NCBI GenBank assembly: GCA_947454705.1
Contig: CANGKZ010000010.1
Location: 62,001 to 126,000, forward strand
DNA: 64,000 bases
Origin: Verrucomicrobiota bacterium
Lineage (GTDB): Bacteria; Verrucomicrobiota; Verrucomicrobiia; Limisphaerales; UBA9464
Reading direction: 5' to 3'
Positions 1 to 64,000 of the stretch are shown piece by piece (position 1 is the first letter of the stretch; every line of letters starts with the position of its first letter). Under the pieces are notes generated by a model. That model saw only the letters and a list, made by a program, of their open reading frames with translations, searched no databases and was not told where the DNA came from. The position numbers and the translations under genes are program-made.

Positions 1-108
1 GCCGGGGTTCGGCGGAGGGAATGTTGGCGGAGTTCATGACGAGGAACTCAGGGAGACGATTCAGGCAGGCGACTTGTTCGGACGAATTTTGAAGCATTTT
101 GAGCGGGC

Positions 109-894
109 GTGCGTCTTTCTACGATCATGACTCCCGACGCACGCCGCGAAGCGGTCCGAGTTTCCCCCCGGGCAGGTGCCTTCACCTTGATCGAACTGCT
201 GGTGGTGATCGCCATTATCGCCATCCTGGCAGGTATGCTTCTGCCCTCGCTGTCGGGCGCCAAGGAGGCCGCGAAACGGATTTCGTGCGTCAATAATCTG
301 CATCAACTCGGATTGTCCCACACGCTGTACGCGGGCGATCATCAGGGAAAGTTTGTGCCCCGCACGTACAACCCGGCCTGGCCCTCCCTGCTCTACGCGA
401 GCTACCAGAGCGTCACGATCCTGCGCTGCGCGAGCGACGTGCCCAAGCCCTTCACCTTCGGCGCCACGAGCACGAACTACATCGCCGACAACGCCCCGCG
501 CAGCTACATCATGAATGGTTGGAACGATTTCTTCCAAACCACCCTCCCGGCCGACGAATTCGCGAAGTACATGGCCCACACGGTGACGCTGTCGGTGCCG
601 GACTCCGCGCTGCAGGAGCCGTCGGACACCATCGTGTTCGGCGAGAAGCGGTCGGACGCCAAGCACGGGCATTTCCACATGGACTTCCTCGACGGCAAAC
701 TCGGCGACGACGTGGAGGAGTTGGAACACGGCCGCCACGGCAAGAACGCCTCGGCCAAGGGACAGGGATCAAACTACGCCTTTGCCGACGGCAGCTCGCG
801 CTTCCTCCGCTACGGACGCTCCCTGAGCCCGATCAATCTCTGGGCCACCACGCAGCTCTGGCGGACCAACACGGCGACGTTTAATCCTCAATAA
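109..894 (+). CDS. Type II secretion/type IV pseudopilin-like protein (DUF1559-like, H-X9-DG type)
   Basis: GTG-start ORF; N-terminal prepilin motif [26 protein letters not shown] and C-terminal '[14 protein letters not shown]'. Confidence 0.88.
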
Positions 895-927
895 GTCCAA
901 CGTCGAAAGTCCAAGGTCCAAAGTCGG
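893..927. repeat. Heptanucleotide tandem tract (AAGTCCA/ACGTCGA/AAGTCCA/AGGTCCA/AAGTCGG)
   Basis: Five contiguous 7-bp units, read directly; starts inside the stop codon of the pseudopilin gene. Confidence 0.75.
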
Positions 928-939
928 ACACGGCAGGGG

Positions 940-1911
940 CTACATCAGTTTTAGTTTGGGGAGGTCCTGGGAGTCGACGAGGCCGACGGGTTCGCGTTTG
1001 GCGTTGACGACGATCAGGTCGTCGATGTTGCGTTCGTTGAAGATTCGCAGGGCTTCCACCGCCAGCGCCGTGTCGCGAATGCAGATGGGCTTGCGGGTCA
1101 TCACCAACTTCAACGGCAGGTCGAGCACCGCTTCATCCGACGCCATCAAGCGACGGAAATCACCATCGGTAAACACTCCGGCCAGTTTTCCGGTTCGCGT
1201 GATCACGCTCACCGATCCGGACTTGGCCCGGGTCATCACCAGCAGCGCATCCTTCACCTTCACGGTCTCGGAGGCCACGGCGCTGCGTTCGCCGCGGCGC
1301 ATGATGTCGCCGACGGTGACCAGCATGGCGCGTCCGATCGCACCGCTGGGATGTCGCTTGGCGTAGTCCTTCACCCGGAATCCCCGGGCCTCCATCACGG
1401 CAAGGGCCAGGGCATCGCCCATGACCAACATCGCGGTGGTGCTGGAGGTGGGGGCGAGATTGAACGAGCAGGCTTCGCGCGGGACCTTGCACTCGATGAC
1501 GACATCGGCATGACGCGCGAGGGTCGATTTCGCCGTTCCGGTCAGTGCTACGATGCGCACGCCGAATCGCTTCAACGCGGGCAAAAGGTGAACCAACTCC
1601 TCCGATTCGCCGGAGTAGCTCAGGGCGATGACCAGGTCGGCATCCTGAACGAGGCCCAGATCGCCGTGCAGGGCATCGACGGGATCAAGCACGACCGCGG
1701 TGGATCCGGTGCTGGCGAGGGTGGCGGCGATTTTGCGTCCGATATTTCCAGATTTTCCGATGCCGGCGACCACCACCTTGTTGCGTCGGGCGAGGGTTTC
1801 GACGATGGCCTCCACTGCGGCGTCGAACGAGGCATCGAGCGAATCCCGGACGGCACGGAGCGCCGAGAGCTCGATGGCAAACACTTCGCGGGCACGTCGG
1901 AGATGAGACAC
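940..1911 (-). CDS. kdsD: Arabinose-5-phosphate isomerase (KpsF/GutQ family; SIS + two CBS domains)
   Basis: SIS motifs (VVVAGIGKSGNIGRKIAATLASTGS, DLVIALSYSGESEEL) followed by CBS-pair sequence (VGDIMRRGERSAVAS..., VFTDGDFRRLM). Confidence 0.92.
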   Translation of the reverse strand: MSHLRRAREVFAIELSALRAVRDSLDASFDAAVEAIVETLARRNKVVVAGIGKSGNIGRKIAATLASTGSTAVVLDPVDALHGDLGLVQDADLVIALSYSGESEELVHLLPALKRFGVRIVALTGTAKSTLARHADVVIECKVPREACSFNLAPTSSTTAMLVMGDALALAVMEARGFRVKDYAKRHPSGAIGRAMLVTVGDIMRRGERSAVASETVKVKDALLVMTRAKSGSVSVITRTGKLAGVFTDGDFRRLMASDEAVLDLPLKLVMTRKPICIRDTALAVEALRIFNERNIDDLIVVNAKREPVGLVDSQDLPKLKLM

Positions 1912-1978
1912 GGATGGATTGTAAGGGAACCGGACCGTTCATTGAACCTCAAAGTCCGACGTTGCAGGACGGCGGCAA

Positions 1979-2030
1979 TTTTGGAGTGCGGTGGCAGAGC
2001 GGAGCGTCGACACCGCTTTCGAAACCGGGC
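1979..2030 (+). repeat. Dispersed palindromic repeat, family A copy 1
   Basis: ttttggagtgcggtggcagagcggagcgtcgacaccgctttcgaa; GCGGTG/CACCGC stem; near-identical to 25452-25500. Confidence 0.7.
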
Positions 2031-2119
2031 GAGGCGAAATGCCGACCGGCAACCTTGGCGCTCAAGAAGGATACAAATCGTTCAACGCCCCTTGGCCGAC
2101 CTGGCGCTGAGATTCCAAT

Positions 2120-2250
2120 CAGGCAACGACGGCGCTGGCGCTGGTCGTTTTGTAGTATCGGCTGCGCGGCAGCGCAGCCCTACCCCACGTTGGCAGGGCG
2201 GCGTTGCCGCGCCGCCGTCACTGGATTCCCCTTCAACGGTTCAACTTTTT
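2120..2250 (+). repeat. Dispersed double-hairpin repeat, family B copy 1
   Basis: Aligned by eye with 41102-41245 at high identity; hairpins GGCTGCGC-GGCA-GCGCAGCC (2160-2179) and GGCGGCG/CGCCGCC (2197-2216). Confidence 0.75.
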
Positions 2251-2732
2251 TAACCCTTCAACTGCCGTTTTAGGTTCAACCCTTCAACCTCGGGCTTGAT
2301 CCGTCCCGCGAGGACTCCCGCAGCAATGGCCCATCCCGCGTAGCCCGCGCCTTCCGCAGCGGCCCACCAGGCGGGCAGGCCGGCGTTGATATCAATCCCC
2401 ACCAGCACGGCGGCGTGGATCAGCGCGATGCGGACCAGAAACCGGATCACTGGGAGGTACCGCACGACATCGAAGGAAAGAAACAGCAGCAACGCACCAA
2501 ACACGGCGTACAGGGCGGACGCGGAACGGGCGAGGTAGAGCACCACGGGAAGGTGCGGCAGAGCACCGAGTCCGGCGCCGGCGTGGAAGTGGTCGTGCCA
2601 CGACGCCGGCATGAAGACCGCCACGAGGGCGGCGAGATCCAGCACCCCGATCGCTCGGAGCAGCCAGGCCAATGTTCGTTCCGGACGATTCACAATCGGC
2701 ATCCGGACCCCGCGCGTTCCCCTTCCCTTCAC
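2250..2732 (-). CDS. Small hydrophobic membrane protein, function unknown
   Basis: 160-aa ORF with several hydrophobic segments; its C-terminus is encoded by repeat sequence (see findings). Confidence 0.6.
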   Translation of the reverse strand: MKGRGTRGVRMPIVNRPERTLAWLLRAIGVLDLAALVAVFMPASWHDHFHAGAGLGALPHLPVVLYLARSASALYAVFGALLLFLSFDVVRYLPVIRFLVRIALIHAAVLVGIDINAGLPAWWAAAEGAGYAGWAIAAGVLAGRIKPEVEGLNLKRQLKG

Positions 2733-2762
2733 CGATGGGGAGACGCCGCGGGAAACCGGCAG

Positions 2763-3980
2763 TTATTCCAGGAAGGCCGTGTGCAGGGCGCGCATGGCCT
2801 GCTCCCCCTTGGCGAGTTCAATGACCACGGAGATCTTGATCTCGCTGGTGGAAATCATGCCGATGTTCACGCCCTCGTGCGCGAGGACGTCGAACATCTT
2901 GGCCGCGACGCCGCTGTGGCTGCGCATGCCGACGCCGACGATGGACAGCTTGCCGATCGCCTCGTCGGCGACGGTTTCCTTGAAGCCCACGGAGGCCTTC
3001 AGTCCTTCGATGACGTGGCTGGCCTTGGCGAGGTCGGGCTTGTCCACGGTGAAGCTCAGGTCGGTGGCCGGGACGCCGCCGCCGTGGCTGGCGTTCTGGA
3101 CGATCATGTCCACGTTGATCGCCGCATCGCTCAGCGCGCGGAAGATGCGGGCGGCGCGGCCGGGTTGATCGGGCACTCCGAACAACGTGATCTTGGCCTG
3201 GTTCTTGTCGAAGGAGACGCCGCGGACCACGACGTTCTCCATGCTGTTCGTTTCCTCTTTCACGATCGTACCGGGATTTTCGTTCAGGCTGGAGCGGACT
3301 TCGAACACCACGTTGAACTTCTTGGCAAACTCCACGGAGCGGAGCTGCATCACCTTCGCGCCACTGCCGGCGAGCTCGAGCATCTCGTCGTAGGCGATTT
3401 CAGGGATCTTGCGCGCTTGCGGCACGATCCGGGGATCGGCGGTGTAAACGCCGTCAACGTCGGTGTAAATCTGGCAAAGGTCGGCCTTCAACGCCGCCGC
3501 AAGGGCAATGGCGGTGAGATCGCTGCCGCCGCGGCCGAGGGTCGTGATCGCGCCCTCGGGGGTCTGGCCCTGGAAGCCGGCGACGATCACCACATTCCCG
3601 GCGTCGAGCAGCTTGTGCACTTCGCTGGGAGTGATGTTCTGGATCTTGGCCTTGGTGTGGACGCCATCGGTGACGATGCCGGCCTGCGCTCCGGTGAGCG
3701 ACACGGCGGGAACGCCCATGGAATGCAGCGCGATCGCGGCGAGGGCAATGGTCTGCTGTTCGCCCGTGGCGAGGAGCATGTCCATCTCGCGCTCGCTTGG
3801 GAGCGTGGTGATTTCCTTGGCGAGTTTGATCAAGCCGTCGGTCACGCCGCTCATCGCTGAGACGACGACAACCACCTGATCGCCCTGCTCGCGATACTTC
3901 GCGACGCGACGAGCGACGTTCTTGATGCGGTCCGTGTTGCCCACGGAGGTGCCGCCGTATTTCTGGACGATGAGCGCCAT
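2763..3980 (-). CDS. lysC: Aspartate kinase (with C-terminal ACT domains)
   Basis: [14 protein letters not shown] start, [42 protein letters not shown] region. Start placed at MALIVQ (3980) instead of the long ORF start at 4280. Confidence 0.95.
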
Positions 3981-4099
3981 GACCTTCTGAAAGGCCGCCT
4001 TTGTGCCGGACTGCGGGCCGTGAGACAAAGGAAAAGTTTTTGTCCCCGATGCTGTTTCAATAGGTGGAGCCCCTTTTTCCCCGTTCCCGGATTCGAATT

Positions 4100-4822
4100 T
4101 CAGGGCTGCCTTTTGGCGAACTTCGCGCGCCGGGCCTGTCGCAACGTCGCGGCCACGATCAACGCCCCGCCCACAACATACCCGTACTCCTCCGGCTCGG
4201 GTACGCCCACGAATTCCAATCCCCAACTCTTCAACTGCGCTTCCCCGCCGGTTTCCATGTCCATCAGGAACAGGGTCCATTCGCCGTTCGGGTCCATGCC
4301 GTTGAAGACGCTCAGCATGGAGGACGCAGAGCGCGTGGTCCCGGTGACTTCGGTGCCCGGGGTCACGCTGGGGCTGGACCGCCCGCTCGGCTGCCAGGAT
4401 CCGGTCAATGGCGCGTTGAGAAGACCCGTGACAATCCGGTAGGTGTGAACGTCGTTCGCCGCCTGATCGTCCAGGACGAACCCGGCCCCGAAGCCGCTGT
4501 CGCCGTATCCGGTGCTGTTCACATCGGCGCGTCCCACCCGGCTGAGCAGGACCGAGAACTGGGTCCCGTAGGACAGGCCGACGTAAAGATCCCCATTGTA
4601 CATCGGGCCGGTGCCGCCGGGCAGGGTTTCAATGTCGAGCCAGACGTTCAGATCCGTCAGCGACACCATGTTGATCCCGGTCACCAGCTGGGAATGCAGG
4701 ATGCCGCCTGGGTTGCCGTCGGGGATGGTGACGTTGACGTTGTTGAAGTTGACGATGACCGCTTGGGCCGACGCACAGAGCGTCAGGGAGGCGAGCCAGG
4801 TCGCGAGGGAATGGGTTCTCAC
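4100..4822 (-). CDS. Secreted PEP-CTERM protein with proprotein-convertase P-domain-like region
   Basis: Signal peptide; '[31 protein letters not shown]' resembles a P/Homo-B domain; C-terminal VPEP + hydrophobic helix + [11 protein letters not shown] tail. Confidence 0.75.
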
Positions 4823-4879
4823 AGGAGGAGGCGGAATCTAAGGTTAAGGATTCGGTGGGACGGACCGGAGGCGCCGCGA

Positions 4880-7800
4880 TCAGGGCACGATTTCCGTGCG
4901 ATAGAACCGGGTCGCGCTGTTGAAGATGTTCGGATCGTTGACCGAGAGCCGCCCATTGGATTGCGAGGTCACGGGCCGGCCGCTGTTGAGAAGCGTCCAC
5001 GGAGTGCCGAGGGCGCTCTGCGCGTACACCAGGTACTGGCGATTTGGCGCGCCCTGGAACTGCACCGTGACATTTCGATTGCCCGGTCCTGCGGTGACCG
5101 CGTTGACCAGATTGAAGGTCGGCGTCTCCGTCGGAGCCGCGACAACATTCAACGTGACCGTGCCCGTGGAGGTTCCACCGAACCCATCATCGATGGTGTA
5201 GGTGAAGGTGTCGGTGGTGTTCGCCGTGGATCCATTGGCGCGATACGAAATCCAACCATCCGCCGCCACCACCGTCACGCCATTGGCCGAGGTGGTGGTT
5301 TGAGACACGAGGCTCAGCGAATCGCCTTCCGGATCGGTGTCGTTGGCGGTGAGCTTGGAGACGTGGAACTTCACCGTCTTTCCCTCGATGCGGGTCAAGG
5401 TGTCATCCGCTGCGACTGGGGATTGGTTGGGAATTCCTTTTCCGGAAATGAGAGCCGCCGCACCGCGCGTGTGCTCGGAGTTGGAATCGATTTCAACAAT
5501 CGCATCCCGAGCTCCCAGGGCCTTCGGAGTGAAGGTCACGGTGAAGGTGGTGAAATCCGACGAAGGCAGGACGCGCTGCTTCATGGCGGTCGTGTCGATC
5601 GCGTAATCCTCCGGGTGGTCCCCGTTGAGCCTGACTCCCCGGATGATCAAGGGATCGATCCCCACATTGACGACGGTGAACGTCCGGGTGACCGGTGCAC
5701 TCCCCACCCGCAGGTCGCCAAAGACGACCGGATCGGTTCCGTCGGATCGCGCGACGCCGACAGGTTGCTGGAGCACGACCCTGGATTCGGGGGGATAAAG
5801 TTCGAGCTCATCGATGGCAATCGGCAGTCCCGACGCTTGGGTCAGGATCCGGAAGCCGGTTGCCCGTATGTCCTGGAACGAGAAGAGATGCCGCACGCTG
5901 CCATCGGTGATCGCGGCGACTCCAGTGCCCGGATAGGTCACCGTGCCGATGGTCTTCCATTCCGAATCCGGAGTGCTGGCATTGACGGTATTGGCGGTGG
6001 TGTACTGAAGGGTGTAAGTGCCCTGCCAGCGATCCGCCGTGAGCGTTCCGGTATTGTCGCGCCCAAACGCCACCCGGTTGATCGGCTGCGGAAAGGAGGC
6101 CACTTGGACTCCCACAAAGCTGTTGGTGCTTCCGGCAATCCAACTGCCGCTCTCCCCGGTTCGAAGATCCACGACATTGTTAGCCGGATAGCCCCCTGAG
6201 CTGATTTCGTCCTTGGCAAAGGGAGATCCCCCAAGGGTGTATTTTTCGGGGACATCACCGCCGACCGGCACATCAAAAAGTTTCCGTGAAGCGAACACGG
6301 CCACGGTGAAGTTCGTGGTGGCGGTGTTGCCGGTTCGATCCGACGCGGTGGCCGTCACCGTGGTCACGCCCAGCGGGAACAGCGTTCCCGAAGGATGACT
6401 GTAACTCCACACCGGGACCTCGCCGGAATCGTCGGTGCCTGGCGGATCCGGAAAGATCACCCGCACGCCGGAGTCCGCGCTGGCCAAGGCGGTGATCTCC
6501 GACAGCGTGCCGATTACCGGCGCATGGGTGTCTGTTCCCGTGCCGGTCAGCCGGATCAGGAACTCAGGGAAATCCGGATCCATCGAAGCGATCCGCAAGT
6601 GCGCCGCGTAGTTGGTGTCCGCGCGCGGCACGAACACCGCCTCGAGGGTGGTGCTGCCACCCACCGGGACAAATCCCACGGTCGCTCCGGTATCGAGGAC
6701 GAATCCCGGGTCCTCAGCCGATGCATCCGCCAAGTCAACGGTGAGCGTCAGAGGAATCGCCCCGGTGTTGCGGAGGGTCACCGTGTTGGTCACACGGGTG
6801 CCGGCGGCATTGGTTCCGAAGGCGATCCCGGGCCAATTCGTCACGCCAGGCGTGGAATGGGTGTCGGCCAGAAACGGCGTGCCCGAGGGGAACTCCACCA
6901 ACAATCGGGGCGGCAATCCCACGGTCACAGTAAAGGTGCGCGTGGAGAAATTTCCCGCGCCATCCGTGGCGGTGATCGTCACCACCGTGTCTCCGACCGG
7001 GAACAGGGTTCCGCTGGCCTTGGAATAGCTGAGGATCGGAGCCTCCCCGGAATTGTCGGTGGCCGATGCCGGCGCGTAGTGAACCACCGCTCCGCCACTG
7101 CTCGTTTGAATCGCGGCCACGTTGACGTGCGATGCAATCACCGGCGGCGTGTGGTCCACGCCGATTCCGGACACGGGCAGCTGCAACACCGTCACGCCAT
7201 TTCGAATAAAGAACAGTTTGGACTGACGCACCCCGAGACCGGTCGGGTGAAAGGTCATCGTAAACGTGGTGGTGTCGGCATCCGTCTCCAATGCGAGGCG
7301 GGTCCCGGTCGTATCCACCAAGAAGTCGTCGCCGCCGACTTCCGACATCCCGATGTAATCGAAGTTCAACCGTCCCTGACCCACCCGGCGGATCGTGAAC
7401 GTTTTCGGCGTGCCGCTGGTGTTTTCGTTCTGACTTCCGAACAGCACCGGTCCCGCAGTGGGATCGATTTCGGTTCCGGCAGGTTGCTCCAGGACGATCC
7501 GGATCGGCGGTCCGTACAGTTCGAGTTCGTCGATGCAGATCTCCGGTCCGCCGCCCCCCGAGTTCACATTGATCCGGAAGCCGGTGGCGGCGACCGTTTT
7601 GAACGCATACAAGTGACGCAGGGCGGGTTGGCTCACCGCCGTGGCTCCGGATCCCGGATAATTGATCGTACCGATCGTCTGCCAGCTGGCATCCGGAGTC
7701 GTCTCATCGGGATTCGCGACTGTCGTAAACTGGAGCGTGTAGGATCCGTCGGTCCGATCCCCAAAAACTCCACGATTGTCGCGGCCAAAGGCCACGCGAT

Positions 7801-10800
7801 CGATGTACACCGGTGTCGCCCCAAGATTGATCCCCAGGAAACTGGCGGAGGCCCCGGCAATCCAACTCTCGCTGTTGCCGTAGGCGCGGTTGTTAATGTT
7901 GGCGATTGAGTGCGGGAACGAACCAATCACATCCTGCGCAAAGGGGGTTCCAGCATTCGCAAGGTTCGGCGGCACGGCATCTCCGGATCTGACCACCGGG
8001 GGATTGGCCGTGGTTTGAACGGTGACGGTGAACGTCGCGGTCGAGCTGTTGGACGAGGCATCCGTCGCCGTCACCGTGACCGTGGTCACGCCCCGCGGGA
8101 ACACCGTCCCGGCCGGATGCGAATAGGTCACCGTGGGGGTGCTATCGAAATCGTCGACCGCCTGCGCCGCCGGATAAAACACGGCGATACCGGCGGGTTC
8201 TGCAGCGGACACCACCAGGTTTGCCGGAGGCGTGAGCGTCGGCGGTGTCGTATCACTTCCGGTACCGCTGAGTGCCACGAAGAAGTCGGGAAATTCAGGA
8301 TCCTCGGAACGGATTCGCAGGCGGGTGGTTTGTCTCCCGAAAGTCACCGGGGCAAAAACCACCTCCATTGTTGTGCTCTCCCCGGCAGGGATCGTGGTCA
8401 GGGTCGAGTTGGTGCGAAGGCTGAATTCCGAGGCATTGCCACCCACCAACTCCAGACTCGCAATTCGCAGCGCCCCCAATCCGGAATTCCTCAACGTGAA
8501 AGTCCTGGTTCCGGTGGAATGAATTGCATGCGAACCAAAGGCCACGCTTGGCGGCGTGACCACGCGTGCGGTGATTCGATCCAGGGCCGCCGAGACATTG
8601 AGGACGTTGCTCAATCCACGAGCAAAGGTCAGCTGTCCGCCTGCGTCGTTGTCACCCGAGCCCCGCAGTGTCCCGTCGTCCAGCAATCCGAGAACAAAGC
8701 ACTGGCCGGAGGCGACGGCGCGAAGGGATCGTGGCGTCGGTGCGCTGGCCAGCACCCCCGCGCAGCCGCGACCCCATTGGACCACTCCCCCATCGCGCTT
8801 CACAGCAGTGGACGTCAACTCGCCCGCGGAGATCGCGACCACCTGGGTCAAACCACTCGGCACGTTCAGCGCTCCGTCCAGATCCTGGCCCCACGCAACC
8901 ACCGTTCCATCGGACTTCAACGCCAGGCTGTGAAAGCGACCCGCACTGACCGCCACCACTCCGGTCAATCCGTTGGGCACGTCGAGCTCGCCAACACCGT
9001 TTGCGCCCCAGGCCACCACCGTCCCGTCATCCTTGAGGGCCAGCGCATGCGTGCCCGCCGCGCTGATTGCCGTCACGCCGAGCAGACCCGACGGCGGAGA
9101 ATACGGGAAGGAGCCTGATCCACCCCACTGCACCACCGTCCCGTCCGACTTCAGTGCCACGGCAAACGCGCTCCCTGCGGCGATCGAAACAGCATCCGTA
9201 ATGGAAGCTGCCCCTGAGACCATCCCCTCGGTGTCCACGCCCCAACCCACCACCGAGCCATCGCGCTTGAGCGCCAGCGATTGCTGCGGGCCACTCACGA
9301 CCGACACCACCCCATTCAAGTCCGTCGGCAATTCCTCCTCGGAAGTGGTTCCAAGGCTTCCCCAAGCCCGAAGCAACACGGTCCCCGCCAGGGCGGTGCC
9401 GGCCGGTTGCTCCACACCAAGCTGCACCGGGCGCCGGACCACGATCGTGAAGGACGAAGTCGAAGCATTGTCGGCCGCATCCCGGGCCGTGATGTTCACC
9501 GTGTTCGTTCCGACCGGGAACCGGCTGCCACTCTCCGGTGAATAGGTCACCGTGGGGACTTCCCCGGAATCATCCGAAACCAGGACGGGATTGAAGTTCA
9601 CGACCACGCCGGTGGGATCGCTGGTGACCACCGTGCGATCGAGATGCTGCACGATGACCGGAGCCGTCACATCCACCCCTGTGCCGGTCAACGTAACGGA
9701 ATAGGTCGGCTGGTACGGATCATCCGACACGAGTTGCAGCTCCGTCGAGCGCGCCCCGGTTCCGCGCGGACGAAAGGCAACGCTCAACGCGGTGCTGCTT
9801 CCCGGAGGAACCGTGAGGAGCAGGCCCTTGGTGTTCACCTCGAACTCCGCGGCATTTCCACCGGTCGTTGAGACGCTGGAAAAATGAAGCGTCCCGCCGC
9901 CGGTGTTTTTCACCACGAAGGATTTCACGACCGGAGCACTGCCAATCGAGGCGCTTCCGAAGCCCACCGTGGGAGGCGTCCCCGCAAGCACGGTTCCGGC
10001 CGGCTGCTCCAACTCCAGCACCGGAGGCGGCGTCACCGTGACCGTAAAGGTGGAGGTGGATTCGTTGTTGTCCTCGTCCTTCGCCGTGATGGTGACCGTC
10101 GTCGTCCCCAAGGCGAAGAAGGCGCCACTCTCGATGCTGTACGCGAGCGTCACTGCGTTGCCCGAGTTATCGGTGACCACGGCAGGCTCGTAGGACACGT
10201 TGATCCCGGTGGCGTTGGTGGTCGCCACCACCACATTTGGATGCGACGCGATGACCGGGGGAATGGTGTCCACCCCGCTGCCTTGAAGCGGCACGTCAAA
10301 CACCGGAGTCGTCGGGTCATCCGTTGCAATTCTGAGCGTCGCGGATCGATCCCCGCTCTTGCGCGGATGGAACAGAACCGAAAACGACGTGACCCCATTC
10401 GTGGCCGGCACCACGGAGGACATGCTCGAAATGTTGAGAACAAAGTCTCCGACCATCGGTCCCACCAGCGCAACCGAGCGCACCGCCATCGACTTGGTCC
10501 CGGAATTGGTGAGGGAGAACGTGCGCAACGCGCTGTCCGTTTGGAGCTCCTGCGCATCGAAGGCGGGGAAAGCCGCTCCAGCGGTCAGCGGAGTTCCAGC
10601 AGGTTGCTCCACCGCGAGCTGCGCCGACTGCTCGTAGTTATAGAGCTCGAGTTCATCAATCGCCACCTCCTGGTCCGGGCGCTCGATCAGCAGCCGGAAA
10701 CCGGTGGCCTCGACCGGTGTGAAAGTGAAGACGTGCCGCAGACTCGGCGCCGAAAACCACACCGCATCCCGCAACGTGGAGTAGTCCACCGTACCCAGGG

Positions 10801-13800
10801 TCACCCAATCGCTGGCCGCGGTGGTTTCATCCGGATTGGGCACCGAGGTGAACTGGAAGGTGTAGCTGGCGATTGACCGATCCGGCGAGAAGCCGAGGTT
10901 GTCGCGCCCGAAGGCCACGCGTCGGATGCGAACCGGCGTCGCACCCAGATTGATCCCGACAAAGGAGTCGACGGAGTTCGCCAGCCAGCTGAAGGAGTTT
11001 CCGAAGTTTCCATCGTTCGCATGCGCGATGGAGTGGGGCGGACTGGGATAGACGTTTTTCGCAAACGCCGTGCCTGTCAGGGCGAGATTGGTCGCGTTAA
11101 TTCCACCGCCCTGTTCCACCAGCACCGGGGCGGGATACACCGTGTTGACGGTGACCTTGAAGGTGGACGTGGCCACATTCCCCGTCGCATCGGTCGCGGT
11201 AATGGTCACGAGAGTCGTCCCCAAAGGAAAATGGCTGCCGTTCGCGGGGCTGTATTCGACGGTCGGGGCGTTGCCGGAGTTGTCCGTCACGTCCGCCGCC
11301 GCAAAGGTAACCTGGGATCCCGTCGGATCGGCGGTCCCCACCATCACGTCCGGGTGCACCTGAATCACCGGCGGCATCGTATCTTTTCCGGTACCGGTCA
11401 GAGCCACGTCGAAGGTCGGTGTGACAGGATCGTCCGTGAGAAGACGCAGGGTGGCCGCCTGAATCCCGGTGGCTGCCGGACGGAACACCACTCCGACCTG
11501 CGTCGATCCACCACTGAATGCGACGTTGGTGTTCAGAGAAGTCGTGTCCAGGAAGTAACTTCCCGCGCCCGCCCCCAGGAAGGAGATGGACCGGATCTTG
11601 AGCGCCTTCGTGCCGGAGTTTTTCACCGTGAGGACCTGCGAAGCGCTCTCGCTCTGCACCTCCCGCTCGGCGTAGGTGAAGGTCGTGGTCCCGCTGTGAA
11701 TCACGGTGCCGACCGGTGCCTCCACCGCGAGCTCGGCCACCGGATCGTACCCGTAGAGTTCCAACTCATCGATGGCCGGGGGCAGACCATCCGTTTGAAT
11801 GCGCAACCGGAAACCGGTGGCTTCCACCGGAGAAATCGAGAACACGTGGCGCGTGTGGGGAGCGGTGAACAGTTCCGCATCCACCAGGGTTCGAAAATCA
11901 ACCGTTCCCAGCGTGATCCAACTGGAATCCGGCGTGGACCCATCCGGATTGGGCACCTGGGTGAACTCGAAGGTGCAGGTTCCAAAATCCCGCTCACGAA
12001 GCGCCCGCTGATTGTCACGGCCGAAGGCCACTCGTTTGATGAGAACCGGCGCGGCACCCAGGTTTATGCCTGCAAATGTGTCCGTCGATTCCGAGAGCCA
12101 GCTGAAGTCGTTGCCATAGTTGCCGTCGTTCAGGTTCGGAATGCTGTGCGGCGGCGCCGGATAAACATCCTTGGCAAACGCAGTGCCGGTTCGGGCGAGA
12201 TTGTTCGCGGCAAAGAATCCATCCTCCTCCACCAGAAACGGCGCCAAAGCCACGATGATCTGGAAGGTCGAGGTGCCGGCGTTGCCCTCGGCATCGGTGG
12301 CCGTGATCGTCACCACGTTCGTCCCCAGCGGGAAGAGGCTTCCGCTGGTCGGATTGTACGCAACCACCGGGGCGGCCGCGGCGTTGTCCGCGACCACCGC
12401 GGCATCGAAGTTGACGTTTACTCCAGCGCGATTCGTGGTCACGACGCGCACGTCCGGATGCGGCTCGATCACCGGCTTGGTGGTGTCCACGCCCACACCA
12501 CTCAGAAGGAGGTCGAACTGCGGAGCCTTCGGATCGTCGGTCCGAATGCGCAACGACGCCTCCCGCACGCCGGCGGCGGTGGGGCGGAACCACAATTGGA
12601 ACGAGGTGGATCCGTCGCCGAAGGGAACCACAGCAGCCATCGCGGTCGTATCGATCGCAAAATCCCCGGCATTCGCCCCGGACAAGGCCACCGACTGAAT
12701 CGCCAAGGTTCGGGTTCCAGAGTTGGTCAACGTGATCGTGCGCAGAGCGCTGTCGACCTTCAGTTCCTGGGCGGCGAAGGAAATGGTCGACGTTCCGGAA
12801 CTCAGCGGCGTCCCAGCCGGAGACTCCACCGCAAGGGCGGACACCGGCTCGTAGCCGTACAACTCGAGTTCATCGATCGCGATCTCCAACTCTTCGGAAT
12901 GGATCAGCAGACGGAAGCCGGTGGCTTCAACGGGGAAAATCGAGAAGAGGTGGCGCAACTGGGCCGAGGTGAAAAGAGTCTCATCCACCAGGGTCCGGTA
13001 ATCCACTGGACCGATCGTGGTCCAATCCTCGTCCGGGGTGGATTCGTTCGGATTGGGGACCGTGGTGAACTGGAAGGTGTACTGCGCTGTGGACCGGTCC
13101 AACGACAGACCGGTGTTGTCGCGACCGAAAGCCACGCGCCGGATGGGAAGCGGAGTCGCTCCCAAATTGATTCCCACAAAGGAATCGGGCGAGCCCGCCA
13201 GCCAGCTGAAGGAGTTGCCAAAGATTCCGTCGTTCGCATGCGGGATGGAGTGGGGCGGACTGGGGTAAACATTCTTGGCAAAGGCCGTCCCGGTCAGGGC
13301 GAGATTGGTGGCGGAGATCCTTCCCCCCTGCTCCACCAGCACCGGCGCTGGATAGATAAACCGGACAATCACCCGGAAGTTCGACGTGGAGACATTCCCG
13401 TTGGCGTCGGTCGCGGTGATGGTGACGGAATTCGTACCCAGCGGAAACAGGCTCCCATTCAAGGGCGTGTATCCAATTACAGGTGTCATCCCCGAGTTGT
13501 CAGAAGCCGTCGCCGCATCGAAGGTGACGTTCATTCCGGCAACGTTGGTGGTGGCCACCGTCACGTCCGGGTGGGATGTGATCACCGGGCTCGTGGTGTC
13601 CTGGCCGGTGCCGGACACCAACAAATCAAAGACAGGGGTGTTCGGATCATCGGTCCGAATCCGCAGCGTCGCCGTACGAACTCCCAGAGTCGTGGGACGG
13701 AACTCCAATTGAACCGAGGTCGATCCACCGCGAATCGGAACCGGTGAATTGAGGCCCGTCGTATCGAGTGAAAACTCTGCAGCGTTGGCCCCCAACAACG

Positions 13801-16800
13801 TCACCGATTCCACGTTCAGGATCCGATTGCCGATGTTCTTCAAAGTCACCGTGCGGGGCGCACTTGCCGACTGCACTTCCTGCGCTGCAAAGGTGAGCGT
13901 GGAGATCCCCGAGCTAAGCGGGGTGCCTGCCGGCTGCTCCACCGACAACTCGGGCAATGGGTCATACCCGTAGAGCTCCAGCTCATCGACGGCCAGCAGC
14001 TCCCCGGTGGACTGAACCAGCATTCGGAATCCGGTGACCTCCACCGGGGTGAAGGTGAAGGAATGACGCAGGTGCGGCTGGCTGAACAGGATCGGATCGC
14101 TGAGCGTTCGATAGTCTGCGGTGCCCAGCGTGAGCCACGCGGAATCCGGCGTGGATGCTCCAGGATTGGGAACCGTGGTGACCTGGAAAGTGTACAATCC
14201 CAGAGTCCTGTCGGGGAACCCGCCGCTGTTGTCGCGGCCGAATGCGACGCGCTGGATGCGAACCGGTGTCGCACCAAGATTGATCCCCACGAATGAATTC
14301 GTGGAGCCGGCGAGCCAGCTGAATTCATTCCGGTATTTCCCATCCTTCAAATTGGCAATGCTGTGGGGTGGGGCCGGATAAACGTCCTTCGCAAACGCGG
14401 TTCCCGTTTCGGCAAGATTGGTCCTGAGCAGAGTCCCGCCCTGCTCGACCAACACCGGCGCAGGAAACTGGAAATTCACGGTGACCTGGAACGTGGATGT
14501 GGAAGTATTTCCCACCTCGTCCCGGGCGGTGATGGTCACCGTCGTAACCCCCACCGGAAACACACTCCCGCTGGCCTTCGAATATCCCAGCACCGGCGCA
14601 AAGCCCGAATCATCCGTCGCCGAGGCCGCCGCATAGGACACCGCGGTCCCAGTCACGGAGGCGGTTTCCACGGCGACATTTCCGTGCAACGAGATCACCG
14701 GGGCCGTGGTGTCGTGTTCAAGCGAAAGTTCGAGTTCGTCGATGGCGAGGGCCGTGTCCGCGGCGAGAGTCTTCACCCGGAACCCGGTCGCCATCACCTT
14801 GGGGAACGCAAACACGTGACGCGCCGCGGGACTGGCAAATGCCCCTCCGCCGGTTGAGACAAAGTTGACGGTTCCAAGAGTGGTCCAGTTTTCATCCGAT
14901 GTGGACGCATCGGGATTGGCCACCGTGGTGAACTGAAGCGTGTAGGTGCCGAGGGCGAGATCGGTTTTGGTTCCGGTTTGATCCCGACCGAAGGCCACTT
15001 GATCGAAAGCCTGCGCGGTCGTCCCGAACGACACACCGGCAAAACTGTCCGCAGTGCCGGAGATCCAGCTGCTCGCATCGCCGTAGATCCCGTCGTTCAA
15101 CTTCGCGATGGCATGCGGTGCGACGGCCGATGCGTCCTTGGCGAAGGCCGTCCCGTTGGCGGCGCGATTGCGGGAAGTCTTGGTTCCGCCTTCACCGACG
15201 AAGGTGAGCCCCACGCCGGAGATCGTGTAGCCCGGCAGGCGCGTCACCACCACCGTGTTGGTCCGGGTGACACTCTCATCCGGCGCGGTCACACGAACCG
15301 TGATCGTATTTGCTCCCTCCGCGAGTGCGATCGATCCGCTCGTGCCGCCATTGGAAACCGCGGTCCCGTTCACCGTCACGGTGGCGAGCGGTTCCACCGC
15401 CAGCGGCGTCACCGTGACTGAAGCCACCGACCCCGCGACCGATGCGGTATAAGCCGTGGTGTTCGCCTCAAACGAGGGCGACAAGGTGCCGTTGCTGAGG
15501 GCGAGGCCCGCCAGGTTGGCGTTCGATGACACCGCCGCACCCGTCACCGTGAAGTCGAAACTCGCGTTCACCGCATCGTTGCTCGCGAGGTGAACCGATG
15601 CAGTGCTTCCTCCAGCGTGCACGGGCGCAAACACGACCGTAAACGTCGTGGACTCCCCAATCGCCAGACTCGTCGATGCTGGAGCCGAGACCGTGAAATT
15701 CGTCGCCCCGGGGCCCGTCACCGTGAAGGCCCCGAGGGTCAGCGCGGCGGTGCCCGCATTGCGGATCGTGAAGGTGTTGGTGGCGGTCGAACCGGCATTG
15801 ATGGAACCAAAGGAATTCGTGGAAGCGCCGTCGGTGAGCGTGGTTCCCACCGGTTGCTGCAGCGTGAGTTCAGCCTCGCCGCTGTAGAATTCCAGTTCAT
15901 CGATGCCTGCGCCCGACGGGGTGAGCAGTCGAAACGCCGTCGCACTGACCGGGTCAAATCCGAAGAGATGGCGTCGGGCCGGGGCGGAGAAATTTGAACC
16001 ACCCGCACCAAGGTAATCGATTTTTCCGAGCGTGGTCCAAATGGCGTCGGGCGCCGACGAATCCGGATTCACCGAAGTGGTGTACTGAAGAATGTAGATC
16101 CCGTTGAAGTGATCGCTGAAGACCCCGGTGTTGTCCCGGCCGAAGGCGACCCGATCCACCGTCACCGGAGTGGGCGACAGGACGATTCCGACAAAACTGT
16201 TCGTCGTGCCGCCAATCCAGCCGGAGGCGTTGCCGAAGACTCCGTTGTTGATCAACACCCCGGAATAAACTCCCCCGGGCAGGTCGTCCTTCGCAAAAAC
16301 GGTTTTGCCTGCGGAAAGATTGTGACGCGCGATCGTCCCGCCTTCCTGCAGCAGCGTGAGCCCACCCCCGTTCAGCACCACCCCCTGCGCCGGGCCGTAC
16401 AACTCGAACTCATCCACCGCGATGTAGTCACCGTCCGTGTGCACCTTCACCCGGAACCCGGTGGCCGCGACCTGCGGAAAGGAGATCAGGTGGCGAAGCT
16501 CCGGATGCGAGAAGTACGGCCCTCCGGCGACCTGGTAATCCAGTGTACCAATCGTGGTCCAACTGCCATCGGGCGTGGACGCATTGGGATACGGAACCGT
16601 GGTGAACTGCAGCGTGTAGGTACCGATGGCGCGGTCCTTCTGCGTGCCGGTATTGTCGCGGCTGAAGGCGATTCGATCGATCAGGATCGGCGTCGGTCCA
16701 AAGCTCACCCCAAAGCTCGAATCCGGCGATCCCGCCAGCCAGCTCTTCTCATCCCCGTATTCGCGATCCACCAGTCCTTCGATCGAGTGCGCTCCGAGGG

Positions 16801-18031
16801 GAAACAGATTCAACGCCACCGGAGTTCCCGCGGGGCCGAGGTTGTTCGCGGCGAACGATCCCCCTTCCTCCACGATCGACACCCCGGTCCCGGTGATGAC
16901 CACGCCGGTGAACGGGCTGTAGATTTCCAGCTCATCGATGCACAACACGGAGCCCGCCGACAGCGTGCGGATCCGGAGTCCGGTGGCCGTCACCGGGTCG
17001 AAGGCGAACCGATGCCGCAACGAGGGCGAGGCAAAGAACGGGCCACCGGCGGCCTGGTAGTCGAGGGTACCAATCGTGGTCCAACTGCTGTCCGGCGTGG
17101 AGGCATTGGGATTGGGCACCGTGGTGAACTGCACCGTGTACGTCCCGAGCGAGCGGTCGGAAAATGTTCCGGTATTGTCCCGGCCAAACGAGATGCGATC
17201 CACCGACACCGGGGTGCTGCCAAAGCTGATGCCCACAAAAGAATTCGCGGTTGCCCCGAGCCAGCTCTCGGCATTTCCGTAGGCTCGATTATTGATGTTC
17301 GCAATCGAGTGCGGAGGCAGGCTGAAGACATCCTGCGCAAACGGCGTTCCGCCCGGGGCGATGTTTCCGGTTCCTGCCGATCCCCCTTCCTCCACCAAAC
17401 GCAGCCCTCCGCCGGAGAGAACGATCCCGGTCGCCGGGCTGTAGATCTCCAGCTCGTCAATGCACAGCACCGCGCCCGACGAGACCGTCTTCAAGCGCAG
17501 GCCGGTCGCCGTGACCTGATTGAAGGTGTAGGCGTGTCGCAACGCGGGCGAAGAGAACAGATCCCCACCGGCGGACTGGTAATCGATCGTGCCCACCGTG
17601 GTCCAACTGCTGTCGGGCGTGGAGGCGTCCGGATTGGCCACCGTGGTGAACTGCAGCGTGTACACGCCCAACGCGCGATCGCCGAAAGCCCCCAGGTTGT
17701 CGCGACCGAAGGCGATCCGGTTCACCGCCACCGCAGTCGCGCCAAAACTCACCCCCACGAACGAATTGTCCGATCCCCCGAGCCAGCTCTGGCCGTTTCC
17801 GTACGAGCCATTGATAACATTCGGAATCGAGTGCGGTGGCAGACCGTACTCATCCTTCGCGAAAGCCGTTCCGCCGGTCGCAATGTTCCCGGAGCCAAAC
17901 GTGCCGCCCTCCTCCACCAGCGCCAGGCCGCCGCCGGAAATCACCACGCCGGCGGACGCCGCCCCGAGGGCAAGCGACCAAACGGACAAAACCAGGGACA
18001 GGCAGCGGAGGAAGGGAATCCGGGAACGCAT
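4880..18031 (-). CDS. Giant secreted multidomain surface protein (discoidin-like, ASH/choice-of-anchor-D-like, HYR-like, RCC1-like repeats)
   Basis: Uninterrupted ORF 4880-18205 (4441 aa). Start proposed at 18031 (MRSRIPFLRCLSLVLSVWSLALGAASA signal peptide). 11 copies of a '...FVGI.LGATPV.I.RVAFGRDN.G...' unit, plus EQPAGT...F...T..NSGT, HYR-like and RCC1-like segments. Confidence 0.85.
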   Translation of the reverse strand: MRSRIPFLRCLSLVLSVWSLALGAASAGVVISGGGLALVEEGGTFGSGNIATGGTAFAKDEYGLPPHSIPNVINGSYGNGQSWLGGSDNSFVGVSFGATAVAVNRIAFGRDNLGAFGDRALGVYTLQFTTVANPDASTPDSSWTTVGTIDYQSAGGDLFSSPALRHAYTFNQVTATGLRLKTVSSGAVLCIDELEIYSPATGIVLSGGGLRLVEEGGSAGTGNIAPGGTPFAQDVFSLPPHSIANINNRAYGNAESWLGATANSFVGISFGSTPVSVDRISFGRDNTGTFSDRSLGTYTVQFTTVPNPNASTPDSSWTTIGTLDYQAAGGPFFASPSLRHRFAFDPVTATGLRIRTLSAGSVLCIDELEIYSPFTGVVITGTGVSIVEEGGSFAANNLGPAGTPVALNLFPLGAHSIEGLVDREYGDEKSWLAGSPDSSFGVSFGPTPILIDRIAFSRDNTGTQKDRAIGTYTLQFTTVPYPNASTPDGSWTTIGTLDYQVAGGPYFSHPELRHLISFPQVAATGFRVKVHTDGDYIAVDEFELYGPAQGVVLNGGGLTLLQEGGTIARHNLSAGKTVFAKDDLPGGVYSGVLINNGVFGNASGWIGGTTNSFVGIVLSPTPVTVDRVAFGRDNTGVFSDHFNGIYILQYTTSVNPDSSAPDAIWTTLGKIDYLGAGGSNFSAPARRHLFGFDPVSATAFRLLTPSGAGIDELEFYSGEAELTLQQPVGTTLTDGASTNSFGSINAGSTATNTFTIRNAGTAALTLGAFTVTGPGATNFTVSAPASTSLAIGESTTFTVVFAPVHAGGSTASVHLASNDAVNASFDFTVTGAAVSSNANLAGLALSNGTLSPSFEANTTAYTASVAGSVASVTVTPLAVEPLATVTVNGTAVSNGGTSGSIALAEGANTITVRVTAPDESVTRTNTVVVTRLPGYTISGVGLTFVGEGGTKTSRNRAANGTAFAKDASAVAPHAIAKLNDGIYGDASSWISGTADSFAGVSFGTTAQAFDQVAFGRDQTGTKTDLALGTYTLQFTTVANPDASTSDENWTTLGTVNFVSTGGGAFASPAARHVFAFPKVMATGFRVKTLAADTALAIDELELSLEHDTTAPVISLHGNVAVETASVTGTAVSYAAASATDDSGFAPVLGYSKASGSVFPVGVTTVTITARDEVGNTSTSTFQVTVNFQFPAPVLVEQGGTLLRTNLAETGTAFAKDVYPAPPHSIANLKDGKYRNEFSWLAGSTNSFVGINLGATPVRIQRVAFGRDNSGGFPDRTLGLYTFQVTTVPNPGASTPDSAWLTLGTADYRTLSDPILFSQPHLRHSFTFTPVEVTGFRMLVQSTGELLAVDELELYGYDPLPELSVEQPAGTPLSSGISTLTFAAQEVQSASAPRTVTLKNIGNRILNVESVTLLGANAAEFSLDTTGLNSPVPIRGGSTSVQLEFRPTTLGVRTATLRIRTDDPNTPVFDLLVSGTGQDTTSPVITSHPDVTVATTNVAGMNVTFDAATASDNSGMTPVIGYTPLNGSLFPLGTNSVTITATDANGNVSTSNFRVIVRFIYPAPVLVEQGGRISATNLALTGTAFAKNVYPSPPHSIPHANDGIFGNSFSWLAGSPDSFVGINLGATPLPIRRVAFGRDNTGLSLDRSTAQYTFQFTTVPNPNESTPDEDWTTIGPVDYRTLVDETLFTSAQLRHLFSIFPVEATGFRLLIHSEELEIAIDELELYGYEPVSALAVESPAGTPLSSGTSTISFAAQELKVDSALRTITLTNSGTRTLAIQSVALSGANAGDFAIDTTAMAAVVPFGDGSTSFQLWFRPTAAGVREASLRIRTDDPKAPQFDLLLSGVGVDTTKPVIEPHPDVRVVTTNRAGVNVNFDAAVVADNAAAAPVVAYNPTSGSLFPLGTNVVTITATDAEGNAGTSTFQIIVALAPFLVEEDGFFAANNLARTGTAFAKDVYPAPPHSIPNLNDGNYGNDFSWLSESTDTFAGINLGAAPVLIKRVAFGRDNQRALRERDFGTCTFEFTQVPNPDGSTPDSSWITLGTVDFRTLVDAELFTAPHTRHVFSISPVEATGFRLRIQTDGLPPAIDELELYGYDPVAELAVEAPVGTVIHSGTTTFTYAEREVQSESASQVLTVKNSGTKALKIRSISFLGAGAGSYFLDTTSLNTNVAFSGGSTQVGVVFRPAATGIQAATLRLLTDDPVTPTFDVALTGTGKDTMPPVIQVHPDVMVGTADPTGSQVTFAAADVTDNSGNAPTVEYSPANGSHFPLGTTLVTITATDATGNVATSTFKVTVNTVYPAPVLVEQGGGINATNLALTGTAFAKNVYPSPPHSIAHANDGNFGNSFSWLANSVDSFVGINLGATPVRIRRVAFGRDNLGFSPDRSIASYTFQFTSVPNPDETTAASDWVTLGTVDYSTLRDAVWFSAPSLRHVFTFTPVEATGFRLLIERPDQEVAIDELELYNYEQSAQLAVEQPAGTPLTAGAAFPAFDAQELQTDSALRTFSLTNSGTKSMAVRSVALVGPMVGDFVLNISSMSSVVPATNGVTSFSVLFHPRKSGDRSATLRIATDDPTTPVFDVPLQGSGVDTIPPVIASHPNVVVATTNATGINVSYEPAVVTDNSGNAVTLAYSIESGAFFALGTTTVTITAKDEDNNESTSTFTVTVTPPPVLELEQPAGTVLAGTPPTVGFGSASIGSAPVVKSFVVKNTGGGTLHFSSVSTTGGNAAEFEVNTKGLLLTVPPGSSTALSVAFRPRGTGARSTELQLVSDDPYQPTYSVTLTGTGVDVTAPVIVQHLDRTVVTSDPTGVVVNFNPVLVSDDSGEVPTVTYSPESGSRFPVGTNTVNITARDAADNASTSSFTIVVRRPVQLGVEQPAGTALAGTVLLRAWGSLGTTSEEELPTDLNGVVSVVSGPQQSLALKRDGSVVGWGVDTEGMVSGAASITDAVSIAAGSAFAVALKSDGTVVQWGGSGSFPYSPPSGLLGVTAISAAGTHALALKDDGTVVAWGANGVGELDVPNGLTGVVAVSAGRFHSLALKSDGTVVAWGQDLDGALNVPSGLTQVVAISAGELTSTAVKRDGGVVQWGRGCAGVLASAPTPRSLRAVASGQCFVLGLLDDGTLRGSGDNDAGGQLTFARGLSNVLNVSAALDRITARVVTPPSVAFGSHAIHSTGTRTFTLRNSGLGALRIASLELVGGNASEFSLRTNSTLTTIPAGESTTMEVVFAPVTFGRQTTRLRIRSEDPEFPDFFVALSGTGSDTTPPTLTPPANLVVSAAEPAGIAVFYPAAQAVDDFDSTPTVTYSHPAGTVFPRGVTTVTVTATDASSNSSTATFTVTVQTTANPPVVRSGDAVPPNLANAGTPFAQDVIGSFPHSIANINNRAYGNSESWIAGASASFLGINLGATPVYIDRVAFGRDNRGVFGDRTDGSYTLQFTTVANPDETTPDASWQTIGTINYPGSGATAVSQPALRHLYAFKTVAATGFRINVNSGGGGPEICIDELELYGPPIRIVLEQPAGTEIDPTAGPVLFGSQNENTSGTPKTFTIRRVGQGRLNFDYIGMSEVGGDDFLVDTTGTRLALETDADTTTFTMTFHPTGLGVRQSKLFFIRNGVTVLQLPVSGIGVDHTPPVIASHVNVAAIQTSSGGAVVHYAPASATDNSGEAPILSYSKASGTLFPVGDTVVTITATDGAGNFSTRTFTVTVGLPPRLLVEFPSGTPFLADTHSTPGVTNWPGIAFGTNAAGTRVTNTVTLRNTGAIPLTLTVDLADASAEDPGFVLDTGATVGFVPVGGSTTLEAVFVPRADTNYAAHLRIASMDPDFPEFLIRLTGTGTDTHAPVIGTLSEITALASADSGVRVIFPDPPGTDDSGEVPVWSYSHPSGTLFPLGVTTVTATASDRTGNTATTNFTVAVFASRKLFDVPVGGDVPEKYTLGGSPFAKDEISSGGYPANNVVDLRTGESGSWIAGSTNSFVGVQVASFPQPINRVAFGRDNTGTLTADRWQGTYTLQYTTANTVNASTPDSEWKTIGTVTYPGTGVAAITDGSVRHLFSFQDIRATGFRILTQASGLPIAIDELELYPPESRVVLQQPVGVARSDGTDPVVFGDLRVGSAPVTRTFTVVNVGIDPLIIRGVRLNGDHPEDYAIDTTAMKQRVLPSSDFTTFTVTFTPKALGARDAIVEIDSNSEHTRGAAALISGKGIPNQSPVAADDTLTRIEGKTVKFHVSKLTANDTDPEGDSLSLVSQTTTSANGVTVVAADGWISYRANGSTANTTDTFTYTIDDGFGGTSTGTVTLNVVAAPTETPTFNLVNAVTAGPGNRNVTVQFQGAPNRQYLVYAQSALGTPWTLLNSGRPVTSQSNGRLSVNDPNIFNSATRFYRTEIVP
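5790..17960 (-). repeat. Eleven ~165-aa discoidin-like coding repeats
   Basis: FGRDN-type signature counted 11 times. Unit 3' ends lie near 5795, 7516, 10640, 11755, 12860, 13970, 14730, 15890, 16400, 16925 and 17445, each ending ELELY/ELEIY or similar. Confidence 0.85.
8553..9388 (-). other. RCC1-like beta-propeller segment within the giant CDS
   Basis: Repeated LALK[SRD]DGTVVAWG-type blades (about 6-7) between 'EQPAGTALAGT' and 'PPSVAFGS'. Confidence 0.8.
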
Positions 18032-18257
18032 GGCGGGGGAAGGAAGCCGGCGTCCCACGGAATCAGAGGTGCTGGAGGAACCCTCATCGCATCGGATGGA
18101 AGCGTGGGGAACAGGGAATGCCGGATACATCGGCATCTTGGTACTACGCCGAACGGTGAGTCCGGTATCGGATGAAGATCCTACAACGCGCTCAACCCGG
18201 TTCACCGACGAACCAGTTCTGGAACACCAAGTCGCCGGGAACGACGGCCCGTCGCCC

Positions 18258-19052
18258 TCACTTGCCCAAAAACTTCACCACCGCCTCCGTGCGATTGTTC
18301 ACGCGGAGCTTTTCATAGATGCGCTGCAGATGGGTCCGCACCGTGGAGATGCCGATCCCGAGTCGGTCGGCGATTTCCTTGTACTGGCTGCCCTCGGCGA
18401 GGGCCTCGACGATTTCGCGCTCCCGCGGGGAAAGCGATGCCGTCTCGTCATTCCGCGGCTTCACCGGTTTGGCGAAGGATTCCACGACCTTTCGCGCAAT
18501 CAGGCTCGTCATCGGCGCCCCGCCCGCATTCAGATCGCGAATCGCCCCCAGCAATTCCTCGGGCACCGATCGCTTCAGCAGATACCCGGTGGCCCCGGCC
18601 TGCAGCGAACGGAAGATCAACTCCACATCCTCATACACCGTGAGCATGAGGAACTGCGTTCCCGGCATCACGCCCTTCAGCTCGCGAACGCAATCGATGC
18701 CGGATTTTCCCGGCAGATTGATGTCCATCAACACCACGGCCGGCGCGGCTTCCGGAAGTTGGGCCAGCGCCTGCTCCGCGTTGGCGTAGGCGCCCACGCA
18801 ATGAAATCCGCGCGACCGTTCGAGTCGGGAGATGAAGCTGGCACGGAGCCGGTCGTCGTCTTCCACAACGGCCACCCGGATTCCCGGATCGTCTTGATTG
18901 GGAGTAATCAAAGGAAGCGAAGGTGACGCATCGAAACCGAAAGCGCCATCGGATGAAAGGAGGACACGGCAGGCTCGGGAATTCGAAAAATCATGGATTG
19001 GAAAGCGGCAATCGGAAGCGAACGCGGGTGCCCCCCGTGGCGGGACGCTCAA
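18258..19052 (-). CDS. NarL/LuxR-family response regulator
   Basis: Receiver VAVVEDDDRLR...VVLMDINLPGKSGIDCVREL and HTH LSPREREIVEALAEGSQYKEIADRLGIGISTVRTHLQRIYEKL. True start is probably internal; the first ~45 aa overlap the upstream kinase gene and look non-coding. Confidence 0.88.
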   Translation of the reverse strand: MSVPPRGAPAFASDCRFPIHDFSNSRACRVLLSSDGAFGFDASPSLPLITPNQDDPGIRVAVVEDDDRLRASFISRLERSRGFHCVGAYANAEQALAQLPEAAPAVVLMDINLPGKSGIDCVRELKGVMPGTQFLMLTVYEDVELIFRSLQAGATGYLLKRSVPEELLGAIRDLNAGGAPMTSLIARKVVESFAKPVKPRNDETASLSPREREIVEALAEGSQYKEIADRLGIGISTVRTHLQRIYEKLRVNNRTEAVVKFLGK

Positions 19053-22000
19053 TCACGCACCCACCGCCGATGGCTTCGAGACGTTGACGCATGTTGCCCA
19101 GGCCGTCGCTGGTCGGGGCAACCCCGGCGGGATCGAATCCCCGACCGTTGTCCTCGACTTCAATCTCCAAAACCCCATCCGGAACGCGGATCCGGAGGTG
19201 CACCTCGGTGGCCCCGGAATGTTTGATCACATTGGCGATCGCCTCCTTGTACGCGAGGAACAACTGGTGGCGTCGTTCCGCGATGATCGGCACCACGGAA
19301 ATCCCGGGCTCCACCCGGTAGTGCAGGCGCAATCCACGCGACCCGAGCGTGGACTCCGCATGGTGGGTCAGGTAATCCACCAGGCCCACGGTCGTGTCGT
19401 GACGCGGGTTCACCGTCCACACCAACTCATCCAGTTTCCCCACGATCTCGCGGGAAAGATCCGCGATCTGTCCAAGCCTCGGATGCGCCGCTGCGGGGTC
19501 CGCATCCGGACCAAGATCCTCATCAATCGGCGATCCGAGCAGCGTCAACTGCGTCAGAGCCGAGCCCACATCGTCGTGAATGTCCCTCGCGATGCGCGCA
19601 CGCTCCAGGTCCACGGCGCGCTGGCGTTCCAACTCGGCGAGGCGCTGACGCACCTTGCGCTGGGAAACGAACGTCGCACCCCATACGGCGATTCCCAGCG
19701 TCGCAGCCGCCGAACTGGATCGAAACCAGAGCGTCTCCCAGAAGAACGGCAGCACGGTGAAAGAAAGCGTCGCGCCGGAGTTGTTCCACACACCGTCGTT
19801 GTTGCAGGCCACCACGCGGAAGCGATGTTCGCCGGGTTCGAGACCATTGAAGGCCGCGAAGCGGTCGCGCCCGGACTCAAGCCACTCTCCCTGCTGCTCC
19901 TCCAGCCGGTAGCGGAATCGCACCTTCCCCGGCGCGGTAAAGCTCAGTGCGGCGTAATGAATCTCCACCCGACGCGCCCCGGCCGGGATCTTCTGCCCTT
20001 GCGACGCAGGCAGGATTCGCCCATCGACGCGCATCTGCTCGATCACAACCGGGGGAGGATTCGTGTTCACCGGAATCGCAGCGGGATTCACCGACACCAG
20101 CCCGCGCATCGTGGCAAACCACATCCGCCCGTCCGGCGTCTGGGCAATTTTTGGCTGCGAATTGGCCGTGCCGTGGATGGTGATGATCCCGTCATCACGA
20201 TTGAAACTGTCGCACACAATCGATGCCACGCGCCCGTCCAGCTGCGACTCCAGTTCCGCACGCCGGACCCGGAAAAGTCCACGCCGCGAGGTGAACCAAA
20301 AATATCCCAGACCATCCTCGGCGATGCCGCAGATGGACTTCTGCGCCAGCCCTTGTTCGATCGACACACCCGAGATGCGATCCTGCTTCAATCGAAACAA
20401 CCCGCCCCCCTCCGATCCAATCCAAAGCACCCGCTCCCGGTCCAGGTACAGGGACTGAATTTCGGCGAAGGGAAGCCCCCGTTCTTTCCCGTACGCGAAG
20501 AACCTGCCCTCCCGCCGACACCAGAGACCATGTCCGATGGTTCCGATCCACAGGGTTCCATCCGGTTCGCACACCATTGAACTAATCGACCTTCCTCCCG
20601 GCCAATTGGTTTCCACCATCGCGGTCAGATTCGTCGCGTGCATCAGGTTGTCGCCGCCCGCCCAGACTCCCCCCTTGGGATCATCACAAATCGCGGTCAC
20701 ACGCACCCCTCGCACAAGACTGTCCACCTGCGCTCCCTCGCGACGGAACAACCCCGCAACCAAATCCCCCACCCAAAGCCGCTCCTGGGGATCGATGTGA
20801 AGGCCCCACGGAAAGGAATCGAATCCACCGACTGGCTTGAGCGCATCGCCCTTCATGCGCAGCAATCCGCTGCTGTGGGTCGCGACCCAAAGTCCGCCGC
20901 CATCAGAGGCGGGAGCCGGGAGGACTCCATAGACAATCTCACTCCCCAATCCCGCCTCCGCGCCATAAGTGCGGAAGCGCCGCGGCGTGACCACGCTCAC
21001 CCCGCCCCCGTCGGTCGCCACCCAGAGGTTCCCCTCGCGATCGAACTCGAAGTATCGAATTCGATCCGCCCCGAGGCCATCGCGCTTGGTAAAAATCCGA
21101 ACATCCCCGGAAGGAGAAATCTTCGCCAATCCCAGCTCACGGAACCCCACCCAGATGTTCCCGTACGAATCCTCCGATATGGCCATGAACTCGTCGGCCG
21201 GCAATTCCGGCAGCGCGCGAGGTGCCGTCAAGGTCCCGTCAGGCATCAGCGCGCGACGCTCAAAAATGCGGCCCGACTGGGTCAGCATGGAATATTCGCC
21301 CGACGAGCGAATATAAAGCCGGGGCCGGGTGAACTCCTTCACCCCGGTGGGATCCGATGCCGCAACAAACTTCCCGTCCCGAATGATCCCGCATTGTTGA
21401 TTTTTCGTTGTCGGGTCCAGGTACGATCCCCACTCCGGACCAAATCCCGGCCACCGGAAGCGGCTGACTCCCGGCGGCAAATCCACCATCGATTGCGACT
21501 TCGCCACGCCTTCCGGCCACCGATAATACAATCCCAAAGCCGTCCCGAGGATTACCCTGCCCTTTCCATCCAAGTTCCACGAGGCGTAGGCCGCAGGGAG
21601 CGTTACCGGACGGAAACCCAATTCGTCCCGGAGAATCAAATCGCCCAGCTCATTCCCCACCCAGAGGCGGCCTTCGAGATCTGCCGTCACCGAATAAATC
21701 ATCCGGCTTTTTAGCACCGGCGTGTCATCCCGATCAAAAGTGGTAAACCGAACCCCGTCAAACCGCGCCAATCCCGCACCGGTCGCGCACCAGATATAGC
21801 CCTGCCGATCCTGGGTGAGGCTGAAGACGGCATTATTTCCCAAGCCTTCATCCGCCGTGTAAGTGCGAATCAGGTAGTCCGTCGGCGCCACCGGCGCGGC
21901 GTCCAACCGAAGGATCGCGGTAAGACACAGCCACACGATCCTCCAGAGGACGCGAGATCGGAAATTGCAGGGCACGAGCAAGACCCTCCACAGCCACCCG

Positions 22001-22056
22001 CTCCACCGCAAGCCTCGCATCCGGGGAGCGGGAGCCAGGACCGAGTTCGAAGGCAA
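18991..22056 (-). CDS. Sensor histidine kinase with two-component-propeller, Y_Y_Y-like and HisKA_3/HATPase domains
   Basis: Repeated 'DRQGYIWCATGAGLARFDG'/'DREGNLWVATDGGGV' blades; 'RARIARDIHDDVGSALTQLTLL' HisKA_3 motif; 'VEDNGRGFDPAG...GLGNMRQRLEAIGG' HATPase. Confidence 0.92.
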   Translation of the reverse strand: MPSNSVLAPAPRMRGLRWSGWLWRVLLVPCNFRSRVLWRIVWLCLTAILRLDAAPVAPTDYLIRTYTADEGLGNNAVFSLTQDRQGYIWCATGAGLARFDGVRFTTFDRDDTPVLKSRMIYSVTADLEGRLWVGNELGDLILRDELGFRPVTLPAAYASWNLDGKGRVILGTALGLYYRWPEGVAKSQSMVDLPPGVSRFRWPGFGPEWGSYLDPTTKNQQCGIIRDGKFVAASDPTGVKEFTRPRLYIRSSGEYSMLTQSGRIFERRALMPDGTLTAPRALPELPADEFMAISEDSYGNIWVGFRELGLAKISPSGDVRIFTKRDGLGADRIRYFEFDREGNLWVATDGGGVSVVTPRRFRTYGAEAGLGSEIVYGVLPAPASDGGGLWVATHSSGLLRMKGDALKPVGGFDSFPWGLHIDPQERLWVGDLVAGLFRREGAQVDSLVRGVRVTAICDDPKGGVWAGGDNLMHATNLTAMVETNWPGGRSISSMVCEPDGTLWIGTIGHGLWCRREGRFFAYGKERGLPFAEIQSLYLDRERVLWIGSEGGGLFRLKQDRISGVSIEQGLAQKSICGIAEDGLGYFWFTSRRGLFRVRRAELESQLDGRVASIVCDSFNRDDGIITIHGTANSQPKIAQTPDGRMWFATMRGLVSVNPAAIPVNTNPPPVVIEQMRVDGRILPASQGQKIPAGARRVEIHYAALSFTAPGKVRFRYRLEEQQGEWLESGRDRFAAFNGLEPGEHRFRVVACNNDGVWNNSGATLSFTVLPFFWETLWFRSSSAAATLGIAVWGATFVSQRKVRQRLAELERQRAVDLERARIARDIHDDVGSALTQLTLLGSPIDEDLGPDADPAAAHPRLGQIADLSREIVGKLDELVWTVNPRHDTTVGLVDYLTHHAESTLGSRGLRLHYRVEPGISVVPIIAERRHQLFLAYKEAIANVIKHSGATEVHLRIRVPDGVLEIEVEDNGRGFDPAGVAPTSDGLGNMRQRLEAIGGGCVIERPATGGTRVRFRLPLSNP

Positions 22057-22083
22057 AAGGGAAAAGGCAAAACTCCAAATCCT

Positions 22084-22125
22084 GATCTTCGATCTTCGAT
22101 TTGCGATCTGCGAACTCCGATTCCC
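22084..22125. repeat. Heptanucleotide tandem tract GATCTTC/GATCTTC/GATTTGC/GATCTGC/GAACTCC/GATTCCC
   Basis: Six contiguous 7-bp units in the divergent intergenic region. Confidence 0.75.
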
Positions 22126-22172
22126 CGGCCTTTCAACCTCCGCCGGCTTCGAGTTTCATCTCCCGAATACGG

Positions 22173-22961
22173 ATGAAGACCAACGAACTCAAGCAGGCCC
22201 TGAAGGCGGCCGTCACCGCAGCCGAAGCCAGTGGAAAACTCATGCGGCTCCACCGGCGCCGGACCAAGAAGGTCAATGAGGCCCTGCACCACGACATCAA
22301 GCTCGAGCTCGATGTTCGCAGCCAGAAGCTCATCACCCGCACGCTCGCCAAGGCGTTCCCAAAAATTCCGGTCCTGGGCGAGGAAGGCATCGACGCCAAG
22401 GTCGAGGCCGCACCCGCCCGCTGGGTCGTGGATCCGATCGATGGCACGGTCAACTACGCCTACGGCATTCCCCACGCCTGCGTCAGCATCGCACTCCAGA
22501 TCCGCCAACCCAATGGCACCTTTCGCACCGATGTCGGCGTGGTGTACGACCCCTTTGTCGGTGACCTCTGGACCGCCATCCGAGGCACACGGACCAAGCT
22601 CAACGGCACACCCATCGCCGTGAGCAAACGCAAGAAGCTTGAGGAAGCCATCGTGTCGCTCGGATTTGCCAAGAACGACGAAAGTCTCGACGCCACCATC
22701 GCCCATTTCGCCGCGCTGACCCGTCGCGTGCGCAAGCTCCGCATCATGGGCTCGGCCGCCCTCGCCTTTGCCTACGTGGCCGATGGCCGGTTCGATGCCT
22801 ATCTGGAGCGCGGCGTCCGACTCTGGGACGTCGCCGCGGGAGCCCTGCTGGTGGAATGTGCCGGCGGGATCCACGGCTGCGAAGACCTGCCCGGCGAGCA
22901 TCGCGTCCGCGTCACCTGCCACAACGGCCGGCTCGCGTCGTCGCTTGCCCAACTTCGATAA
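22173..22961 (+). CDS. Inositol monophosphatase family protein
   Basis: VLGEEG...RWVVDPIDGTVNYAYGIPHACVSIAL and 'RLWDVAAGALLVECAGG'; start moved to MKTNELKQ. Confidence 0.88.
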   Translation: MKTNELKQALKAAVTAAEASGKLMRLHRRRTKKVNEALHHDIKLELDVRSQKLITRTLAKAFPKIPVLGEEGIDAKVEAAPARWVVDPIDGTVNYAYGIPHACVSIALQIRQPNGTFRTDVGVVYDPFVGDLWTAIRGTRTKLNGTPIAVSKRKKLEEAIVSLGFAKNDESLDATIAHFAALTRRVRKLRIMGSAALAFAYVADGRFDAYLERGVRLWDVAAGALLVECAGGIHGCEDLPGEHRVRVTCHNGRLASSLAQLR

Positions 22962-22982
22962 TTTCGACAGGTTTCGCCCGCG

Positions 22983-23837
22983 ATGCGCGCCCTTCTCGCC
23001 CTGTCCCTCACCCTGGCAGTCTTCATTTCCGTCACCGCCCAGGCCGGAACCTTCGTTCGATTCCGTACCATTCTTGGGGATGTCGAAGTGGAGCTGCTCG
23101 ACAAGGAGCGCCCCATCACCGTGCAGAACTTTCTGCAGTACGTCCGGGACGGCGCGTACAACGGCATGTTCTTTCACCGGATGGTGCCCGACTTCGTCAT
23201 GCAGGGCGGCGGATTCATCAACACCGGTCTCGGTACCACCAACGAACACCTCGGTCAGGTCCCCGCCCGTGCGCCCATCACCAATGAATTCGGCATCGGC
23301 CCCCTGATCAGCAACGCGGCCGGAACGATCGCGATGGCCAAGACCTCTGATCCCAACTCCGCCACCTCCCAGTTCTTCTTCAACCTGGTCAACAACGCCT
23401 CCTCGCTCGACCTGACCAACAACAGCGGCGGCTTCACGGTCTTCGGCCGGGTCGTCGGAGGAACCAACGCCCTTGCCCTATTCAACTCCTTCGTCGGTCA
23501 ACGCACCCCGTCCACCAACGTGCTGGTCAACGCCGGTTCGCCGTTCAACGAACTCCCGGTGACCCACTTCCCCGGGGCCACCGAGAACATCTTCTCCATC
23601 CTCATCTACTGCGACGTCACGCTGATGAACGTCACGGTGGACAAGCAGACGGACGGCTTTCGGAAGATCAGTTGGAGCAGCGCCCTCAACGCCACGAATG
23701 TCGTTGAGTACACCACCAACTTCCCTCCGGTCTGGACCACCCTGACCAACCTCGTCCGCCCGACCGCGACCAACTCCGTGGCCATCGATCCCTCCGGCGA
23801 TCCGAATCGATTCTACCGGGTCCGAACCGCGTACTGA
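22983..23837 (+). CDS. Secreted cyclophilin-type peptidyl-prolyl isomerase with '-RFYRV' C-terminal module
   Basis: Signal peptide; 'VQNFLQYVRDGAYNGMFFHRMVPDFVMQGGGF', 'GTIAMAKTSDPNSATSQFFFNLVNN', 'FTVFGRVVGG'; extra C-terminal beta-rich tail. Confidence 0.92.
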   Translation: MRALLALSLTLAVFISVTAQAGTFVRFRTILGDVEVELLDKERPITVQNFLQYVRDGAYNGMFFHRMVPDFVMQGGGFINTGLGTTNEHLGQVPARAPITNEFGIGPLISNAAGTIAMAKTSDPNSATSQFFFNLVNNASSLDLTNNSGGFTVFGRVVGGTNALALFNSFVGQRTPSTNVLVNAGSPFNELPVTHFPGATENIFSILIYCDVTLMNVTVDKQTDGFRKISWSSALNATNVVEYTTNFPPVWTTLTNLVRPTATNSVAIDPSGDPNRFYRVRTAY

Positions 23838-23856
23838 GGCGCGGTCACGGCGCATC

Positions 23857-24459
23857 ATGAGCCTCCCGCACCCGGCGCTGCGAACGCTGCTCCAAAAAGC
23901 CTACTCCGGGGAACGGGCGGCCGCACTGGCCTACATCGGACACGCCGCTTCCCTGCGCGACCCCGCGGCCCGCGCGGCAGTCCAACAAATCGAGGCCGAC
24001 GAATGGAATCACCGCAGCAACCTCAAGGTGATCCTCGATCGATACGAAATCCCGGTTTCCCGGAGCTTCGAGATCCGCTTCTACTGCATCGGCCGCATCA
24101 TTTCCCTCAGCTGCCACGTCATCGGCTGGTTCATGCCCTACTTCTTCGCGGGCAAATTGGAGAGCGGCAACGTGTGCGAATACTTCGTGATGCTGCGTCA
24201 GTTCCACTCGCTCGGAATCCACGACCACGACGAGGTGCTCTACGAAATGGGCATCAAGGAAAAGGAGCACGAGGTGTACTTCCTCCAGCAAATCCGGCAC
24301 AGCCGACTCCTGCCCTGGTTCGAACGAATCTTCCGCTGGGGTCCGGGCTCCACGGTCAACGACGTGGACCTCGACCAAAAATACCCGATCACCGAAGCCC
24401 ACACCTACTGCCGGAATTTCAAACGTCATCGCGAAGCCGACTCTGCCGACGCCCCCTGA
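23857..24459 (+). CDS. Ferritin-like/COQ7-like di-iron protein
   Basis: Glu/His pattern: 'SGERAAALAYIGHA', 'IEADEWNHRSNL', 'DEVLYEMGIKEKEHEVYF', with a hydrophobic central segment. Confidence 0.6.
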   Translation: MSLPHPALRTLLQKAYSGERAAALAYIGHAASLRDPAARAAVQQIEADEWNHRSNLKVILDRYEIPVSRSFEIRFYCIGRIISLSCHVIGWFMPYFFAGKLESGNVCEYFVMLRQFHSLGIHDHDEVLYEMGIKEKEHEVYFLQQIRHSRLLPWFERIFRWGPGSTVNDVDLDQKYPITEAHTYCRNFKRHREADSADAP

Positions 24460-24481
24460 CCTTCGATAAGCCCCATCCGAC

Positions 24482-25396
24482 ATGAACGCCCTCCTGTCCC
24501 GCACACTCGCACTCGCCGCGCTGCTGATTGCATCGACGCCCCTGTCCGCCGACGGACCGCCCTACGTGCAGAAGCAGGACGTGGTCTATGGCGAGGTGCA
24601 CGGAACCGGGCTGCTGATGGACATCTTCACCCCCACCGGCAAACCGAACGGACTCGCCATCGTCGATGTGGTAAGCGGCGCCTGGTACTCGGATCGCAAC
24701 AAGATCCGCGACCACACCCTCGCCCAGATCTTCAAAATCTATTGCTCCCGCGGGTACGTGGTCTTTGCCGCGCGCCCTGGATCCAAGACCCGCTACACGG
24801 CGGCCGAAATGGATCAGAACGTGAAGACTGCGATCCGCTTCGCCAAGGAGCACGCGGCCGAGTACAAGGTGGATCCCGCCCGGCTGGGTCTGACCGGAGC
24901 CTCGGCCGGCGGTCATCTCGCCACTCTCGCCGCGCTCACGCCGGTGGCGGCGAATTCCCAGTCCAAGAATCCGCTGGAGAAGCACGACACCAGCGTCCGC
25001 GCCGTCGGCGTATTCTTTCCGCCCACGGACTTTCTGGAATGGGATTCAGGCAAGCCGGCAGATCCCAAAGTCGTCGGTCCCCTGCTCTACCTCAACGGCG
25101 CGGCGGGACACAGCGAGGAGGAGGTTCGCGCCGCTGCGAAAGCGGTTTCCCCGGTTTACCAGGTGGGACACCCCACGATTCCGTTCCTCCTGATCCACGG
25201 AGATGCCGACCCACTCGTCCCGCTGTCGCATTCCAAGAAACTCGTCTCCGCCATCCAGGCCGCCGGTGGCTCTGCGGAATTGATCGTGAAAGCGGGCGGC
25301 GGACATCCGTGGCTCACCCTGCCGGAAGAAGTGGCCGTGATGGCCGACTGGTTCGACAAACAACTGGGAGCCTCCAAGCCATCGGGAGAAAAATAG
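24482..25396 (+). CDS. Secreted alpha/beta hydrolase (esterase/lipase-like)
   Basis: Signal peptide; 'LGLTGASAGGHLATLAAL' (GxSxG), 'FLLIHGDADPLVPLSHSKKL', 'GGGHPWLT'. Confidence 0.85.
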   Translation: MNALLSRTLALAALLIASTPLSADGPPYVQKQDVVYGEVHGTGLLMDIFTPTGKPNGLAIVDVVSGAWYSDRNKIRDHTLAQIFKIYCSRGYVVFAARPGSKTRYTAAEMDQNVKTAIRFAKEHAAEYKVDPARLGLTGASAGGHLATLAALTPVAANSQSKNPLEKHDTSVRAVGVFFPPTDFLEWDSGKPADPKVVGPLLYLNGAAGHSEEEVRAAAKAVSPVYQVGHPTIPFLLIHGDADPLVPLSHSKKLVSAIQAAGGSAELIVKAGGGHPWLTLPEEVAVMADWFDKQLGASKPSGEK

Positions 25397-25404
25397 CCCC
25401 TCCG

Positions 25405-25594
25405 AAGCAGCGCCGAGTTTGGAAGCAGCGCCGAGTTTGGAAGCGCGGCGATTTTGGAGTGCGGTGGCAAAGCGCAGCGTCGACACCGCTTTCGACCCCG
25501 CCGGGTGAATCAAACCGACCGGCCCCATCCAGCATCCAGCATCCAGCATCCGCCCTCGCCTCAACGCCCACCCCGATCTCCGATCTCCGATCGT
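25405..25594. repeat. Repeat cluster: 18-bp tandem (AAGCAGCGCCGAGTTTGG x2 + degenerate), family A copy 2, CCAGCAT x3, CGATCTC x2-3
   Basis: Direct reading: 25405-25457 tandem; 25452-25510 family A; 25529-25549 CCAGCAT heptads; 25574-25594 CGATCTC heptads. Confidence 0.8.
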
Positions 25595-26685
25595 CACTCC
25601 GCCAGCGTCGCCAGCACCGCATTGATATCCGAGTCCGGCACGCGCTGTCCCCAGTTGGACACGCCGATCGACTGCGCGAGGACGAACTTCAACTCACCAC
25701 CGCTGACCTTCTTATCCAGCCGCATCGCGTCGAACAACGCGTCGCGCTTCTTCGGCGCCAGCTTCAGGGTCACCGGCAGGCCCGCCTTCACCATCAGATC
25801 CCGGATCCGGTCGGCGTCCTTTTCCGTCAGCGTGGACAGCTTCGTGGACAACCGCGCCGCGGCCACCTGGCCAATGCTGATTGCCTCACCGTGCAGGTAC
25901 TCGCCATAGCCTGAAATCGCCTCGAGGCCGTGGCCCACGGTGTGACCAAAATTGAGCAAGGCGCGCTCGCCGGATTCGGTTTCGTCGGCCACCACAACCT
26001 CCGCCTTGATCGTGCAGCAGCGGGAAATGACATTGGCCAGCGTGGTCGGGTCGCGCTTCAGGATCCGATCCATCTCGCGCTCCAACCGGCGGAACAATTC
26101 CGCATCGCGAATGATGCCGTACTTGATCACCTCGGCGAGGCCCGAGCGGAATTCGCGGTCCGGCAGCGCCGTCAGCGTGTCCAGATCGCAGAGGACCACC
26201 TTCGGCTGATGGAACGCGCCGACCAGATTCTTCCCGGCCTTGAGATTGATGCCCACCTTGCCGCCCACGGAGGAATCGACCTGCGAAAGCAGTGTGGTCG
26301 GCACCTGGACAAACGGGAGTCCGCGCAGATAGCTCGCGGCCACAAACCCGGCCAGATCCCCCACCACCCCGCCGCCCAGGGCGACGAGGAACGAGCGCCG
26401 TTCCAGACGCTTCATGGCGAGTTGATCGTAGCATTCGCCGACGATCTTCAGGGACTTGGAGGTTTCACCGGCGGGCACCGTGATGACGCTCGGCACGAAG
26501 CCGGCCATCTTCAGGGCACGCACGGCAGCGTCGGCGAACTTCGGACCGACGTTGGTATCCGTGACGATGACGCACCGCTCGCCGAGCTTGAGGCGACGGC
26601 AGTGGTCCCCCAGTTTGGCCAGCAGGCCGTTTCCCACGTGGATGGTGTAGGAACGATCCCCGAGCGGCACCTGAACCGAACGCAT
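25594..26685 (-). CDS. aroB: 3-dehydroquinate synthase
   Basis: 'FLVALGGGVVGDLAGFVAASYLRGLPFVQVPTTLLSQVDSSVGGKVGINL', 'LNFGHTVGHGLEA'. Confidence 0.96.
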   Translation of the reverse strand: MRSVQVPLGDRSYTIHVGNGLLAKLGDHCRRLKLGERCVIVTDTNVGPKFADAAVRALKMAGFVPSVITVPAGETSKSLKIVGECYDQLAMKRLERRSFLVALGGGVVGDLAGFVAASYLRGLPFVQVPTTLLSQVDSSVGGKVGINLKAGKNLVGAFHQPKVVLCDLDTLTALPDREFRSGLAEVIKYGIIRDAELFRRLEREMDRILKRDPTTLANVISRCCTIKAEVVVADETESGERALLNFGHTVGHGLEAISGYGEYLHGEAISIGQVAAARLSTKLSTLTEKDADRIRDLMVKAGLPVTLKLAPKKRDALFDAMRLDKKVSGGELKFVLAQSIGVSNWGQRVPDSDINAVLATLAE

Positions 26686-26785
26686 GACGGCAGAGTAACG
26701 GAAGACTTTTGACTCGGAAAGAGAGAAGCCGGGGGAGATGAGCCCCCCTTTCAGATCCCCGATCCGGCCGGGTCGGCCGCCGCCC

Positions 26786-28057
26786 TCAGACCCGGTCCGT
26801 CGCCGCCAAATGCCGCTCTTCCACCCGGGAACCCAGCGGAATCAGGCACAGCAGTCCCCCGATCAACGCCAGCGCGAGGGTGATCGACCGGTCGGAAATC
26901 CAGCCCACCACCGGGTTCACCAGCACGATCGCCAGGGTCCGGACCATCGAGGCGCAGGACAGCACGGTGGCCCGCTTGTCCGAGGGAATCAGGGTGTTGA
27001 AATGCGCCGTATAGACCGTCACCCGCGGCAAACTGAAGGCGAACGCGATGAACACCAGCGGGATCACCAGGGGCAACCACCGCACCCACGCCAGCGCCAG
27101 CATGGCCATGCCGGCAATCACCGTGCTGACCACCAGCAACCGCCGACGCGACCCCGCCCACCCGATCAACCGCTCCAGCTGGGAAAGAAACGCAATCTGC
27201 GCCAGACACGACCCCGCGTGCACCAGCCCAAAATACTGCAGCGGCATCTGACACGCCTGCAGCACCGGCTGAAACAGCCAGATGATCGCCCACGCCAGCG
27301 CATTCGTGATGGCCAGATCCAGGCTCAGCAGCCGAAGCACCGGATGGTTCAGGAAATAGCGTCCGCCCTCGATCAGCACCTGACTGTACCGCGTCCGCTC
27401 CTTGCGTCCGCCCCCGGAATCCACCTCGATCAACGCCAGCGACAACACCCCCACCAGCAGGGTCGGGATCGTGTACATGCGCATCGGCGCCGTGACACTC
27501 CAGGTCGCCCCGATCCACGCACCGGCCAGTGTCCCCAAATTGATCCCCAACAATTTGCACGCCTCCAGCCGGCCAAGGATGCGGGTTGCAGCGGATTCCT
27601 CCCCGGCCGCCTTGAGGGTGTCGTAGAGCAGCGCCTCATCCGCCCCTGAGTGGAGGGTGAAGGCAATGGCCAGCAGGAACTCCGCAATCGCAAAGCGAAC
27701 CCACGAAGGCTCGCTCACATACACCAGCGCACCCGCCGCAGCCACGAAGCCGCCGAGGGCGAGTGAAACCTTTCGACCGAGGAAATCAGCCACCGTGCCG
27801 GTCGGCACCTCCAGCAGGAAGCTGCACAGCATGAACCAGGCGTTGAGGTAGAACACCTGCGACAACTTGAGCCCGCCCCACTGGGTGAAGAACGGCACCA
27901 TCACCGCGCCAAAGAGATGTCCCCAGAACAAGGTGCGAACCAGGTACAGCAGCGGCACGTTGCGCTTCAGGGCACGCGCCGCTTCGGCCGAGACCGGCAC
28001 GTATCCCGTCGCAGGCTTGGCGTCCGGCCGTGGAGTTGAATCAGAATTGGGGAGCAT
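26786..28057 (-). CDS. Major facilitator superfamily transporter
   Basis: 423-aa polytopic ORF with MFS-like organisation (LEVPTGTVADFLGRKVSLALGG). Confidence 0.82.
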   Translation of the reverse strand: MLPNSDSTPRPDAKPATGYVPVSAEAARALKRNVPLLYLVRTLFWGHLFGAVMVPFFTQWGGLKLSQVFYLNAWFMLCSFLLEVPTGTVADFLGRKVSLALGGFVAAAGALVYVSEPSWVRFAIAEFLLAIAFTLHSGADEALLYDTLKAAGEESAATRILGRLEACKLLGINLGTLAGAWIGATWSVTAPMRMYTIPTLLVGVLSLALIEVDSGGGRKERTRYSQVLIEGGRYFLNHPVLRLLSLDLAITNALAWAIIWLFQPVLQACQMPLQYFGLVHAGSCLAQIAFLSQLERLIGWAGSRRRLLVVSTVIAGMAMLALAWVRWLPLVIPLVFIAFAFSLPRVTVYTAHFNTLIPSDKRATVLSCASMVRTLAIVLVNPVVGWISDRSITLALALIGGLLCLIPLGSRVEERHLAATDRV

Positions 28058-28248
28058 GGTCGGGAGCGACCGCCCGGGGAACGTCCCGCGTCCCAGGGGC
28101 GGGCCGCGGGGGAAATGACGTCGTTTCGAATCAATGCGTCAGGATCCCACTGCAGGCGGCCCGGGCCGGTTTGGCCCCGGCCATCGCAGGCTGCGGGTGG
28201 ATTCGATTCATCACGTCGCGCGCATCCTCCCGGAGACGCCGCGAGGGG

Positions 28249-29466
28249 TCAACCCTTGCGGAGCTCCTGCCGTCGAATCCTCCACGCCAGCGCGATCCCG
28301 CCGGCGAGAAATGCCGTCACCGTCCACGCGGGCGCCATGGCCTGTCCGGTGAGCCACTGGCCCGCCGCGCTCACGGCCGGGCCGCCGCAAATGCCGATGC
28401 CGATCAGCGCCTCGTGGATTCCACCATCCGCCCCGTGCGAATCGCTGCCGTCCATCGCGTAGTACAACGCCGAGTAATACAACAGCGCCGAGGCCCAACC
28501 AAAAATGATCTGAGCCACGATCAACATCCACACCCAGGGCGCAACCAGCACCCCCACGAACCCGACGAGCAGCAGCACGAATGCCGACAGAAACCATCCG
28601 AAATGGTAGTGCCACCCGGGCCACCACCAGAGCTTCAGGAACGCGGCCGCGCGAACGTAATACCAGACCGACATCACCAACCCCGCCTGCGGAATGGTCA
28701 ACCCCACATGCCCCGCGATGCCGGGAACCACCGCCAGGATGGTATTCGCCGCCATGTAATTGAACGGATTCGCCGTCCAAGCCAGGCGTTGAAAATACCG
28801 CGGCCGCGACTCGGATCCATGGGACTCCTTTGTCGAAGCCAACGGCGGCGCGGCGGCGAGCCACGCATCATGACGCGCCCGCAGCGGCCACGTGGCCAGG
28901 AACTGGGCGGCATGAATCCCGATCGGAACCACGTACAAACTCGCGCGTCCGAAATGCTCAAAGATCCATCCCCCCATCGAATACCCCATGGCGGCCGTCG
29001 TGGCCCAGACCACGTTGTAGAGCCCCACCCGGTTCGGCAGGCGCTCCACCGACTCATGCTCGCTGACCAGCGCCTCCAGGATTGGCCACGTGAAACACAT
29101 CGTGAACGTCCACAACCACAGCGCGAGCAACTGGCCCCACAACGCCGGGATCAATCCGCCCAGAGCAATGCTCGCCGCCATGCCACCGAACCCGATCCGG
29201 AGCGACGTGAAGTAGCCGTGGCGCTGGCCAAATCGACCTCCATACCACGAACCGCCGATGTAGATGAACCCGTGCACCGCCCCCACCAACAGGTTCTGAA
29301 AATTCCCGAACCCGTGGTCATCGCGCAGCAGGAAGAGGAGGTAGTTGAAATAGAACGCGGTCGCGAAGGAGTTGAGACCTTCGAGAATGTAATAACCGGA
29401 CTTGGACGGATTCGCTCGCACGACAGGGGGGAATTCCCGCGGGACAACCTGGATTCGGGTCCGCAC
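28249..29466 (-). CDS. Major facilitator superfamily transporter
   Basis: 405-aa polytopic ORF; GRFGQRHGYFTSLRIGFGG loop motif. Confidence 0.75.
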   Translation of the reverse strand: MRTRIQVVPREFPPVVRANPSKSGYYILEGLNSFATAFYFNYLLFLLRDDHGFGNFQNLLVGAVHGFIYIGGSWYGGRFGQRHGYFTSLRIGFGGMAASIALGGLIPALWGQLLALWLWTFTMCFTWPILEALVSEHESVERLPNRVGLYNVVWATTAAMGYSMGGWIFEHFGRASLYVVPIGIHAAQFLATWPLRARHDAWLAAAPPLASTKESHGSESRPRYFQRLAWTANPFNYMAANTILAVVPGIAGHVGLTIPQAGLVMSVWYYVRAAAFLKLWWWPGWHYHFGWFLSAFVLLLVGFVGVLVAPWVWMLIVAQIIFGWASALLYYSALYYAMDGSDSHGADGGIHEALIGIGICGGPAVSAAGQWLTGQAMAPAWTVTAFLAGGIALAWRIRRQELRKG

Positions 29467-29594
29467 CGGGAGCGCGGAGTCAACGGACCCTGCCCCGGCC
29501 CTGCAAGGTCAATTCCGAAGACTCAATGGGCCGGTGGAATTTTCGTACCGGGCTCCATTTGATTTTTTACCTCGCGTGAAGCCCCATCGCGCGG

Positions 29595-29951
29595 ATGAGT
29601 ACATTTGACACCCCCACCCCGCCCCGGATCGACAGCAACGACCGTCTGTGGATCACCATCTCCCACCTCTCGCTCTTCTTCGGAGCCGGCATCCTGCTGC
29701 CGTTGATCATCTACCTGGTGAAGAAAGCCGACTCCCCGGTGGTCGCCTCGCAATCACGCGAAGCCCTGAACTTCCACATCTCGGTGTATCTCTACGCGGT
29801 GTTGGCGGCCGCACTGAGCTTCCTGTTTATCGGCATTCCCCTGCTGTTCGCGATCGGCATTGGGAGCCTCATTCTCTCCGTCCTCGCGGCGGTGAAAGCG
29901 GTCGACGGCAACGAATACCGCTACCCGCTCACGATTCGCTTCGTGAGCTGA
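29595..29951 (+). CDS. DUF4870-like small membrane protein
   Basis: 'DRLWITISHLSLFFGAGILLPLIIYLVKKADSPVVASQSREALNFHISVYLYAVLA...'. Confidence 0.8.
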   Translation: MSTFDTPTPPRIDSNDRLWITISHLSLFFGAGILLPLIIYLVKKADSPVVASQSREALNFHISVYLYAVLAAALSFLFIGIPLLFAIGIGSLILSVLAAVKAVDGNEYRYPLTIRFVS

Positions 29952-29954
29952 ACT

Positions 29955-30045
29955 GGAGGAGTGCGCTTTGTAGAGCGCGGGAGCAGAGCGCAGCGCCGAT
30001 ACCGGCTTCGAACCCGCGCGGCGAATCAATCAAACCGACCGCCGG
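29955..30045 (+). repeat. Dispersed repeat, family A copy 3 (divergent)
   Basis: ggagtgcgctttgtagagcgcgggagcagagcgcagcgccgataccggcttcgaa...gaatcaatcaaaccgacc; shares the 'gaatca(atca)aaccgacc' tail with copy 2. Confidence 0.6.
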
Positions 30046-30147
30046 GATGCCTCGAGACACGCCTCCCCGAACCGGCTGAAGTGAAGACGGGGCTCCAAAC
30101 GAGTGAGAAAACCCTCGCGGAAGCGTCGGATTCCCCGTCAACGCTTC

Positions 30148-30341
30148 AACCTAGAAACGGCAGTTGAAACCACAGATGGACACAGATTCACACAGATAGA
30201 GAGGGAGATGCGTGAATCAAGAGGCCTCAAACGGTCTCACCTTCTGGGTGATCCATGAGTCCCTCCGTTTCGCGCGTTTCCATCTGTGTTTATCCGTGTC
30301 CATCTGTGGTTGAACTCTTCTTGAACTGCCGTTTTCAGGTT
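30148..30341. repeat. MITE-like element with ~50-bp imperfect terminal inverted repeats
   Basis: Left AACCTAGAAACGGCAGTTGAAACCACAGATGGACACAGATTCACACAGATAGA (30148-30200); right arm 30279-30341 is its reverse complement with a ~12-bp insertion. Confidence 0.7.
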
Positions 30342-30382
30342 CAACTTTTCAACTTTTCAACCCTTCAACTTCGAAACTCCCC

Positions 30383-30787
30383 TCACCCTTTCGGCGCCGT
30401 GGAATCCCCGCGCAGATGCTTGTGGCAGCTCACGCAACTGAAGGTGAGCTGCGTGTAGGCGAGCGTCGCGGCATCGATGTTCTTCGACTTGGCGGCCTTC
30501 GACAGATTCTCCGCGTGACGCCGGAATTCCAAACTGAATAGGGCGTATTCCGGGGTCTGACGCGCCTGCCAGCCGGCCATCTGACTCAGCTTCACCAGTT
30601 GGTTCGCGTTCGATTGGATCGCAGTCCAGTCCTGCAGGGCAATTCCCCGGAGGATGAACTGCGCGTGCTGCAGCTTGTGCTGCATGATTTCGCGCGTCTC
30701 CAAGTCCTGACGCGCCTGGCCGGGCAACAGGAACGCCAGTCCAACGGCAAGGCCAAGAATTCGAACCTGAACGGGGGAAGGTTTCAT
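30383..30787 (-). CDS. Small class-II-like cytochrome c (C-terminal CXXCH)
   Basis: Signal peptide; mostly helical sequence; C-terminal 'TFSCVSCHKHLRG'. Confidence 0.75.
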   Translation of the reverse strand: MKPSPVQVRILGLAVGLAFLLPGQARQDLETREIMQHKLQHAQFILRGIALQDWTAIQSNANQLVKLSQMAGWQARQTPEYALFSLEFRRHAENLSKAAKSKNIDAATLAYTQLTFSCVSCHKHLRGDSTAPKG

Positions 30788-30891
30788 AAGCGGGATCTTT
30801 CGAGTGCACTTTCACCGTGCCCCGCCCGCGTCACCACCGCATTGCCCCGTTTGCCGAAGAGTGCCCGCTTCTTGGCTTCCGTGCCGCCGAC

Positions 30892-33684
30892 TCAGTGCCG
30901 GCGCAACACCAGCCGGTGATCCACCCGCTTGGTCTGGTGGAACTCCAGCGTGGGAAGATCGGTGTCCGTCGGTGACTCGGTCTGCTGGAGCATCGACTTG
31001 GCCTGCTTCTGCAATCCCGTCCACCGGTCCCATTCCAGCGCCGGCGCGTGGGCGATCTGACGCAGGAGCGAACGCCACTCGATGATGATGCGGTCGATGT
31101 CACCATCGCCGAGAAATTCCGTCACGAAGCGGTGTTTGCTGAACGGGTCCTTGTGCACGGATCGAACCACGGTTTCCGCCCCGCTGCCGTACTTGGGGGG
31201 AACGCCGTTTTCGAGATAGCCGGTGATGTTCTGGCTCCCAAATTTGGAACGACACGCCATCGCGAGCCGTCCTTCCCAGCGGTCGCCCGAGGAGCAGAAA
31301 CGGAATCCGGCATCGAGATTCGCGAGATCGAACAGCAGGTCGTCGAGCGGGTAGTTCGATTCCTCCAGGGCCGCAGCCACGGCGAGTCCATCGCCCGCCG
31401 AGAAACAGCTGACCACGCGTCCGCGTCGGGTCGGGACGCCGGCCGCATCCACCAATCCAAGACGCCGCCACAACAACGCCGTGCCGGTGCCGGTGGGAAG
31501 GGTGCGACAACGCGAGACATACTCACATTTGCCGCAGTCGTCGGGAACGATCTCGCGCTCGGGCGGACGCCAGAGCGGAACCCCGTGCGCGTCCACAAAG
31601 GCCCGAACCGTCTGCTCGCCCAGGCGGGTCTGCAGGACGATGCGGTCGGACAGCTCCACCACGCCGGCGACCGGGAATCCTTCCGCGGCCATCTCGCGTT
31701 GAAGCAGCGGAACCACCAGTTCACGCCAGCTGGCCAGTGAGGTTTGACGCCCATTCCAGTTGGTGAGGCGGCGCACCCATTTCGAGAGGATGACGCCGTC
31801 CTCGCCGTGTCGGTCGGCAGCCACGCTTTCGCGTCCCAAAATGGGTCCCTCGGGCGTTTCCTCGAGCACCACCAACTCGCCGTGGCCGATCTTGTCCAGC
31901 ACCGCCGGCTCCGACAGTGCGGGGCGGATGCGCCAAAGTTTCGGATCTGCAACGACGCCGGCGTCGGAGGCTCCCACCACCGGCGGAAGCGCCCCGCCTG
32001 CGGGATCGGGTTTCATCGCCGCAATCTGGGCGGGCGTGGCCACGGGGCTGGATTCCACGGCAGCCTCGCCACGGACGCGTCCCATGGGCATCGACTTGGC
32101 ACGAATCCGCGGCTTGGGGGCCAGCGGGGTGACCGCCGGTTCCCCGGGACGGCCCACCGGCCCCTCCCAAATCACCTGCCGCACGGTGTCGAGCGGAAGC
32201 GTTTCGGGGGTGGGAACAGCCTGCCATTCTCCGCGTGAATTCAGCATCTCCCGCACGCGACGGCGGACATGACGCGCGCGCTCCGAATCGGTCATGAGCC
32301 CGCACGGGGCGTTGGGGTGTTTGAGGGAAAACTCGACCCCCAGGAAAATCGGCTTGGTGGTGAAGAGGCGGTCCTGCACGCGGACCGCTTCGGCAAAGGG
32401 TTCCTTCCCCTGCTCTGCTGCGGCGGCCATGAGGGTGAGCAACGCGCTCCAATCCACCATGCCACTGCGCGAGAGCTGCGCCGCGTGTCCATCGCGCAAC
32501 CGCACCTCGTTGGCGCTCACCAGCACGTAGCCGGATTCATCCAGACCGCGTCGACCGGCCCGGCCGAACATCTGCAGAATTTCATCGGGTCGCAGCGGAA
32601 TCTCCTGTCCGTCGCGCCGATACGTCCCCGCGGTGAGGGCCACGCTGCGGAGCGAGAAATTGATCCCAGCCGCAAGCCCCATGGTGGCGACCACCACGCG
32701 CAACTGTCCGGCCTTGGCGAGGGGTTCGATCACGCCGGCGCGGGCTGCATAGCTGAGTCCGCTGTGATGGTAGGCCACGCGCGATTTGAGCAGGCGCGCG
32801 AGATGATCCCCCACGATGCGCCGTTGCGCTTCGCTGAGAGGGAGCGGATTGGGGTTCGGCAGTTCGCGGGCGAGTTCCGCAGCAATGGCCTCGGCGTTGG
32901 CTCGACGGGGCGCAAACAGCAGAATCGGACCGAGGCTTTCCGCGAGGGCCTTGGCGCAGAACCGGGGCCAGTAACCGCGAATTCCCGGAGGCAAATGATA
33001 GCTCAGCTGATTGCCGTGCACTTCCTCCAGCGGAACGGGACGAATTTCGTGTCGCACCAGCACCGCGGGGCGCCCGAGGCGGTTCAACCATTGAACGATG
33101 TGGTGCGGATTCGCCACGGAACCCGAAAGCATCAGCAGCCGGGTGGTCTGTGGCGCAAGGGCCATGGCCAGCTCGTAGTTTAGGCCACGGTCCGGATCGG
33201 CGAGCATCTGGTACTCGTCGATGACCAGCAGTGTGGGGCCATCGCCCCGGATGAGCCGGTTCTTCTGGGTTTCCAGCGTGGCCACGATGACCGGGGCATC
33301 GAGGTTTTCCGAAAGGTCACCGGTGGCAATGCCCACGTTCCATCCGCGGCTGCGCCATTCGGCCAGCTTGTCGTTGGCGAGGGCGCGGGTGGGAACGGTG
33401 TAGATGGCCTGGCCGCGGTTTTTTCCACCGTTGGACCAAAGCTCGAAGATCAGGGTCTTGCCACTGCCCGTGGGGGCTTGGACGACGACATCCTTGCCAG
33501 CCCGGAGGGCGGAGACGGCCTGCTGCTGCCAGAGATCGGGAACGGTCACCGACCCCAGGGCGGCGGAAATGGGAGATTCTCCCGGGCCGGCGGCCTGGGG
33601 TTCGCGGTCCCGTTCGCTGTCTTTGTCCCGCCTCGGTTCGCGCGCGCGATTCCGGTCACGATCCCGATCAACAAGGTCTGACAC
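30892..33684 (-). CDS. DEAD/DEAH-box (Ski2-like) helicase with cysteine-containing C-terminal extension
   Basis: 'VVVQAPTGSGKTLIFEL', 'LLVIDEYQML', 'MLSGSVANP', 'ILQMFGRAGRRGLDESGYVLV'; C-terminal 'CGKCEYVSRC'. Confidence 0.85.
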   Translation of the reverse strand: MSDLVDRDRDRNRAREPRRDKDSERDREPQAAGPGESPISAALGSVTVPDLWQQQAVSALRAGKDVVVQAPTGSGKTLIFELWSNGGKNRGQAIYTVPTRALANDKLAEWRSRGWNVGIATGDLSENLDAPVIVATLETQKNRLIRGDGPTLLVIDEYQMLADPDRGLNYELAMALAPQTTRLLMLSGSVANPHHIVQWLNRLGRPAVLVRHEIRPVPLEEVHGNQLSYHLPPGIRGYWPRFCAKALAESLGPILLFAPRRANAEAIAAELARELPNPNPLPLSEAQRRIVGDHLARLLKSRVAYHHSGLSYAARAGVIEPLAKAGQLRVVVATMGLAAGINFSLRSVALTAGTYRRDGQEIPLRPDEILQMFGRAGRRGLDESGYVLVSANEVRLRDGHAAQLSRSGMVDWSALLTLMAAAAEQGKEPFAEAVRVQDRLFTTKPIFLGVEFSLKHPNAPCGLMTDSERARHVRRRVREMLNSRGEWQAVPTPETLPLDTVRQVIWEGPVGRPGEPAVTPLAPKPRIRAKSMPMGRVRGEAAVESSPVATPAQIAAMKPDPAGGALPPVVGASDAGVVADPKLWRIRPALSEPAVLDKIGHGELVVLEETPEGPILGRESVAADRHGEDGVILSKWVRRLTNWNGRQTSLASWRELVVPLLQREMAAEGFPVAGVVELSDRIVLQTRLGEQTVRAFVDAHGVPLWRPPEREIVPDDCGKCEYVSRCRTLPTGTGTALLWRRLGLVDAAGVPTRRGRVVSCFSAGDGLAVAAALEESNYPLDDLLFDLANLDAGFRFCSSGDRWEGRLAMACRSKFGSQNITGYLENGVPPKYGSGAETVVRSVHKDPFSKHRFVTEFLGDGDIDRIIIEWRSLLRQIAHAPALEWDRWTGLQKQAKSMLQQTESPTDTDLPTLEFHQTKRVDHRLVLRRH

Positions 33685-33765
33685 GCCCGAAGGGTAGTCG
33701 GGTTCCCCAAAATCGAAACCAGCAAACGTGCGCGAGCCGGAGATTTAATTCATGTCCGGACTCCC

Positions 33766-34743
33766 TTACTTGCCCGCGCCCGTGCCCTTGCCCTGTTCCA
33801 AACGAAGACGCCGCTGCACGTCGCGAATGGCGCGGTACCCCACCAGCTTCACGTGGTCACGCTTCAGAATCTCCCGAATTTCAGGGTCGTTGGTGAAGGT
33901 TTCAAACTCCGCCGACCGCACCGCCCAGCTGCCGGTGATGGCCTTGAGCTCATCGGTGGGTTTGCCTGCGTGGATGAAGAGTTCGGTGATGCCGGGCTTG
34001 AGATTCGACAGCCGCTTGCGCCAGGCCGGGGCCACGCTCTCCGGTCCGGTGTAGCGAAACTCGTCATACACAAAATCGTCGGTGAACAGGATCCCCTTGG
34101 CGGCAAAGCGGGCGCGCCACTCGGGCTGGCCCATTTTTTCGAAGGTGGCCTGCGAGGCCATGCGAACCGGGAGATCGAACTCCACGGCGAGCTGCAGGTA
34201 CTTGGCGAGAAAGGCCGGATGCAACTGCAACACCCCCATGTGGGAGTCGAGATGCGTGACATCCACGCCGGCATCGAGCGCTTTCTGAATCTGCGCCTTT
34301 GCCTCGCGATACGCCTCCTCGGGCGTCGCCTTGGCGTACACCTGCGGCGTGTCGGACCACAGGTACCCGGCGGGGTCGATCAATCCTGGGACCTCGGTCC
34401 GCGGAGCCACCGGGCCCCAGCGATACACGCGCCATTCGCTGGTCTGGCAGAGGTGCACGCCGAAATCCATTTTCGGATGCTCCTTGGCGTACTCGGCGAT
34501 TTCGAGGAACCACGGGCACGGAACGAGGATGGTGGCCGACGACATGATGCCTCGTTCCAGGCACTCGATGGTGGCAAGGTTGGCGGTGTGGCACATGCCC
34601 ACGTCGTCGCCGTTCACAAGGAGGAGCTTGTCAGTGGCGGAGTAGCCGAGCTGTTCCGCGAGGGTGGGGACGGCCGACGCGTTGGAGCTGCCGACGGCGG
34701 CGAGAACGAGTCCGGTCACGAGGGGGATCAATCGGCGGAACAT
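33766..34743 (-). CDS. Secreted ChbG/HpnK (YdjC-like) carbohydrate deacetylase
   Basis: Signal peptide; 'LLLVNGDDVGMCHTANLATIECLERGIMSSATILVPCPWF', 'MDFGVHL', 'VTHLDSHMG'. Confidence 0.85.
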   Translation of the reverse strand: MFRRLIPLVTGLVLAAVGSSNASAVPTLAEQLGYSATDKLLLVNGDDVGMCHTANLATIECLERGIMSSATILVPCPWFLEIAEYAKEHPKMDFGVHLCQTSEWRVYRWGPVAPRTEVPGLIDPAGYLWSDTPQVYAKATPEEAYREAKAQIQKALDAGVDVTHLDSHMGVLQLHPAFLAKYLQLAVEFDLPVRMASQATFEKMGQPEWRARFAAKGILFTDDFVYDEFRYTGPESVAPAWRKRLSNLKPGITELFIHAGKPTDELKAITGSWAVRSAEFETFTNDPEIREILKRDHVKLVGYRAIRDVQRRLRLEQGKGTGAGK

Positions 34744-34861
34744 GCCGCTGAAATACCGCCAATCCCTTCGCCCGAAAACCCAAAACCAAATTTGAGACGC
34801 TCTGAATCCGTGAAAATCCGTGAAATCCGTGTCTCAACTTTGGGCAACCCCAAGGCCCCAC

Positions 34862-36220
34862 CTACTCGTATCGCAGCGCCTGGATGGGATCGAGCCGCGC
34901 GGCCTTGAAGGCGGGAATGAGCCCGGCCGTCACGCCGACCGCAGCGCTGAACGCCACTCCCACCACCATGGCCATGGGAGTAATCACGGGGGTGTTTGCC
35001 GACGGTGTCAGCAACTGAAGCACCTCCACAAACCCATAACTCGCGGCCACCCCGAGCAACGCGCCGATCATCGAAACCACGAGGCTTTCCACGAGGATTT
35101 GGATGAAGATGTCCACGCCGGTCGCACCGATCGCCTTGCAAATGCCGATCTCGCGGATGCGTTCATTGATGCTCGCGAGCATGATGTTCATGATGCCAAT
35201 GCCGCCGACGAGCAGGCTGATGGCGGCAATGATGCCACCGCTGAGCCGGGCGTTTTGGATCTGCTTGTTGATGCTTTCGAGCTGATTCTCCTGCGTCTGG
35301 AAGGTGAAGTCCTCGATGCCGTGATGGGTCATCATGAGAACATTCCGCGCCTGTTGCAGCGCGGGTTCCAATTGATCGAGGCTGGCCACCTTCAGATTGA
35401 TGTCGGTCAACCGCGGATCGGGCACGCCGTTCAAATCCCCCACCGCTCGAAACTTCACCCACGCGGTGTAGAGCGGGATGTAAACGGTGTTGTTCTTGGA
35501 CCAGAAGGCCCATCCGCCCTTGCGTCCCCAACCCTTCTGTCGCTTCGGACCCGCCACCGCCTTCTGGGGGCCCTCCTTGGCCTTGAGCGCGGCCTCCTTG
35601 GCGTCCTGCTCGCTCATGTACTTGGTGAACATGCCAATGATGGTGAAGGGCTGTCCGTTGATCAGGATTTGTTCGCCGATGGGGATGATCTCCTTGCCCA
35701 CATCCTCCGGCTTGCCGAAGAGCTCGTCGCGGATGCCGGTGCCGATGACACACACGCTGCGGGCTTCCTCCTCGTCGATGTCGTTGAAGAAGCGTCCGTG
35801 CGCGAGGGTGTGAAGGTTCATGTCGAGAACCTCCTTCCACACGCCGCTGCAGAACTCGGGGCGAAAATTCTTTCCGAGGCGCGACACCGTGGCGTCCTCG
35901 ATGCCCATTTCCGGTGAAACAAGTCGGATGAGCGGGGCGCTTTTTCGCAGGGCCTGGACATCGACCATGGTCTTGCCCGGAGCCTGGTCCTGGAGGTGGT
36001 CCTGCCACGAGGGAACGGGCTGCACGCGGAGCAGCACCTTGTCCACGCCGCCCATGGCGACCATGGCTTCCTTCATGCCGTTCTCCATGCCCTTGATGAT
36101 GGCCGCCATGCCCACCAGCGAGGCCACGCCAAGGATGATGCCCAGCATGGTGAGGAGGCTCCGGAACTTGTGGGACCAGATCTCCTTGAGACCAATCAGG
36201 ACGGTGTTGAAAAGGTTCAT
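34862..36220 (-). CDS. ABC transporter permease (MacB/FtsX family), paralog 2
   Basis: N-terminal 'EIWSHKFRSLLTMLGIILGVASLVGM'; C-terminal 'GGIGIMNIMLASINERIREIGICKAIGA' FtsX region. Confidence 0.9.
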   Translation of the reverse strand: MNLFNTVLIGLKEIWSHKFRSLLTMLGIILGVASLVGMAAIIKGMENGMKEAMVAMGGVDKVLLRVQPVPSWQDHLQDQAPGKTMVDVQALRKSAPLIRLVSPEMGIEDATVSRLGKNFRPEFCSGVWKEVLDMNLHTLAHGRFFNDIDEEEARSVCVIGTGIRDELFGKPEDVGKEIIPIGEQILINGQPFTIIGMFTKYMSEQDAKEAALKAKEGPQKAVAGPKRQKGWGRKGGWAFWSKNNTVYIPLYTAWVKFRAVGDLNGVPDPRLTDINLKVASLDQLEPALQQARNVLMMTHHGIEDFTFQTQENQLESINKQIQNARLSGGIIAAISLLVGGIGIMNIMLASINERIREIGICKAIGATGVDIFIQILVESLVVSMIGALLGVAASYGFVEVLQLLTPSANTPVITPMAMVVGVAFSAAVGVTAGLIPAFKAARLDPIQALRYE

Positions 36221-36232
36221 CCGGTGCGGGGA

Positions 36233-37618
36233 TCAGTCGTAACGGAGCGACTGGATGACGTTCATTCGCGCCGCCTTCAAGGCCGGGAAGAGTCCGGCGA
36301 GGACTCCGATGACCGCGCTGGCCGCGAAGGCCATGGCCATGGCGCCGACGGTCAGGATCGGCGCGTTGTCGGTGGGGGTAAAGGCCACGATGAGCTGGAT
36401 CAATCCGTAACTGGCCACCAACCCGGCGAGGCCGCCAATCACGGCGATGACCGTGCTCTCGACCACAATCTGGGTGAAGATGTCGAGCGCCCCCGCGCCC
36501 ACGGCCTTGCGAATGCCGATCTCACGAATGCGTTCGCTGATGCTCGCGAGCATGATGTTCATGATGCCGATGCCGCCCACGAGCAGGCTGATGCCGGCGA
36601 TCAATCCGCCGCTGAGGCGCGCGTTCTTGATAAACACATTGATCTGCTCCGCCCAATCCTCCTGCGTGCGGAAGTTGAAATCCTCGATGCCGCGGTGCCG
36701 GACCATCATCACGTTGCGGATCTCACTCAGAGCGAGTTCCAGTTTTGATACATCGCGCACCTTGATTTCCATTTCGCTCAGGCGCTTGTCGGAAGGCCTA
36801 TTGGTCTGACCGGAGAGGAGTTTGATCCACATCGTGTTCAGCGGCATGTACACGGTGTTGTTCTTGATCCAGAAGGCGAATCCGCCTCGACGGTTGCCGT
36901 TCCATCCGCGCATGCGCTTGGGACCGGTGACGTTGTTGGTGAGCCCTTTCGCGCGACGCTCCTCTTCCTCGGCCTTGCGCAGCAGACGCGCCTTGCGGTC
37001 GGAGTCGCTTTCGTACCGTTCGAACATGCCGATCACGGTGAACGGGTAGCCATTGACCGTGAGGGTGCGGCCGATGGGGATGACTTCCTCGCCCGTTTCA
37101 TCGGGATTGCCCCAGAGTTCGTCACGAATGCCGGTGCCGATCACACACACGGAGCGGGCGAGTTCATCGTCCACCTCGTTGAAGCAGCGCCCGTGCTCGA
37201 GTTTGTGCTCCATCATTTCCAACTGCACCGGCCAGACGCCGGCGGTGGACCAGGTGCGCACGGACTTGCCGTTGGCGCCGATGGTCGGGGGCGGATCGAG
37301 CCGCATCTCGGGAGAAATCTTCAACACCTCGGGGGCGTTGTTTTGGATCGCGTACACGTCGCCCAGAGTGACTCCGGTGGCGAAGTCGCGGAGGTGGCGT
37401 TGTTCTACCGGAACGGGCTGGGATTCGATGCGGAATTTTTGCAGTCCGCCCACGGCCACCAAGGCTTCGCGGGATCCTTTTTCCATTCCCTCCACCAGGG
37501 CGCTCATGGCCACCAGAGAGGACACGCCCAGGATGATCCCGAGCATGGTAAGCAGGCTCCGGAACTTGTGTGCCCAGATTTCCTTGAAGCCGACTGCGAT
37601 GGCGTTCCAAAGGCCCAT
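36233..37618 (-). CDS. ABC transporter permease (MacB/FtsX family), paralog 1
   Basis: 'EIWAHKFRSLLTMLGIILGVSSLVAM'...'GGIGIMNIMLASISERIREIGIRKAVGA'; clear paralog of 34862-36220. Confidence 0.9.
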   Translation of the reverse strand: MGLWNAIAVGFKEIWAHKFRSLLTMLGIILGVSSLVAMSALVEGMEKGSREALVAVGGLQKFRIESQPVPVEQRHLRDFATGVTLGDVYAIQNNAPEVLKISPEMRLDPPPTIGANGKSVRTWSTAGVWPVQLEMMEHKLEHGRCFNEVDDELARSVCVIGTGIRDELWGNPDETGEEVIPIGRTLTVNGYPFTVIGMFERYESDSDRKARLLRKAEEEERRAKGLTNNVTGPKRMRGWNGNRRGGFAFWIKNNTVYMPLNTMWIKLLSGQTNRPSDKRLSEMEIKVRDVSKLELALSEIRNVMMVRHRGIEDFNFRTQEDWAEQINVFIKNARLSGGLIAGISLLVGGIGIMNIMLASISERIREIGIRKAVGAGALDIFTQIVVESTVIAVIGGLAGLVASYGLIQLIVAFTPTDNAPILTVGAMAMAFAASAVIGVLAGLFPALKAARMNVIQSLRYD

Positions 37619-37680
37619 GTCAGATCAAAACGATTCGAATCAATTCGAGTTCAGCTCAACTCAACTTCAACGCAACCAGA

Positions 37681-38415
37681 TCAATGAGCAGCTGCGGCAC
37701 CGGCGCCGGCCACTTTGCGGTCCAGACCGGCGAGTCGTGCGTCCACCTTGTCGGCGATCTTTCCGTTGCGGATTTCGATACGACGCGGCGTGACGGCGGC
37801 GATTTCGGGGTTGTGCGTCACCAGCATCACGGTGCGCCCCTGACGGCTGAGGTTGCGGAAGAGTTCGAGAATGATTTCGCCAGTGTGGGTGTCGAGGTTG
37901 CCCGTGGGTTCATCGGCGAAGATGATCTTGGGATCGTTCACCAGCGCCCGCGCGATGGCGACGCGCTGCTGCTGTCCACCGGAGAGCTGCGACGGACGAT
38001 TCTTGAGGCGGTTTCCCAATTCCACGAGCTCCAGCGCCTTCAAGGCACGCTCGCGCCGTTCGCGTCCGCTGACGCCGGAGTAAATCATCGGGAGCTCCAC
38101 GTTTTGAACCACGTTGAGCTTCGGGAGCAGATTGAAGAACTGGAAGACGAAGCCGATTTTGCGGTTTCGAATTTGAGCCAGCTGACTGGTGGAGGCTTTT
38201 TGGATCTCCACGCCATCGAGCTTGATGGTGCCGCGGCTCGGGGAATCGAGGCAGCCGAGGATGTGCATCAGCGTGGACTTGCCGCTGCCGGAAGGTCCGA
38301 TGATGGAGCAGAACTCGCCGGCTTCGATGTCGAGGGTGACGTCGTCCAGCGCGCGGATCTCCTCGCCACCGAGGTGGTAGATCTTGCTGACGTTGCGGAG
38401 TTCGAGGAGGGCCAC
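37681..38415 (-). CDS. ABC transporter ATP-binding protein (LolD/MacB-type)
   Basis: Walker [18 protein letters not shown], signature [32 protein letters not shown]. Confidence 0.95.
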
Positions 38416-38496
38416 GGGATCAGTGGGAAAAAAGACTTCAGAACCGAAGGAAACGAAATGAAACCAGGGCTCCGATCGGCGTTAGCTCAGCGCAAT

Positions 38497-39690
38497 TTAA
38501 CGGGTCACCGTGGGCGACTTGGAGGTGGCCGGACCGGAAGCCGCCGGTTTGGGCGAGAATCCAGCGACCACCGGGGCGGCGGTGGCCTTGGCGTTCTTGG
38601 CCTTGTCTTCGAAGGCCACCACATCGCCCGCCTTCAACCCGCCGGTGACTTCGGCAAAGAAGTAATCGCTCACGCCGATGGTGATCACGCGTCGCTCCCA
38701 TTCCTCGCCCGACTTCACCCAGGCGTAGCGTTCCTGCTGCTTGAGCTCGGGGTTGTACTCGGTGAACACGGCGGCGAGCGGAGCGGCCACCACGTTTTCA
38801 GCACTGGCCACGGGAATCGAAATGTTGGCGGTCATGCCCGGGCGGACCCGCTTGTCCACGTCCTTGAGCAGGATCCGGGCGGCGAAGCCCTTGATGTTGT
38901 TCTTGATCGTCGCCTGCGGGGCCACGCGCTCCACCTTGCCGATGATCTTCAACCCGGGAACCGCCTCGACGGTCACTTCCACGTCCTGGTTCATGTGGAG
39001 CCGGGTGACGTCCGCCTGATTGATGTGGGCGTTGATGATGAGGTCGTTCAGGTTCGCGATCGTGAGAATCTCCGTACCAGAATTGAAACCACCGGAACCG
39101 CTGACCGCCTGTCCCACCGAGACCGGACGGGTGAGGACCGTGCAGTCGAAGGGTGCAGTCACGCGGGTTTTCAGGAGCTGGTATTCGATCAGGTCGAGCG
39201 CCTTCTGCGTGTTGCTGAGGCTGTTCTTGGCCAGGTCGAAGGTGGTGCGGGAGTCGTCATAGACTTCCTGGGCAACCAGGTGGCCTTTGAAAAGTTCCTC
39301 GGCGCGACGGAAATTTCGCTCGGCCTGCTCCAATTCGAGGCGGGAGCGTTCAATCGAATTCTTCTGGGAGCTCTGCTGGATGCGAAGATCGCGATCGTCG
39401 AGCTGGAACATGAGGTCGCCCTGCTTGACCGAATCACCTACGTCCACGGGCAGCTTCTCAATCTTGCCGTTCACCTCGGGACGCACGCTGACCTGATCGG
39501 CAGGCACGATTTCACCCGCCGCGCTGACCGCGAAGCGGATGTTGCGCGTCTCGACGGTCGCCTCGACCGGACGCGCATTGGCAGCGGCCGCAGCCTTGGT
39601 GGCCACCTGCTCCTGCTGCCAGCGCGTCCAGCCCACCCAGCCGCCTCCGCCCAAGATCAGGACGGCCAAAAGAATCCCCAGTGACTTCAT
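38497..39690 (-). CDS. HlyD/MacA-like membrane fusion protein
   Basis: N-terminal TM, lipoyl-like 'VRPEVNGKIEKLPVDVGDSVKQGDLMFQLDDRDLR', coiled-coil and barrel regions. Confidence 0.9.
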   Translation of the reverse strand: MKSLGILLAVLILGGGGWVGWTRWQQEQVATKAAAAANARPVEATVETRNIRFAVSAAGEIVPADQVSVRPEVNGKIEKLPVDVGDSVKQGDLMFQLDDRDLRIQQSSQKNSIERSRLELEQAERNFRRAEELFKGHLVAQEVYDDSRTTFDLAKNSLSNTQKALDLIEYQLLKTRVTAPFDCTVLTRPVSVGQAVSGSGGFNSGTEILTIANLNDLIINAHINQADVTRLHMNQDVEVTVEAVPGLKIIGKVERVAPQATIKNNIKGFAARILLKDVDKRVRPGMTANISIPVASAENVVAAPLAAVFTEYNPELKQQERYAWVKSGEEWERRVITIGVSDYFFAEVTGGLKAGDVVAFEDKAKNAKATAAPVVAGFSPKPAASGPATSKSPTVTR

Positions 39691-39736
39691 GCGTTGTTCC
39701 GAAGAAATACCATTAATACGTAGGCGTGCAATTCAG

Positions 39737-39778
39737 GATTGCGACCGGGCATTGTGTTTTAACGTTCCGGTCGCGATC
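39737..39778. promoter_or_regulatory. 12-bp inverted repeat in divergent promoter region (candidate operator)
   Basis: GATTGCGACCGG (39737-39748) / CCGGTCGCGATC (39767-39778), one mismatch, 18-bp spacer. Confidence 0.45.
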
Positions 39779-39792
39779 GTCCTTAGACCGCA

Positions 39793-41052
39793 ATGCGTTC
39801 AAACGAATTCATCCCGATTTTAGCCGCAAGTCTGGTGATTGCCCGCTGGGCTGCTGAAACCTTTCTGTCCGGGCTGAACCGGCGGCACGTAAACGCGCAC
39901 GCCGGCGCGGTGCCGGAGGCGTTTCGTGACACCGTGGATGCGCCGACCTACGCGCAATCCGTCGAGTACACGCTGACGAAGTCGCGATTCGGCATCCTGG
40001 AAGACACCTGGGGCACCTTGATTCTGCTGCTGGCCCTGTTCACCCCGGTGGTGCCGGGGGTGTTCTCCGCGTTTCGCGATCGTTTTGGGGACGGGGTGGT
40101 GACCGATGCCTGCTGGCTGTTTTCCGTGGGAATGCTGCTCTCGATCCCGGAACTGCCTTTCTCGTGGTGGCAGCAATTCCGCATTGAATCTCGGTTTGGC
40201 TTTAATCAGTCGACCCAGGGCACGTGGTGGATGGACCGGGTCAAGGGGCTGCTGCTGGGCGCGATTCTGGGCATTCCCCTGCTCATGCTGCTGCTGAAGC
40301 TGGTGAGCTGGCTCGGGGATTCGTGGTGGATCGCGGGATGGGCCGTGATGCTCGGGTTCCAACTCCTGATGACCGTGCTGGCTCCGCTGGTGATCCTGCC
40401 GTTGTTCAACAAGCTCACTCCCCTTCCCGATGGCTCCCTGCGGGATCGGTTGCTGAAACTCGGCGAACGAACCGGATTTTCCGCGCGATCCATTTTGGTC
40501 ATGGATGGAAGCCGTCGATCGAGCCACTCCAACGCGTTTTTTACCGGATTTGGTTCATTCCGGAAAATCGTCCTGTTCGACACGTTGATCAACCAGCTGA
40601 CCGAGCCCGAGCTGGAAGCGGTGCTGGCGCACGAGGTGGGACACTACAAGCGCGGTCACATTCCCAAGATGCTGCTGGGGTCGGCGGCCATGACTTTCCT
40701 CGGGTTTGCCTGCGTGGCCTGGCTGGCGCGACAGCCGGAATTCACCGGGGCGTTTGGTTTTCCTGCCGGATCCGGACTCGCTCCGGCGCTGCTTTGCTTC
40801 GGGCTGCTTGGCGGAACGGTCACCTTTTGGACCGGACCGTTGATGAATCGGTGGTCACGCAAACACGAATTCGAGGCCGATCGCTATGCGGCCGACGCCA
40901 TGGGGGAAAATCAGTCTCTGATCGGCGCCCTGCGGAAACTGTCCGAGAAGAATCTCTCCAATCTGACCCCGCATCCCCTGTTCAGCGCGTGGCACTACTC
41001 GCATCCGACGCTGGTGGAGCGGGAACAGGCGTTGGTCCCAGCGAAGGGGTGA
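39793..41052 (+). CDS. M48 family metallopeptidase (STE24/CAAX-protease-like)
   Basis: 'ELEAVLAHEVGHYKRGHI' (HEXXH), multiple TMs, 'RKHEFEADRYAADAMG'. Confidence 0.93.
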   Translation: MRSNEFIPILAASLVIARWAAETFLSGLNRRHVNAHAGAVPEAFRDTVDAPTYAQSVEYTLTKSRFGILEDTWGTLILLLALFTPVVPGVFSAFRDRFGDGVVTDACWLFSVGMLLSIPELPFSWWQQFRIESRFGFNQSTQGTWWMDRVKGLLLGAILGIPLLMLLLKLVSWLGDSWWIAGWAVMLGFQLLMTVLAPLVILPLFNKLTPLPDGSLRDRLLKLGERTGFSARSILVMDGSRRSSHSNAFFTGFGSFRKIVLFDTLINQLTEPELEAVLAHEVGHYKRGHIPKMLLGSAAMTFLGFACVAWLARQPEFTGAFGFPAGSGLAPALLCFGLLGGTVTFWTGPLMNRWSRKHEFEADRYAADAMGENQSLIGALRKLSEKNLSNLTPHPLFSAWHYSHPTLVEREQALVPAKG

Positions 41053-41101
41053 TCGCATCGTTGCGCACCTGCAGTTCCGTTCCATGTGCAGGCTTGCAAC
41101 C

Positions 41102-41247
41102 GGGCAACGACGACGCTTGCGCTGGTCGTTTTGAAGTATCGGCAGAGCGGCAGCTCTGCCCTACCCCACGACGGTAGGGCGGTGTTGCTGCGCCGCCGTA
41201 ACTGTACTCCCCTTCAACGCTTCAACTTTTCGACCCTTCAACTTCCG
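41102..41247 (+). repeat. Dispersed double-hairpin repeat, family B copy 2, followed by octameric TTCAAC tract
   Basis: Aligned with 2120-2250; hairpin GGCAGAGC-GGCA-GCTCTGCC (41141-41160); TTCAACGC TTCAACTT TTCGACCC TTCAACTT. Confidence 0.75.
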
Positions 41248-41264
41248 CGCGTAGGCCGAAAAAA

Positions 41265-41298
41265 AGTCCGAAGCGCGTTACGCTTCGGACTCTTTTCG
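41265..41298. terminator. Bidirectional intrinsic terminator
   Basis: Perfect 11-bp stem AGTCCGAAGCG-cgtta-CGCTTCGGACT flanked by A7 upstream and CTTTT downstream; lies between convergent genes. Confidence 0.85.
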
Positions 41299-41347
41299 CC
41301 TTTTGCCTTTTTACTTTTGCCTTCGGCGCCCGGGGCCGCCGCTCGCG

Positions 41348-41779
41348 TCACTTGTCGGGGATCGTGATCACGGCGCCGGCCTCGATGGTCATCTTCGACA
41401 TCTTCAGGCGCGACGGGGTGGTGGCGGTGGGCTGCTGGCCGACGGGATTGATGTTGTAAGTCTCACCCACCACCGCAGGCGGGAACTTTCCGTTCTGGAA
41501 ATAAGGCGAGAGGTCGGTCTCGGTCGGGGTCTCGTTGTCGCCCTTTTTGTGCTCGGCGGCCCAGAGCTGCTTCTGGTTATCGATGACCCGCAGGTTCTGG
41601 ATGATGCTGTTGTAGCGCGCCGTGGCCAGGGAACCGTTGATGTTGGGGATCGCCACCATCGCCAGGAGGCCAATGATCATGATGACGATCATGATCTCGA
41701 TCAGGGTGAACCCGGAGCGGAGACCCGTAAGCCGGCGGTTGCGGGAATCGGGGCGGTTCGTGCGGAGATTCAAGTGCAT
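41348..41779 (-). CDS. Type II secretion/type IV pseudopilin-like protein
   Basis: 'LRSGFTLIEIMIVIMIIGLLAMVAIPNINGSLATAR'; start placed at MHLNLRTN. Confidence 0.85.
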   Translation of the reverse strand: MHLNLRTNRPDSRNRRLTGLRSGFTLIEIMIVIMIIGLLAMVAIPNINGSLATARYNSIIQNLRVIDNQKQLWAAEHKKGDNETPTETDLSPYFQNGKFPPAVVGETYNINPVGQQPTATTPSRLKMSKMTIEAGAVITIPDK

Positions 41780-42005
41780 GGTGTCGTGAATTAAAGCTGG
41801 TCCCGAGGGGCCTGGAGAACAAACACCACCGCGACCAAAAGGTTGCGGACGAAGGGGTGTCCCCGGACTCGGATACATCGGGCGAACCAGGAAACGGTAA
41901 CGCGGGCGGCTTCGGATTCAATGGCCATTTCCGCACGAACCCCTCCGCGGAAACCAGATGGTGGTTGTGGACACCCCGGGGCATCGCTATTTCCTCCACG
42001 CCGCA

Positions 42006-44066
42006 ATGTCCTCGTCCCCGTCGTCATCCGCCAAATCCTTTCAGCGCGTCTCCGCGCCGACGCCGCTGTCCTGGCGGCTGTGGCTGGCCGTGTCGGCCGG
42101 GGCCACGCTCGCAGGACTCGGGCTCTCGGCCTTGGGCCGTCTCGACCGCGGAGGATACAGCGTCGCACTCGCCCTGGCCGTCCTGGCTTTTGGCAATCTT
42201 TGGGGACACGAACTCCGCGCCTCGCTCCACCACGCGACTTCCCGCGTCCGCCGATGGCGTCGCCCCGCACCCCTTGGGTTCCTGATCCTGTTCGCCGCGG
42301 TCGGCCTGGGCGGGGCCATGCACGCGCCGGTGAATTACGATACCCTGTGGTACCGGCTCCCCCGCGTGCTGCATTGGCTGGCCGACGGCCGCTGGCACTG
42401 GATCGACACCCAGGAGCTTCGACTCAATGTCATCTCCACCGGTATGGAATGGCTTTGGGCCCCGCTGGTCGCCGCCACGAAGTCGGATCGACTGCTCTTC
42501 CTCCCGAATTGGATCAGCTTTGCCCTGCTCCCGGGCGCGGTGTTCAGCACGTTCGTCCGCCTCGGAGTCTCCCCGCGCACCGCGTGGTGGTGGATGTGGC
42601 TGCTCCCCGCAGGATGGATCTACGCGTTCCAAGCGGGCAGCGCCGGCAACGACGCCTATTCCACCGTGTACGCGTTGCTGATGGTTAATATGGCGCTGCG
42701 TTCCCGGACGCCGGGCCGCGAATCCGACTGGCACTGGGCCATGCTCGCCGTGGCCCTGCTCACCAACGCCAAACAGAGCAATGCCCCACTCGGCCTTCTT
42801 TGGCTGATGGCCGCACTGCCGGGATGGCGCATCGCCGTCCAGCGGCCCTGGACCACGCTCGGCGTGGCGGTTTGCGGAGCCCTGGTGTCGATGATTCCCA
42901 CCACCGCGTTGAACTTGCACCACACCGGGAACTGGATGGGCTGGTCGCGGGAGCAACAAATCTGGGTTCCGTTCAAACCCTGGGTGGCGGTGATCACCAA
43001 CACGGTTCTCATTTCGATCCACAACCTGCTGCCACCCATCGTCCCCGGAACCGGGGCCTGGAACGCGTGGATGGCCCATCTTTCCGATCCGGCAACGTCC
43101 CTGGGACAGCACCTCCGCGGCTTCGAATTCTTTGGGCACATCCCCCAGGCCATCACCGAGGCCCGCGCAGGTTTGGGTCCCGTGTTGGTCCTTTTGGCGG
43201 GCTGGATTGCCGGAGCGCGCGTCTTTGGAAAATCGAAGCCTTCGCTCCGAACCCAATCGATCCGGCAATCCACCCGATGGATCCGGTGGTCGTTGTGGCC
43301 GGTGTTGGTGTTGTTTCTTTCCACCATGGGATGCCGCGAACCGGCGCGCTACCTGGCCACCTACTACCCGTTCCTGCTGGTGTTCGCCCTCGGGGCCACG
43401 GCTCCGCTGGGCCTGTTGAGAAGCCCTGCGTGGCGACGGGCCGTCACGGGCACCATTGCCGTTTCGATCCTGCTCGTGCTGGTGTCGCGGCAGCGTCCGA
43501 TCCTCACCACGCCCGGCGTGACCGGATGGCTGGCGGAACACGCTCCGTTCGGGCGCAACCTCTGGGCCAAGATCCAACGGAAACAGGAAGACCACCTCGC
43601 CGAAGGCAACCGGCTGGAACCGGTGCTGGACGCCGTCCGAAACGAACGCGTCATCGGATTCGCGGCCAAATCCACCGGGGAAGTCCGGCTCTGGGAACCC
43701 ATGGGAACTCGCCGCGTGGTGCACGTGCCGCCGCATGTCACGGCGGATCAAATTCGGTCCCAGGGGGTCCGCCGGGTCATCGTCAATGACATCGCCGCCG
43801 TCGAAGAGGGAGACCGCGATGGAATGGAATGGGCGCGAAAACGCGGTGGAATCGTGGTGACCGCCTATCCGCTCTCCACCACCGAAGCCGCCGCCCGGTC
43901 GGCCCGGGGGGAGACCCTCGACCTCGAAGGCCTCGCCCGCGGACGCGCCAAGCCGGGCGAGACTCCGCCGGTGGACAATTTGTACGTGGTGGATCTGACC
44001 GAGTCGGTTCCAGCCAAGGCCAGTGTTCCAAGAACGCGACTTGAACCCCCGGCACTGCGCCAGTAA
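42006..44066 (+). CDS. Polytopic membrane glycosyltransferase-like protein (GT39/PMT-like)
   Basis: 702-aa multi-TM ORF; 'NYDTLWYRLPRVLHWLADGRWHW'; paralogous to 45841-47736. Confidence 0.65.
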   Translation: MSSSPSSSAKSFQRVSAPTPLSWRLWLAVSAGATLAGLGLSALGRLDRGGYSVALALAVLAFGNLWGHELRASLHHATSRVRRWRRPAPLGFLILFAAVGLGGAMHAPVNYDTLWYRLPRVLHWLADGRWHWIDTQELRLNVISTGMEWLWAPLVAATKSDRLLFLPNWISFALLPGAVFSTFVRLGVSPRTAWWWMWLLPAGWIYAFQAGSAGNDAYSTVYALLMVNMALRSRTPGRESDWHWAMLAVALLTNAKQSNAPLGLLWLMAALPGWRIAVQRPWTTLGVAVCGALVSMIPTTALNLHHTGNWMGWSREQQIWVPFKPWVAVITNTVLISIHNLLPPIVPGTGAWNAWMAHLSDPATSLGQHLRGFEFFGHIPQAITEARAGLGPVLVLLAGWIAGARVFGKSKPSLRTQSIRQSTRWIRWSLWPVLVLFLSTMGCREPARYLATYYPFLLVFALGATAPLGLLRSPAWRRAVTGTIAVSILLVLVSRQRPILTTPGVTGWLAEHAPFGRNLWAKIQRKQEDHLAEGNRLEPVLDAVRNERVIGFAAKSTGEVRLWEPMGTRRVVHVPPHVTADQIRSQGVRRVIVNDIAAVEEGDRDGMEWARKRGGIVVTAYPLSTTEAAARSARGETLDLEGLARGRAKPGETPPVDNLYVVDLTESVPAKASVPRTRLEPPALRQ

Positions 44067-44088
44067 CACTCCCGAAGATTTTTTACTC

Positions 44089-45282
44089 ATGCCGGCCGAC
44101 CTAGAGCTGACCATCGTGATGCCCTGCCTCAATGAGGCGGAAACCCTGGCCCGTTGCATCGAGAAGGCCCTCGCGGGCATTGCCGCTGCCGGGGTCACCG
44201 GCGAGGTCCTCATTGCAGACAACGGAAGCACCGACGGCTCGATCGAAATCGCCGAGCGCCTCGGAGCCCGGGTGGAACGCGTCACCGCCAAGGGCTACGG
44301 CAACGCCCTCCGGGGTGGTATCGCCGCCGCCCGCGGACGCTGGATCATCATGGGGGACTCGGACGACAGCTACGATTTCTCCAACATCAAGGGCTTCGTG
44401 GACAAACTCCGCGAAGGCTACGATCTGGTGATGGGCTGCCGCCTCCCGAACGGCGGAGGCACCATCAACCCCGGCGCGATGCCCTGGAAGAACCGCTGGA
44501 TCGGCAATCCGTCGCTCTCGTTCCTCGGTCGGTTGTTCTTCAAGACCCCGATTCACGATTTCCACTGCGGCATGCGCGGGTTCTCGGCCGACGGCTACCG
44601 TCGCATGGACCTCAAGACCACCGGCATGGAGTTCGCCTCGGAAATGGTCATGAAGGCCACCATCAAGGGCCTGCGGATCACCGAAGTTCCCATCACGCTG
44701 TTCAAGGACGGCCGCAACCGTCCCCCGCATCTGAAGCCCTGGCGCGACGGATGGCGCCACCTGCGCTTCATGCTGATCTATTCGCCGAAGTGGCTCTTCC
44801 TGCTGCCCGGCACCCTGCTCTTCCTCACCGGAGCCGCCGGACTCGGTGTGCTCAGCTACTCGCCGATGCAGATCGGACGGATCCACCTCGACGTCGGCGC
44901 GCAGCTCAGCGCGGGGCTCTGGATGGTCCTCGGGGCACAGTTCATCTCCCTCGCCTTTTTCACCAAGGTCTTTGCGGTCAATGAAGGGCTCCTCAATGCC
45001 GACACCGGCTTCACCAGCCTGATCCGCCGCTTTACCCTGGAGCGCGGATTGATCGTGGGTCTGCTGACCGCGCTGATTGGAATCGGATTGTTCCTCCGGG
45101 CCGTGATGGTCTGGAAGGCGGCCAACTTCGGGGTGATCGACTACGCCGACAACGTCCGCCGGCTGATCCCCGCAGCGATTCTGGTCATCCTCGGATTGCA
45201 GCTCATCTCGAGCAGCTTCTTCATGGGAGTGCTCGGCCTGAAGACCGCAGGAAAACCCGCCGCGCCCGCTCCCCGCGCATGA
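44089..45282 (+). CDS. Family 2 glycosyltransferase with C-terminal TM segments
   Basis: 'LTIVMPCLNEAETLARCI', 'EVLIADNGSTDGSIEIA', 'GDSDDSYDF'. Confidence 0.92.
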   Translation: MPADLELTIVMPCLNEAETLARCIEKALAGIAAAGVTGEVLIADNGSTDGSIEIAERLGARVERVTAKGYGNALRGGIAAARGRWIIMGDSDDSYDFSNIKGFVDKLREGYDLVMGCRLPNGGGTINPGAMPWKNRWIGNPSLSFLGRLFFKTPIHDFHCGMRGFSADGYRRMDLKTTGMEFASEMVMKATIKGLRITEVPITLFKDGRNRPPHLKPWRDGWRHLRFMLIYSPKWLFLLPGTLLFLTGAAGLGVLSYSPMQIGRIHLDVGAQLSAGLWMVLGAQFISLAFFTKVFAVNEGLLNADTGFTSLIRRFTLERGLIVGLLTALIGIGLFLRAVMVWKAANFGVIDYADNVRRLIPAAILVILGLQLISSSFFMGVLGLKTAGKPAAPAPRA

Positions 45283-45836
45283 CCTTCCTGGATCGGTTCA
45301 TCCAAAACTGGCGCGTTCGCACCGCGTCCCGGTTCATCATTCACGGGATGAAGGTGCTGGACCTCGGCAGTGCCGATGGCGTGCTGCTCGATTACTCGGG
45401 CATTTGCGGTCCCGGCAGCATGGGGATTGATCCCACGCTCCCGGCCCCGGCCAAGACCGCGGGGGGCCATCAGCTTGTTCCTGGTTTTTTCCCTCAGGAT
45501 CTCCCGCCCGGCCGCCCGTTCGATGCCATCGCCATGCTCGCGGTGCTCGAACATTTCCCCAACGATCAGCACGCGATTTTGGCCGACGGCATTGCCAAGC
45601 ACCTGCGTCCCGGTGGACTGCTGGTGATCACGGTTCCTTCCGCCGCCGTGGATCACATTCTCAAGGTCCTCACCACCCTGCGGCTCATCCATGGCATGTC
45701 CCTGGAGGAACACCACGGGTACGACACCTCGATGACCGCGCAGATCTTCTGCCCCCCGCGGTTCCGATTGCTGAAGCACGAGAAATTCCAGCTCGGGCTG
45801 AACAATCTGTTCGTCTTCGAACGCCTGGCTTCCTGA
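45279..45836 (+). CDS. SAM-dependent methyltransferase
   Basis: 'MKVLDLGSADGVLLDYSG...MGIDPT', 'FDAIAMLAVLEHF', 'LRPGGLLVITVPS'; 4-bp overlap with the GT2 gene. Confidence 0.88.
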   Translation: MTFLDRFIQNWRVRTASRFIIHGMKVLDLGSADGVLLDYSGICGPGSMGIDPTLPAPAKTAGGHQLVPGFFPQDLPPGRPFDAIAMLAVLEHFPNDQHAILADGIAKHLRPGGLLVITVPSAAVDHILKVLTTLRLIHGMSLEEHHGYDTSMTAQIFCPPRFRLLKHEKFQLGLNNLFVFERLAS

Positions 45837-45840
45837 TCCC

Positions 45841-47736
45841 GTGAACCCGCCGCACCGCGTGACCGCCCCGCCGGGGTTGCGGCCCTGGCTGTGGTTCAAC
45901 GTCACCGCCAGCGCCGCCGGCTGGCTGCTTTCCCCGCTCGGTTTTCTCAAGCTCCCAGCCCTGATCGGCGTGGGCCTCATGGTCACCCTCGTGGCCTGGT
46001 TCACGCGGCCGCAAACGCAGCCACCCCCGGGCCGCAGTGCCTTCCCGCGTTTCCTCCGACGCTTCCGTCAACCGCTGCCGCTCGCCTTTGCCGTGCTCGC
46101 CCTGCTGGCCTTTGCGGGCGGCGTGCTGCATCCGCCCAGCAATTACGATGGCCTCAGCTACCGCACGCCGCGGGTGCTGATCTGGCTCGCCGAGGGCCGG
46201 TGGCACTGGGTCGAATCCGCCTACCAGCGTCTGAACGTCCGCACCGCCGGATTCGAATGGGCCACGCTTCCGATCCTCGCGCTGTTCAAGACCGACCGCT
46301 TCCTGTTCCTCCTCAACAGCGTTTCATTTTTGATTTTCCCGGGGCTGATTTTTTCCGTGTGGCGTCAGCTAGGGGTCCCGGGACGCGTCGCCCGCGCCTG
46401 GATGTGGCTGCTGCCCACCGGCGGATGCTTCGCGCTTCAGGCGGGCAGTATCGGAAATGATCTCTTCGGCGCCCTGTGGCCGCTGGCCGCGATGCACTAC
46501 GCGCTTCGCGCCCGACACACCCGCAGCGCCACCGATGCCGCCGCAGCCCTGCTCGCGGCCGGACTCATGACCGCCGCCAAGGTCAGCAACCTTCCGCTGC
46601 TCCTGCCCATTGCGCTGGCCCTGCTTCCCTCCGCCCTCGGCCTGCTGCGAAAGCCGCTCCTGCTCGCGGCCACCGCAGTTCTCGGCGTGACTGTCTCGTT
46701 CCTGCCCACCGCGGTGCTCAATGTGAAGTTCTGTGGCGACTGGACCGGACTGGTGATGGAGCGCGCCATGCTCGGACACGGCTCGCCCGGGCTCTACTTC
46801 ACCCACTCCACCGCCCTGCTCACACTGCAAAGCGCGGCACCGCCGATCTTCCCCGCAGCCTCGGCCTGGAATCGATGGATCGGCTCTCACCTGCCTCAAT
46901 CCTGGAAGGAACGGATCGACCACCGGGTCGAACTCGGCGCCGCCAGCTACGAACTGCGCGAACTCAACAACGAGGAAAACGCCGGCCTCGGCACCGGCCC
47001 CACCCTGCTCCTCGTGCTACTCGCCTTCGCCTCGTGGCGCGGACCAAAAAAGAGACACACCAATTCTGCGACGCCGTTTTCGGTGCGACTGGTGCGCTGG
47101 TCTCCGTGGGTTTCGATTTTGGTCTTCCTCGCCGGCACCGGGATGGTGGCCTGCGGGCGCGTGGCGGCGCCGTATTACGCGATGCTGATTCCCGCCCTGG
47201 TCGCCGGTCCGGGCGCGGTGGCGGCCACGCGACGACGCCCCTTCCAATGCCTCGCCGGGCTCTCCTTCGCTCTCGCCTTCGCCATCGTGATTCTCTCGCC
47301 CGCCCGGCCGCTCTGGCCCGCGGGATCGGTGTTGGAGGCGCTGCGCGCCCGACACGATTCGCCCATGCTGAGCAAGGCGGCGCTGACCTTTGAGGTGTAT
47401 GCGCGCCGATGGGACCATCTCGCCCCGTTGCGCGAAGCGATTCCCGCGGAGGAGAATCTGGTGGGCTACACCGGATGGGACGAGTCGGAGACCTCGCTCT
47501 GGAGGCCGTTCGATCGGCGTCGCGTGTTGCACGTCACTGCGGCCGACACCGCGGAACGACTCCGGGCCCGGGGATTGCGCTACCTCACGCTCTCCACGGA
47601 AACCGCGCCGTGGATTCTGAAATCCTCACTCGAAGACTGGGTGAAGCAGGTTCGCGGCACCGTGGTGTTGAAGAAGAAGCTCCGGCTCCGCATCAGCGGT
47701 GAGCCGGTCGAATGGTGGGTGGTGCGACTCGATTGA
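45841..47736 (+). CDS. Polytopic membrane glycosyltransferase-like protein (GT39/PMT-like)
   Basis: GTG start; 'NYDGLSYRTPRVLIWLAEGRWHW'; paralog of 42006-44066. Confidence 0.65.
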   Translation: MNPPHRVTAPPGLRPWLWFNVTASAAGWLLSPLGFLKLPALIGVGLMVTLVAWFTRPQTQPPPGRSAFPRFLRRFRQPLPLAFAVLALLAFAGGVLHPPSNYDGLSYRTPRVLIWLAEGRWHWVESAYQRLNVRTAGFEWATLPILALFKTDRFLFLLNSVSFLIFPGLIFSVWRQLGVPGRVARAWMWLLPTGGCFALQAGSIGNDLFGALWPLAAMHYALRARHTRSATDAAAALLAAGLMTAAKVSNLPLLLPIALALLPSALGLLRKPLLLAATAVLGVTVSFLPTAVLNVKFCGDWTGLVMERAMLGHGSPGLYFTHSTALLTLQSAAPPIFPAASAWNRWIGSHLPQSWKERIDHRVELGAASYELRELNNEENAGLGTGPTLLLVLLAFASWRGPKKRHTNSATPFSVRLVRWSPWVSILVFLAGTGMVACGRVAAPYYAMLIPALVAGPGAVAATRRRPFQCLAGLSFALAFAIVILSPARPLWPAGSVLEALRARHDSPMLSKAALTFEVYARRWDHLAPLREAIPAEENLVGYTGWDESETSLWRPFDRRRVLHVTAADTAERLRARGLRYLTLSTETAPWILKSSLEDWVKQVRGTVVLKKKLRLRISGEPVEWWVVRLD

Positions 47737-47744
47737 ACCGCCGG

Positions 47745-47779
47745 GGAGATGGCAGATGGGAGCTGGGAGATGGGGGATC
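47745..47779. repeat. Heptanucleotide tandem tract GGAGATG/GCAGATG/GGAGCTG/GGAGATG/GGGGATC
   Basis: Five contiguous 7-bp units just after the stop codon of the preceding gene. Confidence 0.7.
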
Positions 47780-47812
47780 GAAATGTTTCCCAAGGGGGTG
47801 AATTGACGCCCG

Positions 47813-47852
47813 TCCGGCGTTCGAAAGCGCCAGAGGACTGGCGCACTCCATG
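47813..47852 (-). repeat. Dispersed palindromic repeat, family A copy 4
   Basis: Reverse complement reads TGGAGTGCGCCAGTCCTCTGGCGCTTTCGAA; perfect 7-bp stem GCGCCAG/CTGGCGC (47827-47844). Confidence 0.65.
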
Positions 47853-47913
47853 ACGCTGTCGCGACTCCACTCCCGCGTGGCGAACCTCGCCCACCGCACG
47901 AACTGAACCGCGG

Positions 47914-48669
47914 TCAGCGGGCGACGCGGGAATCGACCACGGCGACCGGGGCCAGGCGACGACGCAGGCACCAGCCCACGCCGATGAGGTCGTAGATGCC
48001 GCGTCCGAGGCGATTCCACACGCCGTACTTGCTCACGCCCGCCACGCGGGGACGGTGCGACACCGGGATTTCCAGGCATCGATTTCCACCCGCAGCCACC
48101 AGAATGGGGAGAAACCGGTGGACGCCGTTGAAGGGAAAGACTCCCTGCAGGGCCGATCGCTTGAAGGCGCGGAGCGCGCATCCGGTATCGGCAAAATCAT
48201 GCCCCAGCGCCCACGTGCGCGCCGCCCGCGCGACCGACGAAGACATCTTCCGCACCCAGGAATCCTGACGCTCGGTGCGTCGGCCGCTGACGAAATCCAA
48301 CGTGTCCAGCATGGCAATCATCCGCGGCAAATCGGCGGGATTGTTCTGCAGGTCGCCGTCGAGGGTGCAGAGGATGGATCCCTCGGATCCCGTAATGCCG
48401 GTCCACACCGCCGCGCTTTGGCCGCGGTTCGATTGGTGACGCAGCCCGCGCACGCGCGGATCGGCCGCCTGCGCCTTCAGGATCTCCGCCCAGGTGGCGT
48501 CAGTGCTCGCATCATCGACAAGCACAAGTTCCCACGAACGAACCTCGCCGGCAAAGCTGCGGGCGACCTCGGCGGCGAGCGGTGCGATGTTGTCCAACTC
48601 ATTGAACACAGGCACCACGATGCTGATTTCCACGGGCACGCGGGAAGCGTATCGGATTGGGAAAACCAA
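47914..48669 (-). CDS. Family 2 glycosyltransferase (DPM1-like)
   Basis: 'ISIVVPVFNELDNIAPL', 'LVLVDDASTDATW', 'LDGDLQNNPADLPRM'. Confidence 0.92.
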   Translation of the reverse strand: MVFPIRYASRVPVEISIVVPVFNELDNIAPLAAEVARSFAGEVRSWELVLVDDASTDATWAEILKAQAADPRVRGLRHQSNRGQSAAVWTGITGSEGSILCTLDGDLQNNPADLPRMIAMLDTLDFVSGRRTERQDSWVRKMSSSVARAARTWALGHDFADTGCALRAFKRSALQGVFPFNGVHRFLPILVAAGGNRCLEIPVSHRPRVAGVSKYGVWNRLGRGIYDLIGVGWCLRRRLAPVAVVDSRVAR

Positions 48670-48690
48670 ATACAGCGGGGAACTTCAGGC

Positions 48691-49473
48691 TCAGCGCCCA
48701 CCGGAAACCAGCGGCTTCCGCATCCGCACCACCTCGTCCCGAAGCTCCCGCGCCAGCACCTTGCGGTCTCCACCCGCGGCCCGGGCGGTACCAAACGTGA
48801 CACGCGCGTCGAGCCGCTCAATCGACAGCAGGTTCAGGAAGTGCGGAACAAAGGTCATGTCGCGCCAATACGCCACATGATCGGCCACCGTCCCGCGGGA
48901 GGCCGCGTAATCGAGGGCCACCGGAGCGACGTTCCATCCGGCCTCCACCGCGGGAGCCAGCAGCGAGGGACGAAACGGCATCACATCGTCCCCGCCCGAA
49001 CTCGTGCCTTCGAGGAACACCACCACGGGAATGTCGTGGCGCACCACGTCGTCGAACTGCCGGATCACCGAGGCCAGATCCCCCTTTTTCTCGCGCTGGA
49101 GGTAGAGCGTTCCACCGCCGTCGGAGAGTTTTCCCACCACCGGCCAGTTCTTCACCTCGGCCTTGGACACGAACACCACCGGCGTCGCGGCCGCGATGGT
49201 GACGATGTCGAGGTACCCCATGTGATTCGCCCCGTAAATTTGCGCCTTCGGGATGGAGCCTTCCGTCTGCACGTTCCAGTTCATCAGGCGGCAGAGCCGT
49301 TGCGCGTGACGATGCGTCCACTCGGCCCGGCGGCGGTAGTCGCGCAGCGGGCCGGAGGCGAGGGCGGGAGATTCAAAGGCCGCAACGGTTCGCGAAAGAT
49401 CGCGAAGTGCGGTCACGCTGAATCGTGCAAAACGGAGAAGTCGGACCGGAAGCCGGACCGGGTGAAGCGCCAT
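48691..49473 (-). CDS. Lysophospholipid-type acyltransferase (PlsC family; candidate OlsA)
   Basis: 'YGANHMGYLDIVTIAAATPVVFVSKAEVKNWPVVGKL', 'VVVFLEGTSSGGDDVMPFRPSL'. OlsA assignment rests on adjacency to the OlsB-like gene. Confidence 0.82.
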   Translation of the reverse strand: MALHPVRLPVRLLRFARFSVTALRDLSRTVAAFESPALASGPLRDYRRRAEWTHRHAQRLCRLMNWNVQTEGSIPKAQIYGANHMGYLDIVTIAAATPVVFVSKAEVKNWPVVGKLSDGGGTLYLQREKKGDLASVIRQFDDVVRHDIPVVVFLEGTSSGGDDVMPFRPSLLAPAVEAGWNVAPVALDYAASRGTVADHVAYWRDMTFVPHFLNLLSIERLDARVTFGTARAAGGDRKVLARELRDEVVRMRKPLVSGGR

Positions 49474-49477
49474 GCGC

Positions 49478-50284
49478 TTAACCTATCATGCGACGGGCCG
49501 ACGCGGGAAGCGCATCGATATCCAGCCAGGTGAGGAAATCGATGGTCTTGAACTCGCGGTCGATCGCGGGCGGGCCGCAGATCTTGGCTCCGAGCGAAAG
49601 GTAGGCGCGCAGGAGTTTCGGAATCTTCGGAGCCATTGGAGCCAGATGCTCCATGTCGCAGCGGAACGCCGGAAGCGGGAAGGTCCGCAGCGAGGGCTCC
49701 ACGAGATGCTTGCCACTCAACTCAAAGAAGGCGGCGGCACCCTCGGACGGGTCCTGCGAGGTCAGCGAACTGCAGCCGAGAAAATAATGGACCCCATGGG
49801 CCCGGGCGTAATCGGCGATGCCGCGCCAAAGCAGTCCGAGCACTGCGAGATTGCGATGATCCCGGTGAACGCACGCGCGACCGAGTTCGATAATCTGATC
49901 GCGATAGGGTTCGAAGGGCGCGAAATCAAACTCGAGCGCGGAGTAGTAGCCGAGATTCGCCGCTGCGGTGCGACCGGTCTGGAGCCGGTAGGTCCCGACC
50001 ACTTCCCCGGTGCTGCAGCTTTCCACAATCACGTGGTCGCAGATTGGATCAAAACGATCCTCATCCCGCAGCGTGGTGTAGGAGCTCTCCAATCCCTCGT
50101 TCAATTCGAGGTTGAAGACGAAGAAGCGGAGGGCCTGCGCGGCCTTGATGTCGGCATCGGCACGCGAGATGCGAACCCGGTAGGGCGATTCCAAGCCCAA
50201 ACGCCCCAGGACCCGCGAACCCAATCCGGGCGCGGCTGAGGGAATCTGGGAGTCAAGGCCCGGACCAAGCATGAGAGCGTTCAT
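49478..50284 (-). CDS. GNAT/hemolysin-like N-acyltransferase (OlsB-like, COG3176 type)
   Basis: 'YRVRISRADADIKAAQALRFFVFNLELNEG', 'DHVIVESCSTGEVVGTYRLQTG', 'IIELGRACVHRDHRNLAVLGLLWRGIADYARAHGVHYFLGCSSL'. Start uncertain (50284, 50299 or TTG 50308). Confidence 0.8.
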   Translation of the reverse strand: MNALMLGPGLDSQIPSAAPGLGSRVLGRLGLESPYRVRISRADADIKAAQALRFFVFNLELNEGLESSYTTLRDEDRFDPICDHVIVESCSTGEVVGTYRLQTGRTAAANLGYYSALEFDFAPFEPYRDQIIELGRACVHRDHRNLAVLGLLWRGIADYARAHGVHYFLGCSSLTSQDPSEGAAAFFELSGKHLVEPSLRTFPLPAFRCDMEHLAPMAPKIPKLLRAYLSLGAKICGPPAIDREFKTIDFLTWLDIDALPASARRMIG

Positions 50285-50353
50285 AGCTGGCGAAAGCATG
50301 ACGTGCAAGTCCGGGGGAGCCCCTCAAAAACGAGGAAACAATGGCAAAAGTCC

Positions 50354-50382
50354 GGCAACTGCCAGGTCACAATCCGTTCACA
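50354..50382. promoter_or_regulatory. Candidate Pho-box-like 11-bp-periodic direct repeat upstream of olsB-like gene
   Basis: GGCAACT-gcca-GGTCACA-atcc-GTTCACA (plus strand), 11-bp steps; shares the 8-mer CGTTCACA with the porin upstream region. Confidence 0.35.
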
Positions 50383-50422
50383 ACCGGATCGACCGGTATC
50401 GCCGCATGATCCGCCAGGCCGC

Positions 50423-51088
50423 TCAGCGGGTAAGTTCAGACGGGGCGGTGTGACGAATGTCCTTCGCCTCGTAGAGATAAACCGCCTCTTCGGCGATGTT
50501 CTTGGCGTGGTCGGCAATGCGTTCGATCGCCTTGCTGATGGTCATCAGGTTGAGGCACCGGGTGATGGTGGTCGGCTTCTCAATCATGAAGCTCGCCAGC
50601 TCGCGGTAGAGCTGCTTGTTGAGGGCATCCACACCCTTGTCGCGAGGGATCACCTGTCGCGCCCGCTCGGTGTCGCCCGAGGTGAAGGCTCCGAGCGCAT
50701 CGCGAAGCATGTCGGTCGCCATCTGGGCCATGCGGGGGATGTCCACGTAGGGCTTGAGCTGGGGTTCCGCGTTCAACTCCACGGCGCGACGCGCGATCGT
50801 GGTGGCTTCATCACCGATGCGCTCCAGGTCGCGCGCGATCTTGCTGGCGCAGATGATCAACCGGAGCTGACTCGCGAGCGGGGCCTTGGCCAGGAGGCGG
50901 ATGGCGTCCTCGTCCACCTCGATCTCAAGGCGATCCACCGCGTCGTCGTCCTCCTGCACCAGGCGGGCCAGATCATCGTCCCGCTCCACCAGCGCGCGGA
51001 TGGCGCGGGTGACGGCGGATTCGGACCGGCTCGCCATGCCCAGAAGCTTGTCTTTGAGGGCGGAGATTTCTTCGTCGAAGTGGCTCAT
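50423..51088 (-). CDS. phoU: Phosphate-specific transport accessory protein
   Basis: 'MSHFDEEISALKDKLLGMASRSESAVTRAIRALVERDDDLA', 'DLERIGDEATTIARRAVEL', 'AIERIADHAKNIAEEAVYL'. Confidence 0.95.
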   Translation of the reverse strand: MSHFDEEISALKDKLLGMASRSESAVTRAIRALVERDDDLARLVQEDDDAVDRLEIEVDEDAIRLLAKAPLASQLRLIICASKIARDLERIGDEATTIARRAVELNAEPQLKPYVDIPRMAQMATDMLRDALGAFTSGDTERARQVIPRDKGVDALNKQLYRELASFMIEKPTTITRCLNLMTISKAIERIADHAKNIAEEAVYLYEAKDIRHTAPSELTR

Positions 51089-51139
51089 GGAAAAAAGGGA
51101 AAGGCGGAAAAGCTCAACATCAAATCAACACACACGCGA

Positions 51140-51937
51140 TCAACCGAACCGGCCGGTGACGTAGTCTTCGGTGCGCTTGCAGGACGGATTGGTGAAAATC
51201 TTCGAGGTCTTGTCAAACTCCACCAACTCGCCGAGGTAGAAGAACGCGGTCTGGTCCGAGATGCGCGTTGCCTGCTGCATGTTGTGGGTGACGATGACGA
51301 TGGTGAAATCCTTCTTCAGGTCGAGGATCAGGTCCTCCACGCGCGAAGTCGCGATCGGGTCCAAGGCGCTGGCCGGCTCATCCATGAGCAGGATCTCGGG
51401 CTTGATGGCGATCGCGCGGGCGATGCAAAGCCGCTGCTGCTGACCGCCGGAAAGTCCCAGCGCGCTGGTGTGCAAACGGTCCTTCACTTCTTCCCAAAGC
51501 GCCGCACCACGAAGCGACTGCTCCACCACTGCATCCACTTCGGATCGAGCCTTCACCCCGTGCAGGCGCAGGCCGTAGGCGATGTTTTCGTAAATCGATT
51601 TCGGGAACGGATTCGACTTTTGAAACACCATCCCCACGCGCTTGCGGAGCTCGATGACATCCACATCGGGCGCGTAGATGTCCTCGCCGCCGATGCGGCA
51701 TTCGCCAGTGATGCGAACACCGTCGATCAAATCGTTCATCCGGTTGAAGCAGCGGAGAAAGGTCGATTTCCCACAGCCGGACGGTCCGATGAACGCCGTG
51801 ACCACGCGGGGTTGGAGCTGGATGTTGATCCCCTTCAGCGCTCGGGTGGAGCCGTAGTAGAGATCGAGATTGCGCGCCTCGATGAGAGGAGCCGGAGCCT
51901 GCGCGGGCGCAGCGGGATTGACGTTGGGGGCAACCAT
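51140..51937 (-). CDS. pstB: Phosphate ABC transporter ATP-binding protein
   Basis: '[22 protein letters not shown]', '[43 protein letters not shown]'. Confidence 0.97.
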
Positions 51938-51971
51938 GGTTCGGCGGGACGGAATCTGGATCAGGAACGGT

Positions 51972-52940
51972 TCAGTGACCGGCGCGCATCGCCTTGCGCA
52001 TGCGGGCGCGGGCGACGATGCCCACGGCGTTGAGGGAAAAGGTCAGCAACAGCAGCACCAGCACCGTCGCGTAGAGAATGGGACGTGTCTTTTCAATGTT
52101 GTCCGACTGCGTGCTGAGCACGAAGGCGTGGTAGCCGAGATCCATGAATTGATCGGTCAGGTGGGTCGGCAGGTCCGCCATGTAATACGCGGCCCCAGTG
52201 AACAAAATCGGTGCCACTTCCCCGGCCGCACGGCTGATCGCCAAAATACCACCGGTGAGAATTCCCGGCAGCGCGTTGGGCAGCACGATTTTGATAATCG
52301 TTTCCAACTTGGTCGCGCCGAGTGCGAGGCTGGCTTCGCGAAGTCCCGGGGTGATCGCTTTCAACGATTCTTCGGTGGCCACGATCACCACGGGCAGGGT
52401 CATGATCGACAGCGTGAGCGATGCCCACACCAGCGCGGGCTGGCCGTAGTGCGGCCCCACCTGATGGGTGATCGAATCCAGATTCTTCCCGATGAAATTG
52501 ATGAAGAATCCCAAGCCGAAAAGTCCGAACACAATCGACGGCACGCCCGCCAGATTGGCAATCGCTGCACGGATCACCCGGGTGTAGCGCGATCCCGACG
52601 CCGCGTACTCGGTGAGGTACACCGCCGTGATCACGCCCACGGGGATGACAAAAACCGTCATCACAAACACGCGAATGGTGGTGCCCACGATCATCGACAA
52701 CACCGCCGCGGATTCGGGCTCAAAAAAATCCTTCCGCGGAATCGTGGAAACAAACCGCCACGACAACGCCGGGAGACCGTGGATCGCGATGTCGGTCAGA
52801 ATCGCGATCAGGAACAGGATGATGAAGCCCGTGGCGGATGCTGTGATGGCGGTGCCAATGCTGGCCCCCCAATCAATGCGTCGGCCGCGGAGGCTGCGCC
52901 GTTCAGGAGCCGGCGTCTGGTTGGTATTTGAAGGATTCAT
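51972..52940 (-). CDS. pstA: Phosphate ABC transporter permease PstA
   Basis: '[15 protein letters not shown]', '[28 protein letters not shown]'. Confidence 0.95.
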
Positions 52941-54130
52941 CAGCGTCCCTCCCGTCCGCGACGCAGGCGGAACATCACTTGTTCGGCAACGAAGTTGGTC
53001 ACAAAGGTCACGAGGAACAGAAGGGTTCCGAGCAAAAACAAAATCCGGTAGTGCGGCCCGCCGGACACCGCCTCGGCCATCTCGGCGGCGATCGTCGCGG
53101 TGAGGCTGCGGGTGGAATCAAAGATGTTCCACGAAACCACGCTGGCGTTTCCGCTGGCGATCAGCACCACCATGGTTTCCCCGATGCAGCGACCAAACCC
53201 GAGGACAATCGCCGCAAACACACCGGGCGCGGCGGCCGGCAGAACGATCTGCCATGCGGTCTGCCACTTGGAGGCACCCAGCGCGAGTGCGGCCTGCACG
53301 TAGGCGCGGGGGACGCTCGTGAGCGCATCTTCGGCGATCGAGAAAATCAGGGGAATGCTGGTCAGCCCCAGCGCGATACCTGCGACAAACGCGTTCAATC
53401 GGAACCGGTATCCGAACAGCGATTGAAGCACTCCCGCCAGCACGAGGAAGGCGAAGGCTCCCATCACCACCGAAGGAATGCCGGAGAGAAACTCAACGCC
53501 GGGTTTGATCCATTCCTTGATCGAAGGCGGCGCCAGTTGCGACACGTAGATCGCGGCCCCAAGGGCCAAAGGCACCGCAAAGGCGAGACCGACCAAGGTG
53601 GTCTTGAGACTGCCGATGAAGAGCGGGATCAGATTGTATTTCGCGATCGTTCCCACCGGCTGCCAGATGTACTCGGGCTTCGAGTAGCCGGTCCACTGAT
53701 GCGGCCGGACCAGGTACTTCCATTCGGTGCCGTTGGCATGCGCATCGGGATCGTTGCGGAAGCGTTCCGGCACTTCCTTGGCGGCTTCCTCGCGGATTTC
53801 CATCAACGTCTTGAGGGTTTCCTCGTCCTTGGAGGCGAGCTCCGAGGGGGTCATGCCAAGGTACTTTGCCAATCGATCCTTGGGCACCTTGGCGAGGTCG
53901 GCCGACGGAATCACCTCCTGCACCAACGCGCTGTTGGTCTGCCCCAGGAACACCGGAAGCGCCTCGCGTCCGATGAACAAAAAGATCAGGAACACCATGG
54001 CGATCGCGAGAAAGCTGATCCCAAAGATCAACCGCTCGGCGATCCATTCCAGGGGACGGGCCCGGTGACCGCGATGGATGCCAATCCAGGTCTGCGGCCG
54101 ACGGGAGGAATCTGGGGTATTCTGAGGCAC
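52940..54130 (-). CDS. pstC: Phosphate ABC transporter permease PstC
   Basis: 'GIPSVVMGAFAFLVLAGVLQSLFG', 'GVFAAIVLGFGRCIGETMVVLIASG'; GTG start at 54130 proposed (the long ORF would run into pstS). Confidence 0.93.
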   Translation of the reverse strand: MPQNTPDSSRRPQTWIGIHRGHRARPLEWIAERLIFGISFLAIAMVFLIFLFIGREALPVFLGQTNSALVQEVIPSADLAKVPKDRLAKYLGMTPSELASKDEETLKTLMEIREEAAKEVPERFRNDPDAHANGTEWKYLVRPHQWTGYSKPEYIWQPVGTIAKYNLIPLFIGSLKTTLVGLAFAVPLALGAAIYVSQLAPPSIKEWIKPGVEFLSGIPSVVMGAFAFLVLAGVLQSLFGYRFRLNAFVAGIALGLTSIPLIFSIAEDALTSVPRAYVQAALALGASKWQTAWQIVLPAAAPGVFAAIVLGFGRCIGETMVVLIASGNASVVSWNIFDSTRSLTATIAAEMAEAVSGGPHYRILFLLGTLLFLVTFVTNFVAEQVMFRLRRGREGR

Positions 54131-54234
54131 GGGAAACAAAGGATGACGATCTGCGCTGCTAGAATGCGGGTTCGATCCGCTGAAGCCCAATGACGATTGG
54201 GTGAACTGATTGGATCGGATTCTCCCCTCAACAA

Positions 54235-54278
54235 GGAGCCCCGCGGACATCCGGTCCGGATGCGCTGCGCGGGGCTCC
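54235..54278 (-). promoter_or_regulatory. Large intergenic stem-loop between pstS and pstC (attenuator/mRNA stability element candidate)
   Basis: GGAGCCCCGCG...CGCGGGGCTCC perfect 11-bp outer stem with inner palindrome CATCCGG-T-CCGGATG. Confidence 0.7.
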
Positions 54279-54309
54279 CGTGAGAGAGTTCGGAATGAAA
54301 TCCGAATGA

Positions 54310-55155
54310 TTAGTTCGAACGCAGGTTCTTCTGGAGCGGATAATATCCAACATCCTTCACCAGCTTCTGACCATCCTCGCCGCGGATCCACTTGAGGTAG
54401 GCCGCGACTTCGCCCTTATCGAGGGCGGGGTTCACATACACATACAGGTAGCGCCAGATCGGATACTTGCCGGAGAGAACATTCTCCTCGGAGGGCTCGA
54501 TTCCCGCTTCGCCCTTGGCGGTGCTGACCTTGAGGTGCTTGGCACCGGCCCCGTAGGCGGCACCGCCGTAGCCGATGCCGTTCTTGTCCTTCGAGACGGC
54601 CTGCAGCACCGCAGCGGTGCCCGGCATGGTCTGCGCGCCGGAGGCAAAATCTTTGCCCTTGAGCACGTGTTCCTTGAAGAACTCGTAGGTCCCGGAGCTG
54701 TTCTCGCGGCTATACACGGTGATCGGAGCGTCGTCACCGCCGACTTGCTTCCAGTTCTTGATGGCACCGGTGAAGATGCCTTCGAGCTCTTCAAGGCTCA
54801 GGCTGGTCACCTTGGAGTTGGATTCGCTCACGTACACGCTGAGACCATCGAGCGCGACCTTGTACTCGGTGGGGCGCTTGCCGAAGACCTTCACGCACTG
54901 CTCGATTTCCTTCGCCTTAATCTTGCGGGAGGCGTTGCACAGGTCGGTGGTCTGGTTCTGGAGCGCGGCAAAGCCGGTGCCGGTGCCGCCACCGGTGACC
55001 TGGATCTTTTGTCCGGGATGAGCGGACATGTAGACCTCGGCCCATTTTTGGGCGAGGACGACGAGGGTGTCGGAACCCTTGACGCTGATGGTGCCAGCGA
55101 TGGCATTGGCCGCAGTCAGCAAGGTCGCGGCAAGGAGTGCGAGTTTCGATTTCAT
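54310..55155 (-). CDS. pstS: Periplasmic phosphate-binding protein
   Basis: 'GTISVKGSDTLVVLAQKWAEVY', 'QVTGGGTGTGFAALQNQTTDLCNASRKIK', 'YSRENSSGTYEFFKEHVL'. Confidence 0.95.
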   Translation of the reverse strand: MKSKLALLAATLLTAANAIAGTISVKGSDTLVVLAQKWAEVYMSAHPGQKIQVTGGGTGTGFAALQNQTTDLCNASRKIKAKEIEQCVKVFGKRPTEYKVALDGLSVYVSESNSKVTSLSLEELEGIFTGAIKNWKQVGGDDAPITVYSRENSSGTYEFFKEHVLKGKDFASGAQTMPGTAAVLQAVSKDKNGIGYGGAAYGAGAKHLKVSTAKGEAGIEPSEENVLSGKYPIWRYLYVYVNPALDKGEVAAYLKWIRGEDGQKLVKDVGYYPLQKNLRSN

Positions 55156-55189
55156 AGGAATGGAGACGGGAGTGTTGGAGTCGTTTTTT

Positions 55190-55213
55190 GCGGCTGACGA
55201 ATTCGCCAGCCGC
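55190..55213 (-). promoter_or_regulatory. Stem-loop between porin and pstS
   Basis: 24-bp palindrome gcggctgacgaattcgccagccgc (one mismatch, G-U in RNA), 9 bp after the porin stop codon. Confidence 0.65.
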
Positions 55214-55222
55214 GCTTCCGAA

Positions 55223-56605
55223 TCAGAATTTCCAGCTCAGATCCGCCATAAAGTGACCGGCGGCGCTGGTGCTGCCCGCCGGGTTTGGCAGGACGAGGGT
55301 GTTGAGGTAGTAGGTGAACACGAAGGTGAGGGAGTCGGTGATCGAGTACCGCATCGTCACGAGGTGTCCCTTCACGTTTGTGCCGCCGCGATAGCCAAAG
55401 CCGCCGACGGCATTGGCAAATCCGGAACCGCCAAGCGCCTTCTGGTAAAACGCGCCGTTGTCGTCATCCACCACTTCCTCATACCAGGCATCGGCACCGA
55501 GAACTTGATACCGGTAGCTGATCTCCCACTTCCCCTTCTCGCCAGACTTGCCGAAGGTGACACCGGCGTTGTAGCCGACGTTCTGGGTCGGGGCGCCGGG
55601 GTTGTTCATGTACTCGCCGCCGAGCTTGATCGGGAAGGCACCATCGTACATCGGGAAGCTGTCGAGCTTGTACACCACGGCACCGCTCACCACGACCGGG
55701 TTGTAGTTGTAAATCAACTGGCCGGCACCATTGCGGGTGTTGCCGTCGTTCACGTTCGGCAACGTCGCTGCGTTGTCCAGGTTGTCCTTGGATCCGAGCG
55801 CGAACACGCCCACGCCCACGGTGGATTCAAGTTTCTTGCTCCACTTGGATTCCCACAGCATCTGACCGCCGAACAGGCTGGGATCATGGCTCGGGGAAAC
55901 CACTCCGGGCAGCGAGATCTGGTTGAGCTCGTTGAGCGCGTAGTAGGCGCCGATGGCTCGAATCGACTGGGTGTCGTTGATGGAGTAGGCAATTTGCGCC
56001 GCAGCGCCTTCCGGTTGGTAGTCGGGATCGAAGACCATCGGGGACACCAGGAACTGGTTGTCCATTTTTCCGATAACCGTGGACGCGTTCCACGTGCCGT
56101 TATGGATCGGATTCCACTTCGCGTAGGCAGCATCAAAGTAGACTGCCTTGCGGGTCGCGCCGTTCTGGAAGGTGGAGTTTGCGGAGATCGGATTGCCACC
56201 TAGACCGTTCGACACATCGGCCGAGGTCAGGCGGACTCCAACTTCAAAATCCTCGGCCAGCGTGGCCGTGATGCCAACGCGGGCGCGGTAGCGGAAACGG
56301 GTTCGGCTGGTAAACAGCGAATCATCAGCGCTGAAGTGCTCCACACGGCCGCGAAAATCTCCGTTGATCTTCAGGGCTGTGACCCATTCGGGCATTCCGC
56401 TCTTGGCGGAATAGGCCTTGGAGAATTCCTTGTCCGATTCTTCTCGGAGCTGGTTGGCCTCGTTGACGTTTAGGATTCCCTTCTCGACGAGCTTGTCGAT
56501 GAGGGCATCGGCGGATTGCGCGTGAAGACTGGTGCCGAGAGCAGCGGATCCAGCGATCGCCAGCGCGGCAGCGATCTTCAATCGGGTTGTGTTGCGTGGT
56601 GCCAT
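55223..56605 (-). CDS. Outer-membrane porin, candidate phosphate-inducible
   Basis: Signal peptide 'IAAALAIAGSAALGTSLHAQ'; beta-barrel sequence ending '...AGHFMADLSWKF'; adjacent to pstS. Confidence 0.85.
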   Translation of the reverse strand: MAPRNTTRLKIAAALAIAGSAALGTSLHAQSADALIDKLVEKGILNVNEANQLREESDKEFSKAYSAKSGMPEWVTALKINGDFRGRVEHFSADDSLFTSRTRFRYRARVGITATLAEDFEVGVRLTSADVSNGLGGNPISANSTFQNGATRKAVYFDAAYAKWNPIHNGTWNASTVIGKMDNQFLVSPMVFDPDYQPEGAAAQIAYSINDTQSIRAIGAYYALNELNQISLPGVVSPSHDPSLFGGQMLWESKWSKKLESTVGVGVFALGSKDNLDNAATLPNVNDGNTRNGAGQLIYNYNPVVVSGAVVYKLDSFPMYDGAFPIKLGGEYMNNPGAPTQNVGYNAGVTFGKSGEKGKWEISYRYQVLGADAWYEEVVDDDNGAFYQKALGGSGFANAVGGFGYRGGTNVKGHLVTMRYSITDSLTFVFTYYLNTLVLPNPAGSTSAAGHFMADLSWKF

Positions 56606-56650
56606 AGGTGTGTTGCGTCGTGCACGCGCAAACTCCGGGGCACCGGTTAC

Positions 56651-56695
56651 AGAATAAGGACTGAAATGTTACGATTGTGTGAACGAAGTTTTACC
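56651..56695 (-). promoter_or_regulatory. Candidate PhoB-type promoter (three 11-bp-spaced heptamers + -10-like TATTCT)
   Basis: Minus strand: GGTAAAA-cttc-GTTCACA-caat-CGTAACA-(10 nt)-TATTCT. Plus-strand heptamers start at 56667, 56678 and 56689. Confidence 0.55.
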
Positions 56696-56727
56696 AAATT
56701 TGGGGCACATCAGCGGGTTTACTCAGA

Positions 56728-58056
56728 TTACCGCAGGGTACCGACCGCATAATCCAGACCATTGTTACGAATCCGGAGGTCGTGAATCGCGACCGCAACT
56801 CCAATCTCCGCGCGGGTTTGGTTCAGCTCGGCCTGGTTGAGTTCAACAATGGAGGACAGCCCCTGGTCAAATCGAAGTCGGGCCAAGGCCAGTGCATTCT
56901 GGGCGCTTTCTGCGAGGGTTTTGGAAAGGCTGAGTGTTTCGTGGGCCTGTTGCAGTTCCAACCAGGCCAGTTTCACTTCGCGAACCACGCGAAGCTCCGC
57001 CTCTGACACTCCAGCGGCGACCGATTCCGCGAGGCGAAGTGCCTCCTTCTCACGGGCCCGGTAAAGCCCACCGCCAAACAGGGGAATGGAAAGGTTGAGA
57101 CCCGCCGCGGCGTAGTCGTGACCAAAGTGATCATCATGGACTGGACTCACTCCGGCAGCGCCGAAGGCAGTAAGCGTGGGGAGCTGCTGTCCACCCACCG
57201 CCGCAGCATGCCGACGTGCCGAGTCCCGGTTCAGGCGTAGGCCGACCAAATCTGGTCGTGCCGCCAACGCCCGGGCGACGAGTCGTCCGGACTCCTCCTG
57301 AGGGGGAGCTGGAACCGGCTCCTCGCTGAGGACGACTCCGTATTCCACATCCGGACCGGGCCCCATCAGCAAGGCCAACACCGCACGCGCTCCTTTTACA
57401 TCGGCACCTGCGCGACTGACCATCAACCTCGCCTCGTCCACACCCACCCGCGCGAATTGAGCATCCAGATCCGACCGGAGCCGGTTGCTCGCAAGCAACG
57501 AAACCTGCTCATAAAGCTGCTGTCGGGCCGTGAGTGTTGCCGAGGCGACCGCCGCCACGGAGGAGGCACGCAACACACCGAAGTAAGCCGCATCCACCTC
57601 AAGCAGGATCTGCTGTCGGGTCGCAATCACATTGGTCGAAGCGGACTGGGCCTCGAGCCGAGCGGCGGCAACCTGGTTCGCGGTCCGGCCAAAATCCGTG
57701 ATCAATTGGGAAACGGTTCCTCCCACGCCGGCCCGCTCATAGACACCCGGCGCATTCAGACTGCCGGCGGCGATGTGAATTCCTTCCGGCTGATCCGTCC
57801 CCACCGCGGTCACCGAGCCTGAAATCTGGGGGAACCACGCGGAGCGTTCCTGCAGCAACCGCTGACGGGAGGCGGCCGAACGCAGCTCCGCGACGGAGAT
57901 ACGGGGATGCGACGCAATGGCACGTTCGCGAGCCTGTTTGAGCGTCAGCACCGGCGTCATCCCCCGTTCCGAGGGATCTGTTGCACCCAAGGTGGGACTG
58001 GGGAAAAGGAGCGCGCCGACCAGGCAGCGAAAGGCAAGAAGCTGAAGCCGATTCAT
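56728..58056 (-). CDS. TolC-like outer membrane efflux protein
   Basis: Signal peptide; two OEP-like repeats ('ARERAIASHPRISVAELRSAASRQRLLQERSAWFPQISGS', 'LARLRFDQGLSSIVELNQAELNQTRAEI'). Confidence 0.92.
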   Translation of the reverse strand: MNRLQLLAFRCLVGALLFPSPTLGATDPSERGMTPVLTLKQARERAIASHPRISVAELRSAASRQRLLQERSAWFPQISGSVTAVGTDQPEGIHIAAGSLNAPGVYERAGVGGTVSQLITDFGRTANQVAAARLEAQSASTNVIATRQQILLEVDAAYFGVLRASSVAAVASATLTARQQLYEQVSLLASNRLRSDLDAQFARVGVDEARLMVSRAGADVKGARAVLALLMGPGPDVEYGVVLSEEPVPAPPQEESGRLVARALAARPDLVGLRLNRDSARRHAAAVGGQQLPTLTAFGAAGVSPVHDDHFGHDYAAAGLNLSIPLFGGGLYRAREKEALRLAESVAAGVSEAELRVVREVKLAWLELQQAHETLSLSKTLAESAQNALALARLRFDQGLSSIVELNQAELNQTRAEIGVAVAIHDLRIRNNGLDYAVGTLR

Positions 58057-61000
58057 GACAAGACCTCCGTTCCTCCAACCGGCTGGCCGGAATTCGCGAT
58101 GCCCCTGCCGTACCAAAGCAGGTAACCCGCGGGAACCAGGAATACGGTGAGCACCACGGAGACGCCGAGCCCCCCAAGGATCGCCCGGGCGAGCGGCGCA
58201 TAGGCCTCGCTGCCCGTGCCCAATTTGAGCGCCATCGGAAGCAGCCCGATCAGCGTGGCCAGCGAGGTCATCAGCACCGGCCTCAACCGCACCCGGCAGG
58301 CGCGTGCCACGGCCTCACGCGTGGGCATTCCATCCTCCCGGAGCCGGTGGGTGAATTCGACGATGAGAATGCTGTTGGAGACCACAATTCCCACCATCAT
58401 CACGATTCCCATGAGCGACATGATGTTGAGCGTGGTGCCGGTGACCGCGAGAACCAGCAACACACCGGTGAGCCCCGTGGGCACCGCCAGGAGGATGAGC
58501 AGCGGGTCCACGAACGACTTGAACTGCGCAACCAGGATCAGATAGACGAGCAGCACGGAAAGAATCAGGCCGGAGCCGAAGCTGCGGAATGACGATTCCA
58601 TGCCAACGACGCTGCCGCGAATTGCAACGCGAAGTCCCTCAGGCAGGTCGAGTCCGGCAACGACCGGCTTGATTCGCGACGACAGCTCACCGAGGTCCTC
58701 GCCCGTTGGCGCAACATAGACGTCGATGACGCGGCGCAGCTGGTAGTGATCCACCTCCGTTGGCGAAACACCCCGACTGATCTTACCCACCGCGTCCAAG
58801 CGGGTGGCCACCGGTCGACCGGCAGCTCGAAGCGGAATGGACTTCAGACTGTCCAGATCGCTGATATGCCCCTCGGGATACTGAACGGTGAGCATGTAGT
58901 CGTTCCCGGTTTTCGGGTCGATCCAGAAACTGGGTGCAATCATGCCATCGGAAGTCAGTGCAGTAATCACGTTGTGGAGCACCTCCTTCTCGTTGAGTCC
59001 GAGGGCCGCCGCTCGTTCCCGGTCCACGTCGAGGTGCAGCGCGGGGGCATCCACGTCCTGGGGAATCAGCACATCGGCCACCCCGGGCATGTTGCGAAGG
59101 TCCATCGCCAGGCGGCTGGCAACACGATGCGCCTCCTCCAGGTTGGAGCCACTGATCTGAATGTCGATGGGCGCCGGCAAGCCAAGATTCAGCACCGCAT
59201 CCACAAGGCCGCCCGACTGCAGGTATGCCGTGATCTCCGGCATTTCCCGCCTCAGCCGCGTGCGAACCCGTTCCATGTATTCGAAGCTCCCGCCGTGGTG
59301 GTGCTCCTTGAGACCGACTTGAACGAACGCCGAATGCTGTCCCGAGTTGCTGGTGTAGATCGCCGAGAAATCCGGAGTCAGTCCGATGTTGGCCACCACG
59401 AGTTCAAGATCCTCCGCGGGGATTTCGGTGCGGACCAATTCCTCCACCCGTTGCACCAGAGCCTCGGTCGATTCGATTCGGGTGCCAGTCGCCGCCTTGA
59501 GATTGATCACGAACTGGCCGGGATCCGTACGCGGGAAATATGCGGTTCCAACCAAAGGATAGAGACCAAGGCTCAAGACGAACAAACCCAGGATACCCAC
59601 CACCGTCGAGCGCGGCCGATTCAACGCCCAGTCAAGCCATCCATCGTACCGATTGAGGAAGGAGTCGAATCCCGAGTTGAACCGGGAATGAACACGTTCC
59701 AGAAGGGATCCCCCTCCTGCGCCGTGTCCATGCCCCCCTTCGAGAAAGCGCGCGCAAAACAGCGGAACAACGGTCATCGCGACCACGTACGAGGCAAAGA
59801 GCGACAGCACGACGGCGAGGGCGAGAGCGGAAAACAGAAACCGGCTCACCCCGCTGAGAAACGTGACAGGAAAGAACACCACCACCGTGGTCAGCGTCGC
59901 GGCGAGCACCGGCAGAGCCACCTCCGTTCCGCCCTTTTCGGCGGCCACGCGTGGCGTTTCACCGAGTTCGAGATGCCGGTAGATGTTTTCCAGCACCACC
60001 ACCGAGTTGTCGATGAGACGGGAAAAGGCGAGAGCAAGTCCACCGAGGATCATGGTGTTGATGGTTCCGCCACCGGCGAACAAGGCGATGAAGGTTGCGA
60101 GGGCGGACAACGGCACGGACAGAAACACTCCAACGGTGGCCTTGGGGCTTCCGAGAAACAGCAGGATCATCGCTCCCGTTAGCGCCAGTCCGATGAAACC
60201 TTCGTGCAGCAGATTCTCGATCGCCGTTTTCACAAACACCGACTGATCGAACACCACTCGCGTCACCAGTTCCTTGGGCACATCCGTAAGCTTGCGAACC
60301 GCCTCCTGAATTCCATCCACCACCGCAATGGTGTTCGCATCCCCTCCCTGTTTCAGGACCGGGAGATAAACCGACCGCTGGCCATCCACACGCACCACAT
60401 TGTTCTGAATGGCCGCGGCATCCACCGCCCTGCCCACGTCCGCCACGAGCACCGAGGACTGGCCCGCGGTGTGCAGCGGAATCCGGTTGATGTCGGCAAC
60501 GGTCGGCACCATTGCGTTGGCGTAGAGGTTGTAGTCGTACGGCCCCAGGCGCACGTCGCCCGCCGGGAGAATCAAGTTGGCTTCGTTCACCGCGCGGACC
60601 ACGTCCATGACACTCAACTGGTGCGCCTCAAGTTTGATCGGGTCCACGTACACCTGAATCTGCCGGTAGCGTCCACCGAACGGCTGTGGAACCGACGCTC
60701 CCGGGACACCGGCCACCTGGTTTCGGACGGTGAACTGCCCCGCGTCGCGCAGCCGGGTTTCATCCAACCCGGCACCCTTGAGCGTGATGAGGCATACCGG
60801 AAGGCTGGAGGCATCAAATTTGAGCACCACGGGCGGCAGGGTCCCCGGCGGGAGACGGCGGAGATTCGCCATGGCCAGATTTGCAATCGAGGTCACGGCG
60901 GAGTCCGGATTGGACCCCGGCTGAAAGTAGATCTTGATCAGGCTTACCCCGGGAAGAGACCGGGATTCCATGTGGTCCACTCCCGAGGCGAGGGTGAAGA

Positions 61001-61202
61001 AGCGTTCAAATCTTCCCGTGATATCCGCCTCAATCTGCTCCGGAGGCATGCCGGAGTAGAAGGTTGCCACCACCACGACCGGGATCTTGACCTCCGGGAA
61101 GAGATCCACCGGCATTCGAATCAGACAACTGGCGCCGATCACCGTGGTGATCAAACAAATCACGATGATGAAGTAGGGAAAGCGGATGGAAAAGCGCGAC
61201 AT
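58053..61202 (-). CDS. RND efflux transporter, AcrB/HAE1-like
   Basis: 1049 aa; 'MSRFSIRFPYFIIVICLITTVIGASCLIRMPVDLFPEVKIPVVVVATFYSGMPPEQIE'; 4-bp ATGA overlap with the tolC-like gene. Confidence 0.96.
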   Translation of the reverse strand: MSRFSIRFPYFIIVICLITTVIGASCLIRMPVDLFPEVKIPVVVVATFYSGMPPEQIEADITGRFERFFTLASGVDHMESRSLPGVSLIKIYFQPGSNPDSAVTSIANLAMANLRRLPPGTLPPVVLKFDASSLPVCLITLKGAGLDETRLRDAGQFTVRNQVAGVPGASVPQPFGGRYRQIQVYVDPIKLEAHQLSVMDVVRAVNEANLILPAGDVRLGPYDYNLYANAMVPTVADINRIPLHTAGQSSVLVADVGRAVDAAAIQNNVVRVDGQRSVYLPVLKQGGDANTIAVVDGIQEAVRKLTDVPKELVTRVVFDQSVFVKTAIENLLHEGFIGLALTGAMILLFLGSPKATVGVFLSVPLSALATFIALFAGGGTINTMILGGLALAFSRLIDNSVVVLENIYRHLELGETPRVAAEKGGTEVALPVLAATLTTVVVFFPVTFLSGVSRFLFSALALAVVLSLFASYVVAMTVVPLFCARFLEGGHGHGAGGGSLLERVHSRFNSGFDSFLNRYDGWLDWALNRPRSTVVGILGLFVLSLGLYPLVGTAYFPRTDPGQFVINLKAATGTRIESTEALVQRVEELVRTEIPAEDLELVVANIGLTPDFSAIYTSNSGQHSAFVQVGLKEHHHGGSFEYMERVRTRLRREMPEITAYLQSGGLVDAVLNLGLPAPIDIQISGSNLEEAHRVASRLAMDLRNMPGVADVLIPQDVDAPALHLDVDRERAAALGLNEKEVLHNVITALTSDGMIAPSFWIDPKTGNDYMLTVQYPEGHISDLDSLKSIPLRAAGRPVATRLDAVGKISRGVSPTEVDHYQLRRVIDVYVAPTGEDLGELSSRIKPVVAGLDLPEGLRVAIRGSVVGMESSFRSFGSGLILSVLLVYLILVAQFKSFVDPLLILLAVPTGLTGVLLVLAVTGTTLNIMSLMGIVMMVGIVVSNSILIVEFTHRLREDGMPTREAVARACRVRLRPVLMTSLATLIGLLPMALKLGTGSEAYAPLARAILGGLGVSVVLTVFLVPAGYLLWYGRGIANSGQPVGGTEVLS

Positions 61203-61242
61203 GACGGGTGCAGGGAAAAAGAAGTTCGGAACGACAGTCAGC

Positions 61243-62010
61243 TCAGTCTGGGCGAGTCAGCCCCGGCCCGCGGGCCGGTGGCGGAGCTTCGGCGCGAAGC
61301 AACACTCGAAGTCGCTCAAGGACATCTCCGGGAGCGGAACACGCGTCGATCAGCTCCTGCTCGCGCGACATCAATCGCCCAGCAACCGCGGGCAGTGCGC
61401 CCCCGATCTCCGGTGGAATCGAAATCACCCCATGGACATCTCCGTGCAACCAGTCGCCGGACTCCACCTTCAACCCCGCGACCTCCACCGCGCGCCCCAC
61501 GTCCACCACATGCGCGTAGGCGTGCGAGACCGAAACCGTCCCGGAATAAACCGCCAATCCAAGCCGGCCAATCGATTCCACGTCCCGCACCGCACCATCC
61601 GTCATCACTCCCACCACCCCCATGGCCCGAAGAATGGCGGCATGCACCTGACCAATGAAGCTTCCCGCCGACGCGCCCGCATCGAGATCCTGAATCACGA
61701 CCACGCGCGGTTCGGGCACGGCCAGGACAGCATCCCACCATCGCGTATCCTCGAGATAACGGTGTCCATCCAGGGCCGGCCCCACGCTGCGGATTCGCAT
61801 CGTCACCGCATGGCCCACCATCGTGGACCGGGGCACGATTTGAGCCCGGAGGGTCGGAAGCGTGTAGCCCTCGTTGCGAAGCCGCACGGCGAAGGTTTCC
61901 ACCGCGTTGCACAAAGTGGGCGTGTTGAACCGCCGCAGATCCGCGAGCAGTTCGGGGGGCATTGATGGTTTCATTTTTGGGACCAGGGTGGAAATTTGAT
62001 TGGCAGTCAT
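61243..62010 (-). CDS. RraA-like/4-hydroxy-4-methyl-2-oxoglutarate aldolase family protein
   Basis: 'MGVVGVMTDGAVRDVESIGRLGLAVYSGTVSVSH...GLKVESGDWLHGDVHGVISIPPEI'; 4-bp overlap with the hlyD-like gene. Confidence 0.85.
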   Translation of the reverse strand: MTANQISTLVPKMKPSMPPELLADLRRFNTPTLCNAVETFAVRLRNEGYTLPTLRAQIVPRSTMVGHAVTMRIRSVGPALDGHRYLEDTRWWDAVLAVPEPRVVVIQDLDAGASAGSFIGQVHAAILRAMGVVGVMTDGAVRDVESIGRLGLAVYSGTVSVSHAYAHVVDVGRAVEVAGLKVESGDWLHGDVHGVISIPPEIGGALPAVAGRLMSREQELIDACSAPGDVLERLRVLLRAEAPPPARGPGLTRPD

Positions 62011-63233
62011 TGGCCCCGAAGCTCGTCCCGAAGTCGGTACTCCACCGGCTGCCCCGGCCGGACTCGCGCCCCCCCGCCCACCACCACGAGTTCGCCCTCC
62101 TCGACGCCTTTCAACACCTCCACGCGCACCGGCGTCTCCAACCCACCCTGAATCACGCGCTCGGCGACCCGCCCTTCGTGATCAATCGCAAGGACTGACA
62201 TCCGCTCCCCCTTCCGGGAAATCGCCTCCACCGGAACGTACAACACCTGGGATCGCGTCCGGGCATTCACCACCGCGGTGGCATAGGTGCCCGGGATCAA
62301 CGCGCCGTCGGAATTCGCCACATCCGCTTCCACCATCATGGCACGCCCCACGGTGGTGACCTCACCGGAAACCCGTTCAATCCGGCCGGAGTAGATTCGC
62401 GAATCCACCCGGATCTCCACCGCATCGCCAGGATGAATCGATCCAATCTGCCCCACCGACACCGCAAAGGCGCAACGCAGACGGTCGAGTTGAACCAATC
62501 GAAGCAGGGGACGCGCCTGCCCGCTGGGGGACGGACCGCCCTGAACAAAATCCCCGGGGCTGGCATCCAGGCGGGACACGACACCGGCAAACGGCGCGGT
62601 GATTTGTGTGTCCGCCTCCATGGCCGCGAAGCGTTTCAGTTCCGCACGTGAGACCTCGAGCTGGCTTTGGGCGGTCGCCAGCGTCGCCGCGGCGGCACGC
62701 TCTCGGGACACCGCGGAGTCCAGTTCCTGACCGGCGAGCAGTTTGGGATTCTTCTCCACCACGGCCGACAGGCGGGATCGAACCTGGTGCGCCTCCTCAA
62801 ACAATGCGCGGGCCCTCTCCAACTCCCCTTCGCTTCGCGACACCGTCGCTTCAGCGCGCGCGCGATCCTCGCGCAGCAGCGGGACATCCAGCTCCGCCAA
62901 CACCTGCCCTGCCTTCACACGATCCCCAAGATCAACGGCAAGCCGTTTCACGTAACCGGCCACACGGGCTTGAAGATCCACCGAAAACCACGGTTTCAAC
63001 TCCGCCTGAAACGACAGCGTCTGCACCACGGCCCCGCGCTGCACCCGCTGGGCCAGAACCACGGACCGGTTCGTAGAGGTCGAACCCACAACGCCAGAGA
63101 CGGGCTCGCGTCGGCATCCGATCACCGCGGACGCGCCGATCAACAACCCCGCCAACGGGGCACGCCATCCGCGCGGCCGCTGGCGTGGATTCGGTTCGGA
63201 CAATGGGAAACAGGAAATGCTGGGAGTGAACAT
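62007..63233 (-). CDS. RND membrane fusion protein (HlyD/AcrA-like), possible lipoprotein
   Basis: 'LLIGASAVIGCRREP' lipobox-like; 'VARVAGYVKRLAVDLGDRVKAGQVLAELD'-type lipoyl region; start placed at MFTPSI. Confidence 0.92.
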   Translation of the reverse strand: MFTPSISCFPLSEPNPRQRPRGWRAPLAGLLIGASAVIGCRREPVSGVVGSTSTNRSVVLAQRVQRGAVVQTLSFQAELKPWFSVDLQARVAGYVKRLAVDLGDRVKAGQVLAELDVPLLREDRARAEATVSRSEGELERARALFEEAHQVRSRLSAVVEKNPKLLAGQELDSAVSRERAAAATLATAQSQLEVSRAELKRFAAMEADTQITAPFAGVVSRLDASPGDFVQGGPSPSGQARPLLRLVQLDRLRCAFAVSVGQIGSIHPGDAVEIRVDSRIYSGRIERVSGEVTTVGRAMMVEADVANSDGALIPGTYATAVVNARTRSQVLYVPVEAISRKGERMSVLAIDHEGRVAERVIQGGLETPVRVEVLKGVEEGELVVVGGGARVRPGQPVEYRLRDELRGQ

Positions 63234-64000
63234 TAGGTGGGAGATGAAGGAGAAGAGTCGGAGCTCGGGGCGGTCTCCTTGGAAACGCGCGGAAGGTGAA
63301 CGCGGAAACAACTGCCGCGTCCTTCAACGCTTTCCACCTCAACCCGACCTCGATGCACCGCGCAGATGGACCGGACAATCGAAAGTCCAATCCCAGATCC
63401 CCCTCCCTCCCGGTTTCGGGAGGCATCCACGCGAAAAAAACGTTCAAACACCCGCGGCAGGGCCGAGGCGGGAATTCCGATGCCGGTGTCCCGCACCTCA
63501 AGCACGGCCTCGGTCTCGGTGCCGCGAACCAGAATCGACACGCTCCCGCCCGCTGGGGTGTATTTGAAAGCGTTGTCGAGCAGGTTGACGATCACCTGCT
63601 TCAAACGGGCCCGGTCCCCTTCGATCCAGATGCCTTCGCGAAGCATGAGCTGCACTGCAGAGTCGCAGGACAACTTCAACCCCTTGTCCTCGGCCAAAAG
63701 GCGCATCTGCTCCGCGGTCGAGCTCGCCAGAAAACTTAGGTCCAGCGGAGTCCACTCGGTGTGAATTCTTCCAGCATCCAGCCGCGACAAGGCGAACAGG
63801 TTCTCCACAAGCTTCGCCAGCCGCTCCACTTCATCGAGCAGTGATGCGACGGAATCCCGGAACCGGCCATGGGTGGATTCCCGATTCAGAGCCTCCAGCT
63901 CCCCACGCAGCACCGTCAGCGGAGTCCGCAGCTCATGGGAGGCGTCATCCAGAAAACGACGATTGTACTGAAAGGCCTCGTCCAGCCGCGCAATCATCCG
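63233..64000 (-). CDS. Sensor histidine kinase (5' end beyond window)
   Basis: 'RRFLDDASHELRTPLTVLRGELEAL' HisKA; 'QVIVNLLDNAFKYTPAGGSVSILV', 'DTGIGIPASALPRVFERFFRVDASRNREGGGSGIGLSIV' HATPase. Confidence 0.95.
   Translation of the reverse strand, partial: RMIARLDEAFQYNRRFLDDASHELRTPLTVLRGELEALNRESTHGRFRDSVASLLDEVERLAKLVENLFALSRLDAGRIHTEWTPLDLSFLASSTAEQMRLLAEDKGLKLSCDSAVQLMLREGIWIEGDRARLKQVIVNLLDNAFKYTPAGGSVSILVRGTETEAVLEVRDTGIGIPASALPRVFERFFRVDASRNREGGGSGIGLSIVRSICAVHRGRVEVESVEGRGSCFRVHLPRVSKETAPSSDSSPSSPT

Follow-up and report, generated by a model that had tools for sequence, protein, structure and literature searches.

The window, a stretch of 64,000 nucleotides from contig CANGKZ010000010.1 of a Verrucomicrobiota bacterium, contains a giant gene on the minus strand, which lies directly downstream of a co-directional response regulator gene and of a sensor kinase gene that overlaps the regulator ORF (Table 1). 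The first-pass annotation described an unbroken 13.3-kb ORF (4880-18205, ~4400 aa), and the frame does indeed translate without a stop, giving 4,441 residues when counted from the GTG at 18205; translation, however, probably begins at 18031, with the ATG of codon 59, because the codon-position differences relative to the congeneric locus L015 turn coding-like there. Thus, in the codons 5' of the ATG, all three positions differ alike (0.38/0.28/0.45), whereas 3' of it a coding pattern is seen (0.12/0.06/0.36; dN 0.088, dS 0.69). The residues that follow this ATG, MRSRIPFLRCLSLVLSVWSLALGAASA, would form a signal peptide, and at the matching position L015 carries a hydrophobic leader of another sequence; presumably, the giant is exported. 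With dN/dS values against L015 of 0.13 and 0.25 in its N-terminal and C-terminal parts, respectively, the frame is, on this codon comparison, under purifying selection. An assembly frameshift as the source of the long frame can be rejected: besides this selection, the unit copies have diverged from one another, and the same architecture recurs in independent assemblies.

Table 1. Features of the giant gene and its upstream neighbours; amino acid (aa) positions are counted from the GTG frame (last residue = 4441)
Feature	Coordinates	Strand	Residues	Remarks
Giant gene, likeliest CDS	4880..18031	-	4,383 aa	ATG at 18031, stop 4880-4882; start from codon-position differences
Putative signal peptide	17951..18031	-		Judged by eye from sequence, without predictor
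Unit 1	17432..17956	-	84-258	F5/8-like
Unit 2	16910..17434	-	258-432	F5/8-like; modelled with AlphaFold2
Unit 3	16388..16912	-	432-606	F5/8-like
Unit 4	15875..16390	-	606-777	F5/8-like
Cadherin-like sandwich	15239..15496	-	904-989	PF12733; follows ASH/choice-of-anchor-D domain (aa ~776-890)
Unit 5	14714..15238	-	990-1164	F5/8-like; followed by HYR 1 (aa 1165-1246)
Unit 6	13961..14488	-	1240-1415	F5/8-like; opens first of four U-ASH-HYR cassettes, ~370 aa each
Unit 7	12848..13375	-	1611-1786	F5/8-like; its U-ASH-HYR cassette (12242-13375) modelled
Unit 8	11744..12271	-	1979-2154	F5/8-like
Unit 9	10631..11158	-	2350-2525	F5/8-like
RCC1-type propeller	8606..9376	-	~2944-3200	Seven blade motifs; nested in ASH domain
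Unit 10	7505..8035	-	3391-3567	F5/8-like
Unit 11	5786..6313	-	3965-4140	F5/8-like; sub-threshold PF00754 match
Big_9/tandem-95-like Ig domain	5147..5428	-	about 4260-4355	PF17963
C-terminal 'RFYR' domain	4883..5143	-	4355-4441	Without Pfam or NCBIfam family; ~48 genome matches
NarL-type response regulator	18258..19052	-		Response_reg + GerE; directly upstream of giant gene
Sensor histidine kinase	18991..22056	-		Reg_prop propeller, Y_Y_Y, HisKA_3, HATPase_c

The protein is built around eleven copies of a unit, as had been noted initially, although they align over 175 rather than ~165 residues; pairwise identities range from 37 to 73%, and 18 columns are invariant. Unit 2 is closer to unit 2 of L015 (82%) than to the other units compared (73, 55 and 53%), and, given this and the low dN/dS values, the array looks old and maintained. 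The HYR-like, ASH-like and cadherin-like regions and the tandem-95-like sequence near the C-terminus of the first reading were all recovered. In a scan of the whole protein, HYR (PF02494) matched nine stretches (E 2e-100) and choice-of-anchor D/ASH (NF012200, PF15780), to which the ASH-like regions correspond, ten (E 4e-95); these models, together with RCC1_2 (PF13540) and Big_9, exceed their curated cut-offs, and the cadherin-like sandwich was found with E 6e-15. The RCC1 propeller and the C-terminal domain had previously been overlooked. The former is inserted between the first strand of an ASH domain (LGVEQPAGTALAG) and its remainder (aa 3205-3317), a nesting that is conserved in six more loci (L016, L017, L019, L020, L022 and L023). 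Ig-like spacers make up approximately half of the protein. In the model of the unit 7 cassette, the individual domains are confidently predicted, whereas their relative orientation is not (pTM 0.55).

The discoidin-like layout suspected from the sequence is supported by structure prediction. An AlphaFold2 model of unit 2, based on an alignment of 92 sequences, has a pLDDT of 96.2 and a pTM of 0.91, and a Foldseek search of the PDB with this model returned galactose-binding-like folds (E 2e-7 to 1e-5): the best match is the CBM71 module of BgaA (4cua, E 2e-7, TM ~0.6), accompanied by CBM32 modules (E 1e-5 to 1e-6), F-type lectins and chitosan-binding modules. At the fold level, the modelled unit is a member of the galactose-binding-like/F5-8 beta-sandwich superfamily. 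Its sequence is as distinctive as first proposed: among the five window units scanned against PF00754, only unit 11 gave a match, at 16.9 bits against a gathering cut-off of 28.2, and across the 92 unit members 86 had no match and six did, with a best E of 2.7e-5. No NCBIfam model fits the unit, and its profile has no significant full-length match in the PDB; the profile match to CBM71 spans almost the whole module, albeit with an E of 0.44, which does not place the unit in that family by sequence. It is a recognisable F5/8-fold module without a family name.

A fold of this kind need not imply glycan recognition, as phospholipid, collagen and protein are also among the ligands of F5/8 folds. 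The units could be mainly structural, or bind lipids or proteins as F5/8 folds outside CBM32 do, within a rod or matrix protein, and we assign this reading a small, though not negligible, probability: it would fit the APC10 and SUN domains that also appear among the structural matches and the large share of Ig-like spacers, but the top matches are mostly carbohydrate-binding modules, and a purely structural unit would not usually keep polar loop residues invariant or almost so, as seen for R85, D86, N87, D93 and R94, even if these are partly a general F5/8 signature.

A beta-type domain with the final residues RFYRTEIVP forms the C-terminus. It occurs at approximately 48 places in the genome, nearly always at a stop codon, and is common to many exported proteins of the host; as judged from this distribution, it is a candidate for an undescribed sorting domain and, if so, would bear on how Verrucomicrobiota display giant proteins. 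Anchoring by PEP-CTERM was considered and rejected, as the beta-type C-terminus is absent from the 17 PEP-CTERM matches of the genome, which has four exosortase matches; the giant bears no PEP-CTERM or other recognised anchor. C-termini that read as PEP-CTERM-like are found in related unit-bearing proteins of other PVC genomes (L032, L036, L038, L043, L044 and L047). Regarding type IX secretion, domain scans matched no sorting-tail family in the giant, and a search of the host genome for SprA_N, run without a positive control, retrieved none. The C-terminus also bears on whether the giant is the stalk of a contact-dependent or polymorphic toxin, as a very long repeat mosaic with a propeller might suggest. 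We consider this highly improbable and reject the polymorphic form of it: rather than a variable tip, the C-terminus is constant, recurring in numerous unrelated proteins of the host and retaining 83% identity in the relative L031; moreover, no toxin domain scored above cut-off, and the downstream gene encodes an aspartokinase, with no candidate immunity gene noted.

Upstream of the giant gene, the kinase–regulator pair is conserved: orthologous pairs precede the related genes in L015, L019, L021 and L034, where the regulators are 77-82% identical (tblastn). More generally, a GerE/LuxR-type gene adjoins 12 of the 16 genes for giants combining units with Ig-like spacers for which upstream sequence is available; the host genome as a whole carries only 19 GerE genes. 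This recurrent pairing is a new observation. A cultured bacterium, Brevifollis gellanilyticus NBRC 108608 (L029), shows it too, with seven units and a divergent GerE gene. The giant is not the pair's only partner, since in G003 and G005 the pair precedes a different, PEP-CTERM-like protein. The presence of regulator genes beside this and most related giant genes points to a switchable surface adhesin, and a giant lectin-like protein with a dedicated LuxR/NarL-type regulator offers a testable gene pairing.

The CBM-type folds, and a sensor layout that Bacteroidetes use for glycan sensing (Reg_prop/Y_Y_Y), might also suggest a scaffoldin-like protein that captures substrate and concentrates it for co-expressed polysaccharide-degrading enzymes. 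This seems distinctly improbable, as none of the neighbours examined encodes a glycoside hydrolase, lyase, sulfatase or transporter (besides the aspartokinase gene, those scanned encode an SIS-CBS isomerase, an inositol-monophosphatase-like protein and a cyclophilin), and a scan of the whole protein found no cohesin or dockerin domain.

On balance, we favour, with some confidence, a protein that is exported and acts as a multivalent adhesin or scaffold of a matrix, probably under the control of the adjacent pair; this is close to the surface adhesin or glycan-binding scaffold that we, like the first-pass annotation, infer. Eleven carbohydrate-binding-type modules, mostly in repeated U-ASH-HYR cassettes, would be carried on a rod whose Ig-like spacers are ASH and HYR domains, with the propeller as a side-domain inside one ASH. 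Many weak sites of one type may bind a repetitive polysaccharide by avidity, whether that of the cell's own matrix or of a substrate or algal surface, and the sensor kinase and NarL-type regulator would probably switch expression of the giant. We counted against the adhesin reading that no carbohydrate-active enzyme adjoins the gene and that a recognised anchor is lacking.

The unit-bearing relatives belong mainly to Verrucomicrobiota. A phylum-wide search at E <= 1e-35 matched five of 388 genomes, such that the independent sample for the regulator pairing stayed small. Low-scoring genome matches to the unit are mostly not giants but PSD1 (DUF1549/DUF1553-type) proteins, assigned by reading their sequences and present in most relatives; within this other protein type, the unit profile is matched over its N-terminal half only (positions ~25-105, E 1e-7 to 1e-11). 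A limited search of the open-access literature found no description of the protein family, the regulator pairing or the C-terminal domain. In a speculative extension that, taken as a whole, we regard as unlikely, the unit would define a carbohydrate-binding module family new to science, spread over Verrucomicrobiota and other PVC lineages. It would be housed in giant adhesins, each with its own GerE-type regulator, and these would be exported and sorted via an undescribed C-terminal domain serving as a tag on dozens of secreted proteins in each genome of the phylum.

Among known systems, the locus recalls the hybrid two-component systems of Bacteroidetes polysaccharide loci, in which a Reg_prop and Y_Y_Y sensor with a histidine kinase likewise accompanies a surface glycan-binding-type protein. 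Here, however, kinase and regulator are encoded by separate genes rather than forming a single chain of kinase, receiver and HTH, the regulator is of the NarL/GerE type, and neither SusCD nor CAZymes were seen among the neighbours examined. The unit shares with PF00754/CBM32 the galactose-binding-like beta-sandwich, a strand leading into the RD(N) loop, and the C-terminal DELE(L/I)Y strand, but is longer (~175 versus ~127 residues); it has additional strands at its N-terminus, and a long loop precedes the W118 strand. CBM71, whose hallmark is the binding of LacNAc and lactose on a tryptophan platform, is similar in size (175 aa) as well as being the best structural match, although in BgaA from Streptococcus pneumoniae it is part of a galactosidase, whereas the unit resides in giant non-enzymatic proteins. 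Within BgaA, CBM71, with affinities of ~250-370 uM for LacNAc and lactose, mediates adherence (PMC4161441), an instance of weak modules that act by avidity.

The minus-strand frame described in the first-pass annotation runs for 4,441 codons without a stop, and its likely start, judged from sequence, is the ATG at 18031, since it is here that the codon-position pattern, relative to the DNA of the congeneric locus L015, switches from non-coding to coding. Downstream of this ATG, dN and dS against L015 are 0.088 and 0.69; against L031, a second related locus, the values over 1,251 C-terminal codons are 0.21 and 0.85. The long frame is not an assembly artefact, a possibility raised with the original description. 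The host assembly is 5.45 Mb, and its near relatives in public genomes are Verrucomicrobiota MAGs, the best being L015 (82% protein identity over one unit).

All 11 copies of the repeat reported earlier were located, each unit being ~175 aa rather than ~165 aa. Units 1–4 stand in tandem at the N-terminus, and units 5 to 11 are interspersed with spacers, namely, nine HYR domains, ten choice-of-anchor-D (ASH) domains, one cadherin-like sandwich and a C-terminal Big_9; domain scans thus recover the HYR-, ASH-, cadherin- and tandem-95-like parts first read from the sequence, the last of these being Big_9. Pairs of window units are 37–73% identical, with 18 invariant columns across the 11. Unit 2 is nearest to unit 2 of L015 (82%; the other three reach 73, 55 and 53%), which is consistent with an origin of the array predating the species split. 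An RCC1-type propeller interrupts an ASH domain, with LGVEQPAGTALAG before it and the strand PSVAFGS after it, and the same nesting is seen in six related loci (L016, L017, L019, L020, L022 and L023).

Features of the giant locus and classes of unit-bearing genes at related loci (L-numbers)
Feature	Position	Strand	Remarks
Giant gene	4880-18205	-	open frame
RFYR domain	4883-5143	-
RFYR domain	23595-23834	+
RCC1-type propeller in ASH	8255-9376	-	propeller with seven motifs at aa 2944-3200
NarL-type regulator	18258-19052		co-directional, directly upstream of giant gene
Reg_prop/Y_Y_Y histidine kinase	18991-22056		upstream, co-directional with giant gene
Paired unit genes (12)			window, L015, L017, L018 twice, L019, L020, L021, L024, L028, L029, L034
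Unpaired unit genes (4)			L016, L025, L030, L035
Half-unit PSD1-type proteins			L012, L013, L060-L063 and similar; read from sequence

An AlphaFold2 model of the unit, built from a 92-row alignment drawn from the window and related loci (pLDDT 96.2, pTM 0.91), matched CBM71 of BgaA in a Foldseek search of the PDB (E 2e-7), as well as chitosan-binding modules, CBM32s and F-lectins; this structure prediction and fold search, proposed in the first-pass annotation, bears out the discoidin-like layout. The distinctive sequence noted there is equally evident: PF00754 matches six of the 92 alignment members (best E 2.7e-5), no NCBIfam model matches the unit and a sequence-profile search of the PDB gave no convincing match. 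As it combines an F5/8-like fold with a sequence outside known families, the unit belongs to the F5/8 superfamily as a divergent member that has no name of its own.

The strong form of the unit is rare: at E <= 1e-35, it is matched in 5/388 genomes sampled phylum-wide, and at the looser E <= 0.001, relatives mostly give weak matches to half a unit. PSD1-type proteins (DUF1549/DUF1553-like, by sequence reading) with one or two half-units occur in most relatives. Most unit-bearing loci are from Verrucomicrobiota; a small number come from MAGs placed in Planctomycetota, Omnitrophota and other groups, and some of these may be mis-binned. Several unit proteins of other species terminate in PEP-CTERM-like anchors, supporting the view that the fold is used extracellularly. 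At L032:2149-5715 (-), the N-terminus of a Reg_prop sensor histidine kinase includes an F5/8 stretch resembling the unit; the kinase gene is oriented divergently from two full-unit genes, and sensor and effector have a common fold.

The final 87 residues of the giant protein form a domain terminating in RFYRTEIVP, for which, as far as tested, no Pfam or NCBIfam model scores above cut-off. Matches (~48 in the host genome, and in 43 of the 115 phylum genomes sampled) share an invariant W and a final (R)FYR motif, and their carriers are otherwise unrelated. The domain ends <=4 residues from the stop in 18 of 20 host-genome matches checked, and <=8 residues from it in 17 of 20 places in other genomes; of the remaining three, two end 10 and 23 residues before the stop and one, L123, was read on the wrong strand. 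We hypothesize that it is a candidate sorting or capping domain. The host genome has four exosortase matches and ~17 PEP-CTERM matches; two exosortase matches lie at G000:C10:13427-16513, on the same contig ~45 kb before the window start.

Orthologues of the kinase–regulator pair precede a homologous giant gene in L015, L019, L021 and L034. Among 58 relatives searched, six genomes have regulator orthologues of at least 80% identity, four preceding a giant gene and two, in G003 and G005, a PEP-CTERM-like protein. In two congeners (L078:4431-5375 and L079:4218-5138), a PEP-CTERM-like protein takes the place of the giant behind the orthologous pair, which suggests that the regulated surface protein has been exchanged. 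Elsewhere, giant genes are adjoined by GAF-LuxR regulators (L018, L020 and L028), GerE proteins without a recognized sensor domain (L017 and L029, the latter from Brevifollis gellanilyticus) or a receiver-GerE regulator (L024). GerE/LuxR regulators of several subfamilies, co-directional or divergent, sit immediately beside large unit genes in L017, L018, L020, L024, L028, L029, L110 and L112. Overall, of the 16 unit genes that also encode ASH or HYR domains and have 1 kb or more of sequence upstream, 12 have a GerE-type neighbour, L034 being included by separate reading, as its open frame overlaps the regulator. The host genome, the only one from which regulator density was taken, has 19 GerE genes; with adjacency modelled as 2 x 19 among 4,500 genes, an assumed total, the chance probability is ~1e-22, or ~5e-9 if only nine lineages with five pairings count as independent. 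Neither figure allows for shared ancestry or for the gene class having been chosen post hoc, and both should be taken to mean no more than 'not chance'. Pairing is uncommon among unit genes that have no Ig-like spacers; of six further loci added once the pairing had been proposed, two (L110 and L112) carry a GerE neighbour.

Most likely, the giant protein is a secreted rod: it would be exported carrying many weak glycan-binding sites, which would act by avidity, as an adhesin or matrix scaffold, and the adjacent sensor would turn on its expression. Coding, the fold of the unit, the architecture and the conservation of the neighbours are shown by the analysis; export, the ligand, surface location and regulation are inferred. 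Rival readings of the same architecture are a structural rod that binds no glycan and a scaffold that captures substrate; a toxin stalk is improbable. The parts of the protein are of known kinds; the unit family, nested propeller and regulator pairing appear undescribed, no description having been found in the searchable open-access literature, a limited set. A parallel to the unit is CBM71, which mediates adherence, has weak affinity for LacNAc and lactose and, not being recognizable by sequence, was discovered through fold prediction (PMC4161441). By analogy, which is not proof, the unit resembles CBM71 in that both escape sequence recognition and were revealed by fold prediction.
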